Origin: a virus
IMG/VR virus record: IMGVR_UViG_3300045921_000146
Coordinates: 33,515-97,514 of that record
DNA: 64,000 bases
Direction: 5' to 3' (one strand)
Shown: positions 1-64,000 of the stretch, piece by piece
Layout: each line of letters starts with the position of its first letter
How positions within the stretch are numbered: position 1 is the first letter of the stretch
Program-made: the position numbers and the translations under genes
Notes under the pieces: model-generated
What the model saw: only the letters and a program-made list of their open reading frames with translations
What the model was told of the DNA's origin: nothing
Databases searched by the model: none

Positions 1-554
1 TAAGTACCTAAAGTTTTAGTACTAGCAAGGTACATATCTTTATTTTCTTTGGTCCACTTACCGCCAGCGGCTAACACTTCGTTTTTTAATTCGTCTTGGG
101 CGTTATCTGCCCATTCGCCCAGCTCTCTAACCGCTATCTCTTTAAGGCCAAATGGCGGCTCCTCATCTACAGTATGTTTCATTAGAATAGTGTCAGCTTT
201 GATGTGTAAGTCGAGAACCGCTCCCCCATTTCTGCTGTAGACAATACAATCGTAAACAATATTGTGACCAATAACTCCACGAGAAATGAGAGTATTATCT
301 AACCATTTAATAATAGAAGATTCTTCGGAGGTTGACCAAAACTTAGATCCGTCTGGATTTCTAATGGGGATGTAGAAAGCTTTTTGATCGGTAAAGCAAA
401 TACCTATTCCGAACAAGTCTGCTTTTACTTCTTCAACGCTATTAGTTTCAACGTCAAATACTACAGGTAGTTGCGGATCTGTGGCAGCTTCATAAGACTT
501 TAGTCGCTCAAACAACGACCAGTTAGTAATTAAGTATGTTTGGAAACTGTGCAT
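1..554 (-). CDS. DNA polymerase I-type (family A) replicative polymerase, N-terminal part, truncated by window edge
   Basis: I translated this reading frame by hand because it runs off the left edge. About 184 residues are visible and form a 3'-5' proofreading exonuclease domain: an ExoI motif VVFDVETN near residues 31-38 (the D-x-E metal ligands), an ExoII motif GHNIVYDCIVY near 96-106, and FGLKEIA near 136. This arrangement is typical of phage Pol I-like replicative polymerases; the polymerase domain would lie to the left, outside the window. The start is ATG at 554 with GAGG a few bases upstream, overlapping the end of the PQ-loop gene. It heads the downstream end of the leftward replication operon. 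Confident on the exonuclease domain, inferred for the missing polymerase part. Confidence 0.85.
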   Translation of the reverse strand, partial: MHSFQTYLITNWSLFERLKSYEAATDPQLPVVFDVETNSVEEVKADLFGIGICFTDQKAFYIPIRNPDGSKFWSTSEESSIIKWLDNTLISRGVIGHNIVYDCIVYSRNGGAVLDLHIKADTILMKHTVDEEPPFGLKEIAVRELGEWADNAQDELKNEVLAAGGKWTKENKDMYLASTKTLGT

Positions 555-811
555 CTAGACCTCGGATAATAAATATACTTAAGTATAACCAAAATAAACA
601 ACGTGTTCAAGGTTAAATTAAAAAATATTACCGGATCTAGTCCGTGAGTAAAATAAATATAAGGCATAGTGAATATCTCACCAGCCAACCAAATCCACAT
701 AAAAGGTCTAGAAATGCCTTCTCCGTGGCCCTGCTTGTAACATAAGTACGCTTGTGGTAAACTGCATACAGCGAAGCATATGGCCCCTAACCAACCTATA
801 ACCTCAATCAT
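530..811 (-). CDS. SemiSWEET/PQ-loop-like small membrane protein
   Basis: A 93-residue protein with three predicted hydrophobic segments (about residues 3-20, 34-51 and 62-79) and a PQ dipeptide after the first helix (CSLPQAYLCYKQG), the signature of PQ-loop/SemiSWEET proteins, which dimerise to form small sugar or metabolite transporters. The length fits SemiSWEETs (about 90 residues). I chose the ATG at 811 because GGAG lies 9 bases upstream; an ATG at 829 has no ribosome site. It overlaps the ClpP-like gene upstream and the polymerase downstream, so it is co-transcribed with replication genes. The transported substrate cannot be read from sequence, and why a phage would carry it is unknown. 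Confidence 0.7.
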   Translation of the reverse strand: MIEVIGWLGAICFAVCSLPQAYLCYKQGHGEGISRPFMWIWLAGEIFTMPYIYFTHGLDPVIFFNLTLNTLFILVILKYIYYPRSRCTVSKHT

Positions 812-1607
812 TAGAAGTATCTCCAGCATTAGGGATGTCTAAAGGCTCAATAACTAATCTATCGTCTTCTGGCTCAGGCTTAATTTCTCTAATAACTATT
901 TCCATTTTCTTGGGTGCTGCGCCAATTCTTCCTAGAAGCTTGTCAGCAAGCCTCGTAAGTTTTTTCTGGTCCACTTGTTGAGTAAGGTGGTGTTGTCTAA
1001 TTTTCCTCAAAGTGCCTCGTTTTTTTGGGTGGACTATTCTGTCAGCCAGTCCCAACTGCACACATTCTTCAGCACTCAAAAACAAATCTCTCTTGCAGGC
1101 TTCGTGCCAAAAGTTTTTAGGCATACGAGAATTATCTTCAAATATTTGCTCCATCTTTTCTTGCTGGTAACCAGATTCTTCTATGTTAATTTTGGTATCT
1201 AACATTGTACCAGACATCTCAGTACTAACAGCATGAATCATAACTCTACTATTAGGGTAAAGATATCTTTCATCGCAGCCACACATAATAATTGTAGCTG
1301 CGCTCATAATAGCACCTTTACCATAAAACTTAATTTGACAACTACTATTTTGAATAACATCATACAAAGCCAGCATAGGGTAGATATCCCCTCCGTAAGA
1401 ATTCATGTGAATTTCTATAGGAGTTTTTGGTCTATCTTGAGACATTCTTTCTATGGCTCTTATAGCAAATTCAACAGAGTTTTGAGTTACGTCTCCGATA
1501 TCCTCACTGTCGGAAGATAAAAGATGAGTTCCAAAATGAATCTTCCTATTTAGTTCGTCTATTCCATAAACTAAATAATTTTCTAACTCTGTCTTAGCTC
1601 TAGACAT
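804..1607 (-). CDS. ClpP-like serine protease (S14 family)
   Basis: 267 residues with the ClpP fold signature: a strand ending HMNSYGGDI (oxyanion region, about 68-75), the nucleophile Ser102 in GAIMSAATI, His125 in PNSRVMIH, and Asp174 in KRDLFLSAEE, matching the ClpP catalytic triad order. Usual ClpP is about 200 residues; here roughly 70 extra, charged residues follow the catalytic core. Phages use ClpP-fold enzymes either as host-like proteases or as prohead maturation proteases. No other protease is visible beside the capsid genes at 36-41 kb, so a maturation role is possible although the gene sits among replication genes. No ClpX/ClpA partner is in the window. Confidence 0.85.
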   Translation of the reverse strand: MSRAKTELENYLVYGIDELNRKIHFGTHLLSSDSEDIGDVTQNSVEFAIRAIERMSQDRPKTPIEIHMNSYGGDIYPMLALYDVIQNSSCQIKFYGKGAIMSAATIIMCGCDERYLYPNSRVMIHAVSTEMSGTMLDTKINIEESGYQQEKMEQIFEDNSRMPKNFWHEACKRDLFLSAEECVQLGLADRIVHPKKRGTLRKIRQHHLTQQVDQKKLTRLADKLLGRIGAAPKKMEIVIREIKPEPEDDRLVIEPLDIPNAGDTSND

Positions 1608-1611
1608 ATAA

Positions 1612-2238
1612 CTACTCTGTTAGTTGTTTTAATTTCGCTTTCATTTTTAAATAAACTTCAGCACACAACTTAGCGTCTTCTGCGGCTGTGTGCAAATTTC
1701 TATTGGTAACATCAATGCCAAGACTCAAGGCTAGTTTTTGTAGTCCTGAACCTTTAACATTAATATTGTTGTTGGATAATAGACCAACATCAGCAAAAAA
1801 CAGACCTAAACTTGCAGTATCTAGTATCTTATAGCTAACTATGTCATGTAAGCCTGACAAGTTATTTCTACTCATAGCAGCTTCAATAAATTTTATATCG
1901 AAGGCTACGTTTTGTCCACAAAAATGTAAGGGTCCGTCTACTTTACTTCTCATATCCAACAACCAGTCACAAAATTCTTCGATAACAATTTTCTCTTCCT
2001 GTTGAATAAAGTCTCTTTCTACGGCGTCCATTCTAGGCTTTCTCAGAGAAAGTTTGTTTACCGCTAGAGCACCTAAACTTACAGTAAGTCCGGCAGCTTG
2101 TTGTTTTCTCATAGAAACGGCAGCATTATAATTACTTACTAACTCGTCGTCGCAATACAAGTAGGCGGCCAGCTCTACTATACCGTTACATTTACTATCA
2201 ATCCCAGTAGTTTCGGTATCAATAAAAATAATATTCAT
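1612..2238 (-). CDS. DnaQ-like DEDDh 3'-5' exonuclease
   Basis: 208 residues of the RNase T/DNA polymerase III epsilon family. The ExoI motif is FIDTETTG at residues 5-12 (Asp7, Glu9), the ExoII region is GQNVAFDIKFIE, and the ExoIII motif HTAAEDAKL near 186-194 carries the catalytic His and Asp. It probably degrades single-stranded DNA or RNA, for example trimming ends during replication or recombination; the polymerase to the left already has its own proofreading domain, so this is likely a separate activity. It abuts the next gene upstream with no gap, so it belongs to the same leftward operon. Confidence 0.85.
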   Translation of the reverse strand: MNIIFIDTETTGIDSKCNGIVELAAYLYCDDELVSNYNAAVSMRKQQAAGLTVSLGALAVNKLSLRKPRMDAVERDFIQQEEKIVIEEFCDWLLDMRSKVDGPLHFCGQNVAFDIKFIEAAMSRNNLSGLHDIVSYKILDTASLGLFFADVGLLSNNNINVKGSGLQKLALSLGIDVTNRNLHTAAEDAKLCAEVYLKMKAKLKQLTE

Positions 2239-2559
2239 TTATTCCTCACTAGGCTTACTAAGTTCTTTATAAATTCTAAAAGATGGACGTTTAGAATTAG
2301 GTTCTTCCTTTTTATTTGGAAAAGCAATAAAACTAACGGTAACTTTACCTTCGTTGTCAAGACTAGAATCTTCAATTAACTTTAGTAATTCAGACTTTGG
2401 AATTTTAAATCTAATATTCATATACTTAGATTGACTCTTAGTAGTGTTCTCCCAAATTGCGCCAACTTCGGGTCTTTCTGACCGTTTCTTTTGGATGTCT
2501 TCATAACTGCCCTCTTGTTTGGGGCCCAGGCTCACTCCAAATGTAGGTTTATTTACCAT
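2239..2559 (-). CDS. Small conserved-looking protein, unknown function
   Basis: 106 residues. The middle reads like a beta-rich domain (VGAIWENTTKSQSKYMNIRFKIP, then VTVSFIAFP), loosely resembling DUF736-type proteins that begin 'GAIW..tsk.G..Y'. That resemblance is weak. It overlaps the start of its upstream neighbour by 11 bases and sits between nuclease-like and exonuclease genes, so a DNA-metabolism role such as a binding protein is plausible but unproven. Confidence 0.65.
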   Translation of the reverse strand: MVNKPTFGVSLGPKQEGSYEDIQKKRSERPEVGAIWENTTKSQSKYMNIRFKIPKSELLKLIEDSSLDNEGKVTVSFIAFPNKKEEPNSKRPSFRIYKELSKPSEE

Positions 2560-3016
2560 TTAATACCTCCTTAATTACAGTATTAATATCATTAAATACA
2601 ACATCAGCCAAGGGCACTTGAAAAAACAACTCACCCTTATAAACGTATTTATTCGGTACTTCCACTAGAGGAGAAGCGAGTAAAGTTTTATCCTTAATAA
2701 CTAAATAATCCGTTTGATCTTCATTGAACATTACAAATAAAGTCGGAACTTCTAGTCCAGTAAATTTTTTCTTTCTTTCTGGAATTTGAACACTGTCGTA
2801 TTTAAAGTTTGACCCTTTCCAAACTTTCTTAATTTCAGTTTCTATGTTTAGAACGTGTTGTCCTTTATTATATACTAAAAGATCCACACCAGTCTTTTTA
2901 GAATTTTCCTCAATCTTAAACTTACGTTTATCAATAATTTTCCTGACGGTAGACTTGGCTAGTTCGTCATTTATTCTATAGAGTTCTGGGTCAAATCTTT
3001 TTCTTATACTTGACAT
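2549..3016 (-). CDS. Possible restriction-nuclease-fold protein
   Basis: 155 residues. Residues 40-63 contain TGVDLLVYNKGQHVLNIETEIKK, where an Asp followed about 12 residues later by E-x-E could be the core of a PD-(D/E)XK nuclease fold (the last position is Glu rather than Lys). The C-terminal half is beta-rich and ends in a helix. I do not recognise the family; the nuclease idea rests only on that motif and on the location beside ligase and exonuclease genes. A non-catalytic fold is equally possible. Confidence 0.6.
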   Translation of the reverse strand: MSSIRKRFDPELYRINDELAKSTVRKIIDKRKFKIEENSKKTGVDLLVYNKGQHVLNIETEIKKVWKGSNFKYDSVQIPERKKKFTGLEVPTLFVMFNEDQTDYLVIKDKTLLASPLVEVPNKYVYKGELFFQVPLADVVFNDINTVIKEVLNGK

Positions 3017-3035
3017 TTATCCTCACTTCCTTAAC

Positions 3036-4256
3036 TTAATCTTTTTCCGGTCGGAATCTGCAAAAGCTTGGATGCCTGAGCGAACCATCTGGAGTCTTTT
3101 CAAAATACCTGATCTCAACTGTCTTGCCGATAAAGTCATTTGGTGATTCGGCCATTTCTTTTCTAGTAATATCATCAAAGCCAGTACCAACACGAACGGA
3201 GACACCAGCATTATCAACAACCACACCGCCTGCCATACCTTTAAACTTACCTTCTCCCTCATATATATCAGTGATAACTAAATCCAGTGTAGTGTAAGGC
3301 TTTAGTTTAACCATCTCTCCTGTGGATAGCGTGACCCGTTTCCATTGATAGGAACCATTCACATTCTTTATCATAACTCCTTCATAACCTTCTTGCAAAT
3401 ACTTTTTATATATCTCCAACGCCTCGCCTGGAGTGTCACATTCATGGCTAGGAGTGTCTATAATCTTAGCATAATCACATATAGTATCATTTAATAGTTC
3501 TCTAGCTCTGTTTAATCTAGTTTTATAGCTAGGAGTTTTACTTTGTTTGAACCAAGAGTCCTCGCCTACACAATCATAAACGTAATACTTTAAATTATTA
3601 GGTAATTTAGCATCTTCTGCATTAAGAATCTTAGTTAAAGAGTTGAAGTTTATGCCGTGGACGTATAATTCTCCGTCAAGCACATAACCTTTAACTGATT
3701 CCAAGCTATTAAAGTAAGGTTGTAAATTTTTATTTCCGAATGGTTTACCTGCCCTACTAAACAACTTACCTTTGATGTAAAGGCATCTATAACCGTCTAA
3801 TTTAGGTTGAACTACACAAGGGTAATGTACCGAAGCCAGGTCTGGAATTTTGTTAGGGGCTAACATTAAGTCGAATTTTGGTACTAGGTTGGGCCAAACT
3901 TTATTTATAGTTTTAGCACCTACACCTATGGAGGATTTAGATATGACCTTAGCAAACAACTTGGCGTATTCTTCAGGTTGACTCTCAAGAAAATCTTTAA
4001 CTTCTTTCTTAGCTTCATTACCCACTAAGGTTTTTTTGCTTAATTTTTCGCATAATTGGAAAAATTTTTTAAAGCATACGACCCCGCTTTTATTAAGCTC
4101 AAAGTCGGGTAGCTTATTCATATGAAATAGGGTGTAAGGGTCTAGTGCTAGTTTTAGGACTAGCTTAAAATTTTCATTGTCTGAGTTTAATTTCAATATC
4201 TCAGCTTTTCGTACTACGGAGTTTGTGGCTTCGAGTTCTTGGAATATCTGATACAC
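3036..4256 (-). CDS. ATP-dependent DNA ligase
   Basis: 406 residues. The adenylation motif is KLDGYR at 152-157, making Lys152 the AMP-accepting residue; later motifs follow in order: YVLDGELYV (III), YEGVMIKN (IV) and MVKLKP (V), then an OB-fold C-terminus. The N-terminal 150 residues resemble the extra domain of T4/T7-type phage ligases. It seals nicks between Okazaki fragments and after repair. The likely start is GTG at 4256 with GGAGG five bases upstream, overlapping the stop of the primase-helicase gene region. Confidence 0.93.
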   Translation of the reverse strand: MYQIFQELEATNSVVRKAEILKLNSDNENFKLVLKLALDPYTLFHMNKLPDFELNKSGVVCFKKFFQLCEKLSKKTLVGNEAKKEVKDFLESQPEEYAKLFAKVISKSSIGVGAKTINKVWPNLVPKFDLMLAPNKIPDLASVHYPCVVQPKLDGYRCLYIKGKLFSRAGKPFGNKNLQPYFNSLESVKGYVLDGELYVHGINFNSLTKILNAEDAKLPNNLKYYVYDCVGEDSWFKQSKTPSYKTRLNRARELLNDTICDYAKIIDTPSHECDTPGEALEIYKKYLQEGYEGVMIKNVNGSYQWKRVTLSTGEMVKLKPYTTLDLVITDIYEGEGKFKGMAGGVVVDNAGVSVRVGTGFDDITRKEMAESPNDFIGKTVEIRYFEKTPDGSLRHPSFCRFRPEKD

Positions 4257-4257
4257 A

Positions 4258-7200
4258 TTAGCCTCCTGTCTTGGCTGCGTACTTAGACTTTAGATACTCC
4301 TTCTCCTCTTTTTGCCCTCTAGTCTCTTCATATAGAGCCAGCTCATCTTCATCCATGTCTCTAATAATACCTTTAGAACCATCCCAATGCAAAACTTGCT
4401 CTAATTGTTGCCCCATACGGTTTTTAGCTAGGTAAAGTCGCATAACATCGTCTCGTACAGGGTCGCCCTCAAAAGGCCGCCACACAGTAACCACATTCGT
4501 TGCAGACTCTTCCCAGTCTCCAGACTCCTTAGCGGCTCTCTTAGTTCTTAGAGGAGTACAACTGTCCCCTACTTGGCGAGATACTTGAGAGATATACAAC
4601 CAAGCAGCATTAGTGTCCACAGCTACTCCAGTAGAGCCTAGAGCGTTAGCTCTGGCCTGAGAGTAGGAATCCTTAAACTCCCCAGTAATACGAGAAGCAT
4701 AGTCTACTAGCACTAATTTTACATCTACACCATTCTTATCTTGAATGTCTAGTACCTTGTCTCGCATTTGTTGAAGGGTCAACGTACTATTAAAGTCAAA
4801 GAACGTCATTCCGTATTTTTCAGCAATAACGGCTCGAATTTCATCCATCTTGTCTTTCTGTCTAGTTTGAAAGATATGAAGAATCTGTTTTTGGCTATAG
4901 TTAGTCAACTTTTGAGCTAATTTTAGGTACACAAGATTTTGATGCATATCTAAACTAAAAAATACGGTATGTTGACCTAGAGCATTGGCTCTTTCCATTA
5001 TATTTAGCCCTAGAGTAGTCTTACCACTATTATGAGTTATAGTGAAATCTTCAAGTAGGTATAAATTATCTCCGTCAACGTGGAAACCAAAATACTCTTC
5101 TTGCTCTGCTACTTTGTGTACTTGGAATCCAGTCTTTAAGACATCTTTAGTATGCTGCCGTTTAGTAGCTTTTTTTCTATGCAGCTTAGTAGGTATCTCA
5201 CTAACGTCTCCGCTAATACTGACTTTATAATATAAACCAGATTTACCAGTTTGACTAGATTTCGTACACGGAGTCAAATAAGCGGCGAAACCTAAGCTTC
5301 TGCTCAGAAAAACTATATCTTCAGCTAAAGTTTTTCTTTTTTGAATTATATCAAAGCAATTAGTATTTAAATGTCCATCAGTATCCAATAGACCTGCCAG
5401 CAATTCTAGTCTTTGATGTCTACTAGCCGTCTTAAAATCGTGTGGAATGTGTTTATTATTAACTAGACCATAAAATCTCAAATTATTTAAAAATTTTGCG
5501 GTTTTGCTAGAGACTGAGTAGTTGGTAATTGTATTTTTAACGGGTTGTTCTGCAAACTGTAAACCTTGGGAATGACAGTACTGTTTTACATAGTCTATAA
5601 GTTCTCTGTCTAGGAAAGTAAATGTTGATCCCGAAGAGTGTCCATCTCCCAACCAGATACCTAACATATAAGGGTCTACCTTAAGTTCTTTTTCTGGAAA
5701 ATCTACACCAGTTCTAACTAGTTTTCTACCAGTATTTTTTGAAGTTTGTCTTCGTGCCAACAATTCATTAATAGTTAAATGTTGCCAATTATTGTGCGAG
5801 TTTAAATGACTCAACACATGATTACCATTTACGTAAAATGCGGAGCCTTTTACAGGAGTCACTTTATACATGGCATCTATTCCACGGCAAAGTTGTAATA
5901 CTGTCCTAGGTTTAGAATCTGGCCCCATAAGTTTGTCATTAATTTCAATGTCCTCTACTTTCTTAATTGTACCATCGTACATCAAAACTTTCTCACCTTT
6001 TCGATGGCAGCCCGATGCTCCCACAATAAGAGTAGTAGTGCCTACGGAAATATTCATATTCTTATCAATAAACTCAATACCTGTTCTAACACTATTGCGA
6101 TCAAAATTTTCTGCGAAGTTTCTGAAGTTATCAAAAACATCACTAATTTGAACAGGTTCGTCTCTTTTAGTAGACGACGTGTGTAGGGAGCATTTTTTTT
6201 CAGTAAATCGGTCACAGGCTAGGCAGTATTTCTTCAAAAGAGAGTTTTCGGCATCTGTGCCTGTAGCTCCAGGTACTTGTTTCCAAGTATCACTATAAAC
6301 GCTATTAATTACCGTATTCCATATTTCTTCTTTCGTGACTGGACCTGACTCAGGGTATAATCTAAAGTTTTCTCTAGCAACACCTTTAAGAGTGTTGTAG
6401 CAGACTTCTTTAGTCATACCTTGATTGCGATAGTAAGCCGCTAAACGAAAGAACAAGTGATTTCTTTCTCCTGGAGCCATAACTCCATGAGACAGCGCAT
6501 AAAGGCATCTAGGCATACCTTTGGGCATTTTAGAAAAGTCAATCTGATCTAGTCCTCTAATTCCATCGACATCTTCTACATCAACTTCTACTGGTTTAGC
6601 TAGGGGCGAAAAACTGCCTTCGTACTTCTTTAGGAAGTCTAAATTTTTTACTGGAGTAAGTTCATACTCTGGATATTCTACTGGAGTTTTAGCTTTATCT
6701 CTAATTTGTTCTACAGAGAGATTAAGAATGTCGTCTGGAGAAATTTCAATTTTATACAATCCAGACTCTTGGTGTTTAGTATTAACTAAACGGATAAGTC
6801 TGGTAGTATTATAGACTGAGGTATCAAAAGTTTTTAAATCTACAGCAAGATTAGCGCATATAGGTTTAAGTTCTTCTGGTTTGAAGTGTCGGTCTACTAA
6901 GACTTCTACATGAAAACCTTTATTGCCGGAAAAGAACACTCGGCAAGAATTAGCTACATCAACACCCTCATTAGCCAGCCTTTCAAGTAAAGTGCAAGCG
7001 TCATCTTTAGCTTGTTCAGGGTCTAATTTGCTATCGAAGTCAAAAAGAAGTCTGTTAGTGTAAGCAGACCCCTTATAACCTTTCATGGACTGATGCGTGT
7101 CCCAGTGAGTTTTTGCGTCAGATCCGTAGTAGTAGAGTGAAGAGTACCAATCTTTATTAGTGTTTCCGATCTTTTGTAATAGCTTATCTTTTTTCCTGAT

Positions 7201-7299
7201 TACGTCTACTTCTACCAGCTCACCTTTAGTTGAAACTGTTTCACATAGACGAACCCAAAAAGGACCATTCAAGGCTTCGTTTTGTTGACTGACTTGCAT
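4258..7299 (-). CDS. Primase-polymerase/replicative helicase fusion, interrupted by an intein
   Basis: 1013 residues from the ATG at 7299 (AGGGAG upstream). Residues 1-260 are an archaeo-eukaryotic-type primase domain: FDFDS at 86-90 (catalytic D-x-D), SGNKGFH at 125-131, and TTRLIRL near 166. A Cys-containing linker (YCLACDRFTEKKCSLH) follows. The C-terminal part is a RecA-fold DnaB-like helicase with Walker B LVLVDYAS and ISQVSRQ. The Walker A loop is split: GASG, then a 327-residue intein (Cys431-Asn757), then SGKTT, so splicing restores GASGSGKTT. The mature protein would be about 686 residues. It primes and unwinds at the phage replication fork. Confidence 0.9.
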   Translation of the reverse strand: MQVSQQNEALNGPFWVRLCETVSTKGELVEVDVIRKKDKLLQKIGNTNKDWYSSLYYYGSDAKTHWDTHQSMKGYKGSAYTNRLLFDFDSKLDPEQAKDDACTLLERLANEGVDVANSCRVFFSGNKGFHVEVLVDRHFKPEELKPICANLAVDLKTFDTSVYNTTRLIRLVNTKHQESGLYKIEISPDDILNLSVEQIRDKAKTPVEYPEYELTPVKNLDFLKKYEGSFSPLAKPVEVDVEDVDGIRGLDQIDFSKMPKGMPRCLYALSHGVMAPGERNHLFFRLAAYYRNQGMTKEVCYNTLKGVARENFRLYPESGPVTKEEIWNTVINSVYSDTWKQVPGATGTDAENSLLKKYCLACDRFTEKKCSLHTSSTKRDEPVQISDVFDNFRNFAENFDRNSVRTGIEFIDKNMNISVGTTTLIVGASGCHRKGEKVLMYDGTIKKVEDIEINDKLMGPDSKPRTVLQLCRGIDAMYKVTPVKGSAFYVNGNHVLSHLNSHNNWQHLTINELLARRQTSKNTGRKLVRTGVDFPEKELKVDPYMLGIWLGDGHSSGSTFTFLDRELIDYVKQYCHSQGLQFAEQPVKNTITNYSVSSKTAKFLNNLRFYGLVNNKHIPHDFKTASRHQRLELLAGLLDTDGHLNTNCFDIIQKRKTLAEDIVFLSRSLGFAAYLTPCTKSSQTGKSGLYYKVSISGDVSEIPTKLHRKKATKRQHTKDVLKTGFQVHKVAEQEEYFGFHVDGDNLYLLEDFTITHNSGKTTLGLNIMERANALGQHTVFFSLDMHQNLVYLKLAQKLTNYSQKQILHIFQTRQKDKMDEIRAVIAEKYGMTFFDFNSTLTLQQMRDKVLDIQDKNGVDVKLVLVDYASRITGEFKDSYSQARANALGSTGVAVDTNAAWLYISQVSRQVGDSCTPLRTKRAAKESGDWEESATNVVTVWRPFEGDPVRDDVMRLYLAKNRMGQQLEQVLHWDGSKGIIRDMDEDELALYEETRGQKEEKEYLKSKYAAKTGG
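5029..6009 (-). other. Intein with LAGLIDADG homing endonuclease inserted in the helicase P-loop
   Basis: In-frame 327-residue insert within the primase-helicase. It begins with Cys (CHRKGEKVLMYDGTIKKVEDI, block A), has a block B-like GNHVLSH, and ends ...TITHN followed by Ser as the first downstream residue, as splicing chemistry requires. Between them lies an endonuclease domain with two LAGLIDADG helices, LGIWLGDGH and LAGLLDTDGH, both keeping the catalytic Asp. All splicing residues are present, so it should be active. Insertion in the P-loop of a phage helicase/ATPase is a well-known intein site type. Confidence 0.93.
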
Positions 7300-7343
7300 A
7301 CTCTTCACTCCCTATCAAAAAACCTGTTCAAAAGCAATTTAAA

Positions 7344-7583
7344 TTAGTCTTTAAGTGTTGCAGTAAAAGAAACTTGTGGAGCCTTTGGGTTCTCGCCTGG
7401 GGGAGAGAAAAAGACTGCAAAGTTCTCTACAACGTGCTGATTGCCAGCTTGGTCTTCGACCAATAACTTTACAGGGTTCTTACGGTCCCCTCCAGTTACA
7501 GCCGAAATGTATTCTTGAGTTTGACCTGTCTTTTTGTCAGTAAACTCTCGAAGCCAGCCTACAGCGAATTGTACTTTACTCAT
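7344..7583 (-). CDS. Small beta-rich protein, unknown function
   Basis: 79 residues starting at the ATG at 7583, which has a perfect AAGGAGG six bases upstream and overlaps the stop of the preceding gene (ATGA); a longer frame to 7670 lies inside that gene and is unlikely. The sequence alternates polar and hydrophobic residues (VQFAVGWLREF, EYISAVTGG, VKLLVEDQAG) as in a small beta-barrel. It sits right before the primase-helicase and after ERF-type genes, so a single-stranded DNA-binding role is a reasonable guess, without motif proof. Confidence 0.7.
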   Translation of the reverse strand: MSKVQFAVGWLREFTDKKTGQTQEYISAVTGGDRKNPVKLLVEDQAGNQHVVENFAVFFSPPGENPKAPQVSFTATLKD

Positions 7584-7980
7584 GCGCATCCTCCTTTTTG
7601 GATTGTTCTTCTTTGTGTTTTTTAATAATTTCTTCTGAAGTATGGTAAAACAATACAGTAAACATAGCACGAATTGTACTCTGCATCAAGCGAAAAGCCA
7701 TTTTTTCGTCGTCCCCTAGAAGTCGAACTGGTTCTCCGTCTTTAGGGAGGTCGATAGCCGCCAATACTGCCCTCTGCAACGCTTTTTTACCTAGTTTAGG
7801 CATAATATTCGCCAAGTGTTTTCGATTAGCAATAATAGCCATACTTGAGTTTGCTACCAATTCCTCTGGGCTAGGCATAGGAATAGATTTACCTGTTCGT
7901 TGCTCCTCTTGGGCAATAGAAGTGACCTCTGTTAGAATTTCTTTTTTCTCTTGACTTTCTTCTACTTTTAATTCTTCCAT
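7576..7980 (-). CDS. Hypothetical protein in the recombination cluster
   Basis: 134 residues. A charged, Glu-rich N-terminus (1-35) is followed by a helical region (residues 45-120) with no motif I recognise, and a Lys/Glu-rich tail. It starts immediately at the stop of the ERF gene and overlaps the next gene by a few bases, so its product is made together with the annealing protein and may act with it. Confidence 0.65.
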   Translation of the reverse strand: MEELKVEESQEKKEILTEVTSIAQEEQRTGKSIPMPSPEELVANSSMAIIANRKHLANIMPKLGKKALQRAVLAAIDLPKDGEPVRLLGDDEKMAFRLMQSTIRAMFTVLFYHTSEEIIKKHKEEQSKKEDAHE

Positions 7981-8618
7981 TAGAAATTTGCCTCCGTTTT
8001 CACAAATTTACGTTGTCCAAAAGTCTTTCTCTCTACAGGAGCTGCCTCTTCTTTTTTAGCTTCTACCTTTGGAGCTTCTACTTTAGTTTCTACTTTTGTA
8101 GGTTCTACGTCAACTTTTTTAATCGGTTTTGAAAAACTTTTTGGTGCGGAAATTGCAGGAGCTGGCACTGTAGATTTAGAGCTATCGCCTCGAACATAAG
8201 AAGCATTTGCACTATCGTTTTCGGGGTCGTCGTTAGACTCCACTAGAAAATTCTTCCAAAGCATATATTTAGTGCTGCCAGTGATAGCCTTATAGATACC
8301 TTTATCTTGTTGGTCTGCGCCTTGTCCTGCGGAACGAACTTCATAACTTTCACCTGTCTCACTATCGACAAAAGTATGTTTAGTGATAACCGTAGTAATA
8401 AGATTCTCGTCGCCTTTTTTTGTAGTACTTTTGGTGACTTCTACTGTGTCTACAGAGCTAAATACAAAGATCCCATGCTTTACTAGCTGAGGTCTAATAA
8501 GTTCAAGCAAATCCGACTCTGTAGTGTACTGGTAGTTAGCAAATTTATTAACTCCAGACTTTTTTACTTTCTGAGCCTCGGACAAGATCAGAACTAATTT
8601 TTTGGCTAATGACTTCAT
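7980..8618 (-). CDS. ERF-family single-strand annealing protein
   Basis: 212 residues. The N-terminal 120 match the ERF recombinase pattern: VKKSGVNKFANYQYTTESDLLELIRPQL, then the family signature GADQQDKGIYKAITGSTKYMLWKNFLV near 98-125. The C-terminal 80 residues are a Lys/Pro/Glu/Val-rich disordered tail. ERF proteins anneal complementary strands during phage recombination, often with a partner exonuclease; the RecB-like nuclease next door fits that. AGGAGG precedes the ATG. Confidence 0.88.
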   Translation of the reverse strand: MKSLAKKLVLILSEAQKVKKSGVNKFANYQYTTESDLLELIRPQLVKHGIFVFSSVDTVEVTKSTTKKGDENLITTVITKHTFVDSETGESYEVRSAGQGADQQDKGIYKAITGSTKYMLWKNFLVESNDDPENDSANASYVRGDSSKSTVPAPAISAPKSFSKPIKKVDVEPTKVETKVEAPKVEAKKEEAAPVERKTFGQRKFVKTEANF

Positions 8619-8627
8619 AATTTCCTC

Positions 8628-9743
8628 CTACTTTTTTACAAGTCCAGTTAAATCGTTTTTATGGCAAGCATTATAATACTGACATCTACTACCGTACCAA
8701 TTCTCGCATTTACTTGTATCTTTGTAAATGATTTTTTGTTTCATGGCAGAAATAATATTACCCATATCCATAAATACACTATTAATTTCTTCTTGACTTT
8801 TTTCTTGGACCATGACTTGTACCTCTGGCTTAGGGACAATCTTCTCGTCCCATTCTCCACCGCAGCGAATACCCTTAATATCAGCATCACAAGTTTTATG
8901 TCTACCATTACGAACATTACCACAAGATTTACAGGTAGCAACTTTTTCTTTGTTGATATTTTTACAAAGAACTACATACCCAACTAAATTAGTGTTGTAC
9001 TCTGGACCCTTCATACCAGCATAAAGAGTCAACTGTGCGCTATGGTCTATCTGGTCTTGGGTGTAGGGTCTGGCGGCAGTTTTTAAGTCAAAGATGATAG
9101 GTTTATCGTAACCTTCAATCTCTAATATCATATCTATAAAACCTTGAATACTGTCTCCAGTTGAGGGGTCTTTAATAAAAGCTTGAGTTTGAGTAGACAA
9201 GACTTTAGTAATCTTAGGGTAAAATTGTTCTTTAAAGGACTCGATCATATAATACCCTTTACGTTTAAGAGAAAGCCATGAAGCTCTATTAAAGAACATT
9301 TTTTGTGCCGAAGTCATTTTTTTGTACGGATTCTTCTTAATTTTAACAATACCTTCATACAAGCTTACCATATCTTGTCTAAGTTTGTATCCACTTTGAT
9401 TGGCGTTGGCGTAAAGTTTTAAATCTAATGCCCAAGTTTTTAATTGGTCTATGTCTGAATCAGTTAGTAACTCTTTGTCAAAATCTGAGTAGCTATACAC
9501 TACTGCTGGATTATCGAAGAATACTATTTGTTTTCCGAAGTGAAACTGCACATCCATAGCTTTTTCGTATTTTTGAATATAGTTTTGGTCGCCTTTGAGC
9601 ATATGTTCAATAGCTCCGTCTAACGCAGAACCAAAGTGTAAACTAGCACCTTGTTCTGGACCTTGTAACTTTTCGTTATATAACCAATTCCAATAAGTCG
9701 GGCAAGAAATATACGTCTGGCTTTGACTGTAAGAACATTTCAT
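8628..9743 (-). CDS. RecB/Cas4-like PD-(D/E)XK exonuclease
   Basis: 371 residues. The nuclease core is GFIDMILE (Asp204), IIFDLKTA (Asp219, Lys221) and the downstream QLTLYA helix (Gln237), the RecB-family motifs. A zinc-ribbon-like insert CKSCG...CDADIKGIRCGG lies near 265-295, and a Cys-rich end (CENWYGSRCQYYNACH) resembles the Fe-S or zinc closure found in Cas4/AddB-type nucleases. It likely resects DNA ends for the ERF annealing protein beside it. It overlaps the next gene upstream by a few bases. Confidence 0.85.
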   Translation of the reverse strand: MKCSYSQSQTYISCPTYWNWLYNEKLQGPEQGASLHFGSALDGAIEHMLKGDQNYIQKYEKAMDVQFHFGKQIVFFDNPAVVYSYSDFDKELLTDSDIDQLKTWALDLKLYANANQSGYKLRQDMVSLYEGIVKIKKNPYKKMTSAQKMFFNRASWLSLKRKGYYMIESFKEQFYPKITKVLSTQTQAFIKDPSTGDSIQGFIDMILEIEGYDKPIIFDLKTAARPYTQDQIDHSAQLTLYAGMKGPEYNTNLVGYVVLCKNINKEKVATCKSCGNVRNGRHKTCDADIKGIRCGGEWDEKIVPKPEVQVMVQEKSQEEINSVFMDMGNIISAMKQKIIYKDTSKCENWYGSRCQYYNACHKNDLTGLVKK

Positions 9744-9997
9744 AAATTGTAGTCCTTTATATACCTATCATAAATATGCTGCACATGGAGCCTAAAGGCT
9801 TCTGAATGAGCGTGTTTAAGAAAGTATTTTGTTAGTGTTACTAATCTTACTGCTTCTGTAGCGTCCATATTCATAGAATACATCAACTTTGCTCTTAATA
9901 TATCAAATTCTTCTAATAAAGATATGTAATGTCCGTTTTTTTCTAATTTAGCTACTCTTTTACTGTCTATATGTGTCACTTTTTTATCTCTGTCCAT
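9740..9997 (-). CDS. Hypothetical helical protein
   Basis: 85 residues, mostly charged helix-forming sequence (for example KRVAKLEKNGHYISLLEEFDILRAKL), no recognised motif. It overlaps both neighbours, the RecB-like nuclease and the uracil-DNA glycosylase, so it is translated in the same operon. No function can be assigned. Confidence 0.65.
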   Translation of the reverse strand: MDRDKKVTHIDSKRVAKLEKNGHYISLLEEFDILRAKLMYSMNMDATEAVRLVTLTKYFLKHAHSEAFRLHVQHIYDRYIKDYNL

Positions 9998-10472
9998 ATG
10001 CTCTTTTTATTGCATTTTTAATGTCTAATTGAAAATTTTCATAGCTGTTAGCTACTCTACCTAAAAAAGAAGGGTGATAAGTAGGTACTACAAAGTAACC
10101 TTCCAAAGTGGGTCTTGCGACTCCTCTCTCTGTTGTTATTTTGATGTTTTGTCCTAGTAAAGCTTCAGTAGCGACTCTTCCTAGAGTAACTACTACTTCA
10201 GGTTTAATTAAAGCTAGTTCAGCTCTAAGTAGTGGTAGGAATTGTTGTACTTCTGAGTCTGTGGGAGTTCTGTTTTCTGGAGGTCTAAATTTAACTACAT
10301 TAGTAAGGTAGACTTGATCTCGAAATACTCCATAACTCATAAGAGTTTCTAGTAGAATACTACCGGATCTACCTACAAAAGGTTTGCCGCAAATTTCCTC
10401 CTGCTCTCCAGGGGCTTCGCCTACAAATACTATTTTAGACTTAAGATTGCCTTCGCCGTTAATTAGTTTCAT
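9984..10472 (-). CDS. Uracil-DNA glycosylase, family 4-like, lacking the Fe-S cysteines
   Basis: 162 residues. Motif 1 is GEAPGEQEE at 18-26, followed by GKPFVGRSGSIL; motif 2 region is NVVKFRPPENRTPT; motif 3 is PTYHPSFL near the end. These identify the family 4 type that removes uracil from DNA. Family 4 enzymes normally bind a 4Fe-4S cluster through four Cys; here the N-terminal Cys pair is absent, and the two later positions are Phe (KFRPP, QQF). It may protect the phage genome from deamination. The missing cluster suggests a diverged, cluster-free enzyme. Confidence 0.85.
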   Translation of the reverse strand: MKLINGEGNLKSKIVFVGEAPGEQEEICGKPFVGRSGSILLETLMSYGVFRDQVYLTNVVKFRPPENRTPTDSEVQQFLPLLRAELALIKPEVVVTLGRVATEALLGQNIKITTERGVARPTLEGYFVVPTYHPSFLGRVANSYENFQLDIKNAIKRAYGQR

Positions 10473-10698
10473 TTTTGTTTACCTGCTCCAATAAATCTTC
10501 TAAACACATTTTACACGCTTTATGAAATAGTAATTTATCTTTCAGTACAGCTAATTTACTTAATTCTTTTATATCTGGAGATTTGCCCGATGTCAAGTTT
10601 TTTTGTTTTCCGTCCATATTAGCTTGAACCAACATCAATTCTTTTTCGTGCTCGGCAATGTTATTCTTAATAATTTTAATTATTTTAGCCATTTCCAT
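10459..10698 (-). CDS. Hypothetical small helical protein
   Basis: 79 residues, likely a helical hairpin (KIIKIIKNNIAEHEKELMLVQ and a second helix near the C-terminus with two Cys, CKMCLEDLLEQV). Overlaps both neighbours by about 14 bases. No family recognised. Confidence 0.6.
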   Translation of the reverse strand: MEMAKIIKIIKNNIAEHEKELMLVQANMDGKQKNLTSGKSPDIKELSKLAVLKDKLLFHKACKMCLEDLLEQVNKNETN

Positions 10699-11197
10699 AT
10701 AATACCTCTAAAACTTGAGCTTTTTCAGGCCATTTATGTTTTGCTAAAGTTATACATACCTCTTTAAAAAAATTAGACTCTTCCATACTATCTTCGGTAG
10801 GAGCTATATTCAAGGAATAACTTAAAGTTCCTAGCATATAAAAACCGTCCTCGCCCTTGGCGGCGGAAATTATAGAGTGTACGCAAGATTGAAACAAATG
10901 GAAAAAACCCGTCTCCATTGCAGAAAATTTAGCTCCTAACTCTTCTAATATAGCTAAATCTTTAGTTTTTAGGTAGTTTTCACAGTAATGTGAAACTTCT
11001 TTCATAGCGTTTGAGTACGATCTAAATTGAGATTTCTTAAATATACTTAATAAGATAGTAAATCTTTGCTCTGGCGACAGGGACAATAATAATTTGTGGG
11101 CCGCCTCTTCGTAACGACCCTCCTTGTAAGTTTTCATTAAACTATCAAAATCTTCCCTTTTAGTTTTGTTTTTAAGAACTTGTAGTGCCTTATTCAT
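10685..11197 (-). CDS. Hypothetical protein
   Basis: 170 residues, largely alpha-helical, with no catalytic motif visible. The middle contains several hydrophobic helices (FTILLSIF, MLGTLSYSLNI) but no convincing membrane segment. It overlaps the following small gene and is preceded by the Cys-cluster/HTH regulator-like gene with a 4-base overlap. Confidence 0.65.
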   Translation of the reverse strand: MNKALQVLKNKTKREDFDSLMKTYKEGRYEEAAHKLLLSLSPEQRFTILLSIFKKSQFRSYSNAMKEVSHYCENYLKTKDLAILEELGAKFSAMETGFFHLFQSCVHSIISAAKGEDGFYMLGTLSYSLNIAPTEDSMEESNFFKEVCITLAKHKWPEKAQVLEVLYGNG

Positions 11198-12072
11198 TCA
11201 GACCTCAAAACTTCTGGTATAGAGTAAATAATCTCTGTTTTACCTGCAACTTTAACTTTTTTAACAAACTTATGCCAAGTAACGTTATGTTTTTTAAATA
11301 TAGTATTAACTTTTTCGGAAACAGTGCTGGGACTCAGGTTATATAATTTAGAAACTTCTGTCAAAGTTTTTTTATCTACATACATTTTGTTGAGTAAGTC
11401 TAGGTGTTTGGGTTTTAATTGATGACCTTTTTCAGTCAAAAATTTTCTAACTGCCGCAAATTGGCTCAATCTAGTGAGACTAGAGTAGAAAACATAGGTA
11501 GCATCTTTTTGATTATACAACCCTTCTTCTTTAGCTATAGTTGCGAAGTCTTTTTGCAGGTGTAATCTTTTTTTTACTATTCTTTGTTTTTCTTCTGTTA
11601 GTACGTCCCAAGGCACTTCTTGATCTGTTATGGTGGGTATAGTAAAAGAAGGGTTTTCATCTACATGGGGGTCTAAATTTTCTACTAAAACTACTTCTAC
11701 TTCAGGTTTTTTCCACCTATTTATAAAGTCATTAACTTGACTACAAGTTGCAGTACATTTTTTAACGATTGGGCAAGTATCGCAATTAGACAGGTATAAC
11801 TCGTTATCCTTTATTGTGTGCGTTTCTTTAAGCTTTTCTAAGTAGGGGGCGGCTGTTTCAGATTTCCAAGGTAAAGGGCGGCCCATACACTCTTTACCAA
11901 TGCACACAAACCTCTTAGGGCACTCGTCGTAACTTTCTCCGTAGTGAAAGTTAGCCTCTTCTCGAATCTTAGCTAGTACCTTATTCTGGTCGTCGCCAGT
12001 AATAAATTTAGCCCAAGGAGGCTTAGTACACGCCGCAGGTTTGAATTTAATTTTAAAGTCTTTCTCTTTCAT
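11194..12072 (-). CDS. Cys-cluster protein with sigma-region-4-like HTH, putative transcription regulator
   Basis: 292 residues from the ATG at 12072 (TAATG overlap with the transglycosylase stop). Residues about 50-110 carry two Cys groups, CPKRFVCIGKEC and CDTCPIVKKCTATC, suited to binding zinc or an Fe-S cluster. Near the C-terminus (about 215-255) is a helix-turn-helix, LDLLNKMYVDKKTLTEVSKLYNLSPSTVSEKVN, resembling sigma factor region 4 or LuxR-type HTHs. The combination suggests a DNA-binding regulator, perhaps switching phage transcription. I do not recognise a named family. Confidence 0.6.
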   Translation of the reverse strand: MKEKDFKIKFKPAACTKPPWAKFITGDDQNKVLAKIREEANFHYGESYDECPKRFVCIGKECMGRPLPWKSETAAPYLEKLKETHTIKDNELYLSNCDTCPIVKKCTATCSQVNDFINRWKKPEVEVVLVENLDPHVDENPSFTIPTITDQEVPWDVLTEEKQRIVKKRLHLQKDFATIAKEEGLYNQKDATYVFYSSLTRLSQFAAVRKFLTEKGHQLKPKHLDLLNKMYVDKKTLTEVSKLYNLSPSTVSEKVNTIFKKHNVTWHKFVKKVKVAGKTEIIYSIPEVLRSE

Positions 12073-12611
12073 TACAACCAACGCAATACGTCTTTACGGT
12101 ATTTTTCTGCATACTCCTGAGTGCTTGAGTGATATCTGGTCCACCAATATTTTTCTTTGCTACCATAAACTCTTTTGTAGGTTCTAAGTATTTTAATAGT
12201 CTGTTCCACGCTGTACTCTAAATCGTTAATTAATCTGTAAGGGTGTAAGTCATAAGCCACTATAGTCTTGTAATTAATTTGACCTATACCAAAATCTCTA
12301 CAAGTATTACCTTCAAAGTATATTAGTCGCTCTAAACCTTTGTTATCAGGTATGTTTACTTCTACTAGACCTTCAGTACAGTTCTTCGCTTTATGATTGT
12401 AAGTAGATTCTTGCATAAAAATAGCAGAAACTAGAAAAGGGTTTATTTCATAGTGAGCAGCTCTACGCCTAATAATAGAAGCTAATTCTTTAGCATAGTT
12501 TTTATTAATTTTGGGATTATTCTTTAAAATGTGGCAATATACTGGAAATTTTTGGCAATCTTCTGCTTGAAGTAGGCCTACTGTAAATAAGCTGAGTATT
12601 AGATTAAGCAT
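12072..12611 (-). CDS. Exported lytic transglycosylase (SLT lysozyme-like)
   Basis: 179 residues from the ATG at 12611 (GGAG upstream). A signal peptide (MLNLILSLFTVGLLQA) precedes an SLT domain: INPFLVSAIFMQEST with catalytic Glu68, a Cys-bounded insert, then FGIGQINYKTI, the GxGQ-type motif. It would cleave peptidoglycan glycan strands in the periplasm, either for lysis or for envelope remodelling. The signal peptide indicates export by the host Sec system rather than holin release. Confidence 0.85.
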   Translation of the reverse strand: MLNLILSLFTVGLLQAEDCQKFPVYCHILKNNPKINKNYAKELASIIRRRAAHYEINPFLVSAIFMQESTYNHKAKNCTEGLVEVNIPDNKGLERLIYFEGNTCRDFGIGQINYKTIVAYDLHPYRLINDLEYSVEQTIKILRTYKRVYGSKEKYWWTRYHSSTQEYAEKYRKDVLRWL

Positions 12612-13098
12612 AATCACTCCAATCGGGAGCCTTTCTCCCCGTCCATTGAGGGGGTCTAGCGTCAGTGGACCACCTTGCGTTTAAATACAGCTTATAAGCG
12701 TCTGTAACAGGCGAAATTAATTTGAAGTTAAACCCCTTTCCTTGGTGGGCGGCACAGTTAGCAAAGGTCGTCAGAGGGCCTTCTGGTAAGTTTAAGCGCA
12801 TTTCTAGTAGTTGTTTTAATATGTCGTCGCACTTATGCACCTTACCGTATCGAAAAGTATATTCTTCTGACAAAGCCTTGCCATGAAGCCATAGCCAAGT
12901 CCAATTAGCTCTAGTTTCTCGACACCAAACATTTGAAGGGTGGTTCTTATGAGTACTTTTATAGGGAGCTTTTCCGCCATTTTCGTTAATAGCCGTAGAA
13001 AGCATTTGGCAAGTCTCTAAGACCATCTTCACGACTCTTTTGTCGTCGAGACTTATAGCAGCTTTATGAGGGTCGGTGTCCGTAAAAAATATGTTCAT
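12604..13098 (-). CDS. Conserved phage protein (MNIF-DP-AA-DK-VVKM type)
   Basis: 164 residues. The N-terminus MNIFFTDTDPHKAAISLDDKRVVKMVLET, then KNHPSNVWCRETRANWTWLWLHGKALSEEYTFRYGKVHK, is a pattern I have seen in many phage proteins of similar size, sometimes labelled pyrimidine-dimer glycosylase-like. I cannot confirm that label. Conserved His, Trp and Arg residues suggest an enzyme acting on nucleic acid. It overlaps both neighbours. Confidence 0.7.
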   Translation of the reverse strand: MNIFFTDTDPHKAAISLDDKRVVKMVLETCQMLSTAINENGGKAPYKSTHKNHPSNVWCRETRANWTWLWLHGKALSEEYTFRYGKVHKCDDILKQLLEMRLNLPEGPLTTFANCAAHQGKGFNFKLISPVTDAYKLYLNARWSTDARPPQWTGRKAPDWSDYA

Positions 13099-13421
13099 CC
13101 TTCTATTCCATACAGTATTTTAACTGTTGTCAAGTCTTTATCTTTTAAGCTTACAAAGTTAGTATGTTTCCATCCATTACTTTGATTTTGGTCGTCTTTT
13201 TTAATGGGCACTAAGTTCTGCCAAGCCAAGTCTAGGCCTGTTTTATTTTTTATTATTTTAGCTAACTCTTGTTTGCAACCGTTAAAATATTTTCCCCCTA
13301 CAACATAAGTTTTTCCTTTAGTAAAACTTCCCCCATTAAAGCTAATTTCATTACTCTCTGTTTCTAAGCACAAAACTAAATCGCCTCTTTTTAAGTCTAG
13401 TAAATCTTGTAAAGTCATCAT
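13095..13421 (-). CDS. LYG-motif small protein (outlying family member)
   Basis: 108 residues. It begins with a beta-rich segment (LKRGDLVLCLE, then FTKGKTYVVGGKYF) and ends TTVKILYGIEG, the same 'A/V-x-x-LYG' ending shared by the small paralogues at 29.5-32.6 kb, 18.4 kb and 19.4 kb. The 'GD' turn and alternating hydrophobics suggest an SH3- or KOW-like barrel. Function unknown. It overlaps the preceding and following genes. Confidence 0.65.
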   Translation of the reverse strand: MMTLQDLLDLKRGDLVLCLETESNEISFNGGSFTKGKTYVVGGKYFNGCKQELAKIIKNKTGLDLAWQNLVPIKKDDQNQSNGWKHTNFVSLKDKDLTTVKILYGIEG

Positions 13422-13426
13422 CAGTA

Positions 13427-13993
13427 TTATACCTCGTCTGGTATAGTAATAATAGGTATTACTACTTTTTTAGCGTTTTTGCGCCACTTAGTTAAGTATT
13501 GGCCTTTATAGTACCATAAATCAACTTCTCCAAGTATTTCTTCTTCAGTTAAATTTCTACCTAATTGCCTTTCTATTCTCTTAGTAAAAAGAGGGTCGGG
13601 CAGCCTCGATTTATTAGAGGCTATGGGAGGGTATAGCCTGTTAGTGTAGCCACAATGGGTAAGCCCAGTGCCGCCACTTTCAATCGAAACTGCCCAACGC
13701 CAGTAAAGTTCTTGAAATTTATCTTTATCTGACAAAGTATTCATTATTTGATCTTTAGTTTGGTCGTCTGCTTCGTGGTACACTTTACAAAGATTCTCCC
13801 AAGTTTTAAGTAAAGATCCGTCACAATCTAATGCTCCTACTTCATCCACATACAAATTAGAGCCGCACTCTGGACATTTAGCAGTAGCTCGTTTCTTGTT
13901 AAAGTTCTTAGCCTTCTTATGAGGCTTTAGAACTTTAACGGTAACTTGCTGACCGTTAATTTCTTCTATGTATCGACTCAGTTTTTTTCCCAC
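13427..13993 (-). CDS. Zinc-ribbon protein, unknown function
   Basis: 188 residues, apparently starting at GTG 13993. A Lys-rich N-terminus (30 residues) leads into CPECGSNLYVDEVGALDCDGS, a single zinc-knuckle-like group, then a mostly helical region ending in a Lys/Val tail. The Lys-rich start plus zinc ribbon suggests nucleic-acid binding. No family recognised. Confidence 0.6.
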   Translation of the reverse strand: MGKKLSRYIEEINGQQVTVKVLKPHKKAKNFNKKRATAKCPECGSNLYVDEVGALDCDGSLLKTWENLCKVYHEADDQTKDQIMNTLSDKDKFQELYWRWAVSIESGGTGLTHCGYTNRLYPPIASNKSRLPDPLFTKRIERQLGRNLTEEEILGEVDLWYYKGQYLTKWRKNAKKVVIPIITIPDEV

Positions 13994-13998
13994 AACTA

Positions 13999-15393
13999 CT
14001 ACCTACGGACTTTTTTAGTTACTTCAATCTCTGTTTTAGATCCCCAAGACCAATTAAAGTTTTTAGCATAACTTTTTAGCACAGCCCACATAACAGGATA
14101 ACGAGGCTTTTCAATATCTGAAGAAGACTCCCAACATCCGCCGTCAGTTAAATAGATTAAGCCATCGACGTCCATTTTGTTATTTTTAATGTGCTCGAAC
14201 ACTGGAGCAAATCGAGTGCCTCCTCTACCTTTAACTTGAATTTTCTTTCTTGGGTCAAAATCGTAAACAGCTTGGACTTCTGCGTCACACTCAATAACAG
14301 TAACTTTAACATTTAATTTATGGATTCTATCAATTTCAGCGATGAATTGAGCCAACTCTTCGTCATTTACTGAGCCTGAAGTGTCGATAGCGACTGCTAG
14401 GTGCATTACTGGTAATTTTTGTAGTCCTGGGTAAAGGATACCGTACCTACGATTTCTACGTTTTCTGGTAGACTCTACGAGTATTTCAATTTGTCTAGCT
14501 ACAAATCTTTGCAAGTCTTGTCTCCAGTCTTTGGGTACATGATTAAGAGCTTCTATAGCAGCTTGAACATCGGCAGGTAAATTTCCAATAGCTCTCTGGT
14601 CAGTTTGCTCTACAGCCTTATTAACTACTTCTTTTACTTTTGCTGTAATTTCTTCTTCGCTAGCGTTACCTTGGTGCCACATACTATGGTCGTCAAGTAA
14701 CATACCTTGACCTTGACCACTTTGAGGATTTTTTTCATTTTCTTGACACAAAATCTCATAATAGTACTCAGTGTTTTGTCTGTTCTTAACGCCCTTGATC
14801 TGTTTCTTAAGTTCATCAACTAAAAGGCAGCCAGTTTGAATAGCTTTTCCAGCATTAGGATTAGCTATTTTTTTTGTCGGGTCTTTGGGGTCTTGCATTT
14901 CTTTGTCGTGAACTATAGGATTGCCTTCTTTGTCGAAAATTTTAAAATTCTTAGGTAAATTTGGCAAGTACTCATTGATTGCATAATCTGCCGCTTTATT
15001 AAGCGTACTAGCGTTCATAGCATCTTCAATTTTACTACTGATAGATTTAGGATTTTTCTCATCATAAATTTGCGGCTCTAGGTCTCGAAAACGGACAAAA
15101 TGGTTCATAATTACATGGTGACATTCGTGTTTCAATACTTCTACTCTTTCTTTTAATGTCAATGAACAAAAGAAGTAGGGATTAACAATAAGCGCAATCT
15201 GGTCTCCAGACATTTCCGTACCTGGAGGCATAACTCCTAAAGTGGGAATATCAGTAGTGAACATTCTTTTCATATTAAGCATTAAGTTAGCATAAAAAGG
15301 CTCAGAAAATACCAACTCCATCATAGTCTCTTCAAGAACGTCTTGTGGGTCTTGCTTAATGTCTTGTTCTTCTACTTTCTTTTTCTTTGCCAC
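13999..15393 (-). CDS. VWA-like/putative metallopeptidase protein (DUF2201-type)
   Basis: 464 residues, GTG start with GGGAGGA upstream. The N-terminal domain has HECHH at 89-93, a zinc-metallopeptidase-like motif; the C-terminal domain is a von Willebrand A-like fold with the MIDAS start DTSGS at 337-341 and YLTDGG later. This two-part layout is that of DUF2201 proteins, which pair with MoxR AAA+ ATPases; the MoxR gene is directly upstream. Such pairs act as chaperone-like remodelling systems. Its phage substrate is unknown. It has its own promoter at 15422-15450. Confidence 0.82.
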   Translation of the reverse strand: MAKKKKVEEQDIKQDPQDVLEETMMELVFSEPFYANLMLNMKRMFTTDIPTLGVMPPGTEMSGDQIALIVNPYFFCSLTLKERVEVLKHECHHVIMNHFVRFRDLEPQIYDEKNPKSISSKIEDAMNASTLNKAADYAINEYLPNLPKNFKIFDKEGNPIVHDKEMQDPKDPTKKIANPNAGKAIQTGCLLVDELKKQIKGVKNRQNTEYYYEILCQENEKNPQSGQGQGMLLDDHSMWHQGNASEEEITAKVKEVVNKAVEQTDQRAIGNLPADVQAAIEALNHVPKDWRQDLQRFVARQIEILVESTRKRRNRRYGILYPGLQKLPVMHLAVAIDTSGSVNDEELAQFIAEIDRIHKLNVKVTVIECDAEVQAVYDFDPRKKIQVKGRGGTRFAPVFEHIKNNKMDVDGLIYLTDGGCWESSSDIEKPRYPVMWAVLKSYAKNFNWSWGSKTEIEVTKKVRR

Positions 15394-15421
15394 AAATCCT
15401 CCCAGATTGGCATTTTATTTC

Positions 15422-15450
15422 AATATAAACCCTTTTCTAAAAATTGTCAA
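15422..15450 (-). promoter_or_regulatory. Sigma70-type promoter for the VWA gene
   Basis: On the minus strand, TTGACA (15450-15445), a 17-base spacer and TATATT (15427-15422) match the bacterial consensus at 11 of 12 positions. Transcription would start near 15415, about 20 bases before the GTG start. Confidence 0.75.
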
Positions 15451-15454
15451 ATTA

Positions 15455-15474
15455 GGCGGCCACATTAGGCCGCC
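15455..15474 (-). terminator. Hairpin after the MoxR gene, possible terminator
   Basis: GGCGGCC and GGCCGCC form a 7-bp stem with a 6-base loop (ACATTA on +), just after the MoxR stop on the minus strand. The following bases are AT-rich but contain no clean T-run, so termination may be partial. It separates the MoxR gene from the next promoter. Confidence 0.5.
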
Positions 15475-15482
15475 CTCAATAA

Positions 15483-16571
15483 TTAATTAATACCTTCAAT
15501 TTCCAATTTACGAGCATCAGCAAACAATTTAAGAAGTTCTTTGCTTTCTTCAATAACTTTGCGTGCAGACTCTTCCATGTAAAGTTCACGGCACAAGGCG
15601 AAAGCTAAATCTTTGGGGATAGCCAACAAGAATTGTCCCAAATTATCTTTTTCTGAAGCTTCAAACTGTTTACCGTTTTGAGTGTACTGTTGAGCCAACT
15701 CAAGAATAGAGTCGCTAGTATATTTAAGCATATCAATACGACCTCCAGTTTTAGCGTTAGAATACTTTTTAATGCGAGCCTTCACATTTTCAAAATTTTC
15801 CACGACTTCTCTAGCCGTGATAGGTTTGTCTTCGCTTTCCAAAGATTTAAGGTATGCTGTGCCAGCCGTTGTGCCTACAAGTCCGCAAATAAGGTCTCTA
15901 CGCAAGTGGACAGGCAGTTTGGCCTTCATAAGCTTGTCTACAGCCTCCCAAGACCGACGAGAAGGGGTCACGCCAAGGTCGTAGGCTTCCAACTCTCCCT
16001 GAAGCATTGCAGGTTGTTCAGAAATGAACTGCACGATAGAAGGGTCAAAACCTTTCTTTTTTGCGTAAGAAAGCCACTCTGTTTTGGAGGGAGCCAATTT
16101 AATCTGACAAAAGCGATCCAAAAAAGCTCGGTCAGAAATATCTGTTACTACATAGTCTTGGGTAGAAGGGTTGGCCGCAGCAATAACTGACCAACCTTTA
16201 GGCAACTTATATTCGTGAAGGCGTTTATCCAATACCAGTTGAAATACAGCTTGCAATACGTCACGGCGGCCACGGTTGATTTCATCAAGAAAAATAACAC
16301 CTTGCGACTCTGGGTCTGTAGGAAACCAAGTAGGCTGCATGAATTTAGTAGCTACTTTTTCTCCTCGCTCATTGACTTTAAAGTCGGCAAGACCTAACAA
16401 GTCTCCAACGTCTTGAGTACCAAGGCGCAAGTCAACAAAGCCTAGTTGATTTTCGTCGCAATACTGCCGAACAGCTTGAGACTTACCCACTCCATGATGC
16501 CCCCATACCAGTACAGCTACTCCAGTTTCTCGGATGAAAGGCAAGCTTTCTTTAAATTGGTTGATATTCAT
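15483..16571 (-). CDS. MoxR-family AAA+ ATPase
   Basis: 362 residues. Walker A GHHGVGKS at 24-31, Walker B VIFLDEINRG (Asp95-Glu97 region), sensor-1-like IAAANPS, and arginine-finger region DRAFLDRFCQI. This is the AAA_5/MoxR layout. It is immediately upstream of the VWA/DUF2201-type protein, its standard partner. It would use ATP to remodel a protein complex selected by the VWA partner. AGGGAGG precedes the ATG. Confidence 0.88.
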   Translation of the reverse strand: MNINQFKESLPFIRETGVAVLVWGHHGVGKSQAVRQYCDENQLGFVDLRLGTQDVGDLLGLADFKVNERGEKVATKFMQPTWFPTDPESQGVIFLDEINRGRRDVLQAVFQLVLDKRLHEYKLPKGWSVIAAANPSTQDYVVTDISDRAFLDRFCQIKLAPSKTEWLSYAKKKGFDPSIVQFISEQPAMLQGELEAYDLGVTPSRRSWEAVDKLMKAKLPVHLRRDLICGLVGTTAGTAYLKSLESEDKPITAREVVENFENVKARIKKYSNAKTGGRIDMLKYTSDSILELAQQYTQNGKQFEASEKDNLGQFLLAIPKDLAFALCRELYMEESARKVIEESKELLKLFADARKLEIEGIN

Positions 16572-16601
16572 TATTCCTCCCTATTAGTTAATTTTTAATT
16601 A

Positions 16602-17471
16602 TTACTTTACTTGTTCTTCTTTGTCAACTTGTTCAAGGTATCCCATTCTATACCATCTACTCAAATCAGTAGCAGGTTTTATGCCAAAACTTTCTAATTG
16701 TGATTTCAATACGTTAGGCTTAGGACTGCGAACTATTTCTGTCAACTTTTTAGCCGCTTGTGCGTCACAAATGCCGAATCTAAGGTTTTGTGCTGAAGCT
16801 AGAAACTTAGCAAACTGTTCATTAGTGGCATTTTTTGGTAACTTTTTTCCCCAGAAATATTCAATAAGGAAGGCTATAGAATGCTTATAGTTAGAAAATA
16901 TATTTCGTTTTAGGCTTCCTTCAGAAAAAGGAGACCCCCAAGAACCTCTATAGCCGCCCTTTACTGCATTAAGGACACCCTCATTAATTTTAGAGCCAAA
17001 TACTTTATTTAAAACTTCTTCTGGAGTACCCCCTAACAAATTATTAAAATACTCAGTTCTAGCTTGCTCATCTCTGGTACGAGTAATAGTCATAGTCATA
17101 TTAACTTGTTTAGGAAAAGAATTACTGTTACCTAAAAGTTTAAAAAGTATTTCATTAAAACTTATAGACTTAAATTCTGTTCCACTACCCTCCAGTAAAT
17201 ATTTCTCACCATTCATCAAAACTTCGGATTTAACAAACTCACATTTAGAGTCTATTAAGAAGTGCTCAGGTAGGTAGGAGGTTAACATTGGATTTTGATT
17301 TAGAAACGGAGCATTGGATGTGTAGCTAAATCCGCCCCAACTTAAACGTAATTCAAGGTCAGTAGAAATAGTGGTTGTGTTAGACAAATCCGCATCTAAC
17401 AGTTGTTCAGAATTGTAAGGCACTTGCAACAAATTCATCATGTCTATTTTATTTTTAAGTTCTTCAGTCAA
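16602..17471 (-). CDS. Hypothetical protein, first gene of the leftward replication block
   Basis: 289 residues. The start is TTG at 17471 with GGGAGG six bases upstream, consistent with a weakly initiated gene. No motif recognised: there is a beta-rich N-terminal half and a helical C-terminal half ending DLSRWYRMGYLEQ. Because it comes first after the AT-rich control region at 17.5-17.7 kb, it may be an early gene. Confidence 0.65.
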   Translation of the reverse strand: MTEELKNKIDMMNLLQVPYNSEQLLDADLSNTTTISTDLELRLSWGGFSYTSNAPFLNQNPMLTSYLPEHFLIDSKCEFVKSEVLMNGEKYLLEGSGTEFKSISFNEILFKLLGNSNSFPKQVNMTMTITRTRDEQARTEYFNNLLGGTPEEVLNKVFGSKINEGVLNAVKGGYRGSWGSPFSEGSLKRNIFSNYKHSIAFLIEYFWGKKLPKNATNEQFAKFLASAQNLRFGICDAQAAKKLTEIVRSPKPNVLKSQLESFGIKPATDLSRWYRMGYLEQVDKEEQVK

Positions 17472-17550
17472 GTGAGACCTCCCTAGTATTATTTTAATAT
17501 ATATAATAAATTTTATATTGTGTATACTAATATTAATTTATATTATATAT

Positions 17551-17589
17551 AATAAGTAATAAAAATTTATTTAATTTTTATTACTTATT
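17551..17589. repeat. 17-bp AT-only perfect palindrome, copy 1
   Basis: AATAAGTAATAAAAATT (17551-17567) is mirrored perfectly by 17573-17589 across a 5-base loop. It lies between the leftward gene start at 17471 and the rightward gene at 17750, and covers the predicted start of the leftward transcript. A second palindrome with the same arm length and the same AATAAGTAA outer ends is at 31382-31419. Confidence 0.85.
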
Positions 17590-17592
17590 TAT

Positions 17593-17620
17593 ACTATACT
17601 TATGTATTATTTAAAAGCAA
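17593..17620 (-). promoter_or_regulatory. Possible promoter of the leftward replication operon
   Basis: Minus strand TTGCTT (17620-17615), 16-base spacer, TATAGT (17598-17593). The start site would fall near 17586, inside the palindrome, so the mRNA would begin with a hairpin. The -10 is good, the -35 only moderate. Confidence 0.5.
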
Positions 17621-17642
17621 TTTATATACCATACATAAGTAT
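17596..17642. repeat. 12-bp inverted repeat
   Basis: ATACTTATGTAT (17596-17607) and ATACATAAGTAT (17631-17642) are exact reverse complements 23 bases apart, overlapping the predicted leftward promoter. It could be an operator or part of an AT-rich unwinding region. The whole 17472-17690 stretch holds no gene. Confidence 0.7.
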
Positions 17643-17690
17643 TTAATAACACTGGTGTCGCCCAAAATATATAGATTAATATTTTTACAC

Positions 17691-17719
17691 TTGACATTAT
17701 TTTTTTGACAGAGTACAGT
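17691..17719 (+). promoter_or_regulatory. Promoter for the small rightward gene at 17750
   Basis: TTGACA (17691-17696), 17-base spacer, TACAGT (17714-17719). Expected start near 17726, followed by GGAGG and the ATG at 17750. A second TTGACA at 17705 has no matching -10. Confidence 0.6.
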
Positions 17720-17749
17720 TTAAGTAACCCAATCCGGATGGAGGTCGTT

Positions 17750-17974
17750 ATGAGTAAAAATAAGTTCGAGTTTGACGTTTTCTTTGACATCGCAGATCGC
17801 AATGGCACTAAGTTATTGGTGGATAACTACGGCTATATTTGCGGCGTTTATAGGTCTTTTAAAGAAGCTAAACAGGCAATGAAACCTATTCGTAGGAATA
17901 TTGTGGCAGAGTTTAAGAAACGAAAAAAATTGGGGAAGTCACTCCCCAATCCAATCAAACTGAGCCGCAGTTAA
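17750..17974 (+). CDS. Small basic protein, alone on the plus strand
   Basis: 74 residues from the ATG at 17750 (GGAGG seven bases upstream; a longer frame from 17705 lacks a ribosome site and overlaps the promoter). The protein reads like a small alpha/beta domain (FEFDVFFDIADRNG, LVDNYGYICGVYRSFKEAKQAM) with a basic tail. Its 3' end overlaps the convergent gene by 36 bases and contains that gene's terminator, an unusual arrangement that may couple the two by antisense. Function unknown. Confidence 0.65.
   Translation: MSKNKFEFDVFFDIADRNGTKLLVDNYGYICGVYRSFKEAKQAMKPIRRNIVAEFKKRKKLGKSLPNPIKLSRS
17924..17950 (-). terminator. Rho-independent terminator of the leftward small-gene operon
   Basis: ATTGGGGA/TCCCCAAT form an 8-bp stem with a 6-base loop; reading leftward it is followed by a run of seven T. 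It ends transcription coming from 18-25 kb. It lies inside the coding sequence of the rightward gene 17750-17974. Confidence 0.85.
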
Positions 17975-18181
17975 AGTTTTCTTTACTTGCGGCGTAAGAA
18001 CGTCTAAAGTAGTTTGAGAGGTACATTGCTTAACAATTCGTACCTCTTGAACTTCTTCAGTAATGCGCATACTCTTAACATATTTTCTGGCTTTAGACAG
18101 TTTATCGTAAGTAGTGTCTAAACTACCGTTAATAAGTACAGCGTACATAGTCTCTACAACTTTAGGAGCGTATTTTTTCAT
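17939..18181 (-). CDS. Small hypothetical protein, last gene of the leftward operon
   Basis: 80 residues, ATG start at 18181 overlapping the stop of the next gene by 20 bases. The middle is a likely helix (DKLSKARKYVKSMR); no motif recognised. Its stop codon lies within the terminator hairpin. Confidence 0.6.
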   Translation of the reverse strand: MKKYAPKVVETMYAVLINGSLDTTYDKLSKARKYVKSMRITEEVQEVRIVKQCTSQTTLDVLTPQVKKTLTAAQFDWIGE

Positions 18182-18386
18182 TTACCACCAACCTATCGTG
18201 AGCAAACAAAGTAGGATAAGTAATCCTCTCTAAATTTTTAAGGTCAAACAATTCGTAACTATTACCATAAATAGGATGGTCAGGTACTTGTTGTAAGACC
18301 ATAAAACTTTCCGAGGAAAAGAACTTCTTAGCAGTTTGTTTGACAACTAAGAATTGATTAGGTTTAAAATTAAACACTCTTTCCAT
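18162..18386 (-). CDS. Small beta-rich protein, possible LYG-family relative
   Basis: 74 residues, ATG at 18386 embedded in the 'LYGK' codons of the gene before it, so translation is coupled. The sequence (FKPNQFLVVKQTAKKFF...FMVLQQVPDHP) has the beta-rich style of the LYG family but lacks the LYG ending. Function unknown. Confidence 0.6.
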   Translation of the reverse strand: MERVFNFKPNQFLVVKQTAKKFFSSESFMVLQQVPDHPIYGNSYELFDLKNLERITYPTLFAHDRLVVNEKIRS

Positions 18387-18612
18387 AAAGAACCTCCGCT
18401 ACATCCTTACGAGTAATTATAGCGCATTTGTCTTCAAGCTTACTTTCATAGTAACGCTTCCACTCGTCGTTAGAACCCTTATTGCTAGTAGGATTCATAA
18501 CCTTGAGAGTGTATAAATTTTGATTTTTAACAAAATCTACAGCGTCAACAAATAAAAATACTTTTTGTTCTTTGTGAAACAGAATGTCTGAAACTTTATA
18601 TTTACTCTTCAT
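18370..18612 (-). CDS. LYG-motif small protein
   Basis: 80 residues: beta-rich N-terminus (YKVSDILFHKEQKVFLFVDAV) and the shared ending RKDVAEVLYGKSV. The bases encoding LYG also hold the start codon of the following gene. It belongs to the same paralogous family as the genes at 29.5-32.6 kb, though 11 kb away. Function unknown. Confidence 0.65.
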   Translation of the reverse strand: MKSKYKVSDILFHKEQKVFLFVDAVDFVKNQNLYTLKVMNPTSNKGSNDEWKRYYESKLEDKCAIITRKDVAEVLYGKSV

Positions 18613-18769
18613 TATCGTTCTCCTCTGTAATTTCTTTAGTTAAAAAAATTTCATTTTCTAGTTCTTCTAATTTACGCTCAATGTCGTAATATTCCTCACC
18701 TTCAGCTTCAATAAGCATAAAACACAACATTTCTCTTTCTGAAATTAATTCTTGTAAATCTTTAATCAT
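18602..18769 (-). CDS. Small coiled-coil protein
   Basis: 55 residues, found by hand: an almost continuous acidic helix (MIKDLQELISEREMLCFMLI, then EYYDIERKLEELENEIF). AGGAG lies before the ATG at 18769 and the end overlaps the next gene by 11 bases. Probably a small dimerising or adaptor protein. Confidence 0.6.
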   Translation of the reverse strand: MIKDLQELISEREMLCFMLIEAEGEEYYDIERKLEELENEIFLTKEITEENDNEE

Positions 18770-18798
18770 ATTTTCTCCTAATAATTTTTTATATTGTT

Positions 18799-19158
18799 TT
18801 ATTGTTTATAGTAACAGTTTTCAGGTTCGTGCAAATAACTGAAAACGATAGTTTTTGGAAATTTTAAATTTAAAAAAGTATTCATACGACTCTTAGAGCA
18901 ATCTAAAGTATAGTGCGGCATTTTAACCAATTCAGCACGCTCAAAAGCCACTACCTTACAGTCAAACTTAGCCTGGTCTACTACATAGTTATGGTCTACA
19001 GTCTCCAATAGAACAGGAAATTCGCATATCAAGTTACTACCTATCTTCCAACTTAACTCACTAGGTTCGTTTTTAAGGGACTCTTGGTAGTTAAGGTAGT
19101 GCAGGTACAAGCCCACAGAAAAACTTGCGACTATAGCTAAATCCCACATAAATTTCAT
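18799..19158 (-). CDS. Membrane-anchored hypothetical protein
   Basis: 119 residues: an N-terminal membrane helix (about 5-22, LAIVASFSVGLYLHYL) and an outside domain with four Cys that could form disulphides (residues 45-115). GGGAG precedes the ATG. It is part of a run of exported small proteins. Confidence 0.6.
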   Translation of the reverse strand: MKFMWDLAIVASFSVGLYLHYLNYQESLKNEPSELSWKIGSNLICEFPVLLETVDHNYVVDQAKFDCKVVAFERAELVKMPHYTLDCSKSRMNTFLNLKFPKTIVFSYLHEPENCYYKQ

Positions 19159-19159
19159 A

Positions 19160-19423
19160 TTAAAACTCCCAACGCCAATTTAGCCTTTTATTGACTATAA
19201 TCTCATGTATTGCAATACCTGTGCCCACATAAGGCTCAATATCTTTAGGTACATAGCGTTTCTGTAGTCGTTGAACTTTTTTATCTATGTTAAAATGTTT
19301 TACAAAAGCCTCCCCAGCCATAGGTAAAGCTTGGTTACTGCAATGCAGTTCTTGCTCCAGCTCAAAGGTGGGCGTTTTGGCGGCCACTGGAACCATTAAA
19401 ATAAGTGTCAAAATATTAATCAT
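19160..19423 (-). CDS. Small secreted protein
   Basis: 87 residues with a signal peptide (MINILTLILMVPVAAKT). The mature part is short, basic, and has no motif I recognise. It overlaps the LYG gene upstream by 8 bases. Likely periplasmic. Confidence 0.6.
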   Translation of the reverse strand: MINILTLILMVPVAAKTPTFELEQELHCSNQALPMAGEAFVKHFNIDKKVQRLQKRYVPKDIEPYVGTGIAIHEIIVNKRLNWRWEF

Positions 19424-19646
19424 TTTGTTCCTGCATTTTAGAGTAAAGAACTTTAGCTACTTGAGGGTCTACTTTCATATAAGCAATATTGACCATACGT
19501 TTAGGAATGGTTAGTAATTGGTCGTCGCTCTCTCTACGAAGAAATACTTTATGTAAGTCAGTCTTTATAACGAAATATAAGTCTTCGGGATTAGTCTTTT
19601 GGCAAATGTAATCATTTTTTTGTAGGTTTACTTTTAATTTACTCAT
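19416..19646 (-). CDS. LYG-motif small protein (LYS variant)
   Basis: 76 residues. Beta-rich body (YICQKTNPEDLYFVIKTDLHKVFL) and the ending DPQVAKVLYSKMQEQND, the same 'A-x-x-LY' helix end as the family at 29.5-32.6 kb, especially 29836-30063 (DPVAEILYSN). Here the motif does not contain the next start codon, so it is conserved for protein reasons. Function unknown. Confidence 0.65.
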   Translation of the reverse strand: MSKLKVNLQKNDYICQKTNPEDLYFVIKTDLHKVFLRRESDDQLLTIPKRMVNIAYMKVDPQVAKVLYSKMQEQND

Positions 19647-19658
19647 AACTTACTCCTG

Positions 19659-19910
19659 TTACAAAGGTCTCCAAGTTTGCTCTCTTAAACATTTAGCCCA
19701 AGGATTGTTACATATTAACCACTCATTTTTGTCTTGAAACATTATTTTAAATTTAATTTTTTTATTAATAATAAAACTTTCAACGTATCCTTGGTTAATA
19801 AATATACCCTTCACTTTATAATAACCTTTTTCGGAGTCTATAATTACTTTATTTACATATATTGCTACGTCCATAAATCTGTAGTGTTTAATTACGTCAG
19901 AGGACTTCAT
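19659..19910 (-). CDS. Small hypothetical protein
   Basis: 83 residues from the ATG at 19910, which follows GAGG at the right distance and overlaps the end of the previous gene; an upstream ATG at 19946 lies deep in that gene. Beta-rich (YYKVKGIFINQGYVESFIIN) and ends with a basic/aromatic tail. No motif. Confidence 0.55.
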   Translation of the reverse strand: MKSSDVIKHYRFMDVAIYVNKVIIDSEKGYYKVKGIFINQGYVESFIINKKIKFKIMFQDKNEWLICNNPWAKCLREQTWRPL

Positions 19911-20079
19911 CTGGAGCCTCTTTAACACATTGGATGATATCTTCATCCGTAAAATCTGGTCCCTTGTCTACTATACAGTTGTTAAAATGGTCGATACACT
20001 GTAAGTCCCTGACCGTTAATTGGTCAGGGCCTACTGTAATACCACACAAAGAAATAATGGTGCTTACAATGATTTCCAT
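19897..20079 (-). CDS. Very small secreted Cys-containing protein
   Basis: 60 residues with a hydrophobic start (MEIIVSTIISLCGITVG) acting as a signal peptide or anchor and three further Cys. Begins at the stop of the neighbouring beta-barrel-like gene. Function unknown. Confidence 0.5.
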   Translation of the reverse strand: MEIIVSTIISLCGITVGPDQLTVRDLQCIDHFNNCIVDKGPDFTDEDIIQCVKEAPDEVL

Positions 20080-20513
20080 TAGAAGTCCACTCCTACGTCA
20101 AAAGTAATAGTTTCGTTAGTATGAATAGTACCACCAATACTAAACTCTTCATTAAGTTTTCTGCTATAAGAAATACCCAGCAAAGCGTCACGACTCTGAG
20201 AGATTGTGTACGCACCGCTTAAATAACTATCTCGCATTTTATAGTACCCAGTACCAGCGTGCATAGTCACTCGGTTTTTCTTTTCTTCTTTTTTGACGAT
20301 TAACACAATTGGATTAGACTCTTCAGCGACCATACTTGGTTTAGAAGCTTCGGAGCCACGTTTTACTACTGCGTATTCGTCCGCAGAAAAGGTATAGCTT
20401 TTACCATCTTTAAGGGTCACGGTAATAGTACCGCCCTTAAGGTATTCTGGAGCTGGACCTACTGCTAGTGCTGGTACGGCAAACATCATTAAAATTACAG
20501 TTAAAGATTTCAT
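20079..20513 (-). CDS. Exported small outer-membrane-like protein
   Basis: 144 residues from the ATG at 20513 (GGAG six bases upstream). A signal peptide ends at ALA (MKSLTVILMMFAVPALA). The C-terminal 60 residues alternate hydrophobic and polar residues (GYYKMRDSYLSGAYTI, GGTIHTNETITFDVGVDF) and end in Phe, the pattern of outer-membrane beta-barrels. Length suggests a minimal barrel or a hairpin that oligomerises. It follows directly after a lipoprotein gene, so both probably act at the host surface during infection. Confidence 0.6.
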   Translation of the reverse strand: MKSLTVILMMFAVPALAVGPAPEYLKGGTITVTLKDGKSYTFSADEYAVVKRGSEASKPSMVAEESNPIVLIVKKEEKKNRVTMHAGTGYYKMRDSYLSGAYTISQSRDALLGISYSRKLNEEFSIGGTIHTNETITFDVGVDF

Positions 20514-20524
20514 AAGTATCTCCA

Positions 20525-21799
20525 TTAGTTATTACAAGCTTTAGTTTGTTGTGTTCCTACAGACTGTGGAGTTGCGATAACAGTGTTACGAGAGTCGAAT
20601 GTTACCAAAGTTTCTCGTCCAGCCTCTACCAACATAGTAATTTCATTAGAATTAGTCTGTTTAACTTTAACATTTTGCGTAACGCTAGTTCTAATTCGTA
20701 CTTTAGAAGCATTGAGTAACACAGACTCGTCAGCAATACAGGTAAGTTGAATACCATTGCTAGGCTCTGAGCCAGTTAGGGGGCGGCTATAAGCCCTAAC
20801 TCCAGATTTGTTAGTTGGAATGCCTCTTTCTACTACGTTACCGCTGATAACATCAAAATGGCAGCTTTGACTATCAGTAGTAGCATATTTACCGTCAAGC
20901 AATTCTACTAGACCCAAGTTAAGATACCAAGCTAACAAAGAGCCTTCGCTAGTTTGTAACAAAACTTCATCGGGATTGTTAGGAGATTGGTTACTCATAG
21001 GGCCACAAGGGTCGATAACCTTAGTAATAGTTTGACCAAGGTTGCTCAAGTCGTCTTTCAAGTCTTGAATATCTAAGTAGTTCTGATTTACAAGGCTAGT
21101 AAGCGAAGTAAGTTCCTCGCCCAAAGAACTTAAATCGTTGAAAATTTGAGTAATATCACCTTCTACATCACTCATTCGACTTTTTAAATTATTAATTTGA
21201 GTTTGAAAAGACAAATTAATAAAGAATTGCGCCAAACCCAGCGCATTTAGTTGCAATTGCAAGTTAGAGATAAGGTTAGAATTAAAATTTACTGCCGCTT
21301 CAACTAAAAACATCCTATCCTCTAAAGAACTAACTTCATGTTGTAGATCGGCAACTTGAGTTTGCAAGTCTTGGATATCGTTTTCAAGATTGTCTACTCG
21401 AACCTTTAAAGTAGAAATTCTACTAAGAGCCAAATTAGCTTTAGTATTAATACTTGCAATTTGAAACTGAACAAATGCGTTAATTGCTGATTGCAAAACA
21501 ATAGAACTAGCAAGACTGTCAGCTAGTGCCTCATCTCCAGCAATTCTGGCAGCCTGTTCTTCCTCAATAAGCTGCTTTAATTCCAATTCAAGTGCATTTA
21601 GTTGTTGTTGTAGCAGAGTAATACTGGCGGTATTAGCAGCAATAGCAATATCTCGCATAGAGTCTAATTGGTCGTTAAGGTCAGCTCTACGCTCCAGCTC
21701 TACAATTCTAGCAAGGTGGTCAGGCAGCACGATTGTCTTTTTTGAACAACCGATAGCTACTAGAGCTACTAGGGTTAAGAGTGTAAAAAGTTTTTGCAT
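20525..21799 (-). CDS. Long coiled-coil lipoprotein
   Basis: 424 residues. A signal peptide with a lipobox (ALVAIGC, Cys18) predicts lipid attachment. Residues 30-255 are coiled coil with repeating Leu/Ile heptads. A C-terminal domain starts at DPCGPMSNQSPNN, includes DEVLLQTSEGSLLAWYLN and KYATTDSQSCHF, and has Cys residues that may pair. I recall similar coiled-coil plus 'DPCG' domains in surface lipoproteins of Bdellovibrio-like bacteria; this is unverified. It could block superinfection or alter the host surface. Confidence 0.7.
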   Translation of the reverse strand: MQKLFTLLTLVALVAIGCSKKTIVLPDHLARIVELERRADLNDQLDSMRDIAIAANTASITLLQQQLNALELELKQLIEEEQAARIAGDEALADSLASSIVLQSAINAFVQFQIASINTKANLALSRISTLKVRVDNLENDIQDLQTQVADLQHEVSSLEDRMFLVEAAVNFNSNLISNLQLQLNALGLAQFFINLSFQTQINNLKSRMSDVEGDITQIFNDLSSLGEELTSLTSLVNQNYLDIQDLKDDLSNLGQTITKVIDPCGPMSNQSPNNPDEVLLQTSEGSLLAWYLNLGLVELLDGKYATTDSQSCHFDVISGNVVERGIPTNKSGVRAYSRPLTGSEPSNGIQLTCIADESVLLNASKVRIRTSVTQNVKVKQTNSNEITMLVEAGRETLVTFDSRNTVIATPQSVGTQQTKACNN

Positions 21800-21936
21800 A
21801 TTTCTTCTCCTCGGCGGTTTGGTTTATTCTCCGCTCGTTCAACTCTAATAGTAGCAATTACCGTACCACCCCTAAATGCAAATGGCGGCCAGCTAACCCC
21901 TTTAAACCGCCTACTAATTATAATAATGTATAAAAA

Positions 21937-22500
21937 TTAGTCGTCCCCGAACAGTATCTTCTGTACGTCACTGACAATTTGGCTCTTGGGTATCCAAATA
22001 GGGCCAATAATACCAGCAATTTTGGCCTCTTCTTCAATCTTAGCTATAATTTCTTGAGCCTTGTCTATAGTAGGCCGTTCAATCTTAAAGTATTTCTTAG
22101 CGCAAACAGGGCCAATACCTGTAGCTTTACTAATCTGGTTGTCTAATCCTCTACCGCAACAATGGCAAACAGAAGCTATCTTAGAGCTAAAAGAAACCTT
22201 AACTTGGATAGCTCTGTTACTTTCTGAAACGACCTCTTCAATAACTAAGTTACGAAAAAAGAAAGGTAGCTTTTGAGTTTTAGCAAGACTTTGAGCTAAC
22301 CACTTCCTAATAGTAATAGTTTGCCGTACTTTATAAGTAAACTCTTTGGTAGCCTCTTGCTTGGTAAAGAAATTAACAGCGCATTCTAATTGTTTAGGGG
22401 ATAGTTGGCCGTACTTCTTAGCTTGGTACTTTAAACTCAGGATAAAAGAATTAGAACCTGAGTAATTGCTAAGTTTTTCGAGAGTTTGTTGGTTGTCCAT
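21937..22500 (-). CDS. DUF6011-like zinc-knuckle protein
   Basis: 187 residues. Residues 112-138 carry CHCCGRGLDNQISKATGIGPVCAKKYF, the short zinc-binding pattern (C-x2-CGR-L...GIGPVC) found in many phage and plasmid proteins. The remainder is helical and basic, with an N-terminal repeat-like helical region. Probably nucleic-acid associated. A 137-base gap to the lipoprotein gene contains no gene but an intergenic G-rich sequence shared in part with 23.8 kb. Confidence 0.65.
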   Translation of the reverse strand: MDNQQTLEKLSNYSGSNSFILSLKYQAKKYGQLSPKQLECAVNFFTKQEATKEFTYKVRQTITIRKWLAQSLAKTQKLPFFFRNLVIEEVVSESNRAIQVKVSFSSKIASVCHCCGRGLDNQISKATGIGPVCAKKYFKIERPTIDKAQEIIAKIEEEAKIAGIIGPIWIPKSQIVSDVQKILFGDD

Positions 22501-22544
22501 TTGGCCTCCGTTTACTATTTAAACTAGCAAACGCAGTGCCAGGT

Positions 22545-23012
22545 CTAACGCCAATAGCTTCGATATGACTCCCAATATTTGTCTAAACAGTAGGGCACTG
22601 TCAACATTGAGAACATTAAATTCTGAGGGCAGCCGTCTGGCCGCAAGTCTTCGATATGATAAGGGATTTTAAACTCACAATGGATTAGTTCGTGGTAAAT
22701 TAAAGCCAAACGACTTTGAGTACTCATATAAATCCATTTATTTTCAAGCACTTCCACTTCTGTAAAAGTTTTAGTCGTTACAAAAGGCTGTATTCCTTTC
22801 TTAGCAGTCCAAACTCTACATTGCGCCAGCCTCCTATTCGGTAGGCTTTTAACGAAATTCACTGAGCTACTAACTGTTACGCCGTAATACGCTTCAAAAT
22901 CAGCTACGTAAGGTTTTAAGCTTGGGGCTATACCTACCTGGCCTCTAGGGTCAGGAAACGAACCGCAAGCCGTTAAAAGCGTTAAAAAGGCTAAAAGCGA
23001 CCACTTATTCAT
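22545..23012 (-). CDS. Lipoprotein with HExxH metallopeptidase motif
   Basis: 155 residues. The lipobox LLTAC (Cys16) follows a good signal peptide. YHELIHCEFKIPYHIEDLRPDGC has the HExxH zinc motif with a further His and Asp downstream; with six Cys in all, the mature protein is probably disulphide-bonded. It would be a membrane-tethered periplasmic protease, or a protein using the same fold. Confidence 0.7.
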   Translation of the reverse strand: MNKWSLLAFLTLLTACGSFPDPRGQVGIAPSLKPYVADFEAYYGVTVSSSVNFVKSLPNRRLAQCRVWTAKKGIQPFVTTKTFTEVEVLENKWIYMSTQSRLALIYHELIHCEFKIPYHIEDLRPDGCPQNLMFSMLTVPYCLDKYWESYRSYWR

Positions 23013-23259
23013 TTTGGCCTTTCAAAAATAGTATTTTAACCGCTTTAGGTATTTCTGTGGCGGACTCTAAAGGGATAGAGTCATTTTCATAACTTCTCTG
23101 GTAAACTTGATTTTCTGCGCACCAATCTGTTTGACCCCTAAAGTTCTTACATTTAAAATTTTTGGAGCAAAAAACCCTCCTAGCAAGACCATCGTCTAAA
23201 ATTTCATCAATATGATAACCTTCGTCGTAAATCATGATTTTTAACTCATACTTAGACAT
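23005..23259 (-). CDS. Small Cys-containing hypothetical protein
   Basis: 84 residues with three Cys in the middle (FCSKNFKCKNFRGQTDWC). No signal peptide, no recognised family. Overlaps the lipoprotein gene start by 8 bases and shares TAATG with the preceding mini-gene. Confidence 0.55.
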   Translation of the reverse strand: MSKYELKIMIYDEGYHIDEILDDGLARRVFCSKNFKCKNFRGQTDWCAENQVYQRSYENDSIPLESATEIPKAVKILFLKGQNE

Positions 23260-23396
23260 TATTGCTCCTGGAAAAATTCTTTATATTCAGTTAATTTTTG
23301 TAGAAGTACTAGAATATCTCCTTCTCTTAAAATTGCTACGTTATTAAGGTAAGCTACATAAAAATTATATTCTGCGTCTTTTCTAATCGTAATCAT
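23259..23396 (-). CDS. Mini-protein of 45 residues
   Basis: Found by hand: start ATG at 23396 after GGAGGGG, stop overlapping the next ATG. The sequence starts MITIRKDAEYNFYVAYLNNV and ends in a helix. No function can be assigned. Confidence 0.5.
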   Translation of the reverse strand: MITIRKDAEYNFYVAYLNNVAILREGDILVLLQKLTEYKEFFQEQ

Positions 23397-23505
23397 AACC
23401 CCTCCAGTTTAGTTTTTACTAATACAACTACTGTGCCGACTTGTACTAGCCGTAATTTAATTCTGGCAGTTATAAGTTGTATAAATTTTTGAAAACGTGT
23501 AAAAT

Positions 23506-23652
23506 TTAAACACTCAAAACGTAGTAATAAAGTGGAGAATAAAGCGTTAAACGGACTAAGTTGTTGAATACTTTGTCCCCTCTACGTTCTGAAAGGGCTA
23601 TAAATAGGCCAAAAAAGTGTAGGGCGATTAAAATACCTACGTAAGTTGCCAT
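23506..23652 (-). CDS. Small membrane peptide
   Basis: 48 residues found by hand, ATG at 23652 with GGAGG upstream, overlapping the previous stop (TAATG). One membrane helix (YVGILIALHFFGLFIAL) then a basic segment and a second hydrophobic end (LYSPLYYYVLSV). Could be a small membrane regulator. Confidence 0.55.
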   Translation of the reverse strand: MATYVGILIALHFFGLFIALSERRGDKVFNNLVRLTLYSPLYYYVLSV

Positions 23653-23750
23653 TAATTAGCCTCCAAGTTAATTTGCGTTAAGGGCCTACCAGCTACTTCG
23701 CTGTAAATAGTTTTAGGCTTAGTAGGTTTAGTCTTTGTTGTTTTGCTCAT
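23652..23750 (-). CDS. Mini-protein of 32 residues
   Basis: Found by hand: MSKTTKTKPTKPKTIYSEVA and 12 more residues, with a Lys/Thr/Pro start. GAGG lies upstream of the ATG at 23748-23750, and the stop overlaps the next start. Its tight coupling supports that it is translated. Confidence 0.4.
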   Translation of the reverse strand: MSKTTKTKPTKPKTIYSEVAGRPLTQINLEAN

Positions 23751-23896
23751 TTAAAACCTCTAAAGTTTGTAGCGTAGGTTAAGCTTACCTTACTGCAATT
23801 TCTTTGCCGCCCCCAGCTCTAAATGGCGGCCACCTTAACCTCAGTAAAGCGTATAACTTTTATAAATTGTATATTTTGTAAACACTTAATAGGCTT

Positions 23897-24064
23897 TTAT
23901 GATGATCTATATAGCATCGTATACCAATTGTCCAGCCTAGTAAAAAAACTTATGCTACCTAAATAAATTATAAACTTTAATATAGGGGTCAAAACGTATT
24001 TAACGAAAGCTAAAGTAATAACAAAATTAGCTAACAGTTGTTGGATTAAATTAAAGTTGCTCAT
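23897..24064 (-). CDS. Small membrane protein
   Basis: 55 residues found by hand. ATG at 24064 overlaps the stop of the upstream paralogue (ATGA). One long hydrophobic helix (LLANFVITLAFVKYVLTPIL, IIYLGSISFF) then a short polar tail. Its coupling to the SR-repeat genes may mean they work together at the membrane. The 145 bases after it (23751-23896) hold no gene. Confidence 0.5.
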   Translation of the reverse strand: MSNFNLIQQLLANFVITLAFVKYVLTPILKFIIYLGSISFFTRLDNWYTMLYRSS

Positions 24065-24273
24065 TCAATGCCCCTACTTAATTTATTTTTTTTACCAAAT
24101 CTAGAGCTAGAATTAACTCCCGATTTAGAATTAAACATTGTAATACTCCCAAACAAAGACCTAGACGCACAAATAGACCAAGATTTATAGGTAGTTATGG
24201 ACCTTGGTTTAACTCCAGTTTTAGATTTATAATTTGAATACATATATTGTGGTAGTTTATTATAGTAGTTCAT
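24061..24273 (-). CDS. SR-repeat paralogue 3 (diverged)
   Basis: 70 residues from the ATG at 24273: it begins MNYYNKLPQYMYSNYKSK, nearly the same N-terminus as the two genes before it. Its tail is Ser-rich (KSWSICASRSLFGSITMFNSK) but no longer a regular repeat, so this copy looks diverged. Function unknown. Confidence 0.6.
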   Translation of the reverse strand: MNYYNKLPQYMYSNYKSKTGVKPRSITTYKSWSICASRSLFGSITMFNSKSGVNSSSRFGKKNKLSRGIE

Positions 24274-24274
24274 A

Positions 24275-24475
24275 CTACTTACTTTCCTTACCAGACCTAG
24301 ACCTAGAACCAAACCTAGAACCAGACCAATAATTAGACCAAGAACTAGACCAAGAACTAGACCGAGGCCTAGACCAAGAACTAGACCGAGGCCTAGACCC
24401 AGAACTAGACCCAGACTCAGACCTAGACCTAGAACCTTGATATAACCAATTTGGTAGCTTATTGTAGTAGCTCAT
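24275..24475 (-). CDS. SR-repeat paralogue 2
   Basis: 66 residues: N-terminus MSYYNKLPNWLYQGSRSRSE then about 45 residues made almost only of Ser, Arg, Gly, Trp and Pro (PRSSSWSRPRSSSWSSSWS). The tail is coded by 6-base tandem units (TCTAGG/TCTTGG on the minus strand). Stop and start are separated by one base from its neighbours. Not a family I recognise; the shared head and repeat tail suggest a short binding head plus a flexible basic tail. Confidence 0.6.
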   Translation of the reverse strand: MSYYNKLPNWLYQGSRSRSESGSSSGSRPRSSSWSRPRSSSWSSSWSNYWSGSRFGSRSRSGKESK

Positions 24476-24630
24476 ACTATCTAGTTTCCTTACCAGACCT
24501 AGAAATAGACCAAGAACTAAACCGAGACCTAGACCCAGACTCAGACCAGCAAGACATAGGCCAAGAGCCAGACCCAGACCCAGACCAAAACCCAGACCAA
24601 GACCTAGACCTAAAACCAGACTTAGAACCT
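24290..24630. repeat. Hexanucleotide tandem repeats under the SR-repeat genes
   Basis: Two arrays of imperfect 6-base units (plus strand CTAGAC, CAAGAA, CCAGAC) at about 24290-24435 and 24500-24625. Since the unit is a multiple of three, gain or loss of units changes tail length without shifting the reading frame. Confidence 0.8.
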
Positions 24631-24668
24631 TGATATACCCAACTTGGTAGTTTATTATAGTAGTTCAC
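24477..24668 (-). CDS. SR-repeat paralogue 1
   Basis: 63 residues: N-terminus MNYYNKLPSWVYQGSKSG, then a Ser/Arg/Gly/Trp tail (RSRSWSGFWSGSGSGSW). First of the three tandem copies. The conserved 12-residue head in three adjacent frames argues that these are real genes and not chance open frames over a microsatellite. Confidence 0.6.
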   Translation of the reverse strand: MNYYNKLPSWVYQGSKSGFRSRSWSGFWSGSGSGSWPMSCWSESGSRSRFSSWSISRSGKETR

Positions 24669-24694
24669 AGTTTAGTAGCCTTTTAAATAGGCCC

Positions 24695-24716
24695 TAGTTT
24701 AGGCTAGGGCCAGTTG
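24695..24716. terminator. Hairpin, possible terminator between 24718 and 24668
   Basis: GGCCCTAG and CTAGGGCC form a perfect 8-bp stem around TTTAGG. Just after the stop of the gene at 24718-24996 in the leftward direction; the downstream sequence TATTTAAAA is AT-rich but without a T-run, so strength is uncertain. Confidence 0.5.
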
Positions 24717-24717
24717 T

Positions 24718-24996
24718 TTAAATAGTAGGCACCAAGCAAATGTCCATAATAAAGCCCGTGTTCTTAAATTCTTTAATGGTCTCAGGGTAAGCCTCGGCCT
24801 CTTTAACGAACTTTTGGGGGTTGGTGAAAAACTGGTGGAGGTCTCCAGTTTGCCCTACCCACTTTACTCCAGTTAAAACTATGTAGCTTTCTTGTACTTC
24901 TAGTAGCGTGCCTAGGTAGTAGTAAGTTGGAGTTCTAACGAAAACTTTAGCTCCTACCTCGAAAACCTGGGCGGCCATACCTACCTTTAAATTCAT
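24718..24996 (-). CDS. Small beta-rich hypothetical protein
   Basis: 92 residues, AGGAGG before the ATG. The first half (KVGMAAQVFEVGAKVFVRTPTYYYLGTLLEVQESYIVLTG) reads as an SH3/KOW-like barrel, in the same style as the LYG family, but the C-terminus lacks LYG. Probably the first gene of the leftward small-gene operon, with AT-rich promoter-like sequence at 25010-25070. Function unknown. Confidence 0.65.
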   Translation of the reverse strand: MNLKVGMAAQVFEVGAKVFVRTPTYYYLGTLLEVQESYIVLTGVKWVGQTGDLHQFFTNPQKFVKEAEAYPETIKEFKNTGFIMDICLVPTI

Positions 24997-25429
24997 AAAT
25001 CCTCCTATAGTGTATAAGTTAGTTAGTATATAAGTTAGTTATAGTTAATTAAAGTTTTAAAACTCCTACCCCTTTTTATAATATATAAATAAAGGGAGTA
25101 GAAGAGGTTACCCTTTGACTCAAGTACAGTAAAGGTACGACCTCCTTTTATAACCCCCCTTATAGAAAATAGGGGTACTTTTAGTAGTAGCAATAAAGAA
25201 GCCAAACCAATTTGAACCTAGTGCCCTTTCAGCTTCCGTAGTAGTGTAAATAGTGGACAAGTGAGAAGTAGTAGTACAGTTAGTAGGGGAGTTGGTTTTA
25301 GAAGTAGTAGAATTAGAGTAAGTAGTTGAAATTGTTGGAGTATTGATATGGGTATTAGTGGTAATAATAGCTAGTTTTTGAACCACAGGTCGCATAACAG
25401 CCTCCCAAACCCCTAAAATCACTAATAAA

Positions 25430-25490
25430 ACTACCATTTTTACCACTTTTACCTCTATTTCCACTATTTCCACCACTTTTACCACTATTT
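25430..25490. repeat. 9-bp imperfect tandem repeat
   Basis: About seven units of the type TTTCCACTA/TTTTACCAC. In one minus-strand frame it codes a Gly-x-x run (SGKSGGNSGNRGKSGKNG), like a short collagen-type repeat, but with no proper start upstream. Confidence 0.7.
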
Positions 25491-25552
25491 CTAATATTAA
25501 AAACCAAATTTAATTTGAACGTAGTCCCTTTTCGTATATTACTAACACTAAT

Positions 25553-25684
25553 ACGCCTCAAATTGATACGGCTCATATTGGTACGGCTCAAAACGATATA
25601 CGGCCTAAAAATTGCATAATAGCAATAATTATACCAACTCATATTGGTACGGCTCAAACTAATACAGCTCATAATGGTACGCTT
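25553..25684. repeat. 15-bp imperfect tandem repeats in two clusters
   Basis: Units of the type ACGGCTCATATTGGT: three or more at 25553-25604 and four at 25632-25684, with a single unit at 25918-25937. On the minus strand they code S-R-T-N-M pentapeptides. Shared core ACGGCTCA also resembles the T7-promoter-like elements just to the right. Confidence 0.75.
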
Positions 25685-25807
25685 GCAAGCCTTATGCCAA
25701 TGCCAATTAAGGTTAGCTTATCCGGACAATAACGTAAATTATTGATATTATTAATAATAAAACCAATTCTACCCATTGTACGCCTACCCATACTGTATTA
25801 AAAATAG

Positions 25808-25820
25808 ACGACTCACTATA
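25808..25820 (+). promoter_or_regulatory. T7-promoter-like core
   Basis: ACGACTCACTATA is identical to positions -13 to -1 of the phage T7 promoter consensus; the next bases are AAAAC rather than GGG. A near-copy GACTCAATATAG lies at 25874-25885, and GTCTCAATATAAG at 28647-28659, all facing rightward small genes. No single-subunit RNA polymerase gene is in the window. Confidence 0.4.
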
Positions 25821-26020
25821 AAACACTATACAGTGCCAATATAAGGCCGACAATCCGGTTTTAAGCCCCTATTGACTCAATATAGTACGGCTAAGGTTTA
25901 TACGAATTAAAACTGTTATACGGCTCATAGTGGTACGTTATTAAGGAATACAAGGGGTTAGCGGCGGCCCGACCATTGCTAGTAGGGTTAACAAGATTAA
26001 CTTAAAGAAGAGGAGACTGT

Positions 26021-26242
26021 ATGAGAACACCAAGCATTGAGATTAAGAAGCTTAACTTGCAAAAGGTTGAGATACAATTGGCCGTCTTAGAGCAAAGAAT
26101 TGATGATGCTAAGGCTAAGGTAGCGGACCTAGAGTCTAAACACGACGAAAGACTGGCCCTACTACAAAGCTTGCAAGCGGAACTGAACGGCTTAGTGGCC
26201 TCTAAGACTGAAGACATCCAATCCCCCTTTGGCAAGCAATAA
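26021..26242 (+). CDS. Small coiled-coil protein
   Basis: 73 residues: one long heptad helix (IEIKKLNLQKVEIQLAVLEQ, then DDAKAKVADLESKHDERLALL). AGAGGAGA precedes the ATG. It is a single-gene unit closed by a strong terminator. Probably dimerises; function unknown. Confidence 0.65.
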   Translation: MRTPSIEIKKLNLQKVEIQLAVLEQRIDDAKAKVADLESKHDERLALLQSLQAELNGLVASKTEDIQSPFGKQ

Positions 26243-26252
26243 GCGTGCCAAG

Positions 26253-26274
26253 CAGCCCGAAAGGGCTGTTTTTT
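26253..26274 (+). terminator. Rho-independent terminator
   Basis: CAGCCC-GAAA-GGGCTG followed by six T. Ends the transcript of the coiled-coil gene 11 bases after its stop. Confidence 0.9.
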
Positions 26275-26504
26275 ATTTGCCTTGGTCCGGACCGATCTAG
26301 CGTAAAGTGTCACCGTCTCAATTTGAGCCGTAAATACGACTATAACTTATACAACTGCCAAACTACTGTAAACACGACTAATTTTCATATTAATACACTT
26401 ATTGACCAAATTATAGCCTATTCTTATATTGATACCTTAATGATTACAATAACTTACAATTGGCAGCAATATTGCTACTAATAATAAGCAAAGGAGACCG
26501 TACT

Positions 26505-26645
26505 ATGTATAAGATCATACTAAGTCAAGATAGAACCAGAGCAGTGATTCACTTTGAGACGCATTCAGTTCAGGTTACAGCTACCAATAGTAGCTTGAAT
26601 GTGCTTTATTTACTTGAAACGTTGGGTTTTATTAAACTGAAATAA
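26505..26645 (+). CDS. Mini-protein of 46 residues
   Basis: Starts at ATG 26505 after AAGGAGA; upstream start codons in the same frame have no ribosome site. Beta-hairpin-like (MYKIILSQDRTRAVIHFETH) followed by a helix. It directly precedes the GP88-family gene and is probably co-transcribed. The 26275-26500 gap has no gene but holds a 12-bp palindrome AGCAATATTGCT at 26465. Confidence 0.5.
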   Translation: MYKIILSQDRTRAVIHFETHSVQVTATNSSLNVLYLLETLGFIKLK

Positions 26646-26658
26646 CCGAGGAGATGAT

Positions 26659-27327
26659 ATGCAATATCTAAGTCAAAATGAAAAAATGAAGCGTAGCTCT
26701 ACTGTTTTTGATCTATACAATTGGGGAATCCCGGCCTTCCTAAGCAAGGACGGACTGAAGACCTGTCCCAATGCGAAACACTGCGTCGCAGGTTGTTATG
26801 CAAAGAGCGGTGCTTATCTGTTCTCCAATGTTGCGGCTAAATACGAACAGCGGCTGGGCTTGGCCTTATCTCCGCATTTTGTGGACACTATCAGTCTTGA
26901 TATCGCTAAGGCTTGCAAGACTGCCTCAAAACGAAGCAAGAGTCCCCTCATAAGAGTACACGATAGCGGCGATTTTTTTAGCCTGGACTATACTCTTTCT
27001 TGGTTTAGGGTTATGAAAGCCTTCCCTCACGTTCCCTTTTATGCTTATACGAAGCAAGTCGAGCTTTTAAAGGACTTAAAGAATGCAAATACCATACCCG
27101 ATAACCTCACTCTTATTTACTCTTATGGCGGTAAACAGGATTATTTAATCGACCCGACTAAGGACCGACACTCTAGGGTTTTTGAGACATTAGAGCAAGC
27201 CTTAAAAGAAGGTTACGCCGATGCGTCTCACGATGATACAGTGGCGCTAGGGGAGAATCACCGTATCGGACTAGTATATCACGGAGTGAAGCGGTACGAC
27301 AATACTGCTTGGGATAAGGTGAAATAA
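26659..27327 (+). CDS. GP88-family phage protein
   Basis: 222 residues. It matches the gene-product-88 pattern: NEKMKRSSTVFDLYNWGIPAF, TCPNAKHCVAGCYAKSGAY, IRVHDSGDFFSLDYTLSWF and VPFYAYTKQ. The four Cys in the first third and the HDSGDFFS box are the conserved features. The family is widespread in phages and plasmids but its biochemical role is not known to me; the Cys cluster suggests metal or Fe-S binding. GAGGAGA precedes the ATG. Confidence 0.8.
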   Translation: MQYLSQNEKMKRSSTVFDLYNWGIPAFLSKDGLKTCPNAKHCVAGCYAKSGAYLFSNVAAKYEQRLGLALSPHFVDTISLDIAKACKTASKRSKSPLIRVHDSGDFFSLDYTLSWFRVMKAFPHVPFYAYTKQVELLKDLKNANTIPDNLTLIYSYGGKQDYLIDPTKDRHSRVFETLEQALKEGYADASHDDTVALGENHRIGLVYHGVKRYDNTAWDKVK

Positions 27328-27334
27328 AAATTAA

Positions 27335-27364
27335 GGCGGCCCTTTAGGTTTTTTTGAGGCCGCC
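27335..27364 (+). terminator. Hairpin after the GP88 gene
   Basis: GGCGGCC and GGCCGCC pair across a 16-base loop that holds a T-run. The T-run is inside the loop rather than after the stem, so this may be a weak terminator or a 3' end stabiliser. Confidence 0.4.
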
Positions 27365-27391
27365 GATAAGAAAATAACCAAGGGAGACAGT

Positions 27392-27652
27392 ATGCTTAAG
27401 CTTGACCATACCAAACTAAGTCACTATGACTTCACTGAAGACATGATTTTTACCGTGACTTTTACCAATTTTCAGCATAGATATATTGGTTTCGAGGTTG
27501 TATCATCTAACGCAATTGAAGCCTATTTAAATGCATTAGATAAGGCAAAAAATCATAATATGAATGAGTTTAAATGGGTTTTGGAATCTATTCATTTAAA
27601 AGATTCTGTAAAAAACTGCACTAATGAATTAAAAAAATACCAGACAGACTAA
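27392..27652 (+). CDS. Hypothetical protein
   Basis: 86 residues with AAGGGAGA before the ATG. Beta strand start (IFTVTFTNFQHRYIGFEVV) then two helices. One of several rightward small genes sharing a near-identical 'CCAAGGGAGA' ribosome site. No motif recognised. Confidence 0.6.
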   Translation: MLKLDHTKLSHYDFTEDMIFTVTFTNFQHRYIGFEVVSSNAIEAYLNALDKAKNHNMNEFKWVLESIHLKDSVKNCTNELKKYQTD

Positions 27653-27700
27653 AGTAAACCACAATCAGACCGATAAGAACAAATAACCAAGGGAGAGAGC

Positions 27701-27889
27701 ATGATTGACTTAGATAAGTTACACAATATCGAATTGGACGGTGTATTTTTTTGGGACTACCCCGATTTTTGTGACGCATACATCGGGTATGCAGAGATTG
27801 ACGGCGTCCCATTGACTGAAGAGGAATTGAATGAGGTCAATGAAAACAGCCAATTCGTTTACGAACAAGTGATCAAAAAATTATACTAG
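27701..27889 (+). CDS. Small acidic protein
   Basis: 62 residues, strongly acidic (LDGVFFWDYPDFCDAYIGYAEIDGVPLTEEELNEVNE). AAGGGAGAG precedes the ATG. Acidic, compact phage proteins of this kind often mimic DNA or inhibit host enzymes, but nothing here proves it. Confidence 0.6.
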   Translation: MIDLDKLHNIELDGVFFWDYPDFCDAYIGYAEIDGVPLTEEELNEVNENSQFVYEQVIKKLY

Positions 27890-27900
27890 GAGGAGGAATT

Positions 27901-28020
27901 ATGACTAGAATTGAGACTTTTATTATCGGTACTTTTATTATCTTTACTGCCTTTGTTATAAGTTATACAGCAAAGACCATACCAACTAAGGCTGAAATTA
28001 AAACCACTATAACTAAATAA
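27901..28020 (+). CDS. 39-residue membrane peptide
   Basis: Found by hand. AGGAGGAGG precedes the ATG at 27901. One membrane helix (FIIGTFIIFTAFVISYTA) with a basic tail. It is likely a small membrane regulator. Confidence 0.6.
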   Translation: MTRIETFIIGTFIIFTAFVISYTAKTIPTKAEIKTTITK

Positions 28021-28030
28021 GGGAGACATT

Positions 28031-28276
28031 ATGCGCAAGATGAGAAACAAAGACGGCCACACCATTAATGTGATAGAGCATATCATTTTGAGAAATTTTT
28101 GGGAATATTATGTCACCGACCAGAATTATGGAGAAGGCCTTCAGTTTTGTCTAGTATTGGGCGACTATGAGGAGCTGGGAGACGTTTACTTGCCCGAGCT
28201 TAGTCCCTATATTGTGTCTAGGACCAAAAAACTGGCGTCCGTCATGCCAGCCCCTGGCTGGGAATGGGAGTCTTAA
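28031..28276 (+). CDS. Hypothetical protein
   Basis: 81 residues, AAGGGAGA before the ATG; contains a region FWEYYVTDQNYGEGLQFCLVLGDYEELGDV of beta character and ends in a Pro/Trp tail. No family recognised. Confidence 0.6.
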   Translation: MRKMRNKDGHTINVIEHIILRNFWEYYVTDQNYGEGLQFCLVLGDYEELGDVYLPELSPYIVSRTKKLASVMPAPGWEWES

Positions 28277-28277
28277 A

Positions 28278-28343
28278 ATGAGACAAAGACTAGAATTGGC
28301 TCTATATATGGTATTGATTTTATTGATGATTTTAATTTTTTAA
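28278..28343 (+). CDS. 21-residue hydrophobic peptide
   Basis: Found by hand: a very short frame coding a basic head and one hydrophobic helix (LALYMVLILLMILIF). GGGAG lies upstream of the ATG at 28278, within the end of the previous gene. It could be a tiny membrane peptide; being so short, it may be chance. Confidence 0.35.
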   Translation: MRQRLELALYMVLILLMILIF

Positions 28344-28355
28344 TGGAGGATCATT

Positions 28356-28592
28356 ATGAGAATTATGACAATGACTGTAAAGTGCAGTGATATGTTTTAT
28401 TGCGACATAAAGGACGGAGATAAGTATCTTGTGGAAGGTTATGAGGGGTATGTCCCCGATTTTATGCCCGACGAACACTACGGGGATTATGTAGTCCTGG
28501 ACATTGACTTAGATTCAGGGCGAATCGTGAATTGGAGAACGGACTCCGCTTTTAAGTCAGACATTAAAAGATTCCTAGACAAGCACAAGTAA
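28356..28592 (+). CDS. Small acidic hypothetical protein
   Basis: 78 residues, GGAGG before the ATG. Acidic and Tyr-rich (EGYEGYVPDFMPDEHYGDYVVLDIDLDSG). Ends the operon 26505-28592, closed by a terminator 8 bases after the stop. Function unknown. Confidence 0.6.
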   Translation: MRIMTMTVKCSDMFYCDIKDGDKYLVEGYEGYVPDFMPDEHYGDYVVLDIDLDSGRIVNWRTDSAFKSDIKRFLDKHK

Positions 28593-28600
28593 ACCTCTAA

Positions 28601-28627
28601 GGCCTCATAATTGAGGCCCTGTTTTTT
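28601..28627 (+). terminator. Rho-independent terminator
   Basis: GGCCTCA-TAAT-TGAGGCC stem followed by CTG and six T. Confidence 0.9.
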
Positions 28628-28867
28628 GTCGGCCAATCCGGTCTGAGTCTCAATATAAGCCACACTGTCAAATTAATATATTATGTATATAAGTTCTACA
28701 ATAGCCTAAGTAGCTGTATTTGTTGTGCTATTTTAAATAATTATCGTATTGGTACGAATAATGTAAATAAAATAAACACGTCTCAATCCGGTATAACTAG
28801 CAATTTCAGTCACTTATGAATGGCATGGCTAATGCAATAGAGTATTGTGTAACAAGTGAGGGACAAG
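28628..28867. other. Non-coding control region
   Basis: No gene seen. It contains two CAATCCGG words (28634, 28784), a T7-like core GTCTCAATATAAG (28647) and AT-rich sequence. It likely holds the promoter for the gene at 28868. Confidence 0.5.
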
Positions 28868-29017
28868 ATGAACAAGCAAGTAATCTACAGACCAAACAAA
28901 GGCGGACAAAACGGCTGGCTGGACGTATATGTAAACGGTAAACTGAAAATTAGTTTCACCGTTGACGCCGAGCAAGCTCAAGAAAAAATGGCCGCCATTA
29001 AAGAATTGTTGAAATAA
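28868..29017 (+). CDS. Small 49-residue protein
   Basis: Found by hand. GAGGG upstream of the ATG at 28868. A two- or three-stranded sheet (VIYRPNKGG, WLDVYVNGKLKISFTV) plus a helix (AEQAQEKMAAIKELL). The beta-beta-beta-alpha shape is like small DNA-binding or Arc/MetJ-type folds, though I cannot assign one. Confidence 0.55.
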   Translation: MNKQVIYRPNKGGQNGWLDVYVNGKLKISFTVDAEQAQEKMAAIKELLK

Positions 29018-29079
29018 TTGCTTAAGTTATATTAAAAAAAACCGATATAATAATAACAATAAAACAAAGGAGAGATGAG

Positions 29080-29298
29080 ATGAAAAAACAAGATGTATTT
29101 AAAAGACTAGAAGAAGAAGTGATTCGTTCCGGTAAAACTAAGGCTGAATTCATTGCAGAATTGGACAAATCAGCTAGACCAAAGGTCGGTTTGGCTTATG
29201 CTTTCGGCTTAGTTACAGCGGCTTATACAGGTACGTTTAATAATGAGACTGTTTGTCGGTATATCAGAGAATGGAAAAAATCAGGCCGAGTGTCTTAA
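29080..29298 (+). CDS. Small helical protein
   Basis: 72 residues, AAGGAGAGA before the ATG and a TATAAT at 29046. Helical N-terminus (KKQDVFKRLEEEVIRSGKTKAEFIAELDKS) that could be a DNA-binding or toxin-antitoxin-like helix-turn-helix, then a Gly/Ala segment. Function unknown. Confidence 0.6.
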   Translation: MKKQDVFKRLEEEVIRSGKTKAEFIAELDKSARPKVGLAYAFGLVTAAYTGTFNNETVCRYIREWKKSGRVS

Positions 29299-29331
29299 TA
29301 CAAGACGCTTGGTTGGTCGGGTGCCCCTACT

Positions 29332-29346
29332 CCCCCCAAAGGGGGG
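29332..29346. terminator. GC hairpin between convergent genes
   Basis: CCCCCC-AAA-GGGGGG, in the 184-base gap (29299-29482) between a rightward and a leftward gene. No T-run on either side, so it may slow or shield convergent transcripts rather than end them. Confidence 0.4.
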
Positions 29347-29482
29347 ACCCGTACCATTTCGATACGCCCACAATAACCAGAGGGACACAGACCTTAAAAT
29401 TAAAAATCAAAAAACTAACACCACTACCACTTATACCACTTCAATTACAACGAACACAATTAGCCGTAGTTCAATTTAAACC

Positions 29483-29812
29483 TCAAGGGGTATGGTCAGG
29501 TATAGGGTCGGGCTTAAAAACCAACCTGAGCCCTTTTAAAGGGGCGACTTTGTGTTGACTCCCGTACAGGATCATCTCAGTTTTAGTTATAGGCTTAACT
29601 AAACTAATAGGCCAACTATCGTAAGTATTTGTTTTTATTTGTATTATATCTCCGTAGTGAGTTAGTACTGTATATACGCCTTTAAATACGTCTAGTATTA
29701 TTTCTACTCCTACTATCTTTCCTTTTAAAGTTAAACCTAGTACTTGGCCTCGTACGAACTTAGGGGGGGAGTCGGAAGGGGGGTGCTTTAATTTTTCGTT
29801 TTTATTTTTCAT
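29483..29812 (-). CDS. LYG-family small protein
   Basis: 109 residues. Basic, Pro-rich head, then a beta domain (FVRGQVLGLTLKGKIVGVEIIL) and KTEMILYGSQHK, then a 20-residue tail. Last gene of the leftward LYG cluster. A 'G-x-V-x-G' turn at the first strand resembles SH3/KOW barrels. Function unknown. Confidence 0.6.
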   Translation of the reverse strand: MKNKNEKLKHPPSDSPPKFVRGQVLGLTLKGKIVGVEIILDVFKGVYTVLTHYGDIIQIKTNTYDSWPISLVKPITKTEMILYGSQHKVAPLKGLRLVFKPDPIPDHTP

Positions 29813-29835
29813 CTAGTTCTAAAATTTTAAAAAAA

Positions 29836-30063
29836 TTATTTTTCGGGGTTGCTGTATAGTATTTCAGCTACTGGGTCTACTATTTTAAATCTTTTACTAT
29901 GTATTCTACTAGTACCTACGGTGTAAGTTCTACCTGTGCCTAAGTTTTTTACGTGGTAGCCTATCAAGTATTTGTCTACGTAGTGGTGCCCTGTTATTTG
30001 GTATTCGTACATGGACGTCTTCAAAATCAAACCTACGGGGTATCGGCTAAAGTTTGGGGGCAT
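29836..30063 (-). CDS. LYG-family small protein (LYS variant)
   Basis: 75 residues: beta-rich body (GLILKTSMYEYQITGHHYVDKYLIGYHV) and DPVAEILYSNPEK at the end, closest in its ending to the gene at 19416. ATG start at 30063. Function unknown. Confidence 0.65.
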   Translation of the reverse strand: MPPNFSRYPVGLILKTSMYEYQITGHHYVDKYLIGYHVKNLGTGRTYTVGTSRIHSKRFKIVDPVAEILYSNPEK

Positions 30064-30073
30064 CGTTAAGCCT

Positions 30074-30352
30074 TTAGTCCTCGTCAGGTTGACTTAATTG
30101 GTTTAAGTGTTCTTTTTTTACGTACAAGGTAATTTCTGCTTGAGTCAAGGGTCTAGTTTTAAGGGTAGTTTCTTTTATTGGGAATATTTTGTTCATGGTC
30201 ATTATACTTAGTATTGTAGTTACTGTTTCGTCGTCTACTACTACGAATTCTAATTTTAGTCCTTCTGGTAGTACTTCTACTACCTTACAATAGGTGAACC
30301 CCTTCTCCCCAGGATTTATGGCCGTACGTAGGTCTCCTACCTTAAAGCTCAC
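30074..30352 (-). CDS. LYG-family small protein
   Basis: 92 residues, GTG start overlapping the previous stop. Begins SFKVGDLRTAINPGEKGFTY and ends TQAEITLYVKKEHL. The 'VGD' start followed by strands is the clearest barrel-like head in the family. Function unknown. Confidence 0.65.
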   Translation of the reverse strand: MSFKVGDLRTAINPGEKGFTYCKVVEVLPEGLKLEFVVVDDETVTTILSIMTMNKIFPIKETTLKTRPLTQAEITLYVKKEHLNQLSQPDED

Positions 30353-30618
30353 TTAGCCTCCGGCCCGTACAGGATAAGTTCAGCGTCAGTAGCCTTTCTA
30401 AACATAGTGTGTACTAAGGCGGTAGCCAATTCTGTACCTACTCCTTGGTAAACCAAACCTGGGTAGGCTACGACGTACCTAGGGACTGGTAGGGTAAATT
30501 TGTCTGTAGGTTGAGGTACGTAGGTAGTCTTTAATACAGTTACCATGAACTCTACGTTTTCTACGTGTACTAGTACGTCTCCAGCTTTAAATAGGAAGTC
30601 AGGGTGCTTTACTTGCAC
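30349..30618 (-). CDS. LYG-family small protein
   Basis: 89 residues, GTG start at 30618 with GAGG upstream. Contains FLFKAGDVLVHVENVEFMVTVL (the family's 'GD' strand pair), a longer loop, and the ending ATDAELILYGPEAK. Function unknown. Confidence 0.65.
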   Translation of the reverse strand: MQVKHPDFLFKAGDVLVHVENVEFMVTVLKTTYVPQPTDKFTLPVPRYVVAYPGLVYQGVGTELATALVHTMFRKATDAELILYGPEAK

Positions 30619-30734
30619 GTTGTGGTGCCTCTAAGGGTTGTAGGCCCGGTAGGGAGCAAGGCTTTAACCCGGCGTCGGGGTAGCGCCAGCTCCCTGAAGT
30701 AATGGCCTGAGTACGTTTGAGTGTTATTGGCCAT
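30609..30734 (-). CDS. Possible 41-residue basic protein
   Basis: Short frame starting at ATG 30734, overlapping the end of the gene before and the start of the gene after. Arg/Thr-rich and without a strong ribosome site. The overlapping arrangement suits the operon, but the coding evidence is weak. Confidence 0.3.
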   Translation of the reverse strand: MANNTQTYSGHYFRELALPRRRVKALLPTGPTTLRGTTTCK

Positions 30735-31080
30735 TGCGCCGTTCTCTCGATAAAGTAGGGGGAGGGCCGTAAAGGGTGGCAAACGCAGGAGGTACTTCGA
30801 CCAGTTGAAATTCGTAAATAAGACTTTCAAACGAAACTGTTTTAGTTTTTTTACTGCTACAGCTTTTAATTTTAAACCTTTGTTCTAAAGGTTCTCCGGA
30901 AAAGCTGTAGTACGAAAGGTTTTTAGCAAAATACACGTCTTTAATCTCCCAAACCACCCCAGAAGAGAGCCTCAACACTTTAAAATTTCCAGAGGGTCTA
31001 GTGTCAAAAACTCTTTGAAGGTATGCGGTGTAGGCTGCCAGATACGCTTTTAGTTCTTCTGAGTCAAAATAAGTAGGCAT
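30724..31080 (-). CDS. LYG-family protein, first gene of the leftward cluster
   Basis: 118 residues from the ATG at 31080. The longer frame to 31116 would start at TTG inside the -35 box of the promoter, so I reject it. A helical head (SEELKAYLAAYTAYLQRVF) precedes the beta-rich part (VLRLSSGVVWEIKDVYF) and the ending PPAFATLYGPPP. The promoter's start site falls at or next to the ATG, so the mRNA is probably leaderless. Confidence 0.65.
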   Translation of the reverse strand: MPTYFDSEELKAYLAAYTAYLQRVFDTRPSGNFKVLRLSSGVVWEIKDVYFAKNLSYYSFSGEPLEQRFKIKSCSSKKTKTVSFESLIYEFQLVEVPPAFATLYGPPPTLSRERRNGQ

Positions 31081-31087
31081 ACCTAAA

Positions 31088-31116
31088 GTATTACAAAACT
31101 TATTGACACCTGTCAA
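31088..31116 (-). promoter_or_regulatory. Leftward half of the divergent palindromic promoter
   Basis: Minus strand TTGACA (31116-31111), 17-base spacer, TAATAC (31093-31088). Expected start at about 31080-31081, on the ATG of the leftward LYG gene. Its -35 is one arm of the palindrome TTGACA-CC-TGTCAA. Confidence 0.65.
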
Positions 31117-31131
31117 CCCTTAAGTTATATT
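31103..31131 (+). promoter_or_regulatory. Rightward half of the divergent palindromic promoter
   Basis: TTGACA (31103-31108), 17-base spacer, TATATT (31126-31131). Start expected at 31138, the A of the ATG. The two -35 boxes form the arms of a perfect inverted repeat with only two bases between them, so two polymerases cannot bind at once. Confidence 0.75.
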
Positions 31132-31137
31132 TTTTTT

Positions 31138-31332
31138 ATGACCCTAAAAATAGGCGCAGTTTACAGAAATGTGGAGGACTCAAGTTTGTGGGAACTCAAT
31201 AGGGTTCAAGGTAGTAGAGTTTATATTAATCTTTACAATACTTTACCTATGTATTCTATTAAAAGAGTCAGTTTAAAAACCTTTAAAGAAAAATACATAT
31301 TTGATAATATTTATAATATATTATATAAATAA
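31138..31332 (+). CDS. LYG-family small protein (LYK variant), leaderless
   Basis: 64 residues, ATG at 31138 with no ribosome site, six T directly before it and a promoter that would start transcription on the ATG. Body TLKIGAVYRNVEDSSLWELNRV, ending NIYNILYK. Function unknown. Confidence 0.65.
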   Translation: MTLKIGAVYRNVEDSSLWELNRVQGSRVYINLYNTLPMYSIKRVSLKTFKEKYIFDNIYNILYK

Positions 31333-31381
31333 TATAATTTATAATAAATATATTAATTATATATAAATAATATATTATATA

Positions 31382-31419
31382 AATAAGTAAAATATATTAT
31401 TAAATATATTTTACTTATT
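31382..31419. repeat. 17-bp AT-only palindrome, copy 2
   Basis: AATAAGTAAAATATATT (31382-31398) and its exact complement (31403-31419) around a 4-base loop, within a 150-bp almost pure AT stretch (31333-31480). Same arm length and same AATAAGTAA...TTACTTATT ends as the palindrome at 17551-17589. Confidence 0.85.
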
Positions 31420-31448
31420 ATATTAAATAAATATATACTTTATTAATA

Positions 31449-31476
31449 TTGACTTAATAAGTATATATTATATAAT
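31449..31476 (+). promoter_or_regulatory. Promoter for the gene at 31486
   Basis: TTGACT (31449-31454), 16-base spacer, TATAAT (31471-31476). Start predicted near 31483, only about three bases before the ATG, again giving an almost leaderless mRNA. Confidence 0.7.
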
Positions 31477-31485
31477 AGGCAAGTG

Positions 31486-31743
31486 ATGAAAGTTAGAAAA
31501 TTACTAGATGAAGAGATAGAAAAACACGGTAAAGCCTTAATATTAATAAGGAATACCGTATTTTTAGTAGAAATTTATAGACCTTCAGTGCCCATATTAA
31601 ACATCCCAGTTGAGTATTTGATTAGCTATTTTGAGGAGGACGGAACTACTACCCCTAGTATGTATATTGAGGACTTGAGTTTATTTAGTGTGGAATTACA
31701 AGTACTTAGGTTAGACGTTATAAAAAAATTAATAAAAAAATAG
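31486..31743 (+). CDS. LYG-cluster small protein without clear LYG
   Basis: 85 residues from the ATG at 31486. Helical head (KLLDEEIEKHGKALILIRN) then strands, ending VIKKLIKK, a degenerate version of the family ending. Function unknown. Confidence 0.6.
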   Translation: MKVRKLLDEEIEKHGKALILIRNTVFLVEIYRPSVPILNIPVEYLISYFEEDGTTTPSMYIEDLSLFSVELQVLRLDVIKKLIKK

Positions 31744-31752
31744 GCTAAAAAC

Positions 31753-31805
31753 CCGAAAAGAGTGCCTCCAATATATATAAGTGAGGGGCAAAAATTTCGG
31801 AGGCC
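31753..31805 (+). promoter_or_regulatory. Leader that could hide the ribosome site
   Basis: GCCTCC (31774-31779) can pair with GGAGGC (31799-31804), the ribosome site of the gene at 31810. CCGAAA (31753-31758) can pair with TTTCGG (31795-31800). The two pairings share bases and exclude each other. Confidence 0.4.
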
Positions 31806-31809
31806 AAGC

Positions 31810-32040
31810 ATGAAGCTGCGGTTTATAGAGTACCAGGGAGGTACTTACTTGATTATTGGCTATTCTTATTGTACTTTGTATAGTGACCCTGAATGTTATG
31901 TAGGCTTAGACATTAAGGACATTCAAAGTGTAAAAAGTTTATCCAGTGAAATATTAGGTAAAAATATACCGTTGGCGGCAGCAAAGGAAATTAAAGACCC
32001 TAAAAAACTACGAGTTCTAAGGATACTTTATGGAAAATAG
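31810..32040 (+). CDS. LYG-family small protein
   Basis: 76 residues from the ATG at 31810 (GGAGG six bases upstream; a longer frame from 31762 has none). Beta start LRFIEYQGGTYLIIGYSYC, ending KKLRVLRILYGK. Its LYG codons contain the next gene's ATG. Function unknown. Confidence 0.65.
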   Translation: MKLRFIEYQGGTYLIIGYSYCTLYSDPECYVGLDIKDIQSVKSLSSEILGKNIPLAAAKEIKDPKKLRVLRILYGK

Positions 32041-32269
32041 CGCAGAAGCTAAAATTTACAGTTTAGACGAAGTAGTGCTATTTAGAGGCGAAGTGTATAT
32101 AGTAGCTGAAGTCCATATGTTAAATTGGTTCAGTAAAGACCCCTTTGTTTACGGACTTATAAACTATAAGCAACGAAAACAAAAAGAAGTACCCGACGTT
32201 TACGTACGATCTGAGTTTATTAAAAAAGCCTCAGAAGAAGACTTAGTAATGGTGCTATATGGGAAATAG
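32030..32269 (+). CDS. LYG-family small protein
   Basis: 79 residues, start codon inside the previous gene's LYGK codons. Strand pair DEVVLFRGEVYIVAEVHML, ending EEDLVMVLYGK, which in turn holds the next gene's start. Function unknown. Confidence 0.65.
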   Translation: MENSAEAKIYSLDEVVLFRGEVYIVAEVHMLNWFSKDPFVYGLINYKQRKQKEVPDVYVRSEFIKKASEEDLVMVLYGK

Positions 32270-32576
32270 CCCTTTTATTAACACCTTTATAAACGCAGTT
32301 TTAGAGCGTTTGGTAGAAACTGACCAAGAATCTAAAAAGAAATTTGAAACGGGAGCTAGGTTATTTGATTTTGTGCCTGGGGATTACGTGCAATGCTCCT
32401 ACCGAAAAGGACTTTTTAAAGTTTACGGTATAAACAAAGATAAGCTTTTAGTGGTAGAGGTTACAGAACAGAAATTAAAAAATACTACTCAAGAAGTTTT
32501 AGAACTTAGCCCCAAGTTTGTTAAACTTAGCAATCTAGACTCAAATTGGGTTAAGGCTTTATACGATACAAAATAA
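32259..32576 (+). CDS. LYG-family protein (LYD variant)
   Basis: 105 residues. A helical head (INTFINAVLERLVETDQESKKKF) is followed by FDFVPGDYVQCSYRKGLFKVYGI and the ending DSNWVKALYDTK. Last of the rightward cluster. Function unknown. Confidence 0.65.
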   Translation: MGNSPFINTFINAVLERLVETDQESKKKFETGARLFDFVPGDYVQCSYRKGLFKVYGINKDKLLVVEVTEQKLKNTTQEVLELSPKFVKLSNLDSNWVKALYDTK

Positions 32577-32590
32577 TTAGAGGTACGAGT

Positions 32591-32893
32591 ATGTCGAAAA
32601 AAACTAAAGACATCTCGCTTTCTCAAGAGGAATTTGAAAAGCTCATGGTAGAGTTGTCAGAGTTTGACGAACAGTCGTTCGTAGCTTTGGCCGGAACAGA
32701 TCAATACGAGATCGTACCTACTGTTACTGAAGATGGGAAGGTGCTGAATAGTCAAGAGCTAAGTGTGATTAAACTTGAATGTGAAAAATTAGGTTTGACT
32801 TTGCTCTACAGAATTGACAAAAAAGACGGAGAAACTATTTTAGTTAATAGCGAGTCTGGAAAAACTATGGTATTAAAGGACGGGTTGCAGTAA
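32591..32893 (+). CDS. Hypothetical acidic protein
   Basis: 100 residues, GAGGTACGAGT before the ATG. Acidic helix head (LSQEEFEKLMVELSEFDEQ) followed by a beta-rich part. No LYG motif; no family recognised. Last gene before the non-coding leader of the structural block. Confidence 0.6.
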   Translation: MSKKTKDISLSQEEFEKLMVELSEFDEQSFVALAGTDQYEIVPTVTEDGKVLNSQELSVIKLECEKLGLTLLYRIDKKDGETILVNSESGKTMVLKDGLQ

Positions 32894-33100
32894 TGATTAG
32901 TACGCCAAGTTTGGCAACACACTAAATTACCTCCCCTTCTCTAACCCTTAAGTGTTTCTCTGGTTCGTCCTGAACCCTTTAAGGGCTGAAACCCTGGATA
33001 GTTAAATACCAAGGGCATTAGGGCCTTTCTAGAGCCCTTTTACACCACTCTGTTCAAGTTGCGTGGTTGGCGAGCGGCATAAGCCGCTTTCGCCTTTTTT
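32894..33100 (+). ncRNA. Structured untranslated RNA or leader, candidate small RNA
   Basis: No gene in 224 bases. Stems seen: GCCAA/TTGGC (32904-32915), a long-range CCCTTAA/TTAAGGG (32945-32951 with 32979-32985) enclosing GGTTC/GAACC (32962-32976), alternative AAGGGC or AGGGC with GCCCTT (33011-33039), and a final terminator at 33069-33100. I see no tRNA fold. Confidence 0.4.
33069..33100 (+). terminator. Strong rho-independent terminator before the packaging genes
   Basis: GGCGAGCGGC-ATAA-GCCGC-TT-TCGCC, a 10-bp stem with a two-base bulge, followed by six T. The ribosome site of the next gene begins 7 bases later, so structural genes need either read-through or a promoter inside the leader. 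Confidence 0.85.
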
Positions 33101-33117
33101 ATTTTAGAGGAGAGAAT

Positions 33118-33378
33118 ATGGAAAGAATTAAATATACTTGCGCTAATTGTGGTTGGGAAACTTCAGTTATCGCTCAATGGAAAGACCTTAAACCTAAACG
33201 GTGCATGAACAAAAAGTGTAATGCTAGTTTTCTTAAAAACCCTGAAGCACTTTTATGCAAAGATCCAACAATTAAATCAGAAGTTGTTAAAAAACCTCAA
33301 AAAGAGGAAAAACATGAAAAAGCAGTCCACAAGCACAAAAAATTCAGCAAAGCTGACGAACAACAAACTGAAGAGTAA
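33118..33378 (+). CDS. Small zinc-ribbon protein
   Basis: 86 residues from the ATG at 33118 (AGAGGAGAG upstream). Zinc ribbon CANCGWETS...CMNKKCNAS at 8-36, then a Lys/His/Glu-rich disordered tail. First gene of the packaging/structural block; may be a small nucleic-acid-binding factor. Confidence 0.65.
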   Translation: MERIKYTCANCGWETSVIAQWKDLKPKRCMNKKCNASFLKNPEALLCKDPTIKSEVVKKPQKEEKHEKAVHKHKKFSKADEQQTEE

Positions 33379-33410
33379 AATTGTAACTGATATCGAAACA
33401 AAGGTGAGCC

Positions 33411-33977
33411 ATGTCGGACGAAAAGGAAAAAAAATACGAACATCTCGACCCAGCTCAAGCAGTAAAGGCAGAAAAAGCTGCAATTAAACTGGAAGCTATA
33501 CGAGCAGTAAAACAACTCCAAAACGGAGATTCTAAGTGGACCCTTACTCAAGAGTTACTTCAGGAAATACAAGCTGCTCATATCGTAGTTAATCCTGACA
33601 GTATGCCTTCTGCAGCTCAGTTGACAGAAGAACTTAAAAAAGAAATTGAAAATAGATATAAAGACGAAGAGGAAACTAAAGAATTACTTCTCAGCAGCGT
33701 ACCCTCAGCTAAGTCGGTTAGACAATGGTTAAAAAAAGACGGATGGGACGACGCTATTTGGAGTAAGATTAGAAGTGACCAATTATTTTCACCTGCAAAA
33801 CGGTCAGAGGTAATTAGAGCTTTACACGTACGAGCTGTAACTAAATCAGACGTGGCAGCTAAGATATACCTAACTCTTTCTGGAGATTACGTAGAAAAAT
33901 CTGAAGTTAACGATAGTACTGTAGATACTTTTAGAGAAATTCAGAAAATTTTGCATAAAAAAGATAAAAATGAGTAA
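33411..33977 (+). CDS. Terminase small subunit (putative)
   Basis: 188 residues directly before the large terminase gene. Residues 98-125 (SAKSVRQWLKKDGWDDAIWSKI) look like an HTH recognition domain, and RALHVRAVTKSDVAAKIYLTLSGDYVEK is the typical 'K-x-GD-AA-L-L..GD..EK' end of small terminases. It would bind the genome at packaging initiation. Call rests on this motif plus position. Confidence 0.7.
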   Translation: MSDEKEKKYEHLDPAQAVKAEKAAIKLEAIRAVKQLQNGDSKWTLTQELLQEIQAAHIVVNPDSMPSAAQLTEELKKEIENRYKDEEETKELLLSSVPSAKSVRQWLKKDGWDDAIWSKIRSDQLFSPAKRSEVIRALHVRAVTKSDVAAKIYLTLSGDYVEKSEVNDSTVDTFREIQKILHKKDKNE

Positions 33978-33980
33978 ACT

Positions 33981-35591
33981 ATGAGCGTTCAGTACAATAC
34001 CGAAGGTAGCCCCTTAAAAATACACGAATTAGATATTCAGCAATTAGCTTTATGGCTAAATGAAAAAGGAGTTAGAACTACTCAAGGTAAATTAGTTATG
34101 CCTCTACACACTGGGCATTTAGAAGTACTAGAAGACCAAGCTCGGTATAAAGTTTTAGCCTGCGGAAGACGTTGGGGAAAAACTCTATTAACTTCATTAG
34201 TAGCTCTTGCTGTATTAATGCAAATAAATAGGCGAGTGTGGGTGGTAGGCCCAGACTACACTTTAGCGGAAAAAGTTTTCAGAGAGCTGTATAACATTTT
34301 AGTGACTCAACTAAAAATAATTCAGCCAGGTAAGCCAGGTAAAGGTAGAGCCCGTTTTCAAAAAGGGGATTACTATTTACAGACCCCCTGGGGTAGCGTA
34401 CTTGAAGCTAAATCTATGGAACGACCAGACGGATTAGCTGGGGAAGCTAATGACCTAGTTATCGTAGACGAGGCCGCTTTACAAGTTAACTTAGACGATA
34501 TTTGGACTCAAATGCTGAGACCTACTTTAATGGATAAAGAAGGTTCAGCTATTTTTATTAGCACCCCCCGAGGAAAAAACGGATTTTATAAATTGTTCTT
34601 AAACGGGCAAGTAGGAAATAAACAGAGGTCGGGAGAACTTAAAGTAGTAAAAGACCCAAATAAAAATATCGACAACGATATGACTGAATGGAGTTCTTTT
34701 CAAAAAAGTAGTTATACCAACCCTATGATTTCTTCTACTCCCGAAAAGAGCAAAGAAGAAATTGACCAAGCCTACAGAGAAGCCGTATTATCGGGAAAAC
34801 TATTAAAATTTAAGCAAGAATACCTTGCAGATTTTGAAGCAGTTTCTGATAGTTGTTTTCCAGGATTTATTACTGAAATTTCTGAGTCGGACAAGCCTCC
34901 ACACGTAACCCCGTATAATTGGCACCCAGACGAAGGGCCAGTATACGCAGCTTGCGACCACAACTTCGCTAAACCTGCCAGCACTATTTTTGCGCAGGTA
35001 AATAAATTTGGCGACGTTATAATTTTCGACGAACTCTTTACTCCTCATACTACGACCTATATGCAGGCCACTATGATTAAGGAGAAAGAACTTAAATTAA
35101 CAGAAATAGCTTTTCAGATGTGGGAAAAACAAAACCTACCAATGATACACAGAAAACGCATAAGATTTGAAGAAGTCGTAGCGGACGTATCAGGAAACCA
35201 AGTTCAGTTAAACGGTCGTTCAGCTTGGGACGATTTTCAAGAAGTATTAGGAAAAAGACCTGTAGGACTTAAACAGGATCGAGAAATTGGTTGCAACATG
35301 GTTCGATTATGGATGAATTTTCCTAAATTTGGACCAAAAGGCGAACCTTTGATGACCGAGACCGGAGAGCAAATAACTTACCCCAAGTTATTTATTACTC
35401 CCAACTGCGTAAACCTTATATATGCAATTAGTACGGCCAAATTTAAGGCTGGTAAAAACGGCATACTTAGAGAAGACTACGAAGAAACTCCAGAAGGTTA
35501 CGAAGGTTTATTAGACGCTTTACGATACCTATTAGTTTATCTGTTCCACGACACAGGACAAACTTTGACTATTATTAAAGGAGTGCAGTAA
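33981..35591 (+). CDS. Terminase large subunit
   Basis: 536 residues. ATPase domain: Walker A CGRRWGKT at 61-68, Walker B LVIVDEAA (Asp163, Glu164), coupling motif ISTPRG. The nuclease domain shows YAACDHNFAKPAST (first acidic residue), VVADVSG, and LLDALRYLL (last Asp). It powers DNA into the prohead and cuts the genome. Only 3 bases separate it from the small subunit. Confidence 0.93.
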   Translation: MSVQYNTEGSPLKIHELDIQQLALWLNEKGVRTTQGKLVMPLHTGHLEVLEDQARYKVLACGRRWGKTLLTSLVALAVLMQINRRVWVVGPDYTLAEKVFRELYNILVTQLKIIQPGKPGKGRARFQKGDYYLQTPWGSVLEAKSMERPDGLAGEANDLVIVDEAALQVNLDDIWTQMLRPTLMDKEGSAIFISTPRGKNGFYKLFLNGQVGNKQRSGELKVVKDPNKNIDNDMTEWSSFQKSSYTNPMISSTPEKSKEEIDQAYREAVLSGKLLKFKQEYLADFEAVSDSCFPGFITEISESDKPPHVTPYNWHPDEGPVYAACDHNFAKPASTIFAQVNKFGDVIIFDELFTPHTTTYMQATMIKEKELKLTEIAFQMWEKQNLPMIHRKRIRFEEVVADVSGNQVQLNGRSAWDDFQEVLGKRPVGLKQDREIGCNMVRLWMNFPKFGPKGEPLMTETGEQITYPKLFITPNCVNLIYAISTAKFKAGKNGILREDYEETPEGYEGLLDALRYLLVYLFHDTGQTLTIIKGVQ

Positions 35592-35908
35592 TGGCAACTC
35601 AAGGATACAAGAAAAAAGACTTAAACCGAGTCTTACAAAGAGGGAATGGAGTTTCTGTTTCTACAGTCCTTATGGACGCTAATACAACGGAAGACACTGT
35701 AGAAATTGGATTTCCTGCAGAAAAAGTAACTTTAGTTACTACTGGCAATTTAGTAGTTACCGCTACACCTAAAATTGGATCGGCAAACGCTCACGCTGGT
35801 ATTATAGCAAACAACACTGTAAGTACTACTACTACTTCAAATATGTTTACAGGAATTGTTGTTACTAGAACTTCAGGGGCAGGCAAACTTTTGATCTTGG
35901 CTCGGTAA
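35591..35908 (+). CDS. Small Thr/Val-rich structural protein
   Basis: 105 residues; start overlaps the terminase stop. From residue 30 it is all beta (KVTLVTTGNLVVTATPKIG, GIIANNTVSTTTTSNMF), like a small jelly-roll or Ig-like domain. Its place between terminase and portal suggests a virion accessory or decoration protein. Confidence 0.55.
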   Translation: MATQGYKKKDLNRVLQRGNGVSVSTVLMDANTTEDTVEIGFPAEKVTLVTTGNLVVTATPKIGSANAHAGIIANNTVSTTTTSNMFTGIVVTRTSGAGKLLILAR

Positions 35909-35910
35909 TT

Positions 35911-36138
35911 ATGGTTTCTGTAATTTATAGAAAAAATAAATTATTTATTATAGATAAATCAAAAATTAAAGCCGATTCTAAAGTCGATGAAATTTGCAAT
36001 AGTTTATACGCTGAAATTTATTCCGAGTTTGTCGGAGCAAGCAGTAACGCCAAATATAAACATTTAGCTTCTAAAGATATGTTAGAAGAAATAAACAAAT
36101 TTGCTTATGTTTGGCTTAAAAAAAGAGGATTAATATAA
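35911..36138 (+). CDS. Small hypothetical protein
   Basis: 75 residues, mainly helical after a beta start (VSVIYRKNKLFIIDKSKI). No motif. Ends on the start of the next gene. Confidence 0.6.
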   Translation: MVSVIYRKNKLFIIDKSKIKADSKVDEICNSLYAEIYSEFVGASSNAKYKHLASKDMLEEINKFAYVWLKKRGLI

Positions 36139-36416
36139 TGGCTAACAAAAAGTTATCTAGCTCTATTTCAACTAAAACTCAAGGGAATAAGTTGGAAAAA
36201 GAGACTGCACCAGAAAAACCAGCCGCCGCCCAAGCTCCAGTAAACGGGCTTACGGGCCGAGGGGCTGGAGATTTGTACGCTTATGGAGTCAGAGGGCTAA
36301 TGGAGCAGGCTAAAACCATGCAAGGTAGTAGAACTGGCTTTTTAGGTAAAGAAAAAGTTACTATCGACCTCGGCGCACATTGCGACGGCGAAATGTTATA
36401 CAAAAAGAAAAAATAA
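36138..36416 (+). CDS. Hypothetical virion-block protein
   Basis: 92 residues, flexible Lys/Pro/Ala N-terminus, then GLTGRGAGDLYAYGVRGLMEQAKTM. No family recognised. Confidence 0.6.
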   Translation: MANKKLSSSISTKTQGNKLEKETAPEKPAAAQAPVNGLTGRGAGDLYAYGVRGLMEQAKTMQGSRTGFLGKEKVTIDLGAHCDGEMLYKKKK

Positions 36417-36428
36417 GGAGAATTAAAC

Positions 36429-36734
36429 ATGGCAAAAAAGACTATGGCTTACGCTCATAAAGGAGCAAAAGTTCAGCCTGATACTAAATCGTCCCATAGC
36501 CCCAAAGAGTTTGACTCTAAAGCTTCTATGGCACCTATGCACAAACCTAAAATGGTTCACGCTGAACCTGCAGGCCCCTTTCAGTACCCAAAAAACGACG
36601 AACAGAGCATGAAACTTGAACATAAAAAGAAAGCTCTGCCTCTTAAAGACGCTCCTAAAGGAGTAGCTGGACCTAACGGCGGCAAATCTATGCCTATGCC
36701 AAAAAGCGGCGGCCTTGGCGAAGGTGAAGTGTAA
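36429..36734 (+). CDS. Low-complexity basic protein
   Basis: 101 residues, rich in Lys, Pro, Met, Gly and His, with no predicted fold. AAGGAG upstream of the ATG. Its composition suggests a disordered protein, perhaps packaged with the DNA or acting in assembly. Confidence 0.6.
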   Translation: MAKKTMAYAHKGAKVQPDTKSSHSPKEFDSKASMAPMHKPKMVHAEPAGPFQYPKNDEQSMKLEHKKKALPLKDAPKGVAGPNGGKSMPMPKSGGLGEGEV

Positions 36735-36737
36735 TAA

Positions 36738-36776
36738 CTATCTAGACTTTAGATAGCTTGAGGAATAGAGTTCCTC
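36738..36776 (+). promoter_or_regulatory. Two adjacent hairpins before the portal gene
   Basis: CTATCTA-GACTT-TAGATAG and GAGGAA-TAGAG-TTCCTC, back to back in the 69-base gap. Without T-runs; possibly RNA processing or stabilising elements that separate the portal cistron. Confidence 0.5.
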
Positions 36777-36803
36777 ACCCTACCTTTAGAGAAGGAGGCA
36801 TAA

Positions 36804-38747
36804 GTGTCTTTTAATTTAGGAATAGCGAGCCATCCTACCAGTAGAATTGGAGCCTTAAGCTCTGTTGGAGTCTACTTGTATGAGGACGTTTATTATCGAC
36901 AATGGATTAGTGAAATTGCCTTAGCATTCTATGAAGGAAGACAGGATGAATTTGTTTACTTAGACTTAGTAAGGCAATTTAGAAATCCAGAAAAACAACA
37001 AATTATCCCTATAAATTTAACTAGGGAAATTATTGACGAAATCAGTATTTTATATCAAGAAGAACCTGTTTACCAAGTTGTAGACGAAAAAGGTAATGTG
37101 GTAGAAAAAGACCAAAAACTTTGGGACGAAATTCGCCAAAAGGCAAGATACAATCAAATAATGGACAAAGTTGACCGATGGTGCAACTTATTAGGTACAG
37201 TTTTGATTAAAGTGTCTTTTATTGACCCTAATACTGGATTGTTAGTTGGAGAAAATTCTCCAGGTCAGATTCAGTTGGACGTTATGCATGGAGGCGTGTA
37301 CGACGTTAAGTCTGGAGCTAGTCCTTATTATATTACAGAACTTCTTATTGGTTTTAGTAAAAATTTTGCTGGTTTTGCTCACGAAAGGGGCGCAACCAGT
37401 GCTGCGGGACCTTTAGGACTCAATATTGCAGGGGCTATACCTGACCCAGGTAGTATGGGCGTCTCGGACGCTCGCTATACTAAACGAGGTAGCGTAGCAT
37501 ATAAAGCAGCAAAAGATATTAAACAATTAGGTAAAATTAATAGAATTTATTGGTCTCCTACTTCACATTTACAAGTAGATGCTGACGATAATGGGTATGA
37601 AAGTGATAATCCGTACGGAATTGTTCCGGCGGTTCCATTTTTTAATTCTGACCCAGCGCACTATTATTTTTTACCTATCAATGAACCTCTCATTTACGCT
37701 AACCATGCAACAAATATGAGGCTTACTGATTTAAACCATATTGCAAAATTTCAATCTTTTGGAGTACCAGTACTTAAAGGAGTCGAGAGAATGACTTCTA
37801 CTAGGCATGGTAGACCTGTAGATGACCTTAATCAACTTAAAGGTGGTGGAGCCACTTCTAGGTTTGGCGGTATAGGAAATTTTGGAGCTTTTGGTGCAGG
37901 AGGCCAATTTAGAACTTTTGATGCCGGATTAGGAGGCTTTCAAGACGGAAATGCTGAAGCTAATAAATTAGGTCTGAGTTTAGGACCTGACACGGCGGTT
38001 GCGGTAGGAGAAAAGGGAGATTTCAAGTTTGCTCATCCAAGCGCAGACATTACGGGACTAGTCCGTACTATTCACTCCATGACCGATATGGTCAGAATTA
38101 ATCACGGATTAAGACCTAAATACGAGCAGCAATTACCGAGTTCAGGTTTTGCTATATTAATGGAAAAAATTGGAGTTATAGGTAATAACGTTCGTAGATC
38201 TAGATTATTTAAAGAAAGAGAACAGCAACTTTTTGAAACTATTAAAAAACTTTGGAACACTCACCATCAAGAGTCTGGACAAAGACGATTTTCAGAAAGT
38301 TCAAGATTAGAAATTACATATAAAATACCAGAATTTCCAGTAGATCCAAAAACTAAAGTTGAACAAATTATGATGGAAACTAAGTTAATGGAGTCTGGAG
38401 ATACTGCAGCTATTAAAAAAATACTGCCTCATCTTACTGATGCAGAAGTGAAAGCTAAATTGAAAGAATGGAAAAACGACTACCAAAAACAACAATTGTT
38501 CAAAGCAAAAGTGGAAGTTGAGAAAGCAAAATTGTTTCAAGAAGCCGGAATTGAGAGTTCTAGTTTTGTTAATAGTGTAGGCTCAGGAGGAGTCAAATCT
38601 ACTACAACTGGAAGTACCAAGGTTGGTTCTGATAGTGCAGCTAAAGCAGTTGGAGTTGCTGAACCTAAGATGGATAACAAAGTTAAACATTCTGAGGAAA
38701 GCAGCAAACAACCTGCTCGAAATGGCGACCAAAGAGCCAAGGAGTAA
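36804..38747 (+). CDS. Portal protein
   Basis: 647 residues, GTG start with AAGGAGG upstream. N-terminus contains FVYLDLVRQFRNPEKQQIIPINLTREIIDEISILYQEEPVY, typical of SPP1-type portals, then a Gly-rich region (residues 345-395, GGGATSRFGGIGNFGAFGAGGQF), a long central helix region (MEKIGVIGNNVRRSRLFKEREQQLFETIKKLW), and a Lys/Ser-rich tail. It forms the ring through which DNA enters and where the tail attaches. Confidence 0.85.
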   Translation: MSFNLGIASHPTSRIGALSSVGVYLYEDVYYRQWISEIALAFYEGRQDEFVYLDLVRQFRNPEKQQIIPINLTREIIDEISILYQEEPVYQVVDEKGNVVEKDQKLWDEIRQKARYNQIMDKVDRWCNLLGTVLIKVSFIDPNTGLLVGENSPGQIQLDVMHGGVYDVKSGASPYYITELLIGFSKNFAGFAHERGATSAAGPLGLNIAGAIPDPGSMGVSDARYTKRGSVAYKAAKDIKQLGKINRIYWSPTSHLQVDADDNGYESDNPYGIVPAVPFFNSDPAHYYFLPINEPLIYANHATNMRLTDLNHIAKFQSFGVPVLKGVERMTSTRHGRPVDDLNQLKGGGATSRFGGIGNFGAFGAGGQFRTFDAGLGGFQDGNAEANKLGLSLGPDTAVAVGEKGDFKFAHPSADITGLVRTIHSMTDMVRINHGLRPKYEQQLPSSGFAILMEKIGVIGNNVRRSRLFKEREQQLFETIKKLWNTHHQESGQRRFSESSRLEITYKIPEFPVDPKTKVEQIMMETKLMESGDTAAIKKILPHLTDAEVKAKLKEWKNDYQKQQLFKAKVEVEKAKLFQEAGIESSSFVNSVGSGGVKSTTTGSTKVGSDSAAKAVGVAEPKMDNKVKHSEESSKQPARNGDQRAKE

Positions 38748-38749
38748 GA

Positions 38750-39100
38750 ATGAGTAAAGTAGAGGAGAAAGTAGAAACTGTATATGAGGTAATGCTCGTA
38801 CGAACTGATAGGGAATTTCCTATAATAGTACATCAGTCTACTAATTATGACGAATGCTATGTAAAGTGGCAAGAATTACACCAAAAGTGGCAAGAGAGTA
38901 GCGACAATAATAAAGTTTTTATTATGGACGAACCTTTTGTCACCGCATTTAACCCTTTATTAATTAGGGAAATTACACTAAGACCTATTGTAGAGCAATC
39001 GGTCGGAAAACATAAAAACCCGTACCAACAAAAAATGATTGATAAGGGTTTATCTAATATGTTGGGCGGCTCCGATATTCTAGACGGAGGATATAGGTAA
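38750..39100 (+). CDS. Hypothetical protein between portal and scaffold
   Basis: 116 residues of mixed alpha/beta type (TVYEVMLVRTDREFPIIVHQSTNYDECYVKWQELHQKW). GGAG upstream. No motif. Likely head-related by position. Confidence 0.6.
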   Translation: MSKVEEKVETVYEVMLVRTDREFPIIVHQSTNYDECYVKWQELHQKWQESSDNNKVFIMDEPFVTAFNPLLIREITLRPIVEQSVGKHKNPYQQKMIDKGLSNMLGGSDILDGGYR

Positions 39101-39129
39101 TTTCAAACTAGTAGAGCTAGGAGAAAAAA

Positions 39130-40077
39130 ATGGATATGAAAAGAGGCGATGACTTGTTTAAAAAGGTAGGTCAAAAAGACCAATCTACTGCAGCAGAAGG
39201 GTCGGCATTAGCCGAACCAACACAGAACAGTGCTTCTGCTGGGAAAGAAGTTAACAATGCTGTGAGTGCTAAATCTGACGACCTTACTGCGCAAGCAGCC
39301 GGGACGGGGCAGATGAGTGCTGAGGTAGATTCCTCAAAAAGAGCAGATTCTGGTAAGCAAGAGGCTGAAGGAAGTAGTCCTATCAAAGACCCAAGTTCTT
39401 GGGACGAAGATAGCAAGTTTAAAGAAATTAAAAAACTTCGTGAAGAAAATAAAATTTCTCGTCTAAAGTACGAGCAGAGTTTAGCAGAACTTAAAAAAGA
39501 AGCTGACGCTCGACTCGAAGCAGAAAGACAGAAAATTAAGGAATACGAAGACGCTAAAAAAGAACTTGACAAACTAAAAGCTCAAGAAGAGGACAAAAAA
39601 AGAGACCTTAACGAAAAACTCTCTCATCGGGAAAAGAAAATTGCCGAGCTGGAAAGTTACCTTGAATCAAAAGACCGAGAGTACCAACGTCAGTTGGAAG
39701 ATTACAAGGTAAAATTGACGGAGCTAGAAGCAGACCGACAAGTGAGAATGGAAGGTTATCGCAAAAGAGTGCAAGAGGAACTAGACCAAGTTCCTGAAAA
39801 ATTTAGAGATTATGCTAACCTAATTGTTAAAGGTGCAGAAGACCCACAAGATGCTTTGATTGCAATTCAAGAAGCCAAAATGAAAGGCTTGTTTGAAGAT
39901 AAAAAAGTTATCGTTAACCATAGCGTACCAACTGCTGCTGACGGAGCCCGAGCTTCTAAGGAACAGATGGAATTGGCTGCTAAGGCTAGAGATAAAATGA
40001 CGCCACAACAAAAAATTAAAGCTGGCTTAGATGCAATCAGATCAGGGCAACCAAATTCTGCCTTTAAAACAAGATAA
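39130..40077 (+). CDS. Capsid scaffolding protein (putative)
   Basis: 315 residues: disordered Ser/Ala-rich start (1-90), then a long charged coiled coil (91-215, KKLREENKISRLKYEQSLAELKK and onward), ending with a basic C-terminus (AGLDAIRSGQPNSAFKTR). Helical, highly charged, directly before the major capsid gene: the classic scaffold profile. No protease domain is fused. Confidence 0.75.
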   Translation: MDMKRGDDLFKKVGQKDQSTAAEGSALAEPTQNSASAGKEVNNAVSAKSDDLTAQAAGTGQMSAEVDSSKRADSGKQEAEGSSPIKDPSSWDEDSKFKEIKKLREENKISRLKYEQSLAELKKEADARLEAERQKIKEYEDAKKELDKLKAQEEDKKRDLNEKLSHREKKIAELESYLESKDREYQRQLEDYKVKLTELEADRQVRMEGYRKRVQEELDQVPEKFRDYANLIVKGAEDPQDALIAIQEAKMKGLFEDKKVIVNHSVPTAADGARASKEQMELAAKARDKMTPQQKIKAGLDAIRSGQPNSAFKTR

Positions 40078-40095
40078 TTTAAGGAGATTTAATAA

Positions 40096-41433
40096 ATGTC
40101 TCAAGTTATTTCTTTAACCGATGCCGCAGCGTTGTCTAACAACATCCTGATCGAAGGCATTGTTTCAGATATTATTACTGTTGACCGTTGGTTTAAAAGC
40201 CTTCCCTTCGTAGTTTTTGAAGGTCTCGCTTATACCTTTACTCGTGAAAAGCGACTAGCTAAAGCTGCTTTCGCTCGCCCCACGACTAACCTTAACCAAG
40301 CTAAGTATCAAGCTGGCGCTACTTTCGAGAGCGTAAACGTCAACCTTTCTGCTATTATTGCTGAGATCATTATTGATGGTCAAATTGAAGACCAATTTTC
40401 TGAAACCAACAGCCAACTGCAGGTTCAGATTTCTTCCAAAGCCAAAGCTATTGCTCGTATCTATATGTCTTCCGTTATCAACGGTCGTCGTGGCGAGACT
40501 TTGGTTCAATCTAACAACGGCCCTATCGGTATCGCTGGTGGATTTGATGGTATGAAGCGCATTCTTGACGCTGAGCAAGGCAACGTTGACGATGTCAACC
40601 ACCCTTTCTTTAATAATGGTCAAGCAACTCAGACTTTGACTCTTGTCGAAGATGATCCTGCTTCTCCTCGTGCTGGTTTAGAGGGTCGAGTTTACACCCT
40701 TGAAGATTTGGATGATTTGATTGACCGTGTTACTGCAGCCCCTGTAGAATTCCTTATGATGAATTCTCGTGAAATTCGTACACTTCGTACACTGCTTCGT
40801 AACACTGGTGGCGGTACTGATGCTTACATGATTCAACAAGCTGGTCTCGGTAGCGAGAAGCCCGTACTCATGTATCAAGATGTCGCTGTGTATCGAAATG
40901 ATTTTATTTCTAAAGCTGAGCCTGTAAACTCTGTTGAGCTTGTAATCTCTTCTGTAACTGATGCCGACACTCTGGTTCTCGCTGCAGACCCTGCTTTGAC
41001 TGTTGGTGCTGGAAATGTTAAGCACCTTCTTGTTCGTGGAGCTGACGACGGCGTACTGTATCGCTATGAGGTAGATTCTGCTTCTGGCGCTACTCTGAAT
41101 ATGGCAGACGTAGCAGGAAGCTTCTTTGACCCAGAGTCTAACGAAACTCTTACTCGCCGAGCATTGAATTCTGCTGGACTTATCATTGGCGGAAGCACTG
41201 CTGTTGTTGCAGAGCGTGTTGATGGTTCTAGCATTTATTGCGGATGCTTTGGTGAACTTAAAGGTGTTGTAGGATTTACTTCTTCCAACAATGCTGGACT
41301 TAAAATGGAGTATGTAGGTCCTCGTGAAAACGAGAATGCTTATCAGTACCGATTGAAGTGGTATTGTGGATTTGACCTGTATAACCGTTTGGCTCTGGCT
41401 CGTATGGATAAAGTACTCGCCCTTGGCGCCTAA
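40096..41433 (+). CDS. Major capsid protein
   Basis: 445 residues in the expected position after the scaffold, followed by a strong terminator. AAGGAGA precedes the ATG. The pattern (residues 80-160, KYQAGATFESVNVNLSAIIAEIIIDGQIED, then VQISSKAKAIARIYMSSVINGR) fits HK97-fold capsid proteins. The gene uses more C-ending and CGT-type codons than its neighbours, consistent with very high expression. Confidence 0.85.
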   Translation: MSQVISLTDAAALSNNILIEGIVSDIITVDRWFKSLPFVVFEGLAYTFTREKRLAKAAFARPTTNLNQAKYQAGATFESVNVNLSAIIAEIIIDGQIEDQFSETNSQLQVQISSKAKAIARIYMSSVINGRRGETLVQSNNGPIGIAGGFDGMKRILDAEQGNVDDVNHPFFNNGQATQTLTLVEDDPASPRAGLEGRVYTLEDLDDLIDRVTAAPVEFLMMNSREIRTLRTLLRNTGGGTDAYMIQQAGLGSEKPVLMYQDVAVYRNDFISKAEPVNSVELVISSVTDADTLVLAADPALTVGAGNVKHLLVRGADDGVLYRYEVDSASGATLNMADVAGSFFDPESNETLTRRALNSAGLIIGGSTAVVAERVDGSSIYCGCFGELKGVVGFTSSNNAGLKMEYVGPRENENAYQYRLKWYCGFDLYNRLALARMDKVLALGA

Positions 41434-41443
41434 TTAATTTTTT

Positions 41444-41469
41444 AAGGGGGCTTCGGCCCCCTTATTTTT
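41444..41469 (+). terminator. Terminator after the major capsid gene
   Basis: AAGGGGGC-TTCG-GCCCCCTT with a T-rich tail: a UUCG tetraloop hairpin. Nearly the same sequence follows the tail tube gene at 53384. Confidence 0.92.
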
Positions 41470-41500
41470 CACCTATCGGTAGAGCCGAGGAGGTTTTAGT

Positions 41501-42181
41501 ATGTCTGTTTGGACTACAAAAACATTAAATAAAAATGCAAATTATATCGTTATTAGACATTCTTTGAGAGGGGTTAATGGTAACGTATATGGAATTAAAT
41601 TTAGAGACAGTTATGGGGTTGTAGAAAAAGACAGCAAACTGTACGCAAAATTAAAAAAAATGCCAATGTTTAAAGGTAATTGTGAATTTCCGCTACTATT
41701 TTTGGCTAAGTTGCCATTTATTACTAGACCTTTAGATATAAAACAAGTTTACGGACAAGAAGTTTACACGAAGTACTTACAAGCTGTCGAAGATGAGCAG
41801 AGACGAGCTGAGTTAGCAAAAATTGAAGAAAAAAAACAAATTCAAGAACAAAGAGTTCAAGAACTTGAAAAAGTACAAGAAATTCAAGAAAAGCTAAAAG
41901 AGGCTCAAGAGTCAGAAGACCTTGAAAAAATTGAACAGCTAAAAGCTGAAATGCCTCAAGTTACTAAGTGTTCCTATATTACTGTGCATGACACTTTATG
42001 TGCCCATGATGCCTGGGAGTGCAGCCCAAGTGGTTATTGTAAACTACACGTAGTAGACGACCCTCGTTTAGAGGAGTTTGATATCAAAAAACCAATGGCT
42101 ATGACTAAATCGGAAAAGAAAAAATTTAGAGCTAAGGTTTATGAAAAACTAGAAAAACTTAAAAAACAAGGTAAATTCTAA
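41501..42181 (+). CDS. Coiled-coil virion-block protein with Cys cluster
   Basis: 226 residues. Residues 95-155 form a charged coiled coil (VEDEQRRAELAKIEEKKQIQ...), then CSYITVHDTLCAHDAWECSPSGYCKLH, four Cys with His that could hold zinc, and a basic helical tail. GAGGAGG upstream. Possibly a head-completion or assembly factor. Confidence 0.6.
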   Translation: MSVWTTKTLNKNANYIVIRHSLRGVNGNVYGIKFRDSYGVVEKDSKLYAKLKKMPMFKGNCEFPLLFLAKLPFITRPLDIKQVYGQEVYTKYLQAVEDEQRRAELAKIEEKKQIQEQRVQELEKVQEIQEKLKEAQESEDLEKIEQLKAEMPQVTKCSYITVHDTLCAHDAWECSPSGYCKLHVVDDPRLEEFDIKKPMAMTKSEKKKFRAKVYEKLEKLKKQGKF

Positions 42182-42315
42182 TGGGGCGATTAAAAATTAC
42201 TCCAAATAATAGCAAAATTAAAGCTGTTAATAAAGACCTGTTGACTAAGTTACTTCTAGTAACCATATTAAGTTTGAATGTTTTAATAGCTTTAAAACTG
42301 TTTGAGGTCATTTAA
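42181..42315 (+). CDS. 44-residue membrane protein
   Basis: Found by hand, starting on the stop of the previous gene. Basic head (GRLKITPNNSKIKAVNKDLL) and one hydrophobic helix (KLLLVTILSLNVLIALKLF). Unusual in a structural block: may be a membrane factor for lysis or assembly. Confidence 0.55.
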   Translation: MGRLKITPNNSKIKAVNKDLLTKLLLVTILSLNVLIALKLFEVI

Positions 42316-43497
42316 ATGAGCGCAAGACTTACTAAATTTCCAAAAAATTCTAATAGAAGCGTACATGGAGGCACTACCATTATTGGTAAAAACGGCTTAC
42401 CTGTAGACGCTTTAGCAACTTTGGAGCCAGGTTTACAGCTACTAGCTGGACCTAATTTAGTAAGCTTTAGCTCCCCTACAGTTACCGTACAAGGGTCAGT
42501 AGACCTGAGCGTAGTCAGTAACCACACTGTTTTCCTACATACAGGAATTATAATTTTTACTGACAGCAATAAACAGTCATATTTTATAGATAAAAATAGT
42601 ATTGATAATACTGCCAAAACTTTTGATATATATTTAGACGAAGAATTAACTCAACCCGTATTAAATTTACCTACAACTGCCTGGATTATTTCCGAGGCGG
42701 AGCTAGTTAACAGACTGCAAACTACTAGTACAGCAGTTATAGATACAGTTGAGTTTAGAGGTATAGACGCAAAATTATCTCTTAGCGGAGCAGACGGAGA
42801 TTCCTTTAAGTTAGTAGACTCTCAAGGCGACGAATTACTAGTCGAAGCTGACGGAAGTATTAACGTAAACGTTCAAAATATTAGTATAGACGCAGCGGAC
42901 GGCGACAGCGTACTTATCACTGGCACGCAAGACGGAACTCCTACAGGAACTCAAAATACAGCTAAAATCACCGCAGATAAAAAATTGTGGGTAAAAGCCG
43001 AAGATTTAGAGTTATTACTGGCCGACATTTACTCTGAGTTGCAATTAAAAGCAAATACTACAGACGCCCAAAATATACGAAATTTAAATAGTTTGCAAGA
43101 CTCGGTATCTGTGCCAGGTGTAGCAACTCAGGCTGAACAAGTACTCAGTAACACCTTTTTAGCGAGTATAGAAACTGAATTACAAAACTTAAATTCTAAG
43201 AAAATTTCCGGGTTTCCAACTTTAGACCCAGATTCTATTCAGTTAGTAGGTTCTATTGACGGAACAGAAACTGGAACTAAATTTGGACTAGTTTATAACT
43301 TAAGGCAGCAGATTTTAGCAGCTCACGACAGAGAACAAGAAATAACTTACGCAGATTTTGGAACCAAAAACCAAAGAGTTACTCAAATAGATTATACGAG
43401 TCCCACATTTCCAGGCGTTATTGCAAGAAAAGAGTTGGCATATACGCTTGTAGGGAACCGATATCGAAGAGACGAAATAACATGGAGCATAGTATGA
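42316..43497 (+). CDS. Virion structural protein, fibre-like
   Basis: 393 residues, beta-rich with repeats of Asp/Gly (SGADGDSFKLVDSQGDELLVEADG, AADGDSVLITGTQDG), and a C-terminal module YADFGTKNQRVTQIDYTSPTFPGVIARKELAYTLVGNRYRRDEITW of a kind seen in phage virion proteins. May be a neck fibre or head decoration. Confidence 0.6.
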   Translation: MSARLTKFPKNSNRSVHGGTTIIGKNGLPVDALATLEPGLQLLAGPNLVSFSSPTVTVQGSVDLSVVSNHTVFLHTGIIIFTDSNKQSYFIDKNSIDNTAKTFDIYLDEELTQPVLNLPTTAWIISEAELVNRLQTTSTAVIDTVEFRGIDAKLSLSGADGDSFKLVDSQGDELLVEADGSINVNVQNISIDAADGDSVLITGTQDGTPTGTQNTAKITADKKLWVKAEDLELLLADIYSELQLKANTTDAQNIRNLNSLQDSVSVPGVATQAEQVLSNTFLASIETELQNLNSKKISGFPTLDPDSIQLVGSIDGTETGTKFGLVYNLRQQILAAHDREQEITYADFGTKNQRVTQIDYTSPTFPGVIARKELAYTLVGNRYRRDEITWSIV

Positions 43498-45323
43498 GTA
43501 ATATAAAAGTAAAGAAGATTGACCTGTTTAACAATACGTCAGTTACTTACGACCAAACTAAAACTTCTTTAATCGGAAAAATTACCAATAAAACTATTGC
43601 AGGTCGTCAAGTAGTTGGTGCTCCTATAGTTAAGTATCGGAATACTGTACTTTCCAGTGAAGCATTAACTCCAGCCGAAATTGTAATTACCGATAATAAT
43701 CGACTTTTTGCAATTCAATTAGAAGTTGGAGGATTATGTCTAGTTGCCGCATATGACTTAAACACGGCTAATGGCGATTTAAACTACATTGGCAGAATTA
43801 ACATTCAACTCCCAGAACCTCCAGCAACAACCTATACTTACCGTGGATTTAGAGTAGTAGATGACGGAACCACTAACTGGAAGATATTTATATTAACTAC
43901 AGCTAACGTCGCAGCTCATGCTGGTCTTTACATGGCTAACGATTTGGCTTTGTCAGATTTTGTTTCGGTTCCTCCAACAATTCCTACCGCTACTGCTCCA
44001 GGTCAAAAAGCGGTCTATAGATTAGACCCATCAAGTAACATAGTTGATGGAACTGGTCTTTCCGTAGACAAAGTAGGTCAAAAAGTTTATGCACATAGAG
44101 GAGTTTCTGCTACACATACTTTTATTGCATTTAATTATAATGGAACTATTCCTAGTGTAGGTTCGTTGGGTCAAACTACAGCTTTGCTTGATTTTCAAAC
44201 CGGAAACTTGCCTGCTCTAACTGGTACTCTTCTTTTAACCAACTCCGAAGAAGTAGTTACCCCTAGTTCAGGGCCAAATTCAGGTCAACCTTGTATTGCC
44301 TTTTATACTAGCTCAACAATGTATCGAGGTAGAATTTCTGATTTAGGTAACGCTGTCACAACTTGGCCTAGTCTAGAAATAGCCAATAATCAAGCCCCTT
44401 TAAATGAAGATGCTGGTTCAGTAACAACTCAAAGAGCAACTTTTTCTTCATCTTTAGATCGAGTAATTTTGCTTAACAGCTCTGCGACTTTTCCATCTAG
44501 TATTATTGTCAAACAATTTACTGACTCGCAAAGAGATATTATCTGTGGAATTCAAAGCGGAGATAATAACGAAAACTTAACTAAAGAGATGTATAAGTTT
44601 AAGACCCCTGCGGCACCAATAGCCTTTGACTCAAGGTTAGGATACGCCGCTATTGTCTCTAACACAACTGGAGCTAGAGGTATATACACTTGTGCTGTAG
44701 ATATTGATGATTTGTATGATTCCACCCACATCATTTCTCCGGTAATTGACTGCGCTGGACAAATTTTTCAAGCATTTATTGCAAGAAGAGTGCGACCAGA
44801 CCTATCTAATCAAGTAAAAGTTTATTATAGAACTTCTGGGTTTGCTTCTCCTACTGGTGGATGGGTAGCGGTATCGGATGATTTAGATTTTAACAATCTA
44901 GTTTCTCCTACTGGACAAATTCAGATTAAGATTGCTTTTAAAACTCTTTTAAATGATCGAACTAACGCCTCTCAACTTTATGCGGCAGAACTTTCTTACA
45001 TCGATTTAAACGCTATTTCAGAAAATTGGGAATATAGTCACGATGATTCAACTCCTGGAAACCCTAGCAGAGTTGCATTTAGGCTTAAAAGAGCGTACAA
45101 CACTTCAGTACCTCAACTGTTCTTTAGAGCTAGAGATTTGTCTGATAACTTGTATGTTCAAAGCAACACGCTTAACGACTCAGGGCTTTTTGAGTACAGT
45201 ACCGATGGTGGAGTTAACTGGCTTCCTTTAGGAACTGTTCCAAATACTGTAGGTACTTTGTTGAGATATACTTTTGCCGTACCCCCAGGTATTGATGTAC
45301 GTCCTAGTATTGGAGAGTCTTAA
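43494..45323 (+). CDS. Large beta-rich virion protein
   Basis: 609 residues from the ATG at 43494, with GGAG upstream inside the previous gene's end. All beta with many Thr/Ser and repeated 'DGT', 'FxxxLD' strands, ending in a Gly/Pro-rich section (FRARDLSDNLYVQSNTL...FAVPPGIDVRPS). A beta-propeller or fibre-like surface protein; the receptor-binding role is a guess. Confidence 0.6.
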   Translation: MSNIKVKKIDLFNNTSVTYDQTKTSLIGKITNKTIAGRQVVGAPIVKYRNTVLSSEALTPAEIVITDNNRLFAIQLEVGGLCLVAAYDLNTANGDLNYIGRINIQLPEPPATTYTYRGFRVVDDGTTNWKIFILTTANVAAHAGLYMANDLALSDFVSVPPTIPTATAPGQKAVYRLDPSSNIVDGTGLSVDKVGQKVYAHRGVSATHTFIAFNYNGTIPSVGSLGQTTALLDFQTGNLPALTGTLLLTNSEEVVTPSSGPNSGQPCIAFYTSSTMYRGRISDLGNAVTTWPSLEIANNQAPLNEDAGSVTTQRATFSSSLDRVILLNSSATFPSSIIVKQFTDSQRDIICGIQSGDNNENLTKEMYKFKTPAAPIAFDSRLGYAAIVSNTTGARGIYTCAVDIDDLYDSTHIISPVIDCAGQIFQAFIARRVRPDLSNQVKVYYRTSGFASPTGGWVAVSDDLDFNNLVSPTGQIQIKIAFKTLLNDRTNASQLYAAELSYIDLNAISENWEYSHDDSTPGNPSRVAFRLKRAYNTSVPQLFFRARDLSDNLYVQSNTLNDSGLFEYSTDGGVNWLPLGTVPNTVGTLLRYTFAVPPGIDVRPSIGES

Positions 45324-45706
45324 TGGCTAACTTTTTGATAAACAATAATTTTTATATTCCTACGGCTAACCCAGGGACTCCTATTATTGCTGATCCAATA
45401 TATGAGTCAAGAGCTGTTTTTTCTATTAACGCATCCAATCAGTTGCAAGGAACTTTTTGGGTGGTTAAAAACGGAGTTCATCTTACTCAAAATTTAGGGA
45501 CAGCAAGCTTTACTGTAAGAGACCAAGATGGTGTTGCTATAGGAATAACCGAGTCAAACATTGTAGCAGACTCTAACGGGTTTTATCATATAACTCCGGT
45601 ATTAGCAAACGTTATACAAGACCTTACGCATTATGTGGTTGAGCTAAGCATATCAGCAGAAAGTCAAATTCGTAAAGGTGCGGTAGGTATTACTTTAGGT
45701 GAATAA
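45323..45706 (+). CDS. Small Ig-like virion protein
   Basis: 127 residues, all-beta (AVFSINASNQLQGTFWVVKNGVHLT, YVVELSISAESQIRKGAVGITLG). Overlaps both neighbours. Looks like a single Ig/fibronectin-like domain used as a virion decoration. Confidence 0.6.
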   Translation: MANFLINNNFYIPTANPGTPIIADPIYESRAVFSINASNQLQGTFWVVKNGVHLTQNLGTASFTVRDQDGVAIGITESNIVADSNGFYHITPVLANVIQDLTHYVVELSISAESQIRKGAVGITLGE

Positions 45707-46254
45707 TGGCAACTAGAAGAATTAAAAGCACACTAAATAATCATTATGTTCAGCCACTTAAATTTTGTACTAAAACTCCGTTGATTATTACACCTTCGTC
45801 TTCTTATAACAGTATTTTATTAACTAAGAAACATAAAAGCTGCATATTGTCTACAGCTAATAAAGAGATGATTTTATGGGCCAAGTTTAAGACCTTGGAT
45901 TTTGATGGTATAAATCTTATAGCTTTTATAAATAAAGAAAATAAGAAAAAGACCATAGGTTCTTGTAATTTTAAACTATTCTCAGTGAGTACTGACGACA
46001 ACTGGGATGAAGTTCTTATACACGAGGAGCTAGTTACTAATCCAGGAAAATCAGCAAAGCTTCACATACCCCAAGCAATCTTAGGAAGCTTTGAACTTGA
46101 TGGCGAATTTACTGTTAGTGTTGAAGCAGAAATAAAAATTAGAGATAAAACTTACAAAAAGAAAATATATGTAAATCATCTAGGAGTCTACGACAGCATC
46201 TTTAGGTTACAACAAGATGTAGAGTTTTTAGATATTACAAAGGTGGATGAATAA
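45706..46254 (+). CDS. Hypothetical structural protein
   Basis: 182 residues, beta-rich and basic (SILLTKKHKSCILSTANKEMILWAKF, EFTVSVEAEIKIRDKTYKKKIYV). No family recognised. Stop and start overlap with both neighbours. Confidence 0.6.
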   Translation: MATRRIKSTLNNHYVQPLKFCTKTPLIITPSSSYNSILLTKKHKSCILSTANKEMILWAKFKTLDFDGINLIAFINKENKKKTIGSCNFKLFSVSTDDNWDEVLIHEELVTNPGKSAKLHIPQAILGSFELDGEFTVSVEAEIKIRDKTYKKKIYVNHLGVYDSIFRLQQDVEFLDITKVDE

Positions 46255-46745
46255 TGTTACACGTGTGCATTTATGAAAACCGAGTAGTAGAAGTTGTAGA
46301 CGTTGAAAATGAAGAACACTACCATAAATTAACTGCCAAGTACCCAGTAGTTATCTCTATTGAAGGTTTAGCGCCTGAACCTCAAGTTGGTTGGGTTTTA
46401 AATGGTTTGGTTTTGGAACCAGCTAGTATTGAAAACCTATCTCCTGCGGCACTAGACAATTTTCAACAAACAGCTCAAAGACAGTTTGGACAAAAACTGC
46501 TACCAGATTTAATTGATCGAATGGGCGCTAGAAACTTGCAGTTAACTAGAGACCTAGGAAATATAGACGTAGCTTCCATAGCGGGTCAGATGGCCAGTAT
46601 TAAATTGCTTCTAGAGACTGGGGCGTTGAAAACAGCAAGGTCGATTTGCGTTGCTATTTTGCCTTTATTTCCTCAACACGAAGATATTTTAGAGTACGGA
46701 GCGAATAAAATAACGGAGTTCCTACAACTAAACGGATTTGATTAA
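46254..46745 (+). CDS. Hypothetical fibre-accessory-like protein
   Basis: 163 residues: short beta start (LHVCIYENRVVEVVDVENEEH, then PQVGWVLNGLVLEP) followed by helices (LPDLIDRMGARNLQLTRDL...). The start resembles tail-fibre assembly chaperone proteins, which have a similar beta head and helical tail, but evidence is weak. Confidence 0.5.
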   Translation: MLHVCIYENRVVEVVDVENEEHYHKLTAKYPVVISIEGLAPEPQVGWVLNGLVLEPASIENLSPAALDNFQQTAQRQFGQKLLPDLIDRMGARNLQLTRDLGNIDVASIAGQMASIKLLLETGALKTARSICVAILPLFPQHEDILEYGANKITEFLQLNGFD

Positions 46746-46746
46746 T

Positions 46747-47259
46747 ATGAAACTGTACTACACGTTCTCTAAAAACAATAAAATAGGCTCTAAACTTATT
46801 AGGTGGTTTAGTGGCCTACTATTAAAAGAGCTAGATAACATACCTTCACACGTAGCACTGGTAGTAGAGTGTGAAAATTTAGTTATGGTTTTTGAATCTG
46901 CTGTATTTGTAGGAGTTCGAGTAGTGCCCTTAGAATCCTGGCTAAGTTTTAATGAAATTTGCTACGTTTTTCCAGAAGAAAATGTTCAAAACGACGTTTC
47001 TGAAATTATTGCTCAATCTTGGAATAAAGGTTACGATTATTTAGGAGTCTTGTATTTTATTGCAGCTTTTATAAATAAAAAGTTATTTAACAAACCTTTT
47101 CCAAAAAGTAACAAATGGTCTTCAGAAAATAGATACTTTTGTACGGAAATAGCAGCTAAATTAACGGGATACGATAAACATGAAATGGCTACTCCGGCTA
47201 AAATGTGTTATGATCTTTTAAAAATAAGAGAGGCTAAAAAATGTCAACAAGTAAAATAG
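46747..47259 (+). CDS. YiiX/NlpC-P60-like papain-fold protein
   Basis: 170 residues from the ATG at 46747. His35 in NIPSHVALVV and Cys132 in RYFCTEIAAKLTG form a possible His/Cys dyad of the circularly permuted NlpC/P60 (YiiX-like) family; GYDYLGVLYF lies between. It may cleave peptides or thioesters, such as cell-wall peptides. It could be a virion-borne wall-opening enzyme, given the structural context. Confidence 0.65.
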   Translation: MKLYYTFSKNNKIGSKLIRWFSGLLLKELDNIPSHVALVVECENLVMVFESAVFVGVRVVPLESWLSFNEICYVFPEENVQNDVSEIIAQSWNKGYDYLGVLYFIAAFINKKLFNKPFPKSNKWSSENRYFCTEIAAKLTGYDKHEMATPAKMCYDLLKIREAKKCQQVK

Positions 47260-47612
47260 CTAAAAGTTTCAACCCTAAAAAAGCAGTAAATCCAGAATTT
47301 GGAAAAAAGTCTGCTGTAGTTGAAGCTATAGAAAAACGAGATTTTGACAAATTAGATTTAGCTGTAAAGATTATAACTGAAGAAATTGAAGTAGTAGCGG
47401 AATTGGTAAAGCAGCAAAACGAAACCATTAAATTTTTGTTTAAGAAACTAGACCAATTAGAATTAGCTATTCAAAAAAATACTAATTATCAAAAACAAGC
47501 TATTAACTCTACAGAACAAACTATCGTAAAAAAACTTGAAGATTTAAAAGTTGAACCTGTAGAAAAAGTTGAAGTAAAAGTGGAAGAGTCGAAGAAAGGT
47601 TGGTTTAGGTAA
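47241..47612 (+). CDS. Helical coiled-coil protein
   Basis: 123 residues. Long helix region (DKLDLAVKIITEEIEVVAELVKQQNETIKFLFKKLDQLELAIQ) and a Val/Glu/Lys tail. Overlaps the previous gene. Function unknown. Confidence 0.6.
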   Translation: MSTSKIAKSFNPKKAVNPEFGKKSAVVEAIEKRDFDKLDLAVKIITEEIEVVAELVKQQNETIKFLFKKLDQLELAIQKNTNYQKQAINSTEQTIVKKLEDLKVEPVEKVEVKVEESKKGWFR

Positions 47613-47615
47613 TTT

Positions 47616-47792
47616 ATGAAAAAACAGACAACAAAAAAAGAAAAACCTTTAAAACTAACTAAAAGTAAATATCGACAAAATATAGAAGAAGTTTTGACGG
47701 AGGTTGAACTCCTTAGCAAGGAAGCAGAAAACTTTTTTAACACCCTAGAGAAGAAATATTGCGATAAGGGTAAGGAAGATGGCGATAAATGA
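47616..47792 (+). CDS. Small basic helical protein
   Basis: 58 residues found by hand; Lys/Thr-rich start then a helix (NIEEVLTEVELLSKEAENFF). It overlaps the next gene by 14 bases. No motif. Confidence 0.5.
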   Translation: MKKQTTKKEKPLKLTKSKYRQNIEEVLTEVELLSKEAENFFNTLEKKYCDKGKEDGDK

Positions 47793-48036
47793 AGAAGAAG
47801 TTAAAATACGAGAAAGGTTAACTAGCCTTGAAACTAAGTTAACTTTTATACAATCTCTGTTACAAGAGATCAGGGACGAACTCAAGGACCAACCAACAAA
47901 AGAAGAATTTCAAGCTTTAGAACTTAGGGTATCTTTTTTAGAAAAGACCCAAACATCTTTAGCTATTAAAGTTGGCGTTGGTTCAGGTCTAGTTGGAGTA
48001 ATTGCAGGACTACTAATTAAATTCTTCATGGGGTAA
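47779..48036 (+). CDS. XhlA-like coiled-coil membrane protein, possible holin-associated
   Basis: 85 residues: a heptad coiled coil (RERLTSLETKLTFIQSLLQEI) and one C-terminal membrane helix (VGVGSGLVGVIAGLLIKFFMG). This is the architecture of XhlA-type haemolysin/holin-associated proteins, which take part in lysis. The two enzyme-like or small genes before it could make a loose lysis group. Confidence 0.55.
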   Translation: MAINEEEVKIRERLTSLETKLTFIQSLLQEIRDELKDQPTKEEFQALELRVSFLEKTQTSLAIKVGVGSGLVGVIAGLLIKFFMG

Positions 48037-48039
48037 ATA

Positions 48040-48789
48040 ATGGCACGAGTCATATCATCCGTGGCAGGGACCAGAACAGAACCTACCGATGGTTATAGTT
48101 TTGTTAAGGGTACAGTAGCCACATTTAAGATTATATTTGAAAATGACGGGCAGCCAGTAAAGGTGGACGCAGGCTCCGCCAGAGCGAGAATACTTTCTCC
48201 GTTTGACGAAGTAAACAACCTGACTCCACAAGTACTGGCTACTTTAGTTGGGGATTTCGTACCAGGCCAAGAGTTTGAGTACAAGTTTGAATGGAATATT
48301 CCAGTAAGTGTGGTTCCAATTGATAACTATATCATTAGTTATGGGGCATTACTGAATGGACAAGAAATTCACTTCGGAGATGAATACTTTACTGTTAAAG
48401 GTTTTGCCGGAAGCGTAGGAATTAAGACTCCGGCCTACGCTACAGTAGACGACGTAAGAAAACATAAATTTAATATTGACTCCTTCCTACCTGAAGAACT
48501 TGCAAAAAGTCTAACAGACCGAAATCAATTAATTCAGGAACACTTAAGAAACGCTACTAGCAGGTTAAGAGAAGAATTAAACCTCAGCAAAGCTAGAGGT
48601 ATGAGCGAAAATTACAGATTGTTTGCTATTTATTATACTATTTGGAGTATTATGCTCGCAGCCAGGGGAGAAGACGGCAGTTCAGTCAGCCAGGAAAACC
48701 TCCAAACTTGGAGAGCTGAATGGGAAAGAATCCTGGCTCAAGAAAAACGAGAAGGAGTATTTCAAGGTATTCCTGTTGGTCGAGGTTAA
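48040..48789 (+). CDS. Head-tail connector/neck protein (putative)
   Basis: 249 residues. A beta half (FKIIFENDGQPVKVDAGSARARILSPF...) is followed by a helical half containing AYATVDDVRKHKFNIDSFLPEELAKSL and LIQEHLRNATSRLREELNLSK, like the helical adaptor proteins that join portal and tail. Position before the sheath block supports it. Confidence 0.55.
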   Translation: MARVISSVAGTRTEPTDGYSFVKGTVATFKIIFENDGQPVKVDAGSARARILSPFDEVNNLTPQVLATLVGDFVPGQEFEYKFEWNIPVSVVPIDNYIISYGALLNGQEIHFGDEYFTVKGFAGSVGIKTPAYATVDDVRKHKFNIDSFLPEELAKSLTDRNQLIQEHLRNATSRLREELNLSKARGMSENYRLFAIYYTIWSIMLAARGEDGSSVSQENLQTWRAEWERILAQEKREGVFQGIPVGRG

Positions 48790-48805
48790 TTTTTTAGGAG
48801 AAGTT

Positions 48806-49831
48806 ATGGAAGTTAAAATGAAACATAACTTCTTCAGCGAAGCCGAATTAATAAAGACCTTAAAAAAAGACGTTAAAGAGGCTGCTTTTTCTGGAGTAGA
48901 TAAAGCGGCCATGGCGTCCTTATTAGAATTAAGAAGTTCTTTGTTAGAGCAAGTCAAACAAATGCAGGATAGGTCTTCGCAAACAGGAAAACAAGTTAAT
49001 CCAAATAATAAAAAACCTGATATGCCTAAATATAGAGTTGATATTATTTCACACTTATTTGGTAAAGATTATGCAGATTTGGAAATATTTAAATCTAGCA
49101 CTAGAAATAATTTTCCTACTCAATTTGGCAAAGGTTTTTATATAATTAATGAAGGTAGATTTGAGACTGCAATGTCTATCCAGGCAGGCTGGAAACCCGA
49201 AGACTACAAAAGACAATTTAAAAACAGCTTAGAAAATTCATTGTTCGTAGACCCCTCTTCTGGTCAGATACTTTTAATGGACCTCAGCGCATTTGACGGC
49301 GTAAAGTTCAAGTGTGAATATAAAGGTAGAGATGAGGACCAAAGGTTAAATAACGCCGTTAAAAATGGCGAAACTCATATAATCGTCAGTGCCTATAAAG
49401 CTAATTTTGAAAGAGCTATGACTAAAGCTGTACCAATAGGAACAGTTGCAGATATGATACTAGAAGGTAAATTTAGCCAAGCTAAGGACGTTTTATCAAA
49501 ACTATCACATATACCTACTGCCAAGTCAGCTTTAGAAAAAATAGACGATATTAAAAATGGAACCTTAACAGACGCATCTGAAGATTTTGTGGCTCTTACA
49601 AACACCATTAAATTAATAAAAAATATAAGAATAGAAAAAAAAGTTAGAAATAATACCATAGATTATTTATTAGTTAGTACTTTTAATGAGCAAGGAGCCA
49701 GTTTTGAGGCTCTATTTCAACAACTACAATCTCAAATAAGTTTATGGTTAATTAACACACAAGAAAAGTTAGTTCAGGAAATTATAAAATCAATTACTGC
49801 AGCTATTGAAAAATACGGGAGTGCTAAATGA
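48806..49831 (+). CDS. Hypothetical tail-completion or virion protein
   Basis: 341 residues from the ATG at 48806 (TTTAGGAGAAG upstream); longer frames begin inside the connector gene. Helical N-terminus, then mixed sequence (PKYRVDIISHLFGKDYADLEIFKSST). No family recognised. Confidence 0.6.
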   Translation: MEVKMKHNFFSEAELIKTLKKDVKEAAFSGVDKAAMASLLELRSSLLEQVKQMQDRSSQTGKQVNPNNKKPDMPKYRVDIISHLFGKDYADLEIFKSSTRNNFPTQFGKGFYIINEGRFETAMSIQAGWKPEDYKRQFKNSLENSLFVDPSSGQILLMDLSAFDGVKFKCEYKGRDEDQRLNNAVKNGETHIIVSAYKANFERAMTKAVPIGTVADMILEGKFSQAKDVLSKLSHIPTAKSALEKIDDIKNGTLTDASEDFVALTNTIKLIKNIRIEKKVRNNTIDYLLVSTFNEQGASFEALFQQLQSQISLWLINTQEKLVQEIIKSITAAIEKYGSAK

Positions 49832-51309
49832 GTAGGACTATTTTTCTTGATATAGAAGAAGCTATTGCTAGAGAGGTAAGAAGAATAACCTCTCAAGATT
49901 TTAGAACAATTGATAAAATAGCCTTCAAAACAACTTACGACCCTTTTACTGGGGAAGAAGTACAACGCCCAATCGAACCTAGTTTCTACGATTCTAGCGC
50001 CGATGCTGCGGCCATCCACTACCCACATTTTTTCATTAAGCTGCTAAGGTCTAGAGAAGACCGTTTCAGCGGCAGAGAGATACCACTCTACGGTAGATAT
50101 TGGATTACAAATAAAATATACGGACCCAAAACCTACGAAGTAATTACACAAGCTTCTGATGGATTTATTAACGCCGTAGGCAACACACTTACTACTGGAA
50201 TTTTAAAAATTGCACTGGTATTGCCAGGACAATTAATCAGAATTTTAAACGGAAATAACAAAGGAACCTACATTGTAGATTCTGTAGTTAAAGACGCATT
50301 AGGAAACCATCAAATAAATGTATCGGATGTGCTGGTTAACACTCTCCCAGCATTTCAATTCGACCCAACTACACGAGTGGCATTTTTTGCTCAAGCGGTA
50401 GACCTCAGTACAATAAAAGTCGGAGACCAATTTATAGATGCAGACTCCACCGTTTTCTCAATACTCTCGGTCGAGCCAGATAATGGCAAAATTGAGTTAG
50501 ACGGAATAGACCTACCTAATGTGTCAGAAGGGGCTAGTATAACTAGATTAGGAGACATATTTACGCAAGTTGATACTACTGCACTATCTTTTCTTATTAT
50601 GGACCCAAATAAACCTGTGTCTAAGTTAGGACAAGATTGCGGCATTGGTAGTGCGGCAAATGTGGCGGCTAACCCCGAAGTGCCGCTAGACGCTTATTAT
50701 CTAATAAGAATCGACTCCAAAACTAAACAAAACCACACTATGATTCTTAATCGTATGTGGGAAGAATTTAACCCACCTAGGACGGCTCTGCCTGTTATTA
50801 GAAGGTCTGCTATTAGCGCAAGATCTGATGTAATGGCTGACTTGTCCATAGGAGATTCGGTTGTCTCAGTAAAGAACGAAGACTGGGCCAACTTTAATTT
50901 GGGAGATAAAATCTATATCTATGACGATCTGAGTCCCAGCAAAAGATCAGATGGAGACGGGTTTGAAAGGCCCTTTGAGGCCAAAATTATAAGTAAACCA
51001 GCTTTAGGTCAGTTAGAGTTAGACACTCCTCTAGACAAAGAATTTCTTCTTACTAGATGCCCTAAGTTAGTTAGTAATGCTGATTTCTTTATGTATATGT
51101 TTCACTTTGTGGACCACGTTACTAAAGACGTTGATGGAGCCCAATACTGGGTGCATGAATTTACCTTTTGGGTACAATTTTGGATTGAGCGTCAAGGTAC
51201 TGGTAAAGAAATTACTACTGTTACTGATGTTGGATTTACTTTAGAAGATAACGACCCAGATGTTGACGTAGACGATCAATATGTTTACGACGACATCGAA
51301 TCTTTTTAA
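49828..51309 (+). CDS. Large virion protein before the sheath
   Basis: 493 residues, beta-rich, ATG overlapping the previous stop. Segments such as GRYWITNKIYGPKTYEVITQA and DVSIGDSVVSVKNEDW...KIYIYDD resemble neck or tail-completion proteins. Its place just upstream of the sheath suggests a tail terminator or sheath-initiation role. Confidence 0.55.
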   Translation: MSRTIFLDIEEAIAREVRRITSQDFRTIDKIAFKTTYDPFTGEEVQRPIEPSFYDSSADAAAIHYPHFFIKLLRSREDRFSGREIPLYGRYWITNKIYGPKTYEVITQASDGFINAVGNTLTTGILKIALVLPGQLIRILNGNNKGTYIVDSVVKDALGNHQINVSDVLVNTLPAFQFDPTTRVAFFAQAVDLSTIKVGDQFIDADSTVFSILSVEPDNGKIELDGIDLPNVSEGASITRLGDIFTQVDTTALSFLIMDPNKPVSKLGQDCGIGSAANVAANPEVPLDAYYLIRIDSKTKQNHTMILNRMWEEFNPPRTALPVIRRSAISARSDVMADLSIGDSVVSVKNEDWANFNLGDKIYIYDDLSPSKRSDGDGFERPFEAKIISKPALGQLELDTPLDKEFLLTRCPKLVSNADFFMYMFHFVDHVTKDVDGAQYWVHEFTFWVQFWIERQGTGKEITTVTDVGFTLEDNDPDVDVDDQYVYDDIESF

Positions 51310-51320
51310 CGGAGATATAA

Positions 51321-52796
51321 ATGGCATTAAATACTAATATTGGACCAGAAAGAGTCCAAGTAATTGATGTACCTCTAGGCACAGTTCAGTTGCCTGGTGC
51401 GGCTACATCGGTTACTGCTTTTCTTATTAGTACCTCACAAGTTGGAGCGCCTGTAAACACGCCAACACGAGTTACTGACCTGGAAAGTATGCAAGCCATC
51501 TTCGGAGGTCCCGACGAAATTGCCAATGATGCGTATTACGCTATTCAGGGCTATTACGATAATGCAGGTACTGGAGCAGTAGCTATTATCGTCAACGTCG
51601 GAGCCTCTCCTACTGCTAATAATTGGATTGGTAGTGCTGCAGATTCAAGCGGACTAAGAGCTTTAGACGCACAAGACGACCTTCGTTTGGTGTGCATTCC
51701 AGGTTTGCCCCTGGCTACAGCTTTTTTGGTACACCCAGCACTTATTGACTATTCCGAAACTATTCGAGCAGAGTTTGGCTCTACTTTGTCCACTTGTTTT
51801 TCTTTGGCTACTATGCCAAAAGAAATTAGTAAGGCTAACCAGGACGTAACCGTACACACTACTAAATTTATTAGTGCTACAGGAGGCGGCCCCTACGTAA
51901 TTAGCGTAGAAGACGTAATCTCTGGAGGAACAGCAGACCTTTCTGACGTGACTCCAGGTATGATCGTTACAAACGCTTCAGGTTCTTACGTTTCAGTAAT
52001 TACTGCGGTTAATGACACGGCTGATACTATTACAGTACTAGTAAACCCTTCAGGGTTTTCGGCTGGAGACGACGTACTTATTAAAGTACCTTCAGCAGTT
52101 CGGTACAAAGAAACAGTTATTAACAATCCTTCTAGAACTATGGCTTGGTATTTTAACAATGTCGTAGTTACTGATAGAGGTTCTTTGGCACAACCAGGCG
52201 ACGTTTTGGCAGTAGACCCTGTAGGACATGTAGCAGGCGTAATGGCTAGAATTGATTCCAACGTCTCAATTGGTGGAGTTTCTCATGCTCCTGCAGGTAT
52301 TCAATTTGCAGGTTTGGCAGGAATTCTAGGTTTGAGTTTGGCTCTCTCTGAGAGAGTAGACGCTGAACCTTTGCGATTGAATTTCATCAATCGTTTGACT
52401 TCTTTCCCCGGCGCAGGTAACGTAATTTTTGGCGCTTACACCGCAGATTCTGGAACAAGTCCTACTCTTACTGCAGACGAACAACTAGTACAAGTTATGC
52501 GTTCTTTGCAGTTTATTAAAGCTTCTTTGGAGCCAGGACTTCGACTGTTTATTTGGGAAAACTTCTCTCCCGTAACTCAGGAGCAAGTAGAGCGTTCAAT
52601 CCTCTCTTTCCTAAGAAACAACTCTTACCTGTTTCCTGCAGGCTTGCCAGAAGCACAACAGTTCAGAGTATTGCGAGTAGAGGCCACTCAAGACGACCTT
52701 GACCGAGGTTTGTTGAAAGTTCGAGTACAAGTTAAACCTAATAAGGCTGTACGATTTATCGAAGTTGCTTTGGAATTCCCACTGCCAACTGCTTAA
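51321..52796 (+). CDS. Tail sheath protein
   Basis: 491 residues. N-terminus contains the repeated AATSVTAFLISTSQVGAPVNTPTRVTDLESMQAIFGG typical of contractile sheath proteins; the C-terminal domain runs VNFINRLT-like strands, WENFSPVTQEQVERSILSFLRNNSYL and a final beta arm (VRFIEVALEFPLPTA) that links sheath rings. It contracts to drive the tube through the envelope. GGAGATAT precedes the ATG. Confidence 0.92.
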   Translation: MALNTNIGPERVQVIDVPLGTVQLPGAATSVTAFLISTSQVGAPVNTPTRVTDLESMQAIFGGPDEIANDAYYAIQGYYDNAGTGAVAIIVNVGASPTANNWIGSAADSSGLRALDAQDDLRLVCIPGLPLATAFLVHPALIDYSETIRAEFGSTLSTCFSLATMPKEISKANQDVTVHTTKFISATGGGPYVISVEDVISGGTADLSDVTPGMIVTNASGSYVSVITAVNDTADTITVLVNPSGFSAGDDVLIKVPSAVRYKETVINNPSRTMAWYFNNVVVTDRGSLAQPGDVLAVDPVGHVAGVMARIDSNVSIGGVSHAPAGIQFAGLAGILGLSLALSERVDAEPLRLNFINRLTSFPGAGNVIFGAYTADSGTSPTLTADEQLVQVMRSLQFIKASLEPGLRLFIWENFSPVTQEQVERSILSFLRNNSYLFPAGLPEAQQFRVLRVEATQDDLDRGLLKVRVQVKPNKAVRFIEVALEFPLPTA

Positions 52797-52811
52797 TAAA
52801 GGAGATATAAT

Positions 52812-53375
52812 ATGGCAAGAAGTGCAAATGCTGACGCACTGGAAAAATTTAGGTTCTTGGTAACTTGGACAAATAACGGAGAAGACAACGCTACTCCACT
52901 TGTTCGCCTCGGCTTCCACGACGCCCAGCTCCCCAAAAGAGCTACGAACGTAATCACCTATAGAGAAGGAGTTGATCCAGATATCAACCTTAAATCTCCA
53001 GGATTGAGCACATTTGAAGACGTAGTGTTGGGCCGTGGTTTGTTAGCCTACTCTCAAACAGTAGCAGGCAGAGAATTTTACGAGTGGATGAAATCTGTTC
53101 ATAATCCAACTTCTGGTTTGAAAAAACGAGACGCTGCTGATTTGGCTCGTGCCTCTGACGCCGCTTCTAATAACTTCCGTAAGGACGTTACTATTAAGAT
53201 GTTGGACCGTGAAGGGGTAATAGTTCGTCAATGGACTCTCTACCAAGCTTGGCCTACAAATTTTGTTCCTGGATCAGATCTCGACGCTGGCGAAGACGGC
53301 GAAAAATCTATCGAACAGCTAACTTTAGCTTACGAAGATTTCAAAGAAGAAAATCCTTCAGGCGCAGCAAGTTAA
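52812..53375 (+). CDS. Tail tube protein, paralogue 1 (likely main tube)
   Basis: 187 residues. Begins MARSANADALEKFRFLVTW and ends LTLAYEDFKEEN, the T4 gp19-type tube layout. It directly follows the sheath, has a strong ribosome site and is closed by a strong terminator, all fitting an abundant tube protein. Two related genes follow. Confidence 0.85.
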   Translation: MARSANADALEKFRFLVTWTNNGEDNATPLVRLGFHDAQLPKRATNVITYREGVDPDINLKSPGLSTFEDVVLGRGLLAYSQTVAGREFYEWMKSVHNPTSGLKKRDAADLARASDAASNNFRKDVTIKMLDREGVIVRQWTLYQAWPTNFVPGSDLDAGEDGEKSIEQLTLAYEDFKEENPSGAAS

Positions 53376-53383
53376 TTTATTTT

Positions 53384-53408
53384 GGGGGGCTTCGGCCCCC
53401 TTATTTTT
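53384..53408 (+). terminator. Terminator after the main tube gene
   Basis: GGGGGGC-TTCG-GCCCCC with a T-rich tail; nearly the same as the capsid-gene terminator at 41444. Confidence 0.92.
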
Positions 53409-53418
53409 AGGAGTTATT

Positions 53419-54117
53419 ATGGCGAGAAGTTCTAATTTTGACCCCGTAGATAAGTTTAGATTTAGAGTAACAGTTATTTCCCTTGACTTAAGTGTTGATG
53501 CTGCTGTAGCTACTATTGCTGGACTATCTGGCGGAGGTACTTTTTTTAAAGAAAAATTGGCCATAGTAAGTCGGGCAGGTTTTAGTAAAATAGCACCTAT
53601 GCCCAAAGCTAATGTTAAGGTAATGACTTACCGAGAAAATATAGACAACCAACGTTCAGCTAAAATTCCAGGTTTAGTTTCCTATGATGACGTTACTCTC
53701 AGTAGAGGAGTAGTAAAAGGAGACAGAGACCTTTACGATTGGTTTAGATTAGTGAACGAAGAAATAGCTTTGCTAAATGTAGCTAACGAGCTTACTAGGG
53801 ATAGTAACTTTATACCTAGACAAAGTAGTACATTCAGAAAAGATGTAATTATAGAAGTATTAGATCGGCAAGGAGCCCCTATTAAGGCTTGGTATTTGTT
53901 TAATGCTTGGCCAAGTAGTTACACTCCAGGCAACAGTTTGGACGCAGAAGAAGAAGCCAAACTAGTCGAAGAACTCACTTTGACTTACGAGTTCTTTCTT
54001 GAAATTAAAGGCGGCCCAAACGGACTTTTAGAGGAGCTGGCAAAAGGCTTAGCCATTCTAGGAGCCGGAGCTTTATTGGATAATATCCCAGGATTACCTG
54101 GAGGATTTCTAAGCTAA
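53419..54117 (+). CDS. Tail tube-like protein, paralogue 2
   Basis: 232 residues. Same head MARSSNFDPVDKFRFRVTV and same ending type (VEELTLTYEFFLEIKG) as the main tube, with an extra C-terminal 45 residues (Gly/Leu-rich, ILGAGALLDNIPGLPGG). Probably a specialised ring at the tube end, joining it to the baseplate or tail terminator. Confidence 0.75.
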   Translation: MARSSNFDPVDKFRFRVTVISLDLSVDAAVATIAGLSGGGTFFKEKLAIVSRAGFSKIAPMPKANVKVMTYRENIDNQRSAKIPGLVSYDDVTLSRGVVKGDRDLYDWFRLVNEEIALLNVANELTRDSNFIPRQSSTFRKDVIIEVLDRQGAPIKAWYLFNAWPSSYTPGNSLDAEEEAKLVEELTLTYEFFLEIKGGPNGLLEELAKGLAILGAGALLDNIPGLPGGFLS

Positions 54118-54126
54118 GGAATTTTA

Positions 54127-54666
54127 ATGGCACGACCATCAGAAAAAGACCCACTTGATAAATTTAGATTTACTGTAAAAGTAGAAGGTTTTCAAAGAGT
54201 AGGATTTACTCAGTGCGACACACCTTCTATTTCGTATTCTACTAAAAGTTACGCTGAAGGCGGCGCCCATTTTTTCCCTAAAAAAATAATAGATTCCGCA
54301 GACTACAAACCTATTTCCCTTAGTAGAGGAGTTTCTACGGATTTGGACTTCAATAATTGGGCCAGACAAGTAATTGAATTAGTTAGAGGTAAAACTCAAT
54401 CGCAAGAAAATCCACTAGATTACCGCAGAGACGTGGTTATTGAACACAGAAATAGAGCTGGTCAAATAGTTAAAAAATATATTTTATATAACGCTGTGCC
54501 TGTAGAATTTAAACCAGCGTCAGATTTTCAATCAGACGGAGACGATGTTTTGAGTATGGAGACTCTTACATTAGCCTATGAAGGTTTTGAAATTCAATCT
54601 ATTAGCACAGATAGTAATCCTAAAGATATTACGGATATCGTTAAACGTACTATTAGAAGACTTTAA
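54127..54666 (+). CDS. Tail tube-like protein, paralogue 3
   Basis: 179 residues, again MARPSEKDPLDKFRFTVKV and SMETLTLAYEGFEIQS. The three genes share gene order, start motif and end motif, so they are tandem duplicates with different jobs. This one is nearest the chaperone and tape-measure genes. Confidence 0.75.
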   Translation: MARPSEKDPLDKFRFTVKVEGFQRVGFTQCDTPSISYSTKSYAEGGAHFFPKKIIDSADYKPISLSRGVSTDLDFNNWARQVIELVRGKTQSQENPLDYRRDVVIEHRNRAGQIVKKYILYNAVPVEFKPASDFQSDGDDVLSMETLTLAYEGFEIQSISTDSNPKDITDIVKRTIRRL

Positions 54667-54683
54667 AACGAGGAGACGAGGAG

Positions 54684-55451
54684 ATGCAATTTAAATTACC
54701 TAATGGGTTAGTGGACGGAGTTGACCACTTTAGCCTTATCACTATTACTGAGCTTACTGGTAAGCAGCAAGACTACTTAGTAGACAGAAAACTCATTGTA
54801 AATAATATTGGGCACATTGAAAAAATTTTGGAAGACATGATCGTTTCTTTAGAAAACGAACAAGGCGTAAAGTGGCAAGGTTCTAATAAAGACCTTATTT
54901 GGAAATTACCAGCTTCGGATTTAGTTACTATCTTAGTTAAAATTAGAGAAAATACTTTTGGACCTAGATATTATTTTAATGCTAAGTGTGAGCACTGCGG
55001 CCACGAACATAAAAATTTACGACTAGATTTAGATACTCTTGAAGTAACCCCTTTAGACGTAAAATTAATGCAACAGTTGGAAAGACGAACTTTACTACTA
55101 CCTAAGAGTGGTAAAACTGTAGTTTTAAAACCTCTCTACCTAAAAGACTTATACTCAGCATTAAAAATTGCAATTAACGAAGAGAGCAAACTAATTAGCT
55201 CCTCTATTGCTTTGGCAGTAGAAAGTATTGACGGCGACACTAAAATTGACGCTGAAAAAATTAGAGCCCTCCCGGTAATGGACCTCAAAGAACTACAAGA
55301 AAAATTAGACTCTACAAAGTTAGAAGGCGAAATCGACACGGAAATAGAACACACTTGCACTAACTGCAAACAAGATTTTAAACAGCAGTTGAATGTATAT
55401 GACCCTGATTTTTTCTCCCTTTCCAGGGGATTCAAGGATACCAATACGTAA
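54684..55451 (+). CDS. Tail assembly chaperone/hub assembly protein (frame 0 product)
   Basis: 255 residues. Two zinc knuckles CEHCGHEHKNL (near 109-119) and CTNCKQDF (near 229-236) flank a helical domain, as in T4 gp26/hub-assembly-type proteins of myoviruses. GAGGAGA before the ATG. Its end contains a -1 slippery sequence T-TTT-TTC at 55409-55415, giving a longer fused product with the frame that runs to 55597. Such fused chaperones wrap the tape measure during assembly. Confidence 0.75.
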   Translation: MQFKLPNGLVDGVDHFSLITITELTGKQQDYLVDRKLIVNNIGHIEKILEDMIVSLENEQGVKWQGSNKDLIWKLPASDLVTILVKIRENTFGPRYYFNAKCEHCGHEHKNLRLDLDTLEVTPLDVKLMQQLERRTLLLPKSGKTVVLKPLYLKDLYSALKIAINEESKLISSSIALAVESIDGDTKIDAEKIRALPVMDLKELQEKLDSTKLEGEIDTEIEHTCTNCKQDFKQQLNVYDPDFFSLSRGFKDTNT

Positions 55452-55597
55452 GTCACGAAGACGACCTCCTGGATGATTACGCTTTCTTCGGACAAGCTTT
55501 TAGATGGCCTCCTAGCGAGGTTAAAGACCTAAAATGGTCCTATCGTAAAAAAATTAGACAAGCTTACGTAGACGCTACTGCTAACGTAAAGAAGTAA
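55409..55597 (+). CDS. -1 frameshift extension of the tail assembly chaperone
   Basis: From T-TTT-TTC (55409-55415), a shift of one base back opens 60 more codons, starting LPFQGIQGYQYVSHEDDLLD and ending at TAA 55595-55597, ten bases before the tape measure start. The extension has protein-like composition (FRWPPSEVKDLKWSYRKKIR) and no start codon of its own, which is hard to explain without frameshifting. The long product would be about 304 residues. Confidence 0.7.
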   Translation, partial: FFLPFQGIQGYQYVSHEDDLLDDYAFFGQAFRWPPSEVKDLKWSYRKKIRQAYVDATANVKK

Positions 55598-55606
55598 GGA
55601 AATGAA

Positions 55607-57859
55607 ATGGCTACCAGACAAATAAAAGTAGTTATTACTATCAACGACGGACAAACTAAAAAATTAGACGAGTTTGAACGTAAAGTTCGCAGGTCAGGAA
55701 AGGCTGTAGAACAAGTAAACGATAAACTACTAAAATTTAACAGAACGCTATTCTCTACAACCGCCCTGGTAGGAACTTTGGGCGGAGCTTTCATGGGCAT
55801 TAGCAACTTGATTAATCGAGGAGCTGATTTTTCTAGAGCTGAAGAGTCTTTTCGTAGAGTGTTCGGTCCGAAGTCTGACGTTTCTAAAATGATTGGAAAT
55901 TTTACTGACGTAGCTGTAGACGAAGTAGCTGCAATGACTCAAGCTATTCGTTTGAGTAAGAATGACATAGGCTTAGATAGCGCACAAATTTCTCAAATAC
56001 TTGCTGCAGGCGCAGTAGCGGCTAAAAAGGCTAACGTTGATACCGCAGAAGGAGTAAGGTTAGTTACTGAAGCAGTAAGAACTGGCAATATTGAAGCCTT
56101 AGATAATTTAAATATAATTAATAAAGGCGGTACAGCTTTTCAAGCGTACGAATCTGCCATTCGAGCTGCAGCAGGGACTATGGGACCGGCAGCTTTAGCT
56201 ATTAAACGTAAGTCTGAAGCTGTTAAACTTTTAATGGCAGAGACCAAAGATTATATGTTTGGTACTGCAGATTTAAAAGATCAATTGGTAGGGCTTAGAA
56301 ACAGCGTCACTCGGGCCACAGCAAGGTTAGGGGAGTTTTTAGGTAAAGCTTTAGCTCCACTTACAGAGACCATGAAAAAAGCTGCGGATAGCGCAGCAGA
56401 ATTTTTCTCTAAAATGAAAGAAAATAAAACCTTTTTAGAGATGACTAAACGAGTGCTAGGTGCTGCGGCAGCAGTAGGAACGTTACTTGTCACTCTAGCT
56501 AGTTTAAAACTTATAGTTTTCGGCCTAACATTGGCCACAGCCGGAATACCTGGACTAATTGCAGCAGTAGCTGCAGGTAGTATTTTCTTTATGGGATTTG
56601 AAAAAACCATAAGTAAAGTGGGTTCGGCACTTAAGACAGTAGGCTCTGCTATTGCAGGCGTATTTCAATTAGTATCCAGTTTCGACGAAAAAACTGGCCT
56701 AGGCACTATGGACAAGAAAATAGCAGATTTAATGGTGTCTATAGGATTAATGACTAAAAAAACTGATGAGTTTGGAAACGTTGTTTACGACGGATTTCTA
56801 GTCAACTTAAGCAGAGGATTAATCTTAACGAAAAAACTTGTTGTAGGATTTAAAGATGGCGTAGTATCTGCAGTTAATGCAATACTAAGCCCATTTAAAA
56901 AGTTAATAGACACGGTTAAAAATTTACTTAATATGGATACTGGGCCTTGGGCTCACGGACTCCTAGATTCAGCAGAAAGTATAGGAAAGGCTTTAGGTAT
57001 TTTTGGTGCCATAATAGGAGGATTAAAACTACTTAAAATGGGCGGCAGTTTTATCAGCTCTTTGAATCCTTTTTCGGGAGGTTCTAGAGATGGTAGTATG
57101 TCGAAGCCTTTTTATGTAGTTCCTCTAGGTAGTATGGCGAGTGCTGGCAAAGGTTTACTAGATAAAATTTCCTCTTATAATCCCCTTAGTAAAGGTAATC
57201 TAGCTGTAATTTTGGCTAAATTCGGAAAATTGGGGGAAGTCGTAGGCGCAGTAATTAGACCTTTTATGTCTTTAGTTGGAGTTTTGGGTAGAGTTGTCAT
57301 TGGATTAACCACGCTACCTGGAATATTAGCCGGAGCAGTAGCTGCTATGGCTGGAATACTAGTAGGCAAAGGTATTAATAGCTTATTAGAAAAATACACT
57401 CAAGGAACTAATGCTGATGGATTTCAAGGAAATGCCGTTGAACGAGCTATGTTCTGGTTGGATAAAAAAACTGGAATGCTCGGAGGACAAGCAGATAAAT
57501 TTGCTCAATATCAAGCAACTATAGCGCAAGCCGATAAAGTAAAAGCGGATATGTCTCCTCAAGGTATGACAAGTCAAGTCACTACTCCTAGAGTATTTGG
57601 GGAAGAAGTTGACAAAATAGATATGCTCACCGAGCAAATGATGCAACTCAAAGGTAGCCAACAAGCCGAGATGCAAAAACAAATCGAACAAGCTTTGAGT
57701 GCAAGTTCTGAGGGCGGCGCTAAAATTACTCAAGATGAGATGGCTAAGTTAAGAGCTTTTGTAGAGGCTCTAAATAGTTCTGACGTAGCTAAGTACACTA
57801 GACAAATGGCAGAAAAATTAGACCAAAACGGTATGACCTTTAGTAGAAGGATGAACTAA
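55607..57859 (+). CDS. Tape measure protein
   Basis: 750 residues. N-terminus (TINDGQTKKLDEFERKVRRSGKAVEQVNDKL) and the usual mix of helices with several hydrophobic stretches (AAAAVGTLLVTLASLKLIVFGL; IPGLIAAVAAGSIFF; LAGAVAAMAGILVG). It sets tail length: by the usual 0.15 nm per residue, roughly 110 nm. It comes right after the frameshifted chaperone, as expected. Confidence 0.85.
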   Translation: MATRQIKVVITINDGQTKKLDEFERKVRRSGKAVEQVNDKLLKFNRTLFSTTALVGTLGGAFMGISNLINRGADFSRAEESFRRVFGPKSDVSKMIGNFTDVAVDEVAAMTQAIRLSKNDIGLDSAQISQILAAGAVAAKKANVDTAEGVRLVTEAVRTGNIEALDNLNIINKGGTAFQAYESAIRAAAGTMGPAALAIKRKSEAVKLLMAETKDYMFGTADLKDQLVGLRNSVTRATARLGEFLGKALAPLTETMKKAADSAAEFFSKMKENKTFLEMTKRVLGAAAAVGTLLVTLASLKLIVFGLTLATAGIPGLIAAVAAGSIFFMGFEKTISKVGSALKTVGSAIAGVFQLVSSFDEKTGLGTMDKKIADLMVSIGLMTKKTDEFGNVVYDGFLVNLSRGLILTKKLVVGFKDGVVSAVNAILSPFKKLIDTVKNLLNMDTGPWAHGLLDSAESIGKALGIFGAIIGGLKLLKMGGSFISSLNPFSGGSRDGSMSKPFYVVPLGSMASAGKGLLDKISSYNPLSKGNLAVILAKFGKLGEVVGAVIRPFMSLVGVLGRVVIGLTTLPGILAGAVAAMAGILVGKGINSLLEKYTQGTNADGFQGNAVERAMFWLDKKTGMLGGQADKFAQYQATIAQADKVKADMSPQGMTSQVTTPRVFGEEVDKIDMLTEQMMQLKGSQQAEMQKQIEQALSASSEGGAKITQDEMAKLRAFVEALNSSDVAKYTRQMAEKLDQNGMTFSRRMN

Positions 57860-58614
57860 TGATTAAGCCTTTTCCAAAAAGACAGGATGATTTAGGCGAC
57901 GTTACAGATTTACAACAGGACAATTTGAGCGTCGCAGCTCTTTTTACTGTCAACGAAGACGGTACAATTAATCAAGACCCTAGAGGAAAGTTTTTACTTA
58001 ATCCTAGTAGCGTAGAAGATGCTAAAACTTCTAACTGGAACCCTCAACCTACTCCAGGTCAAAGCGACGCACCTTTACAATGGATGGGAGGTAGTCCTAG
58101 AACAGTTAGTTTTACTGCTTTAGTTACTGCAGAAACTTCTGACCTAGTTATTAAAGGTTTGGATAAACCTAATTCCCCCAGTCTAAATTCCGGCTTTTTG
58201 GGCAAAGTATTCAATGGTTCTATAGCTTCAGCATTTGCTAAAGTTATTGACCCTCCTCCGCCCAGAGCGTTAGACTCAAACGGAGAATTTAAAGCTTTAG
58301 ATATTTCAGGAGTGTTGAATTATTATAGGTCTTTGCTGTACCCAGTTTACGATAATCCTAAGAATCCTCAAAGACTGGAGAGCAGTCCACCACTGCTAGT
58401 TTTTCTTAACGGTAGCAGCGTAGCTAAATTTGCTTACGGGGTAGCTGGAGAAAACCTTAGAATACACGACAACCATGACTTGTGGGTATTGACAAGTTTA
58501 AAAATTAAGATCACTAAACAGTCACCTAATTTAGCTCCTATAGAAGCTGAAGTAGATTTCCAACTTATGCAGTATAATATTAAGTCTTTTGACCGACGTA
58601 GATTCTTGGAGTAA
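57859..58614 (+). CDS. Baseplate/tail-tip protein
   Basis: 251 residues, beta-rich, with a fold-like sequence GGSPRTVSFTALVTAET and a final strand block (LWVLTSLKIKITKQSPNLAPIEAEVDFQLMQYN). Position after the tape measure points to a hub-proximal or LysM-type tail protein. No catalytic motif. Confidence 0.65.
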   Translation: MIKPFPKRQDDLGDVTDLQQDNLSVAALFTVNEDGTINQDPRGKFLLNPSSVEDAKTSNWNPQPTPGQSDAPLQWMGGSPRTVSFTALVTAETSDLVIKGLDKPNSPSLNSGFLGKVFNGSIASAFAKVIDPPPPRALDSNGEFKALDISGVLNYYRSLLYPVYDNPKNPQRLESSPPLLVFLNGSSVAKFAYGVAGENLRIHDNHDLWVLTSLKIKITKQSPNLAPIEAEVDFQLMQYNIKSFDRRRFLE

Positions 58615-58616
58615 TT

Positions 58617-58937
58617 ATGGCCAATTTTAAAACGTTATCAAGATACACTGGCGGCATATTAGAAAAAAATAGGTCGGGCCAAGATTTTTTAACTCTACGA
58701 TTACCTTTAAATTTAGAGCCTTCAGACGGAGACGTTTTCGTAAAAATTACTCAAGACTTACTCAACAGGCCAGACTTAATTTCTTATAAAGCTTACGGTA
58801 CTCCAGATTTACACTGGGCCATATATGAGTTTAATGGAATACGAGACCCTTTATTTGAACTACAAATTGGACAAATACTAAGAATACCAGAAATAAATAG
58901 AGTATTATTAGCTATACAAAAACTAGAGGATCAATAA
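58617..58937 (+). CDS. gp53-like baseplate wedge protein
   Basis: 106 residues. YKAYGTPDLHWAIYEFNGIRDPLFELQIGQILRIPE matches the T4 gp53/LysM-like wedge pattern ('Y.t.dl.W.I...N...dp...l..G..L.IP'). It likely joins adjacent baseplate wedges. Confidence 0.65.
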   Translation: MANFKTLSRYTGGILEKNRSGQDFLTLRLPLNLEPSDGDVFVKITQDLLNRPDLISYKAYGTPDLHWAIYEFNGIRDPLFELQIGQILRIPEINRVLLAIQKLEDQ

Positions 58938-58938
58938 T

Positions 58939-60567
58939 ATGTCTTTAGACTACAGAAAATTTAAAACTCCATATTTTGAAATATCTGTAGGCGATTCAAA
59001 AGGTACTAGAATGGTGAACCTTCCTCACCACATAATTCGCCTGATTAAGAGGGTAGAGATTATAGAAACTTGGGAAGAAAACGCTTTTAATACAATACAC
59101 ATTACTTTCGTAGAAGGTTCTAGAGAACCTGCAAGTGCTGACGCAAGCCGAGGCACAGACGGACTGTATAAAATAGCTTCGTATGATACTGGTAAAACGG
59201 ACATGAATTTGTCAGGGTCTCTCACTAACAGAACAGGTATTATAACTGATCTAAGATTTAGTGGCAGTTCTGGAATTACTTTTATTACCGGCGACGAAAA
59301 AAGAAATAAAGCTATAGACACTTCTCTACAAAAAAACGTAATAAATGAGCAAACTACTAGAAGCTACCAACGAGAAGAGAGTAGACCTAGATTCTTGTTT
59401 CAGGAAAGAAATCAAGTTAAAGTTACTTGGGGGTATAAAGAAGACCCTCAGTCCAGACGTAGCATTAGAACCTACATTATGGTAGTTTCAGTTAGATACC
59501 CAGAGTCGGGACAAGTAGAAACAACTATAACCTGTCAAGATACAGGCGCCGCTTTAGACCAAATTACTACGTCTAAAGGCGTACCTTTCGGGACTAGAAT
59601 TACAACCCCTAAAGGTTCTTCTATAACAGAATTTAAAGATAGCACTACTGAAGAACTCATTAGGAACATAGCGACTAGATTAAAAATTCCTGCAGTAGTT
59701 AGCAAGAATTTACCTGTCCCAACTTTAGATGAAAATCATCAAAAAGTTTGGTTAGCTGAAGAATCTTTTCAGCAGTTTATGACTAGATTAGCTAAGTATA
59801 ATAATTGTTATTTTAAAGTTGTGCCTGATAAAGAGTCAGGAATAGATACTCTTTATTTTGTTAAAAAATCAGATTTTGAAAAGCGAATATTAGTTAATAG
59901 ACAGTTGTTAACTTATAAAGCTCCTAATTCTATTATTAAGAATGCTAGTATAAGAGTGGATTTTGGCGTAGACCAAGGAACTACAGTTAACGGTATTAAT
60001 TCTAACGGTAAAAACGAAGCTTCAAAAGTAGAGGACATTTTGGAGGTTGTGCACCTTACTGACGGAAAAGAACCAGGGTTTACTGATAGAGACCCGACGA
60101 GCCCGACAAACGCAATTTCAGCAGCTCAAGGAGCGGCAGAATTGACTGGAGGAGCTGCAACTGGAAAATTCGTAATTACCCCAGACTCCAACCCAAAAAA
60201 CAAAGAATCTTTCGCTGAATGGATTGAGGAAGGCGCAGCAAGGGTTATACAGCTTGATTTGACTACTATAGGGTTCACTAGGCTTACCCCAGGCACAATC
60301 GACGTAGCAGGGCTTGGAGTGCGTTATAGCGGAAAATACAGGGTTATGACGGCTACTCACATTATTAGCGCAGACAGTTACGAAACTCGGTGCCAAGCTA
60401 CTAGTATGACAGTTGGGGCTGGAGGGCTAGTTTCTCCTGCAGCCTTAGTAGAACAAGACAGCACAAACGATAACGAAACAGTTACTGTTAGAGCTTTTAC
60501 TAGGCCAGACGAGGACCAAGGCCAGACCTCTGAGATACAAAAACAGCTAAGAAAACTTAGGGAATAA
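58939..60567 (+). CDS. Baseplate hub protein, gpD/gp27-like
   Basis: 542 residues. Sequence such as NHQKVWLAEESFQQFMTRLAKYNNCYFKVVPDKES and IVKDFGV-type strands is characteristic of phage hub proteins of the gpD (late control D) type; the mid-part carries the conserved 'W-x-x-E-S-x-x-Q-F' pattern. It makes the ring that caps the tube and holds the spike. Confidence 0.75.
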   Translation: MSLDYRKFKTPYFEISVGDSKGTRMVNLPHHIIRLIKRVEIIETWEENAFNTIHITFVEGSREPASADASRGTDGLYKIASYDTGKTDMNLSGSLTNRTGIITDLRFSGSSGITFITGDEKRNKAIDTSLQKNVINEQTTRSYQREESRPRFLFQERNQVKVTWGYKEDPQSRRSIRTYIMVVSVRYPESGQVETTITCQDTGAALDQITTSKGVPFGTRITTPKGSSITEFKDSTTEELIRNIATRLKIPAVVSKNLPVPTLDENHQKVWLAEESFQQFMTRLAKYNNCYFKVVPDKESGIDTLYFVKKSDFEKRILVNRQLLTYKAPNSIIKNASIRVDFGVDQGTTVNGINSNGKNEASKVEDILEVVHLTDGKEPGFTDRDPTSPTNAISAAQGAAELTGGAATGKFVITPDSNPKNKESFAEWIEEGAARVIQLDLTTIGFTRLTPGTIDVAGLGVRYSGKYRVMTATHIISADSYETRCQATSMTVGAGGLVSPAALVEQDSTNDNETVTVRAFTRPDEDQGQTSEIQKQLRKLRE

Positions 60568-60568
60568 T

Positions 60569-61435
60569 ATGTATAAAGTGAAAAGTACTAGCGGTTTGCA
60601 TAAATATGCAGGCCGTTCAAAAGCTGTAGTTTTGGATAATAGAGACCCTTTTAATCGAGGGTATATTATAGTAGACCACCCTGTTACAGGGCCTACAGCT
60701 TGGATACCCTACCTAAAAAACCCTACAATATTTGACGTACCTAGTATAGGGGACGTTGTTTACGTAGAGGCAGATTGCGGAGACGGGCAGTACCCTGTTG
60801 CTTGGGGTAATATTACTAAAGGCGCCAAAGACGATAATAATACCCCTTCAGAATTTAAAAGAGATATTCCTACTAATAGAGGTATTAAAACCCCTGGCGG
60901 CCATAAGTTAGAAATGGACGACGGAATAGCGACTGTAACTGCTAACCCTAATGACAAGCAGTTTACTACTGAAAGTAGAGGAATTAGAGTTACTAGTACT
61001 GCAGGTAATAAAATTCATATTGTAGAAGATTCTTCTGCTGGACAACAATACATATTATTACAAACAGCAAACGGTAATTTTATTAAGTTAGACTACAAAG
61101 AAGATAAACTTACTGTAAACGTTTTAAAAGATAAACAAGAGACTGTAGGACAGAACTCTTTAGAAGAAGTGTCAGGAAATAAGTCAGAGAACATAGGTGG
61201 AAATTTAACTATAGAGGTAGTTGGTAATTGCGACATTACTTGCGCAGAGGCTAACGTAACCGCTTCAGGTAACACTAATGTAACAGCCGGAGGCAACATA
61301 GTTATGACCGGCTCTCAAATTCAGCTTAACGGCGCAGCTTCTGGAATTACTACTGAAAATTCACACTTAGGCGTTATTGATTTAATTACCGGAGTACCAG
61401 TAACAGCAAGTACTACCGTTAAAGCAGATGTATAA
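60569..61435 (+). CDS. Central spike protein (gpV/gp5-like)
   Basis: 288 residues: an OB-fold part (SKAVVLDNRDPFNRGYIIVDHPVTGPTAWIPYL, GDVVYVEADCGDGQYPVAWGNI) followed by an all-beta tail rich in Asn, Gly, Thr and Val (NLTIEVVGNCDITCAEANVTASGNTNVTAGGN), as in trimeric spikes with a beta-helix. It is the needle that first punctures the outer membrane. Confidence 0.8.
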   Translation: MYKVKSTSGLHKYAGRSKAVVLDNRDPFNRGYIIVDHPVTGPTAWIPYLKNPTIFDVPSIGDVVYVEADCGDGQYPVAWGNITKGAKDDNNTPSEFKRDIPTNRGIKTPGGHKLEMDDGIATVTANPNDKQFTTESRGIRVTSTAGNKIHIVEDSSAGQQYILLQTANGNFIKLDYKEDKLTVNVLKDKQETVGQNSLEEVSGNKSENIGGNLTIEVVGNCDITCAEANVTASGNTNVTAGGNIVMTGSQIQLNGAASGITTENSHLGVIDLITGVPVTASTTVKADV

Positions 61436-61443
61436 GAGGTTTT

Positions 61444-62004
61444 ATGGCTTTGTCAGTATCAGGTTATAACGCATTGTTATTAACTAAACTTCAAAGTCAA
61501 AGTTTTAACGGACACTTCTTTAACGGACCTAAGCTTCCAGAATTCACTTTAGCAGTAGCTACAGGAGTAGTTAATACTGCTTTAACAGTTACGGGCCAAG
61601 TAACGTCTCCCTCTAATATTGGAATGAGTTCTGGCTCAGGTATTACCGTTAGCGATTCAGCTATAGCAGCTCAGATAAAGTCTGAATGCATTGCAGCTTT
61701 CGGACAAGAGGGGCCAGTACTACAACAATTTTGCCAAGCTATAGGGGAAGCTACTGCTGAACACTTCGCAACGGCTACACTTTCTTCAGATACCAACGGC
61801 CCGGCCACTTTCGCTCTTTTTGCTACTGTTAATAACGCAATGGCTAGTGCTATTCAAAGTGCTGCCAGTTTTAACGGTACTTTTTGGCCAGCTTTTTGTA
61901 CTGCTATAGCTAACGGGATATGTGATAATTCAGCAAATGGAACAGGAACTTTGTCTGGCGCAAGCGGAGACGGAGTAGGCCCTGGAATAGTGATTATAAG
62001 CTAA
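61444..62004 (+). CDS. Hypothetical baseplate-region protein
   Basis: 186 residues, Ala/Thr/Gly-rich and helical (IAAQIKSECIAAFGQEGPVLQQFCQAIGEATAEHFA), Ser/Gly-rich C-terminus. It resembles small baseplate or spike-associated proteins by position only. Confidence 0.55.
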   Translation: MALSVSGYNALLLTKLQSQSFNGHFFNGPKLPEFTLAVATGVVNTALTVTGQVTSPSNIGMSSGSGITVSDSAIAAQIKSECIAAFGQEGPVLQQFCQAIGEATAEHFATATLSSDTNGPATFALFATVNNAMASAIQSAASFNGTFWPAFCTAIANGICDNSANGTGTLSGASGDGVGPGIVIIS

Positions 62005-62024
62005 TTAATAATTGAGGAGCAACA

Positions 62025-62438
62025 ATGTCTAAAATTAGTTCTGCTAAAGAAGCCTTAGAAATTAGGTTAGGAGCAGATGCAGCGTTCCCCATTCAAGGGA
62101 ACTTCAAACCTGTAAAAGGTATTGAATTATTGCTACAAGATATACAAAGACTATTATTGACTATTCCCGGCGAACGACCAAACAGACCTCAGTTCGGATG
62201 TACTCTGAGAAACCAGATTTGGGAAAACTTAGATACGGCGGCACACAACGGAAAAGCTTCTATTAGAGAAGCTATAGAGAGGTTTGAACCTAGAATTAAC
62301 CTTACAGGTATTTCTAGTATTGTTAATCAAAATACTGGACTTATTACTTTTAATATTCAGTTTTTAATTATTCAAGACGACACTCCTGTAAACCTAATTT
62401 TCCCTTTTAGAGCTGGAACCAGCTTATCATTTTCGTAG
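62025..62438 (+). CDS. Baseplate wedge protein, gp25/gpW-like
   Basis: 137 residues. FPIQGNFKPVKGIELLLQDIQRLLLTIPGERPNRPQFGCTLRNQIWE is the classic gp25/gpW motif (G-E-R-x-x-R-P-x-F-G-C-x-L...I-W-E), which joins wedges and starts sheath assembly. GAGGAG precedes the ATG. Confidence 0.88.
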   Translation: MSKISSAKEALEIRLGADAAFPIQGNFKPVKGIELLLQDIQRLLLTIPGERPNRPQFGCTLRNQIWENLDTAAHNGKASIREAIERFEPRINLTGISSIVNQNTGLITFNIQFLIIQDDTPVNLIFPFRAGTSLSFS

Positions 62439-62447
62439 AGGTAATTT

Positions 62448-64000
62448 ATGGCAAATATTAGTACAAATAAAGACATTGATTACGTAACGAAAGATTATAA
62501 CTCAGTAGTGGACGCTCTTATATCGTTTGCTAACGTTAATTACGGACCCGGCACTTCTGCCAATAGACTTTGGACTAGTTTCAACGCAGATTCTTTTTCT
62601 AGAAACTGGTTGGAAATCGTAGCTTTCGTTGCCGACGCTTTATTTTTCTACTTAGATAACCAAGCAACTCAAAGTTACTTACAGACTGCAACAGTTCGTA
62701 GCGCAATTAGAAATATAGCTAAGCAGTTCGGATTTACTCCTGCTTCGGCTACTAGCGCATCTGGAGTCGTTCAGTTTACCACAAATGCCGGAGGAGTAAT
62801 TCCTAGAGGCACAAGACTTCAATCTAGTACTGGAGTTAATTTTTACTTAACTAATGACGTAGTAGCTCCTGTAGCAGGTACTTATAACGGCACAGTTATT
62901 CAAGGGGAATTAGTATCTGAAACTTTTGTAAGCACAGGAATTCAGAATGAAGAGTTTACTCTCCGAGGTCCAAACGTTATTACAGATTTAACAAATTTAA
63001 ACCCTTTGGATATTACACCTAGACTTACTGTAGGTGGTAATAGTTACTCTTTAGTCGATAGTTTTATTAGACATAACGGAGAAGATACTCCAGCAGTCAA
63101 AGACTCTCTGGGGAACATTATTGGAGGCGGAGGTAGAGTATTTACTCTAGATGAACGCCCTAATGGAAAACCTTTTGTAGAATTCGGAGACGGAGTATTT
63201 GGAAGAAAATTAGCTTCTGGAGAAACCGTAGCAATAACTTACAGAACTGGCGGAGGCTCGTCAGGTAATATATCTGCACAAAGTTTGAACACTATGTTAG
63301 ACTCTAACGTTATTGTAACGTCGGTAACTAACCCAGCAGATTTTAGCGGAGGCGCAGACGAACAGTCTATTGAACAACTTAGACAGTTAATTCCAGCAAG
63401 CTTACGAACTCTTGACAGAGCAGTTACAGGACCAGACCACTCAGACATACTAGTTTCTAATTTTAGCGAAGTATTTGCAGCTTCTACTGAGTTAAATACT
63501 ACTGACCCTGGCGTAGATATTAATATTTACGTGGTACCTCAAGGTTTAGGAATTCAAAAAATTTCTGACAATATTATTTTAAGAAACCGCCTAGCTAGTT
63601 TTCTCGACAGAAGAAAAATGGTTACAGTTCAATTCCAAATCTTAGACGCATTTGGAGTAGAAGCTTTAGTATCCTTTGAAGTGTTTATTACTGATACAAC
63701 CAGTAAGAATACAGTTAGGCAAGCTATAGTGACTGCCCTTACTCAGTTTTTTAATTTAAGTTCTGGAGGCCCTCAAGGAGCAGGAATAGGATTTGCCGAA
63801 CCTATACTACTTAAGGACGTGGGCAACCTTATAGAAAATATCGACGGAGTAGAAAGATTTGAAATTAAAAGACTAACCTACTCTCCACGAGTACAAAAAA
63901 ATACTGTAGGTTTAATTACAGATTACAATACTAGTAAAGTTACAGTATTCCCTAACGTACAAGAAAGAGAGTGGTTATTTGCTGCTTCAGGACAAGAAAC
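62448..64000 (+). CDS. Baseplate wedge protein, gpJ/gp6-like, truncated by window edge
   Basis: I translated this frame by hand; about 517 residues are visible, starting MANISTNKDIDYVTKDYNSV, with GAGG upstream, 10 bases after the gp25-like gene. It matches the large wedge proteins next to gp25 (AFVADALFFYLDNQATQSYLQTATVRSAIRNIAKQFG; ERPNGKPFVEFGDGVFGRKL). It would form most of the wedge frame; the C-terminus lies outside the window. Confidence 0.85.
   Translation, partial: MANISTNKDIDYVTKDYNSVVDALISFANVNYGPGTSANRLWTSFNADSFSRNWLEIVAFVADALFFYLDNQATQSYLQTATVRSAIRNIAKQFGFTPASATSASGVVQFTTNAGGVIPRGTRLQSSTGVNFYLTNDVVAPVAGTYNGTVIQGELVSETFVSTGIQNEEFTLRGPNVITDLTNLNPLDITPRLTVGGNSYSLVDSFIRHNGEDTPAVKDSLGNIIGGGGRVFTLDERPNGKPFVEFGDGVFGRKLASGETVAITYRTGGGSSGNISAQSLNTMLDSNVIVTSVTNPADFSGGADEQSIEQLRQLIPASLRTLDRAVTGPDHSDILVSNFSEVFAASTELNTTDPGVDINIYVVPQGLGIQKISDNIILRNRLASFLDRRKMVTVQFQILDAFGVEALVSFEVFITDTTSKNTVRQAIVTALTQFFNLSSGGPQGAGIGFAEPILLKDVGNLIENIDGVERFEIKRLTYSPRVQKNTVGLITDYNTSKVTVFPNVQEREWLFAASGQE

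Follow-up and report, generated by a model that had tools for sequence, protein, structure and literature searches.

A clade-limited C-terminal LYG tail on small proteins of uncultured phages and its possible role as a docking peptide

What unites the small proteins encoded by two diverging gene clusters beside the terminase genes of an uncultured phage? The window analysed here is a stretch of 64,000 nucleotides (positions 33,515 to 97,514) of IMG/VR record IMGVR_UViG_3300045921_000146, and the clusters, which we call the array, occupy its positions 29,483 to 32,576. A first-pass annotation had described about a dozen such proteins, most of them in the array, as one paralogous family with LYG-like endings. 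All the genes that it listed, on both strands and including its outliers, were found at their coordinates with their endings. The endings held, but a dozen was too few, as genes starting at 10685, 21937 and 23005 join the set in the window and about five more lie outside it.

On the minus strand, the array encodes proteins of 109 residues (29483..29812; tail ITKTEMILYG, then a 25-residue extension, motif score 17.6), 75 residues (29836..30063; IVDPVAEILYS-NPEK, score 15.7, included in alignment A1), 92 residues (30074..30352; PLTQAEITLYV with a long extension, score 10.8), 89 residues (30349..30618; KATDAELILYG-PEAK, score 16.9) and 130 residues as called from an uncertain TTG start (30724..31116; EVPPAFATLYG, score 16.2). 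The stop codon of 30349..30618 overlaps the next start (GTGA), and this gene had no relatives by protein search of the phage collection or pattern search of viral contigs. On the plus strand, a 64-residue protein (31138..31332) has a weak C-terminal tail, NIYNILYK, under the score cut-off. It is followed by proteins of 76 residues from the ATG at 31810, in an ORF that opens at 31762 (31810..32040; LRVLRILYG-K), 79 residues (32030..32269; EEDLVMVLYG-K, with a body of the KOW/SH3 family) and 105 residues (32259..32576; NWVKALYD-TK, a predicted N-terminal helix plus SH3/KOW barrel). The array gene at 31483..31743 ends in VIKKLIKK. It had been taken for a degenerate member, and the motif is indeed absent there, as it is from the L011 orthologue.

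Solitary members lie elsewhere in the window, all on the minus strand: a 108-residue protein (13095..13421; LTTVKILYG-IEG, score 16.1), an 80-residue protein of the KOW/SH3 body family (18370..18612; KDVAEVLYG-KSV) and a 76-residue protein (19416..19646; PQVAKVLYS, score 18.5), the last two with relatives in G008 (67220 and 68479, respectively). The same strand encodes, downstream of a sigma-like gene (11194-12081), a 170-residue protein, helix-rich as judged by eye (10685..11197; AQVLEVLYG-NG, score 17.8); the counterparts of this protein in G009, G012 and G008 likewise end in the tail. A 187-residue DUF6011 protein (21937..22500; Pfam E 6e-9) ends in SDVQKILFG-DD (score 12.4); it is a lone example and its match could be coincidental. 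An 84-residue protein (23005..23259) ends in a weaker match, IPKAVKILFL-KGQNE (score 11.2).

The LYG tail is a real C-terminal motif, limited to one clade of uncultured phages. It spans 12 residues and reads roughly [ST]-[EP]-[AML]-x-[KE]-[VI]-L-[YF]-[GDEK]. Matches with a matrix score above 10 were C-terminal in 108 cases and internal in 17, which makes them about 50-fold commoner per position at C-termini. At least 15-18 proteins of the 97.5-kb record carry the tail, and relatives with good coverage have 7-27 each; the set reaches past the window and through the whole clade. The tail was present in the terminase relatives (66-99% identity) except for three short contigs and, out of sample, in 13 of 15 further in-clade loci, some of which are duplicates of one another. 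By comparison, 19 more distant loci used as an outgroup gave one match among 406 ORFs. In the literature that we searched, which included few subscription papers, no description of such a tail was found.

The common element of the set is this tail and not the body. Once tails were removed, 18 of 106 bodies converged in one profile (E < 0.01, zero non-members) and a pairwise search left 63 singletons. The single family proposed earlier is thus too simple a description: sequence joins only those 18 bodies, and the same tail also ends at least four unrelated protein families and is kept there between phages; its unrelated bearers are the helix-rich protein, a zinc-ribbon protein, a DUF4177-like protein, family 14296 and the DUF6011 protein. 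The supposed common fold fared similarly: a single SH3/KOW barrel seems to make up the body of many array members, judging from two predicted structures and one relative, but the unrelated families also have the tail. AlphaFold2 gave SH3-like barrels of about five strands (mean pLDDT 72) for the group of 32259..32576 and for that of 31810..32040 (the 31762 group), the latter with orthologues in at least six phages. Foldseek matches of both models (eL21, NdhS, Spt5 KOW, CAP-Gly, PWWP and R67 DHFR folds) were all SH3-like but weak, none with E below 0.001. One relative, L042:5036-5302, exceeds the Pfam KOW cut-off (29.5 bits against 22.3), which none of the window members reaches. That no named family covers the members was borne out by Pfam and PHROG profile searches, which gave no more than isolated weak hits across 115 members, and PDB sequence searches with family alignments A1 and A3 gave no significant match.

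Within one phage the tails are alike, even where the bodies that bear them are unrelated. With homologous bodies excluded, tail similarity was higher within than between genomes (z 10.8); the initial choice of tails by motif score builds in part of the tail-tail similarity, from which this within-genome excess is exempt. Adjacent body sequence, used as control, did not behave in this way (z 0.6-1.9). From the tail alone, the genome was assigned correctly for 54 of 154 proteins, against 19.7 +/- 5.3 by chance. Recent duplications whose bodies have diverged beyond recognition could be an alternative source of this similarity. Since the tails of each phage evolve together, they probably plug varied proteins into one common partner. 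We hypothesize, and give the idea an even chance, that the LYG tail serves as a docking peptide and brings swappable early accessory proteins to one co-evolving hub. A short C-terminal stretch, presumably helical in its working state, would act as the common docking peptide, through which the small proteins of a phage, roughly 15-30 in number, for the most part minimal barrels of KOW/SH3-like type and encoded outside the late structural genes, would bind the same phage- or host-encoded partner. The variable bodies would each do a different job, most likely in early takeover or counter-defence, and the array beside the terminase would be the site of gene gain, loss and reshuffling. More tentatively, we propose a clade-wide C-terminal docking code, in which one peptide co-evolving with its hub tags many accessory proteins that are non-structural and differ in fold, and a new effector would join by picking up the tag; a Clp-like or AAA machine encoded by the phage is a candidate for the hub.

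Could the motif instead be a feature of the DNA, its codons supplying the ribosome binding site and start of the next gene, and the peptide merely follow from translational coupling? An ATG or TTG within the Y-G codons is precisely where the following gene begins for 38 of 99 tail genes (75 in the larger set), as for the ATG of the gene after 31810..32040 and the start of that after 32030..32269, and 36 of the 75 tails with such an in-codon start contain Shine-Dalgarno-like tetramers. However, the residues are unchanged (K/E at -2, V/I/L at -1 and E/P at -5) in 41 tails that have no start codon nearer than 60 bases; among tails of this kind TAC is used besides TAT, for 8 of 31 tyrosines, and Shine-Dalgarno tetramers occur in only 8 of the 41. 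The genome-specific similarity also persists in tails without a nearby start (z 3.1, p 0.002). Conservation therefore acts at the protein level and is not only a DNA effect; coupling is a genuine secondary use of the tail sequence, its role as sole cause is largely refuted, and a DNA-level origin seems most unlikely to us. A structural role deserves more attention, although we consider it unlikely: the tail would be the C-terminal helix of one divergent, tandem-duplicated SH3/KOW family, capping its own barrel and binding nothing. Many array bodies are SH3/KOW-like, as this requires, and in the model of the 31762 group the tail helix is predicted with fair confidence (pLDDT about 78) and might pack against its own barrel. 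The tail of the 32259 model is of low confidence (about 41-56), however, unrelated families end in the same tail and their orthologues retain it, and tail variation follows the genome rather than the body. Anchoring of the tail in the membrane as an amphipathic helix is extremely improbable. The tail is short, C-terminal and modestly amphipathic (mean moment 0.31), yet it carries a mean net charge of -0.26, with values of -1 or lower in half of the tails, unlike the basic helix of the MinD type.

Two further readings borrow from known systems. The T4 internal proteins (Ip1, Ip2, Ip3 and relatives) are non-essential, were discovered through their common signal sequence and block different defences, with different members acting on different restriction enzymes (PMC12373910). 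They resemble the array proteins in having a constant tag on variable bodies, and the array adjoins the terminase genes, so the tail might be a packaging or ejection signal that loads proteins into the capsid for injection. We hold this to be decidedly unlikely, as the packaging signal of T4 sits at the N-terminus, whereas the LYG tag sits at the C-terminus and is missing from late-region genes: in G000 and G008, tail genes account for 15 of 107 and 21 of 114 genes outside that region and for none of the 51 and 54 within it. Alternatively, the tail could tether a protease or unfoldase, the small proteins being adaptors or activators that deliver host proteins to a machine of the Clp type. In the Clp adaptor SspB, a peptide at the C-terminus of a small barrel acts as the tether, a layout that the array proteins would share, although no sequence or structural match was found. 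G000, G008, G009 and G010 each have two Clp_protease matches over the cut-off, and the phages carry genes for a MoxR-like AAA_5 protein and its DUF2201 VWA partner. The corresponding candidates lie at 804-1607 (ClpP-like), 15483-16571 (MoxR-like) and 13999-15393 (VWA). The hydrophobic-Tyr-X endings also recall the HbYX motif at or near the C-terminus of proteasome activators (PMC12352868). Literal membership of HbYX was rejected, with exactly one residue past the tyrosine in just 25 of 121 tails. Moreover, the six phage records contain no PF00227 match for a 20S-type proteasome and no AAA_2 of the ClpX/ClpA type above cut-off, and a search of the partial records G011 and G012 did not recover both ClpP-like genes; we regard the protease reading as very unlikely.

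The docking hypothesis has a precedent in the T4 sliding clamp, a single hub that is bound by gp43, gp55, gp33 and DNA ligase through an interchangeable hydrophobic C-terminal peptide (PMC2988020, PMC7892883). The likeness lies in a short C-terminal peptide on unrelated proteins. In motif the tails differ from clamp ligands, their profile being neither of the LDFL type nor the bacterial QL[SD]LF (PMC9690074), and neither the DNA polymerase nor the ligase of the phage ends in an LYG tail. For the bodies, a parallel is MotB of T4, which is made early and changes how host genes are controlled (PMC7827196); its KOW-type barrel (PF00467) resembles the folds predicted here. MotB differs in having an OB-fold second domain and no array, and the window members stay under every Pfam cut-off. 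Should docking prove to be the function of the tail, one hub would organise 15-30 uncharacterised proteins per phage, and viral effectors would form a set defined by a peptide tag, not by fold, that changes in concert within a genome. The tail would then serve as a search key for accessory, possibly counter-defence, genes, like the signal sequence of the T4 internal proteins.

The effector or anti-host role suggested at first pass is one that we also infer; the location of the tail genes in the replication-type half of the genome and their rapid turnover fit it, and early timing is read solely from gene content and strand. Terminase matches in bacterial genomes were only 27-37% identical and spread over many phyla, and a search of the window for tRNA genes gave none; thus we claim no host. 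A sigma-70-like promoter (11/12) lies at 31103-31131, by 31138..31332, and of the promoter-like sites around the point of divergence, those of the window and L042 are strong and those of L012 and L014 are not. Gene content of the array varies among phages that are 86% identical elsewhere. Between near relatives dN/dS is 0.04-0.14, and for the tail-less gene at 31483..31743 and its L011 orthologue it is about 0.11.

Every gene that the first-pass annotation had assigned to a family of about a dozen small 'LYG' proteins was found in its place in the record containing the window, a virus of 97,514 bases. Five leftward genes (29483, 29836, 30074, 30349 and 30724) and four rightward ones (31138, 31762 with an ATG at 31810, 32030 and 32259) encode an LYG/LYS/LYV/LYK/LYD-type motif close to the C-terminus, the tail, and the outliers at 13095, 18370 and 19416 had also been called correctly. 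Gene 31483 (ATG at 31486) is devoid of the tail, as is its orthologue in the close relative L011. Further tail proteins are encoded at 10685, 21937 and 23005 and, outside the window, in locus L009 at 13905, 14296, 14555, 14877 and 16712, although 14555 and 16712 score 8-9, under the cut-off for counting.

A 12-column position weight matrix, whose input was small ORFs from this record plus eight relatives, gave 108 matches above a score of 10 in the last 22 residues (14,217 positions) versus 17 elsewhere (114,051 positions), a per-position ratio of about 50. Since its training set overlaps part of the scored sequences, the out-of-sample test is the better one: tails were present in 13 of 15 later-found loci related by terminase, and there was a single match in 406 ORFs from 19 loci with distant terminases. 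This in-clade scoring left out L020, and the clade contains duplicates or near-duplicates (L039/L049, L042/L043, L044/L045, L047/L048 and L050/L051). No tail was scored in the in-clade L013, L038 and L040, short contigs that extend only slightly, if at all, upstream of the terminase.

The SH3/KOW-like barrel guessed in the first-pass annotation is supported for part of the set, on account of two barrel models, their Foldseek neighbours and the KOW match of a relative's protein (L042:5036-5302), which is over the Pfam cut-off. Proteins 32259 and 31762, from groups mutually beyond easy sequence reach, are both predicted to be SH3-like barrels (mean pLDDT 72 in each case, pTM 0.63 and 0.57). Their neighbours are for the most part of SH3-like type, with uniformly weak E-values: ribosomal eL21, NdhS and Spt5 KOW for 32259, and CAP-Gly, R67 DHFR, PWWP and Tudor for 31762. 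Predicted folds like these are common among small phage proteins. Once the tails were removed, 18 of 106 bodies joined one profile at E < 0.01, with zero non-members recruited.

The tail is not bound to this fold. Four other families have it at their end and keep it from phage to phage: a helix-rich protein adjoining a sigma-like gene (10685, with the tail also in its G009, G012 and G008 counterparts, the last assigned on its position alone), family 14296 (in four phages, with E-values reaching 1e-18), a zinc-ribbon family and a DUF4177-like family, the labels 'helix-rich', 'zinc ribbon' and 'DUF4177-like' being given by eye. A DUF6011 protein also ends in the tail, a lone case that could be due to chance.

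The Tyr/Phe and Gly codons of the motif create the ATG or TTG start of the next gene in 38 of 99 cases; a larger set has 75 such tail genes. Tails without a start within 60 bases match the rest at residues -5, -2 and -1, use TAC among their Tyr codons too, and seldom hold Shine-Dalgarno tetramers (8/41, versus 36/75 tails with a start). Therefore, the motif is under selection as a peptide, doubling as a coupling site.

Tails from the same phage are more alike than tails from different phages, pairs with detectably homologous bodies being excluded (z 10.8, p 0.0005). A common partner changing between lineages explains such genome-specific tails best; the main alternative is recent duplication, with body similarity since lost. 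The adjacent body segment gave little signal in the same comparison (p 0.03-0.05), and tails without a start codon within 24 bases retained the effect (z 3.1, p 0.002; control z 0.6). The tail sequence alone assigned 54 of 154 proteins to the correct genome, against 19.7 expected. The association is a statistical tendency, because members of non-KOW families were mostly misplaced to other genomes and close relatives have one tail type in common.

We give an even chance to the tail being a docking peptide that serves an accessory takeover set. T4 internal proteins and clamp ligands share the layout of one constant tag, variable bodies and a high-turnover locus, but their defining features are not seen in the tail set. 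Candidate hubs are two phage-encoded ClpP-like proteins and a MoxR/VWA pair. The ClpP-like genes lie at 804-1607 (minus strand) and at 26068-26907 of G000 (window -7446 to -6607), and both are kept in G008, G009 and G010; one product is apparently cytoplasmic and the other has an apparent signal peptide. At 13999-16571 (minus strand), a DUF2201/VWA protein adjoins a MoxR-type AAA ATPase, also kept in relatives.

The tail gene array lies directly upstream of the packaging genes in all relatives covering that region. None of the late structural genes carries the tail (0/51 in G000, 0/54 in G008), versus 15/107 and 21/114 genes outside the late region; from this gene content, tail genes are probably early. 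Strong promoter-like sites occur at the divergence point in the window and in L042, none in L012 or L014. L042 and L045 are 86% identical overall, yet one array stretch is unrelated. Between the window and L011, array genes show dN/dS of 0.04-0.14, that is, purifying selection.

A pyrimidine dimer DNA glycosylase gene (12604-13098, minus strand; Pfam Pyr_excise, E 1e-6) lies immediately downstream of tail gene 13095. Successive ORFs at 24061-24668 (minus strand) have M[NS]YYNKLP followed by Ser/Arg-rich low-complexity sequence, and are possible paralogues or spurious. The primase-helicase (4258-7308, minus strand) has an apparent intein within its Walker A motif, profile matches being split around residues 430-760. 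In L011, the portal and major capsid genes (5335-8284 and 9636-11920) each seem to be interrupted by about 1 kb, pointing to insertions, whether introns, inteins or another kind. Immediately ahead of the portal gene in L016 is a gene for a LAGLIDADG-like endonuclease, recognised by eye (11153-11899).
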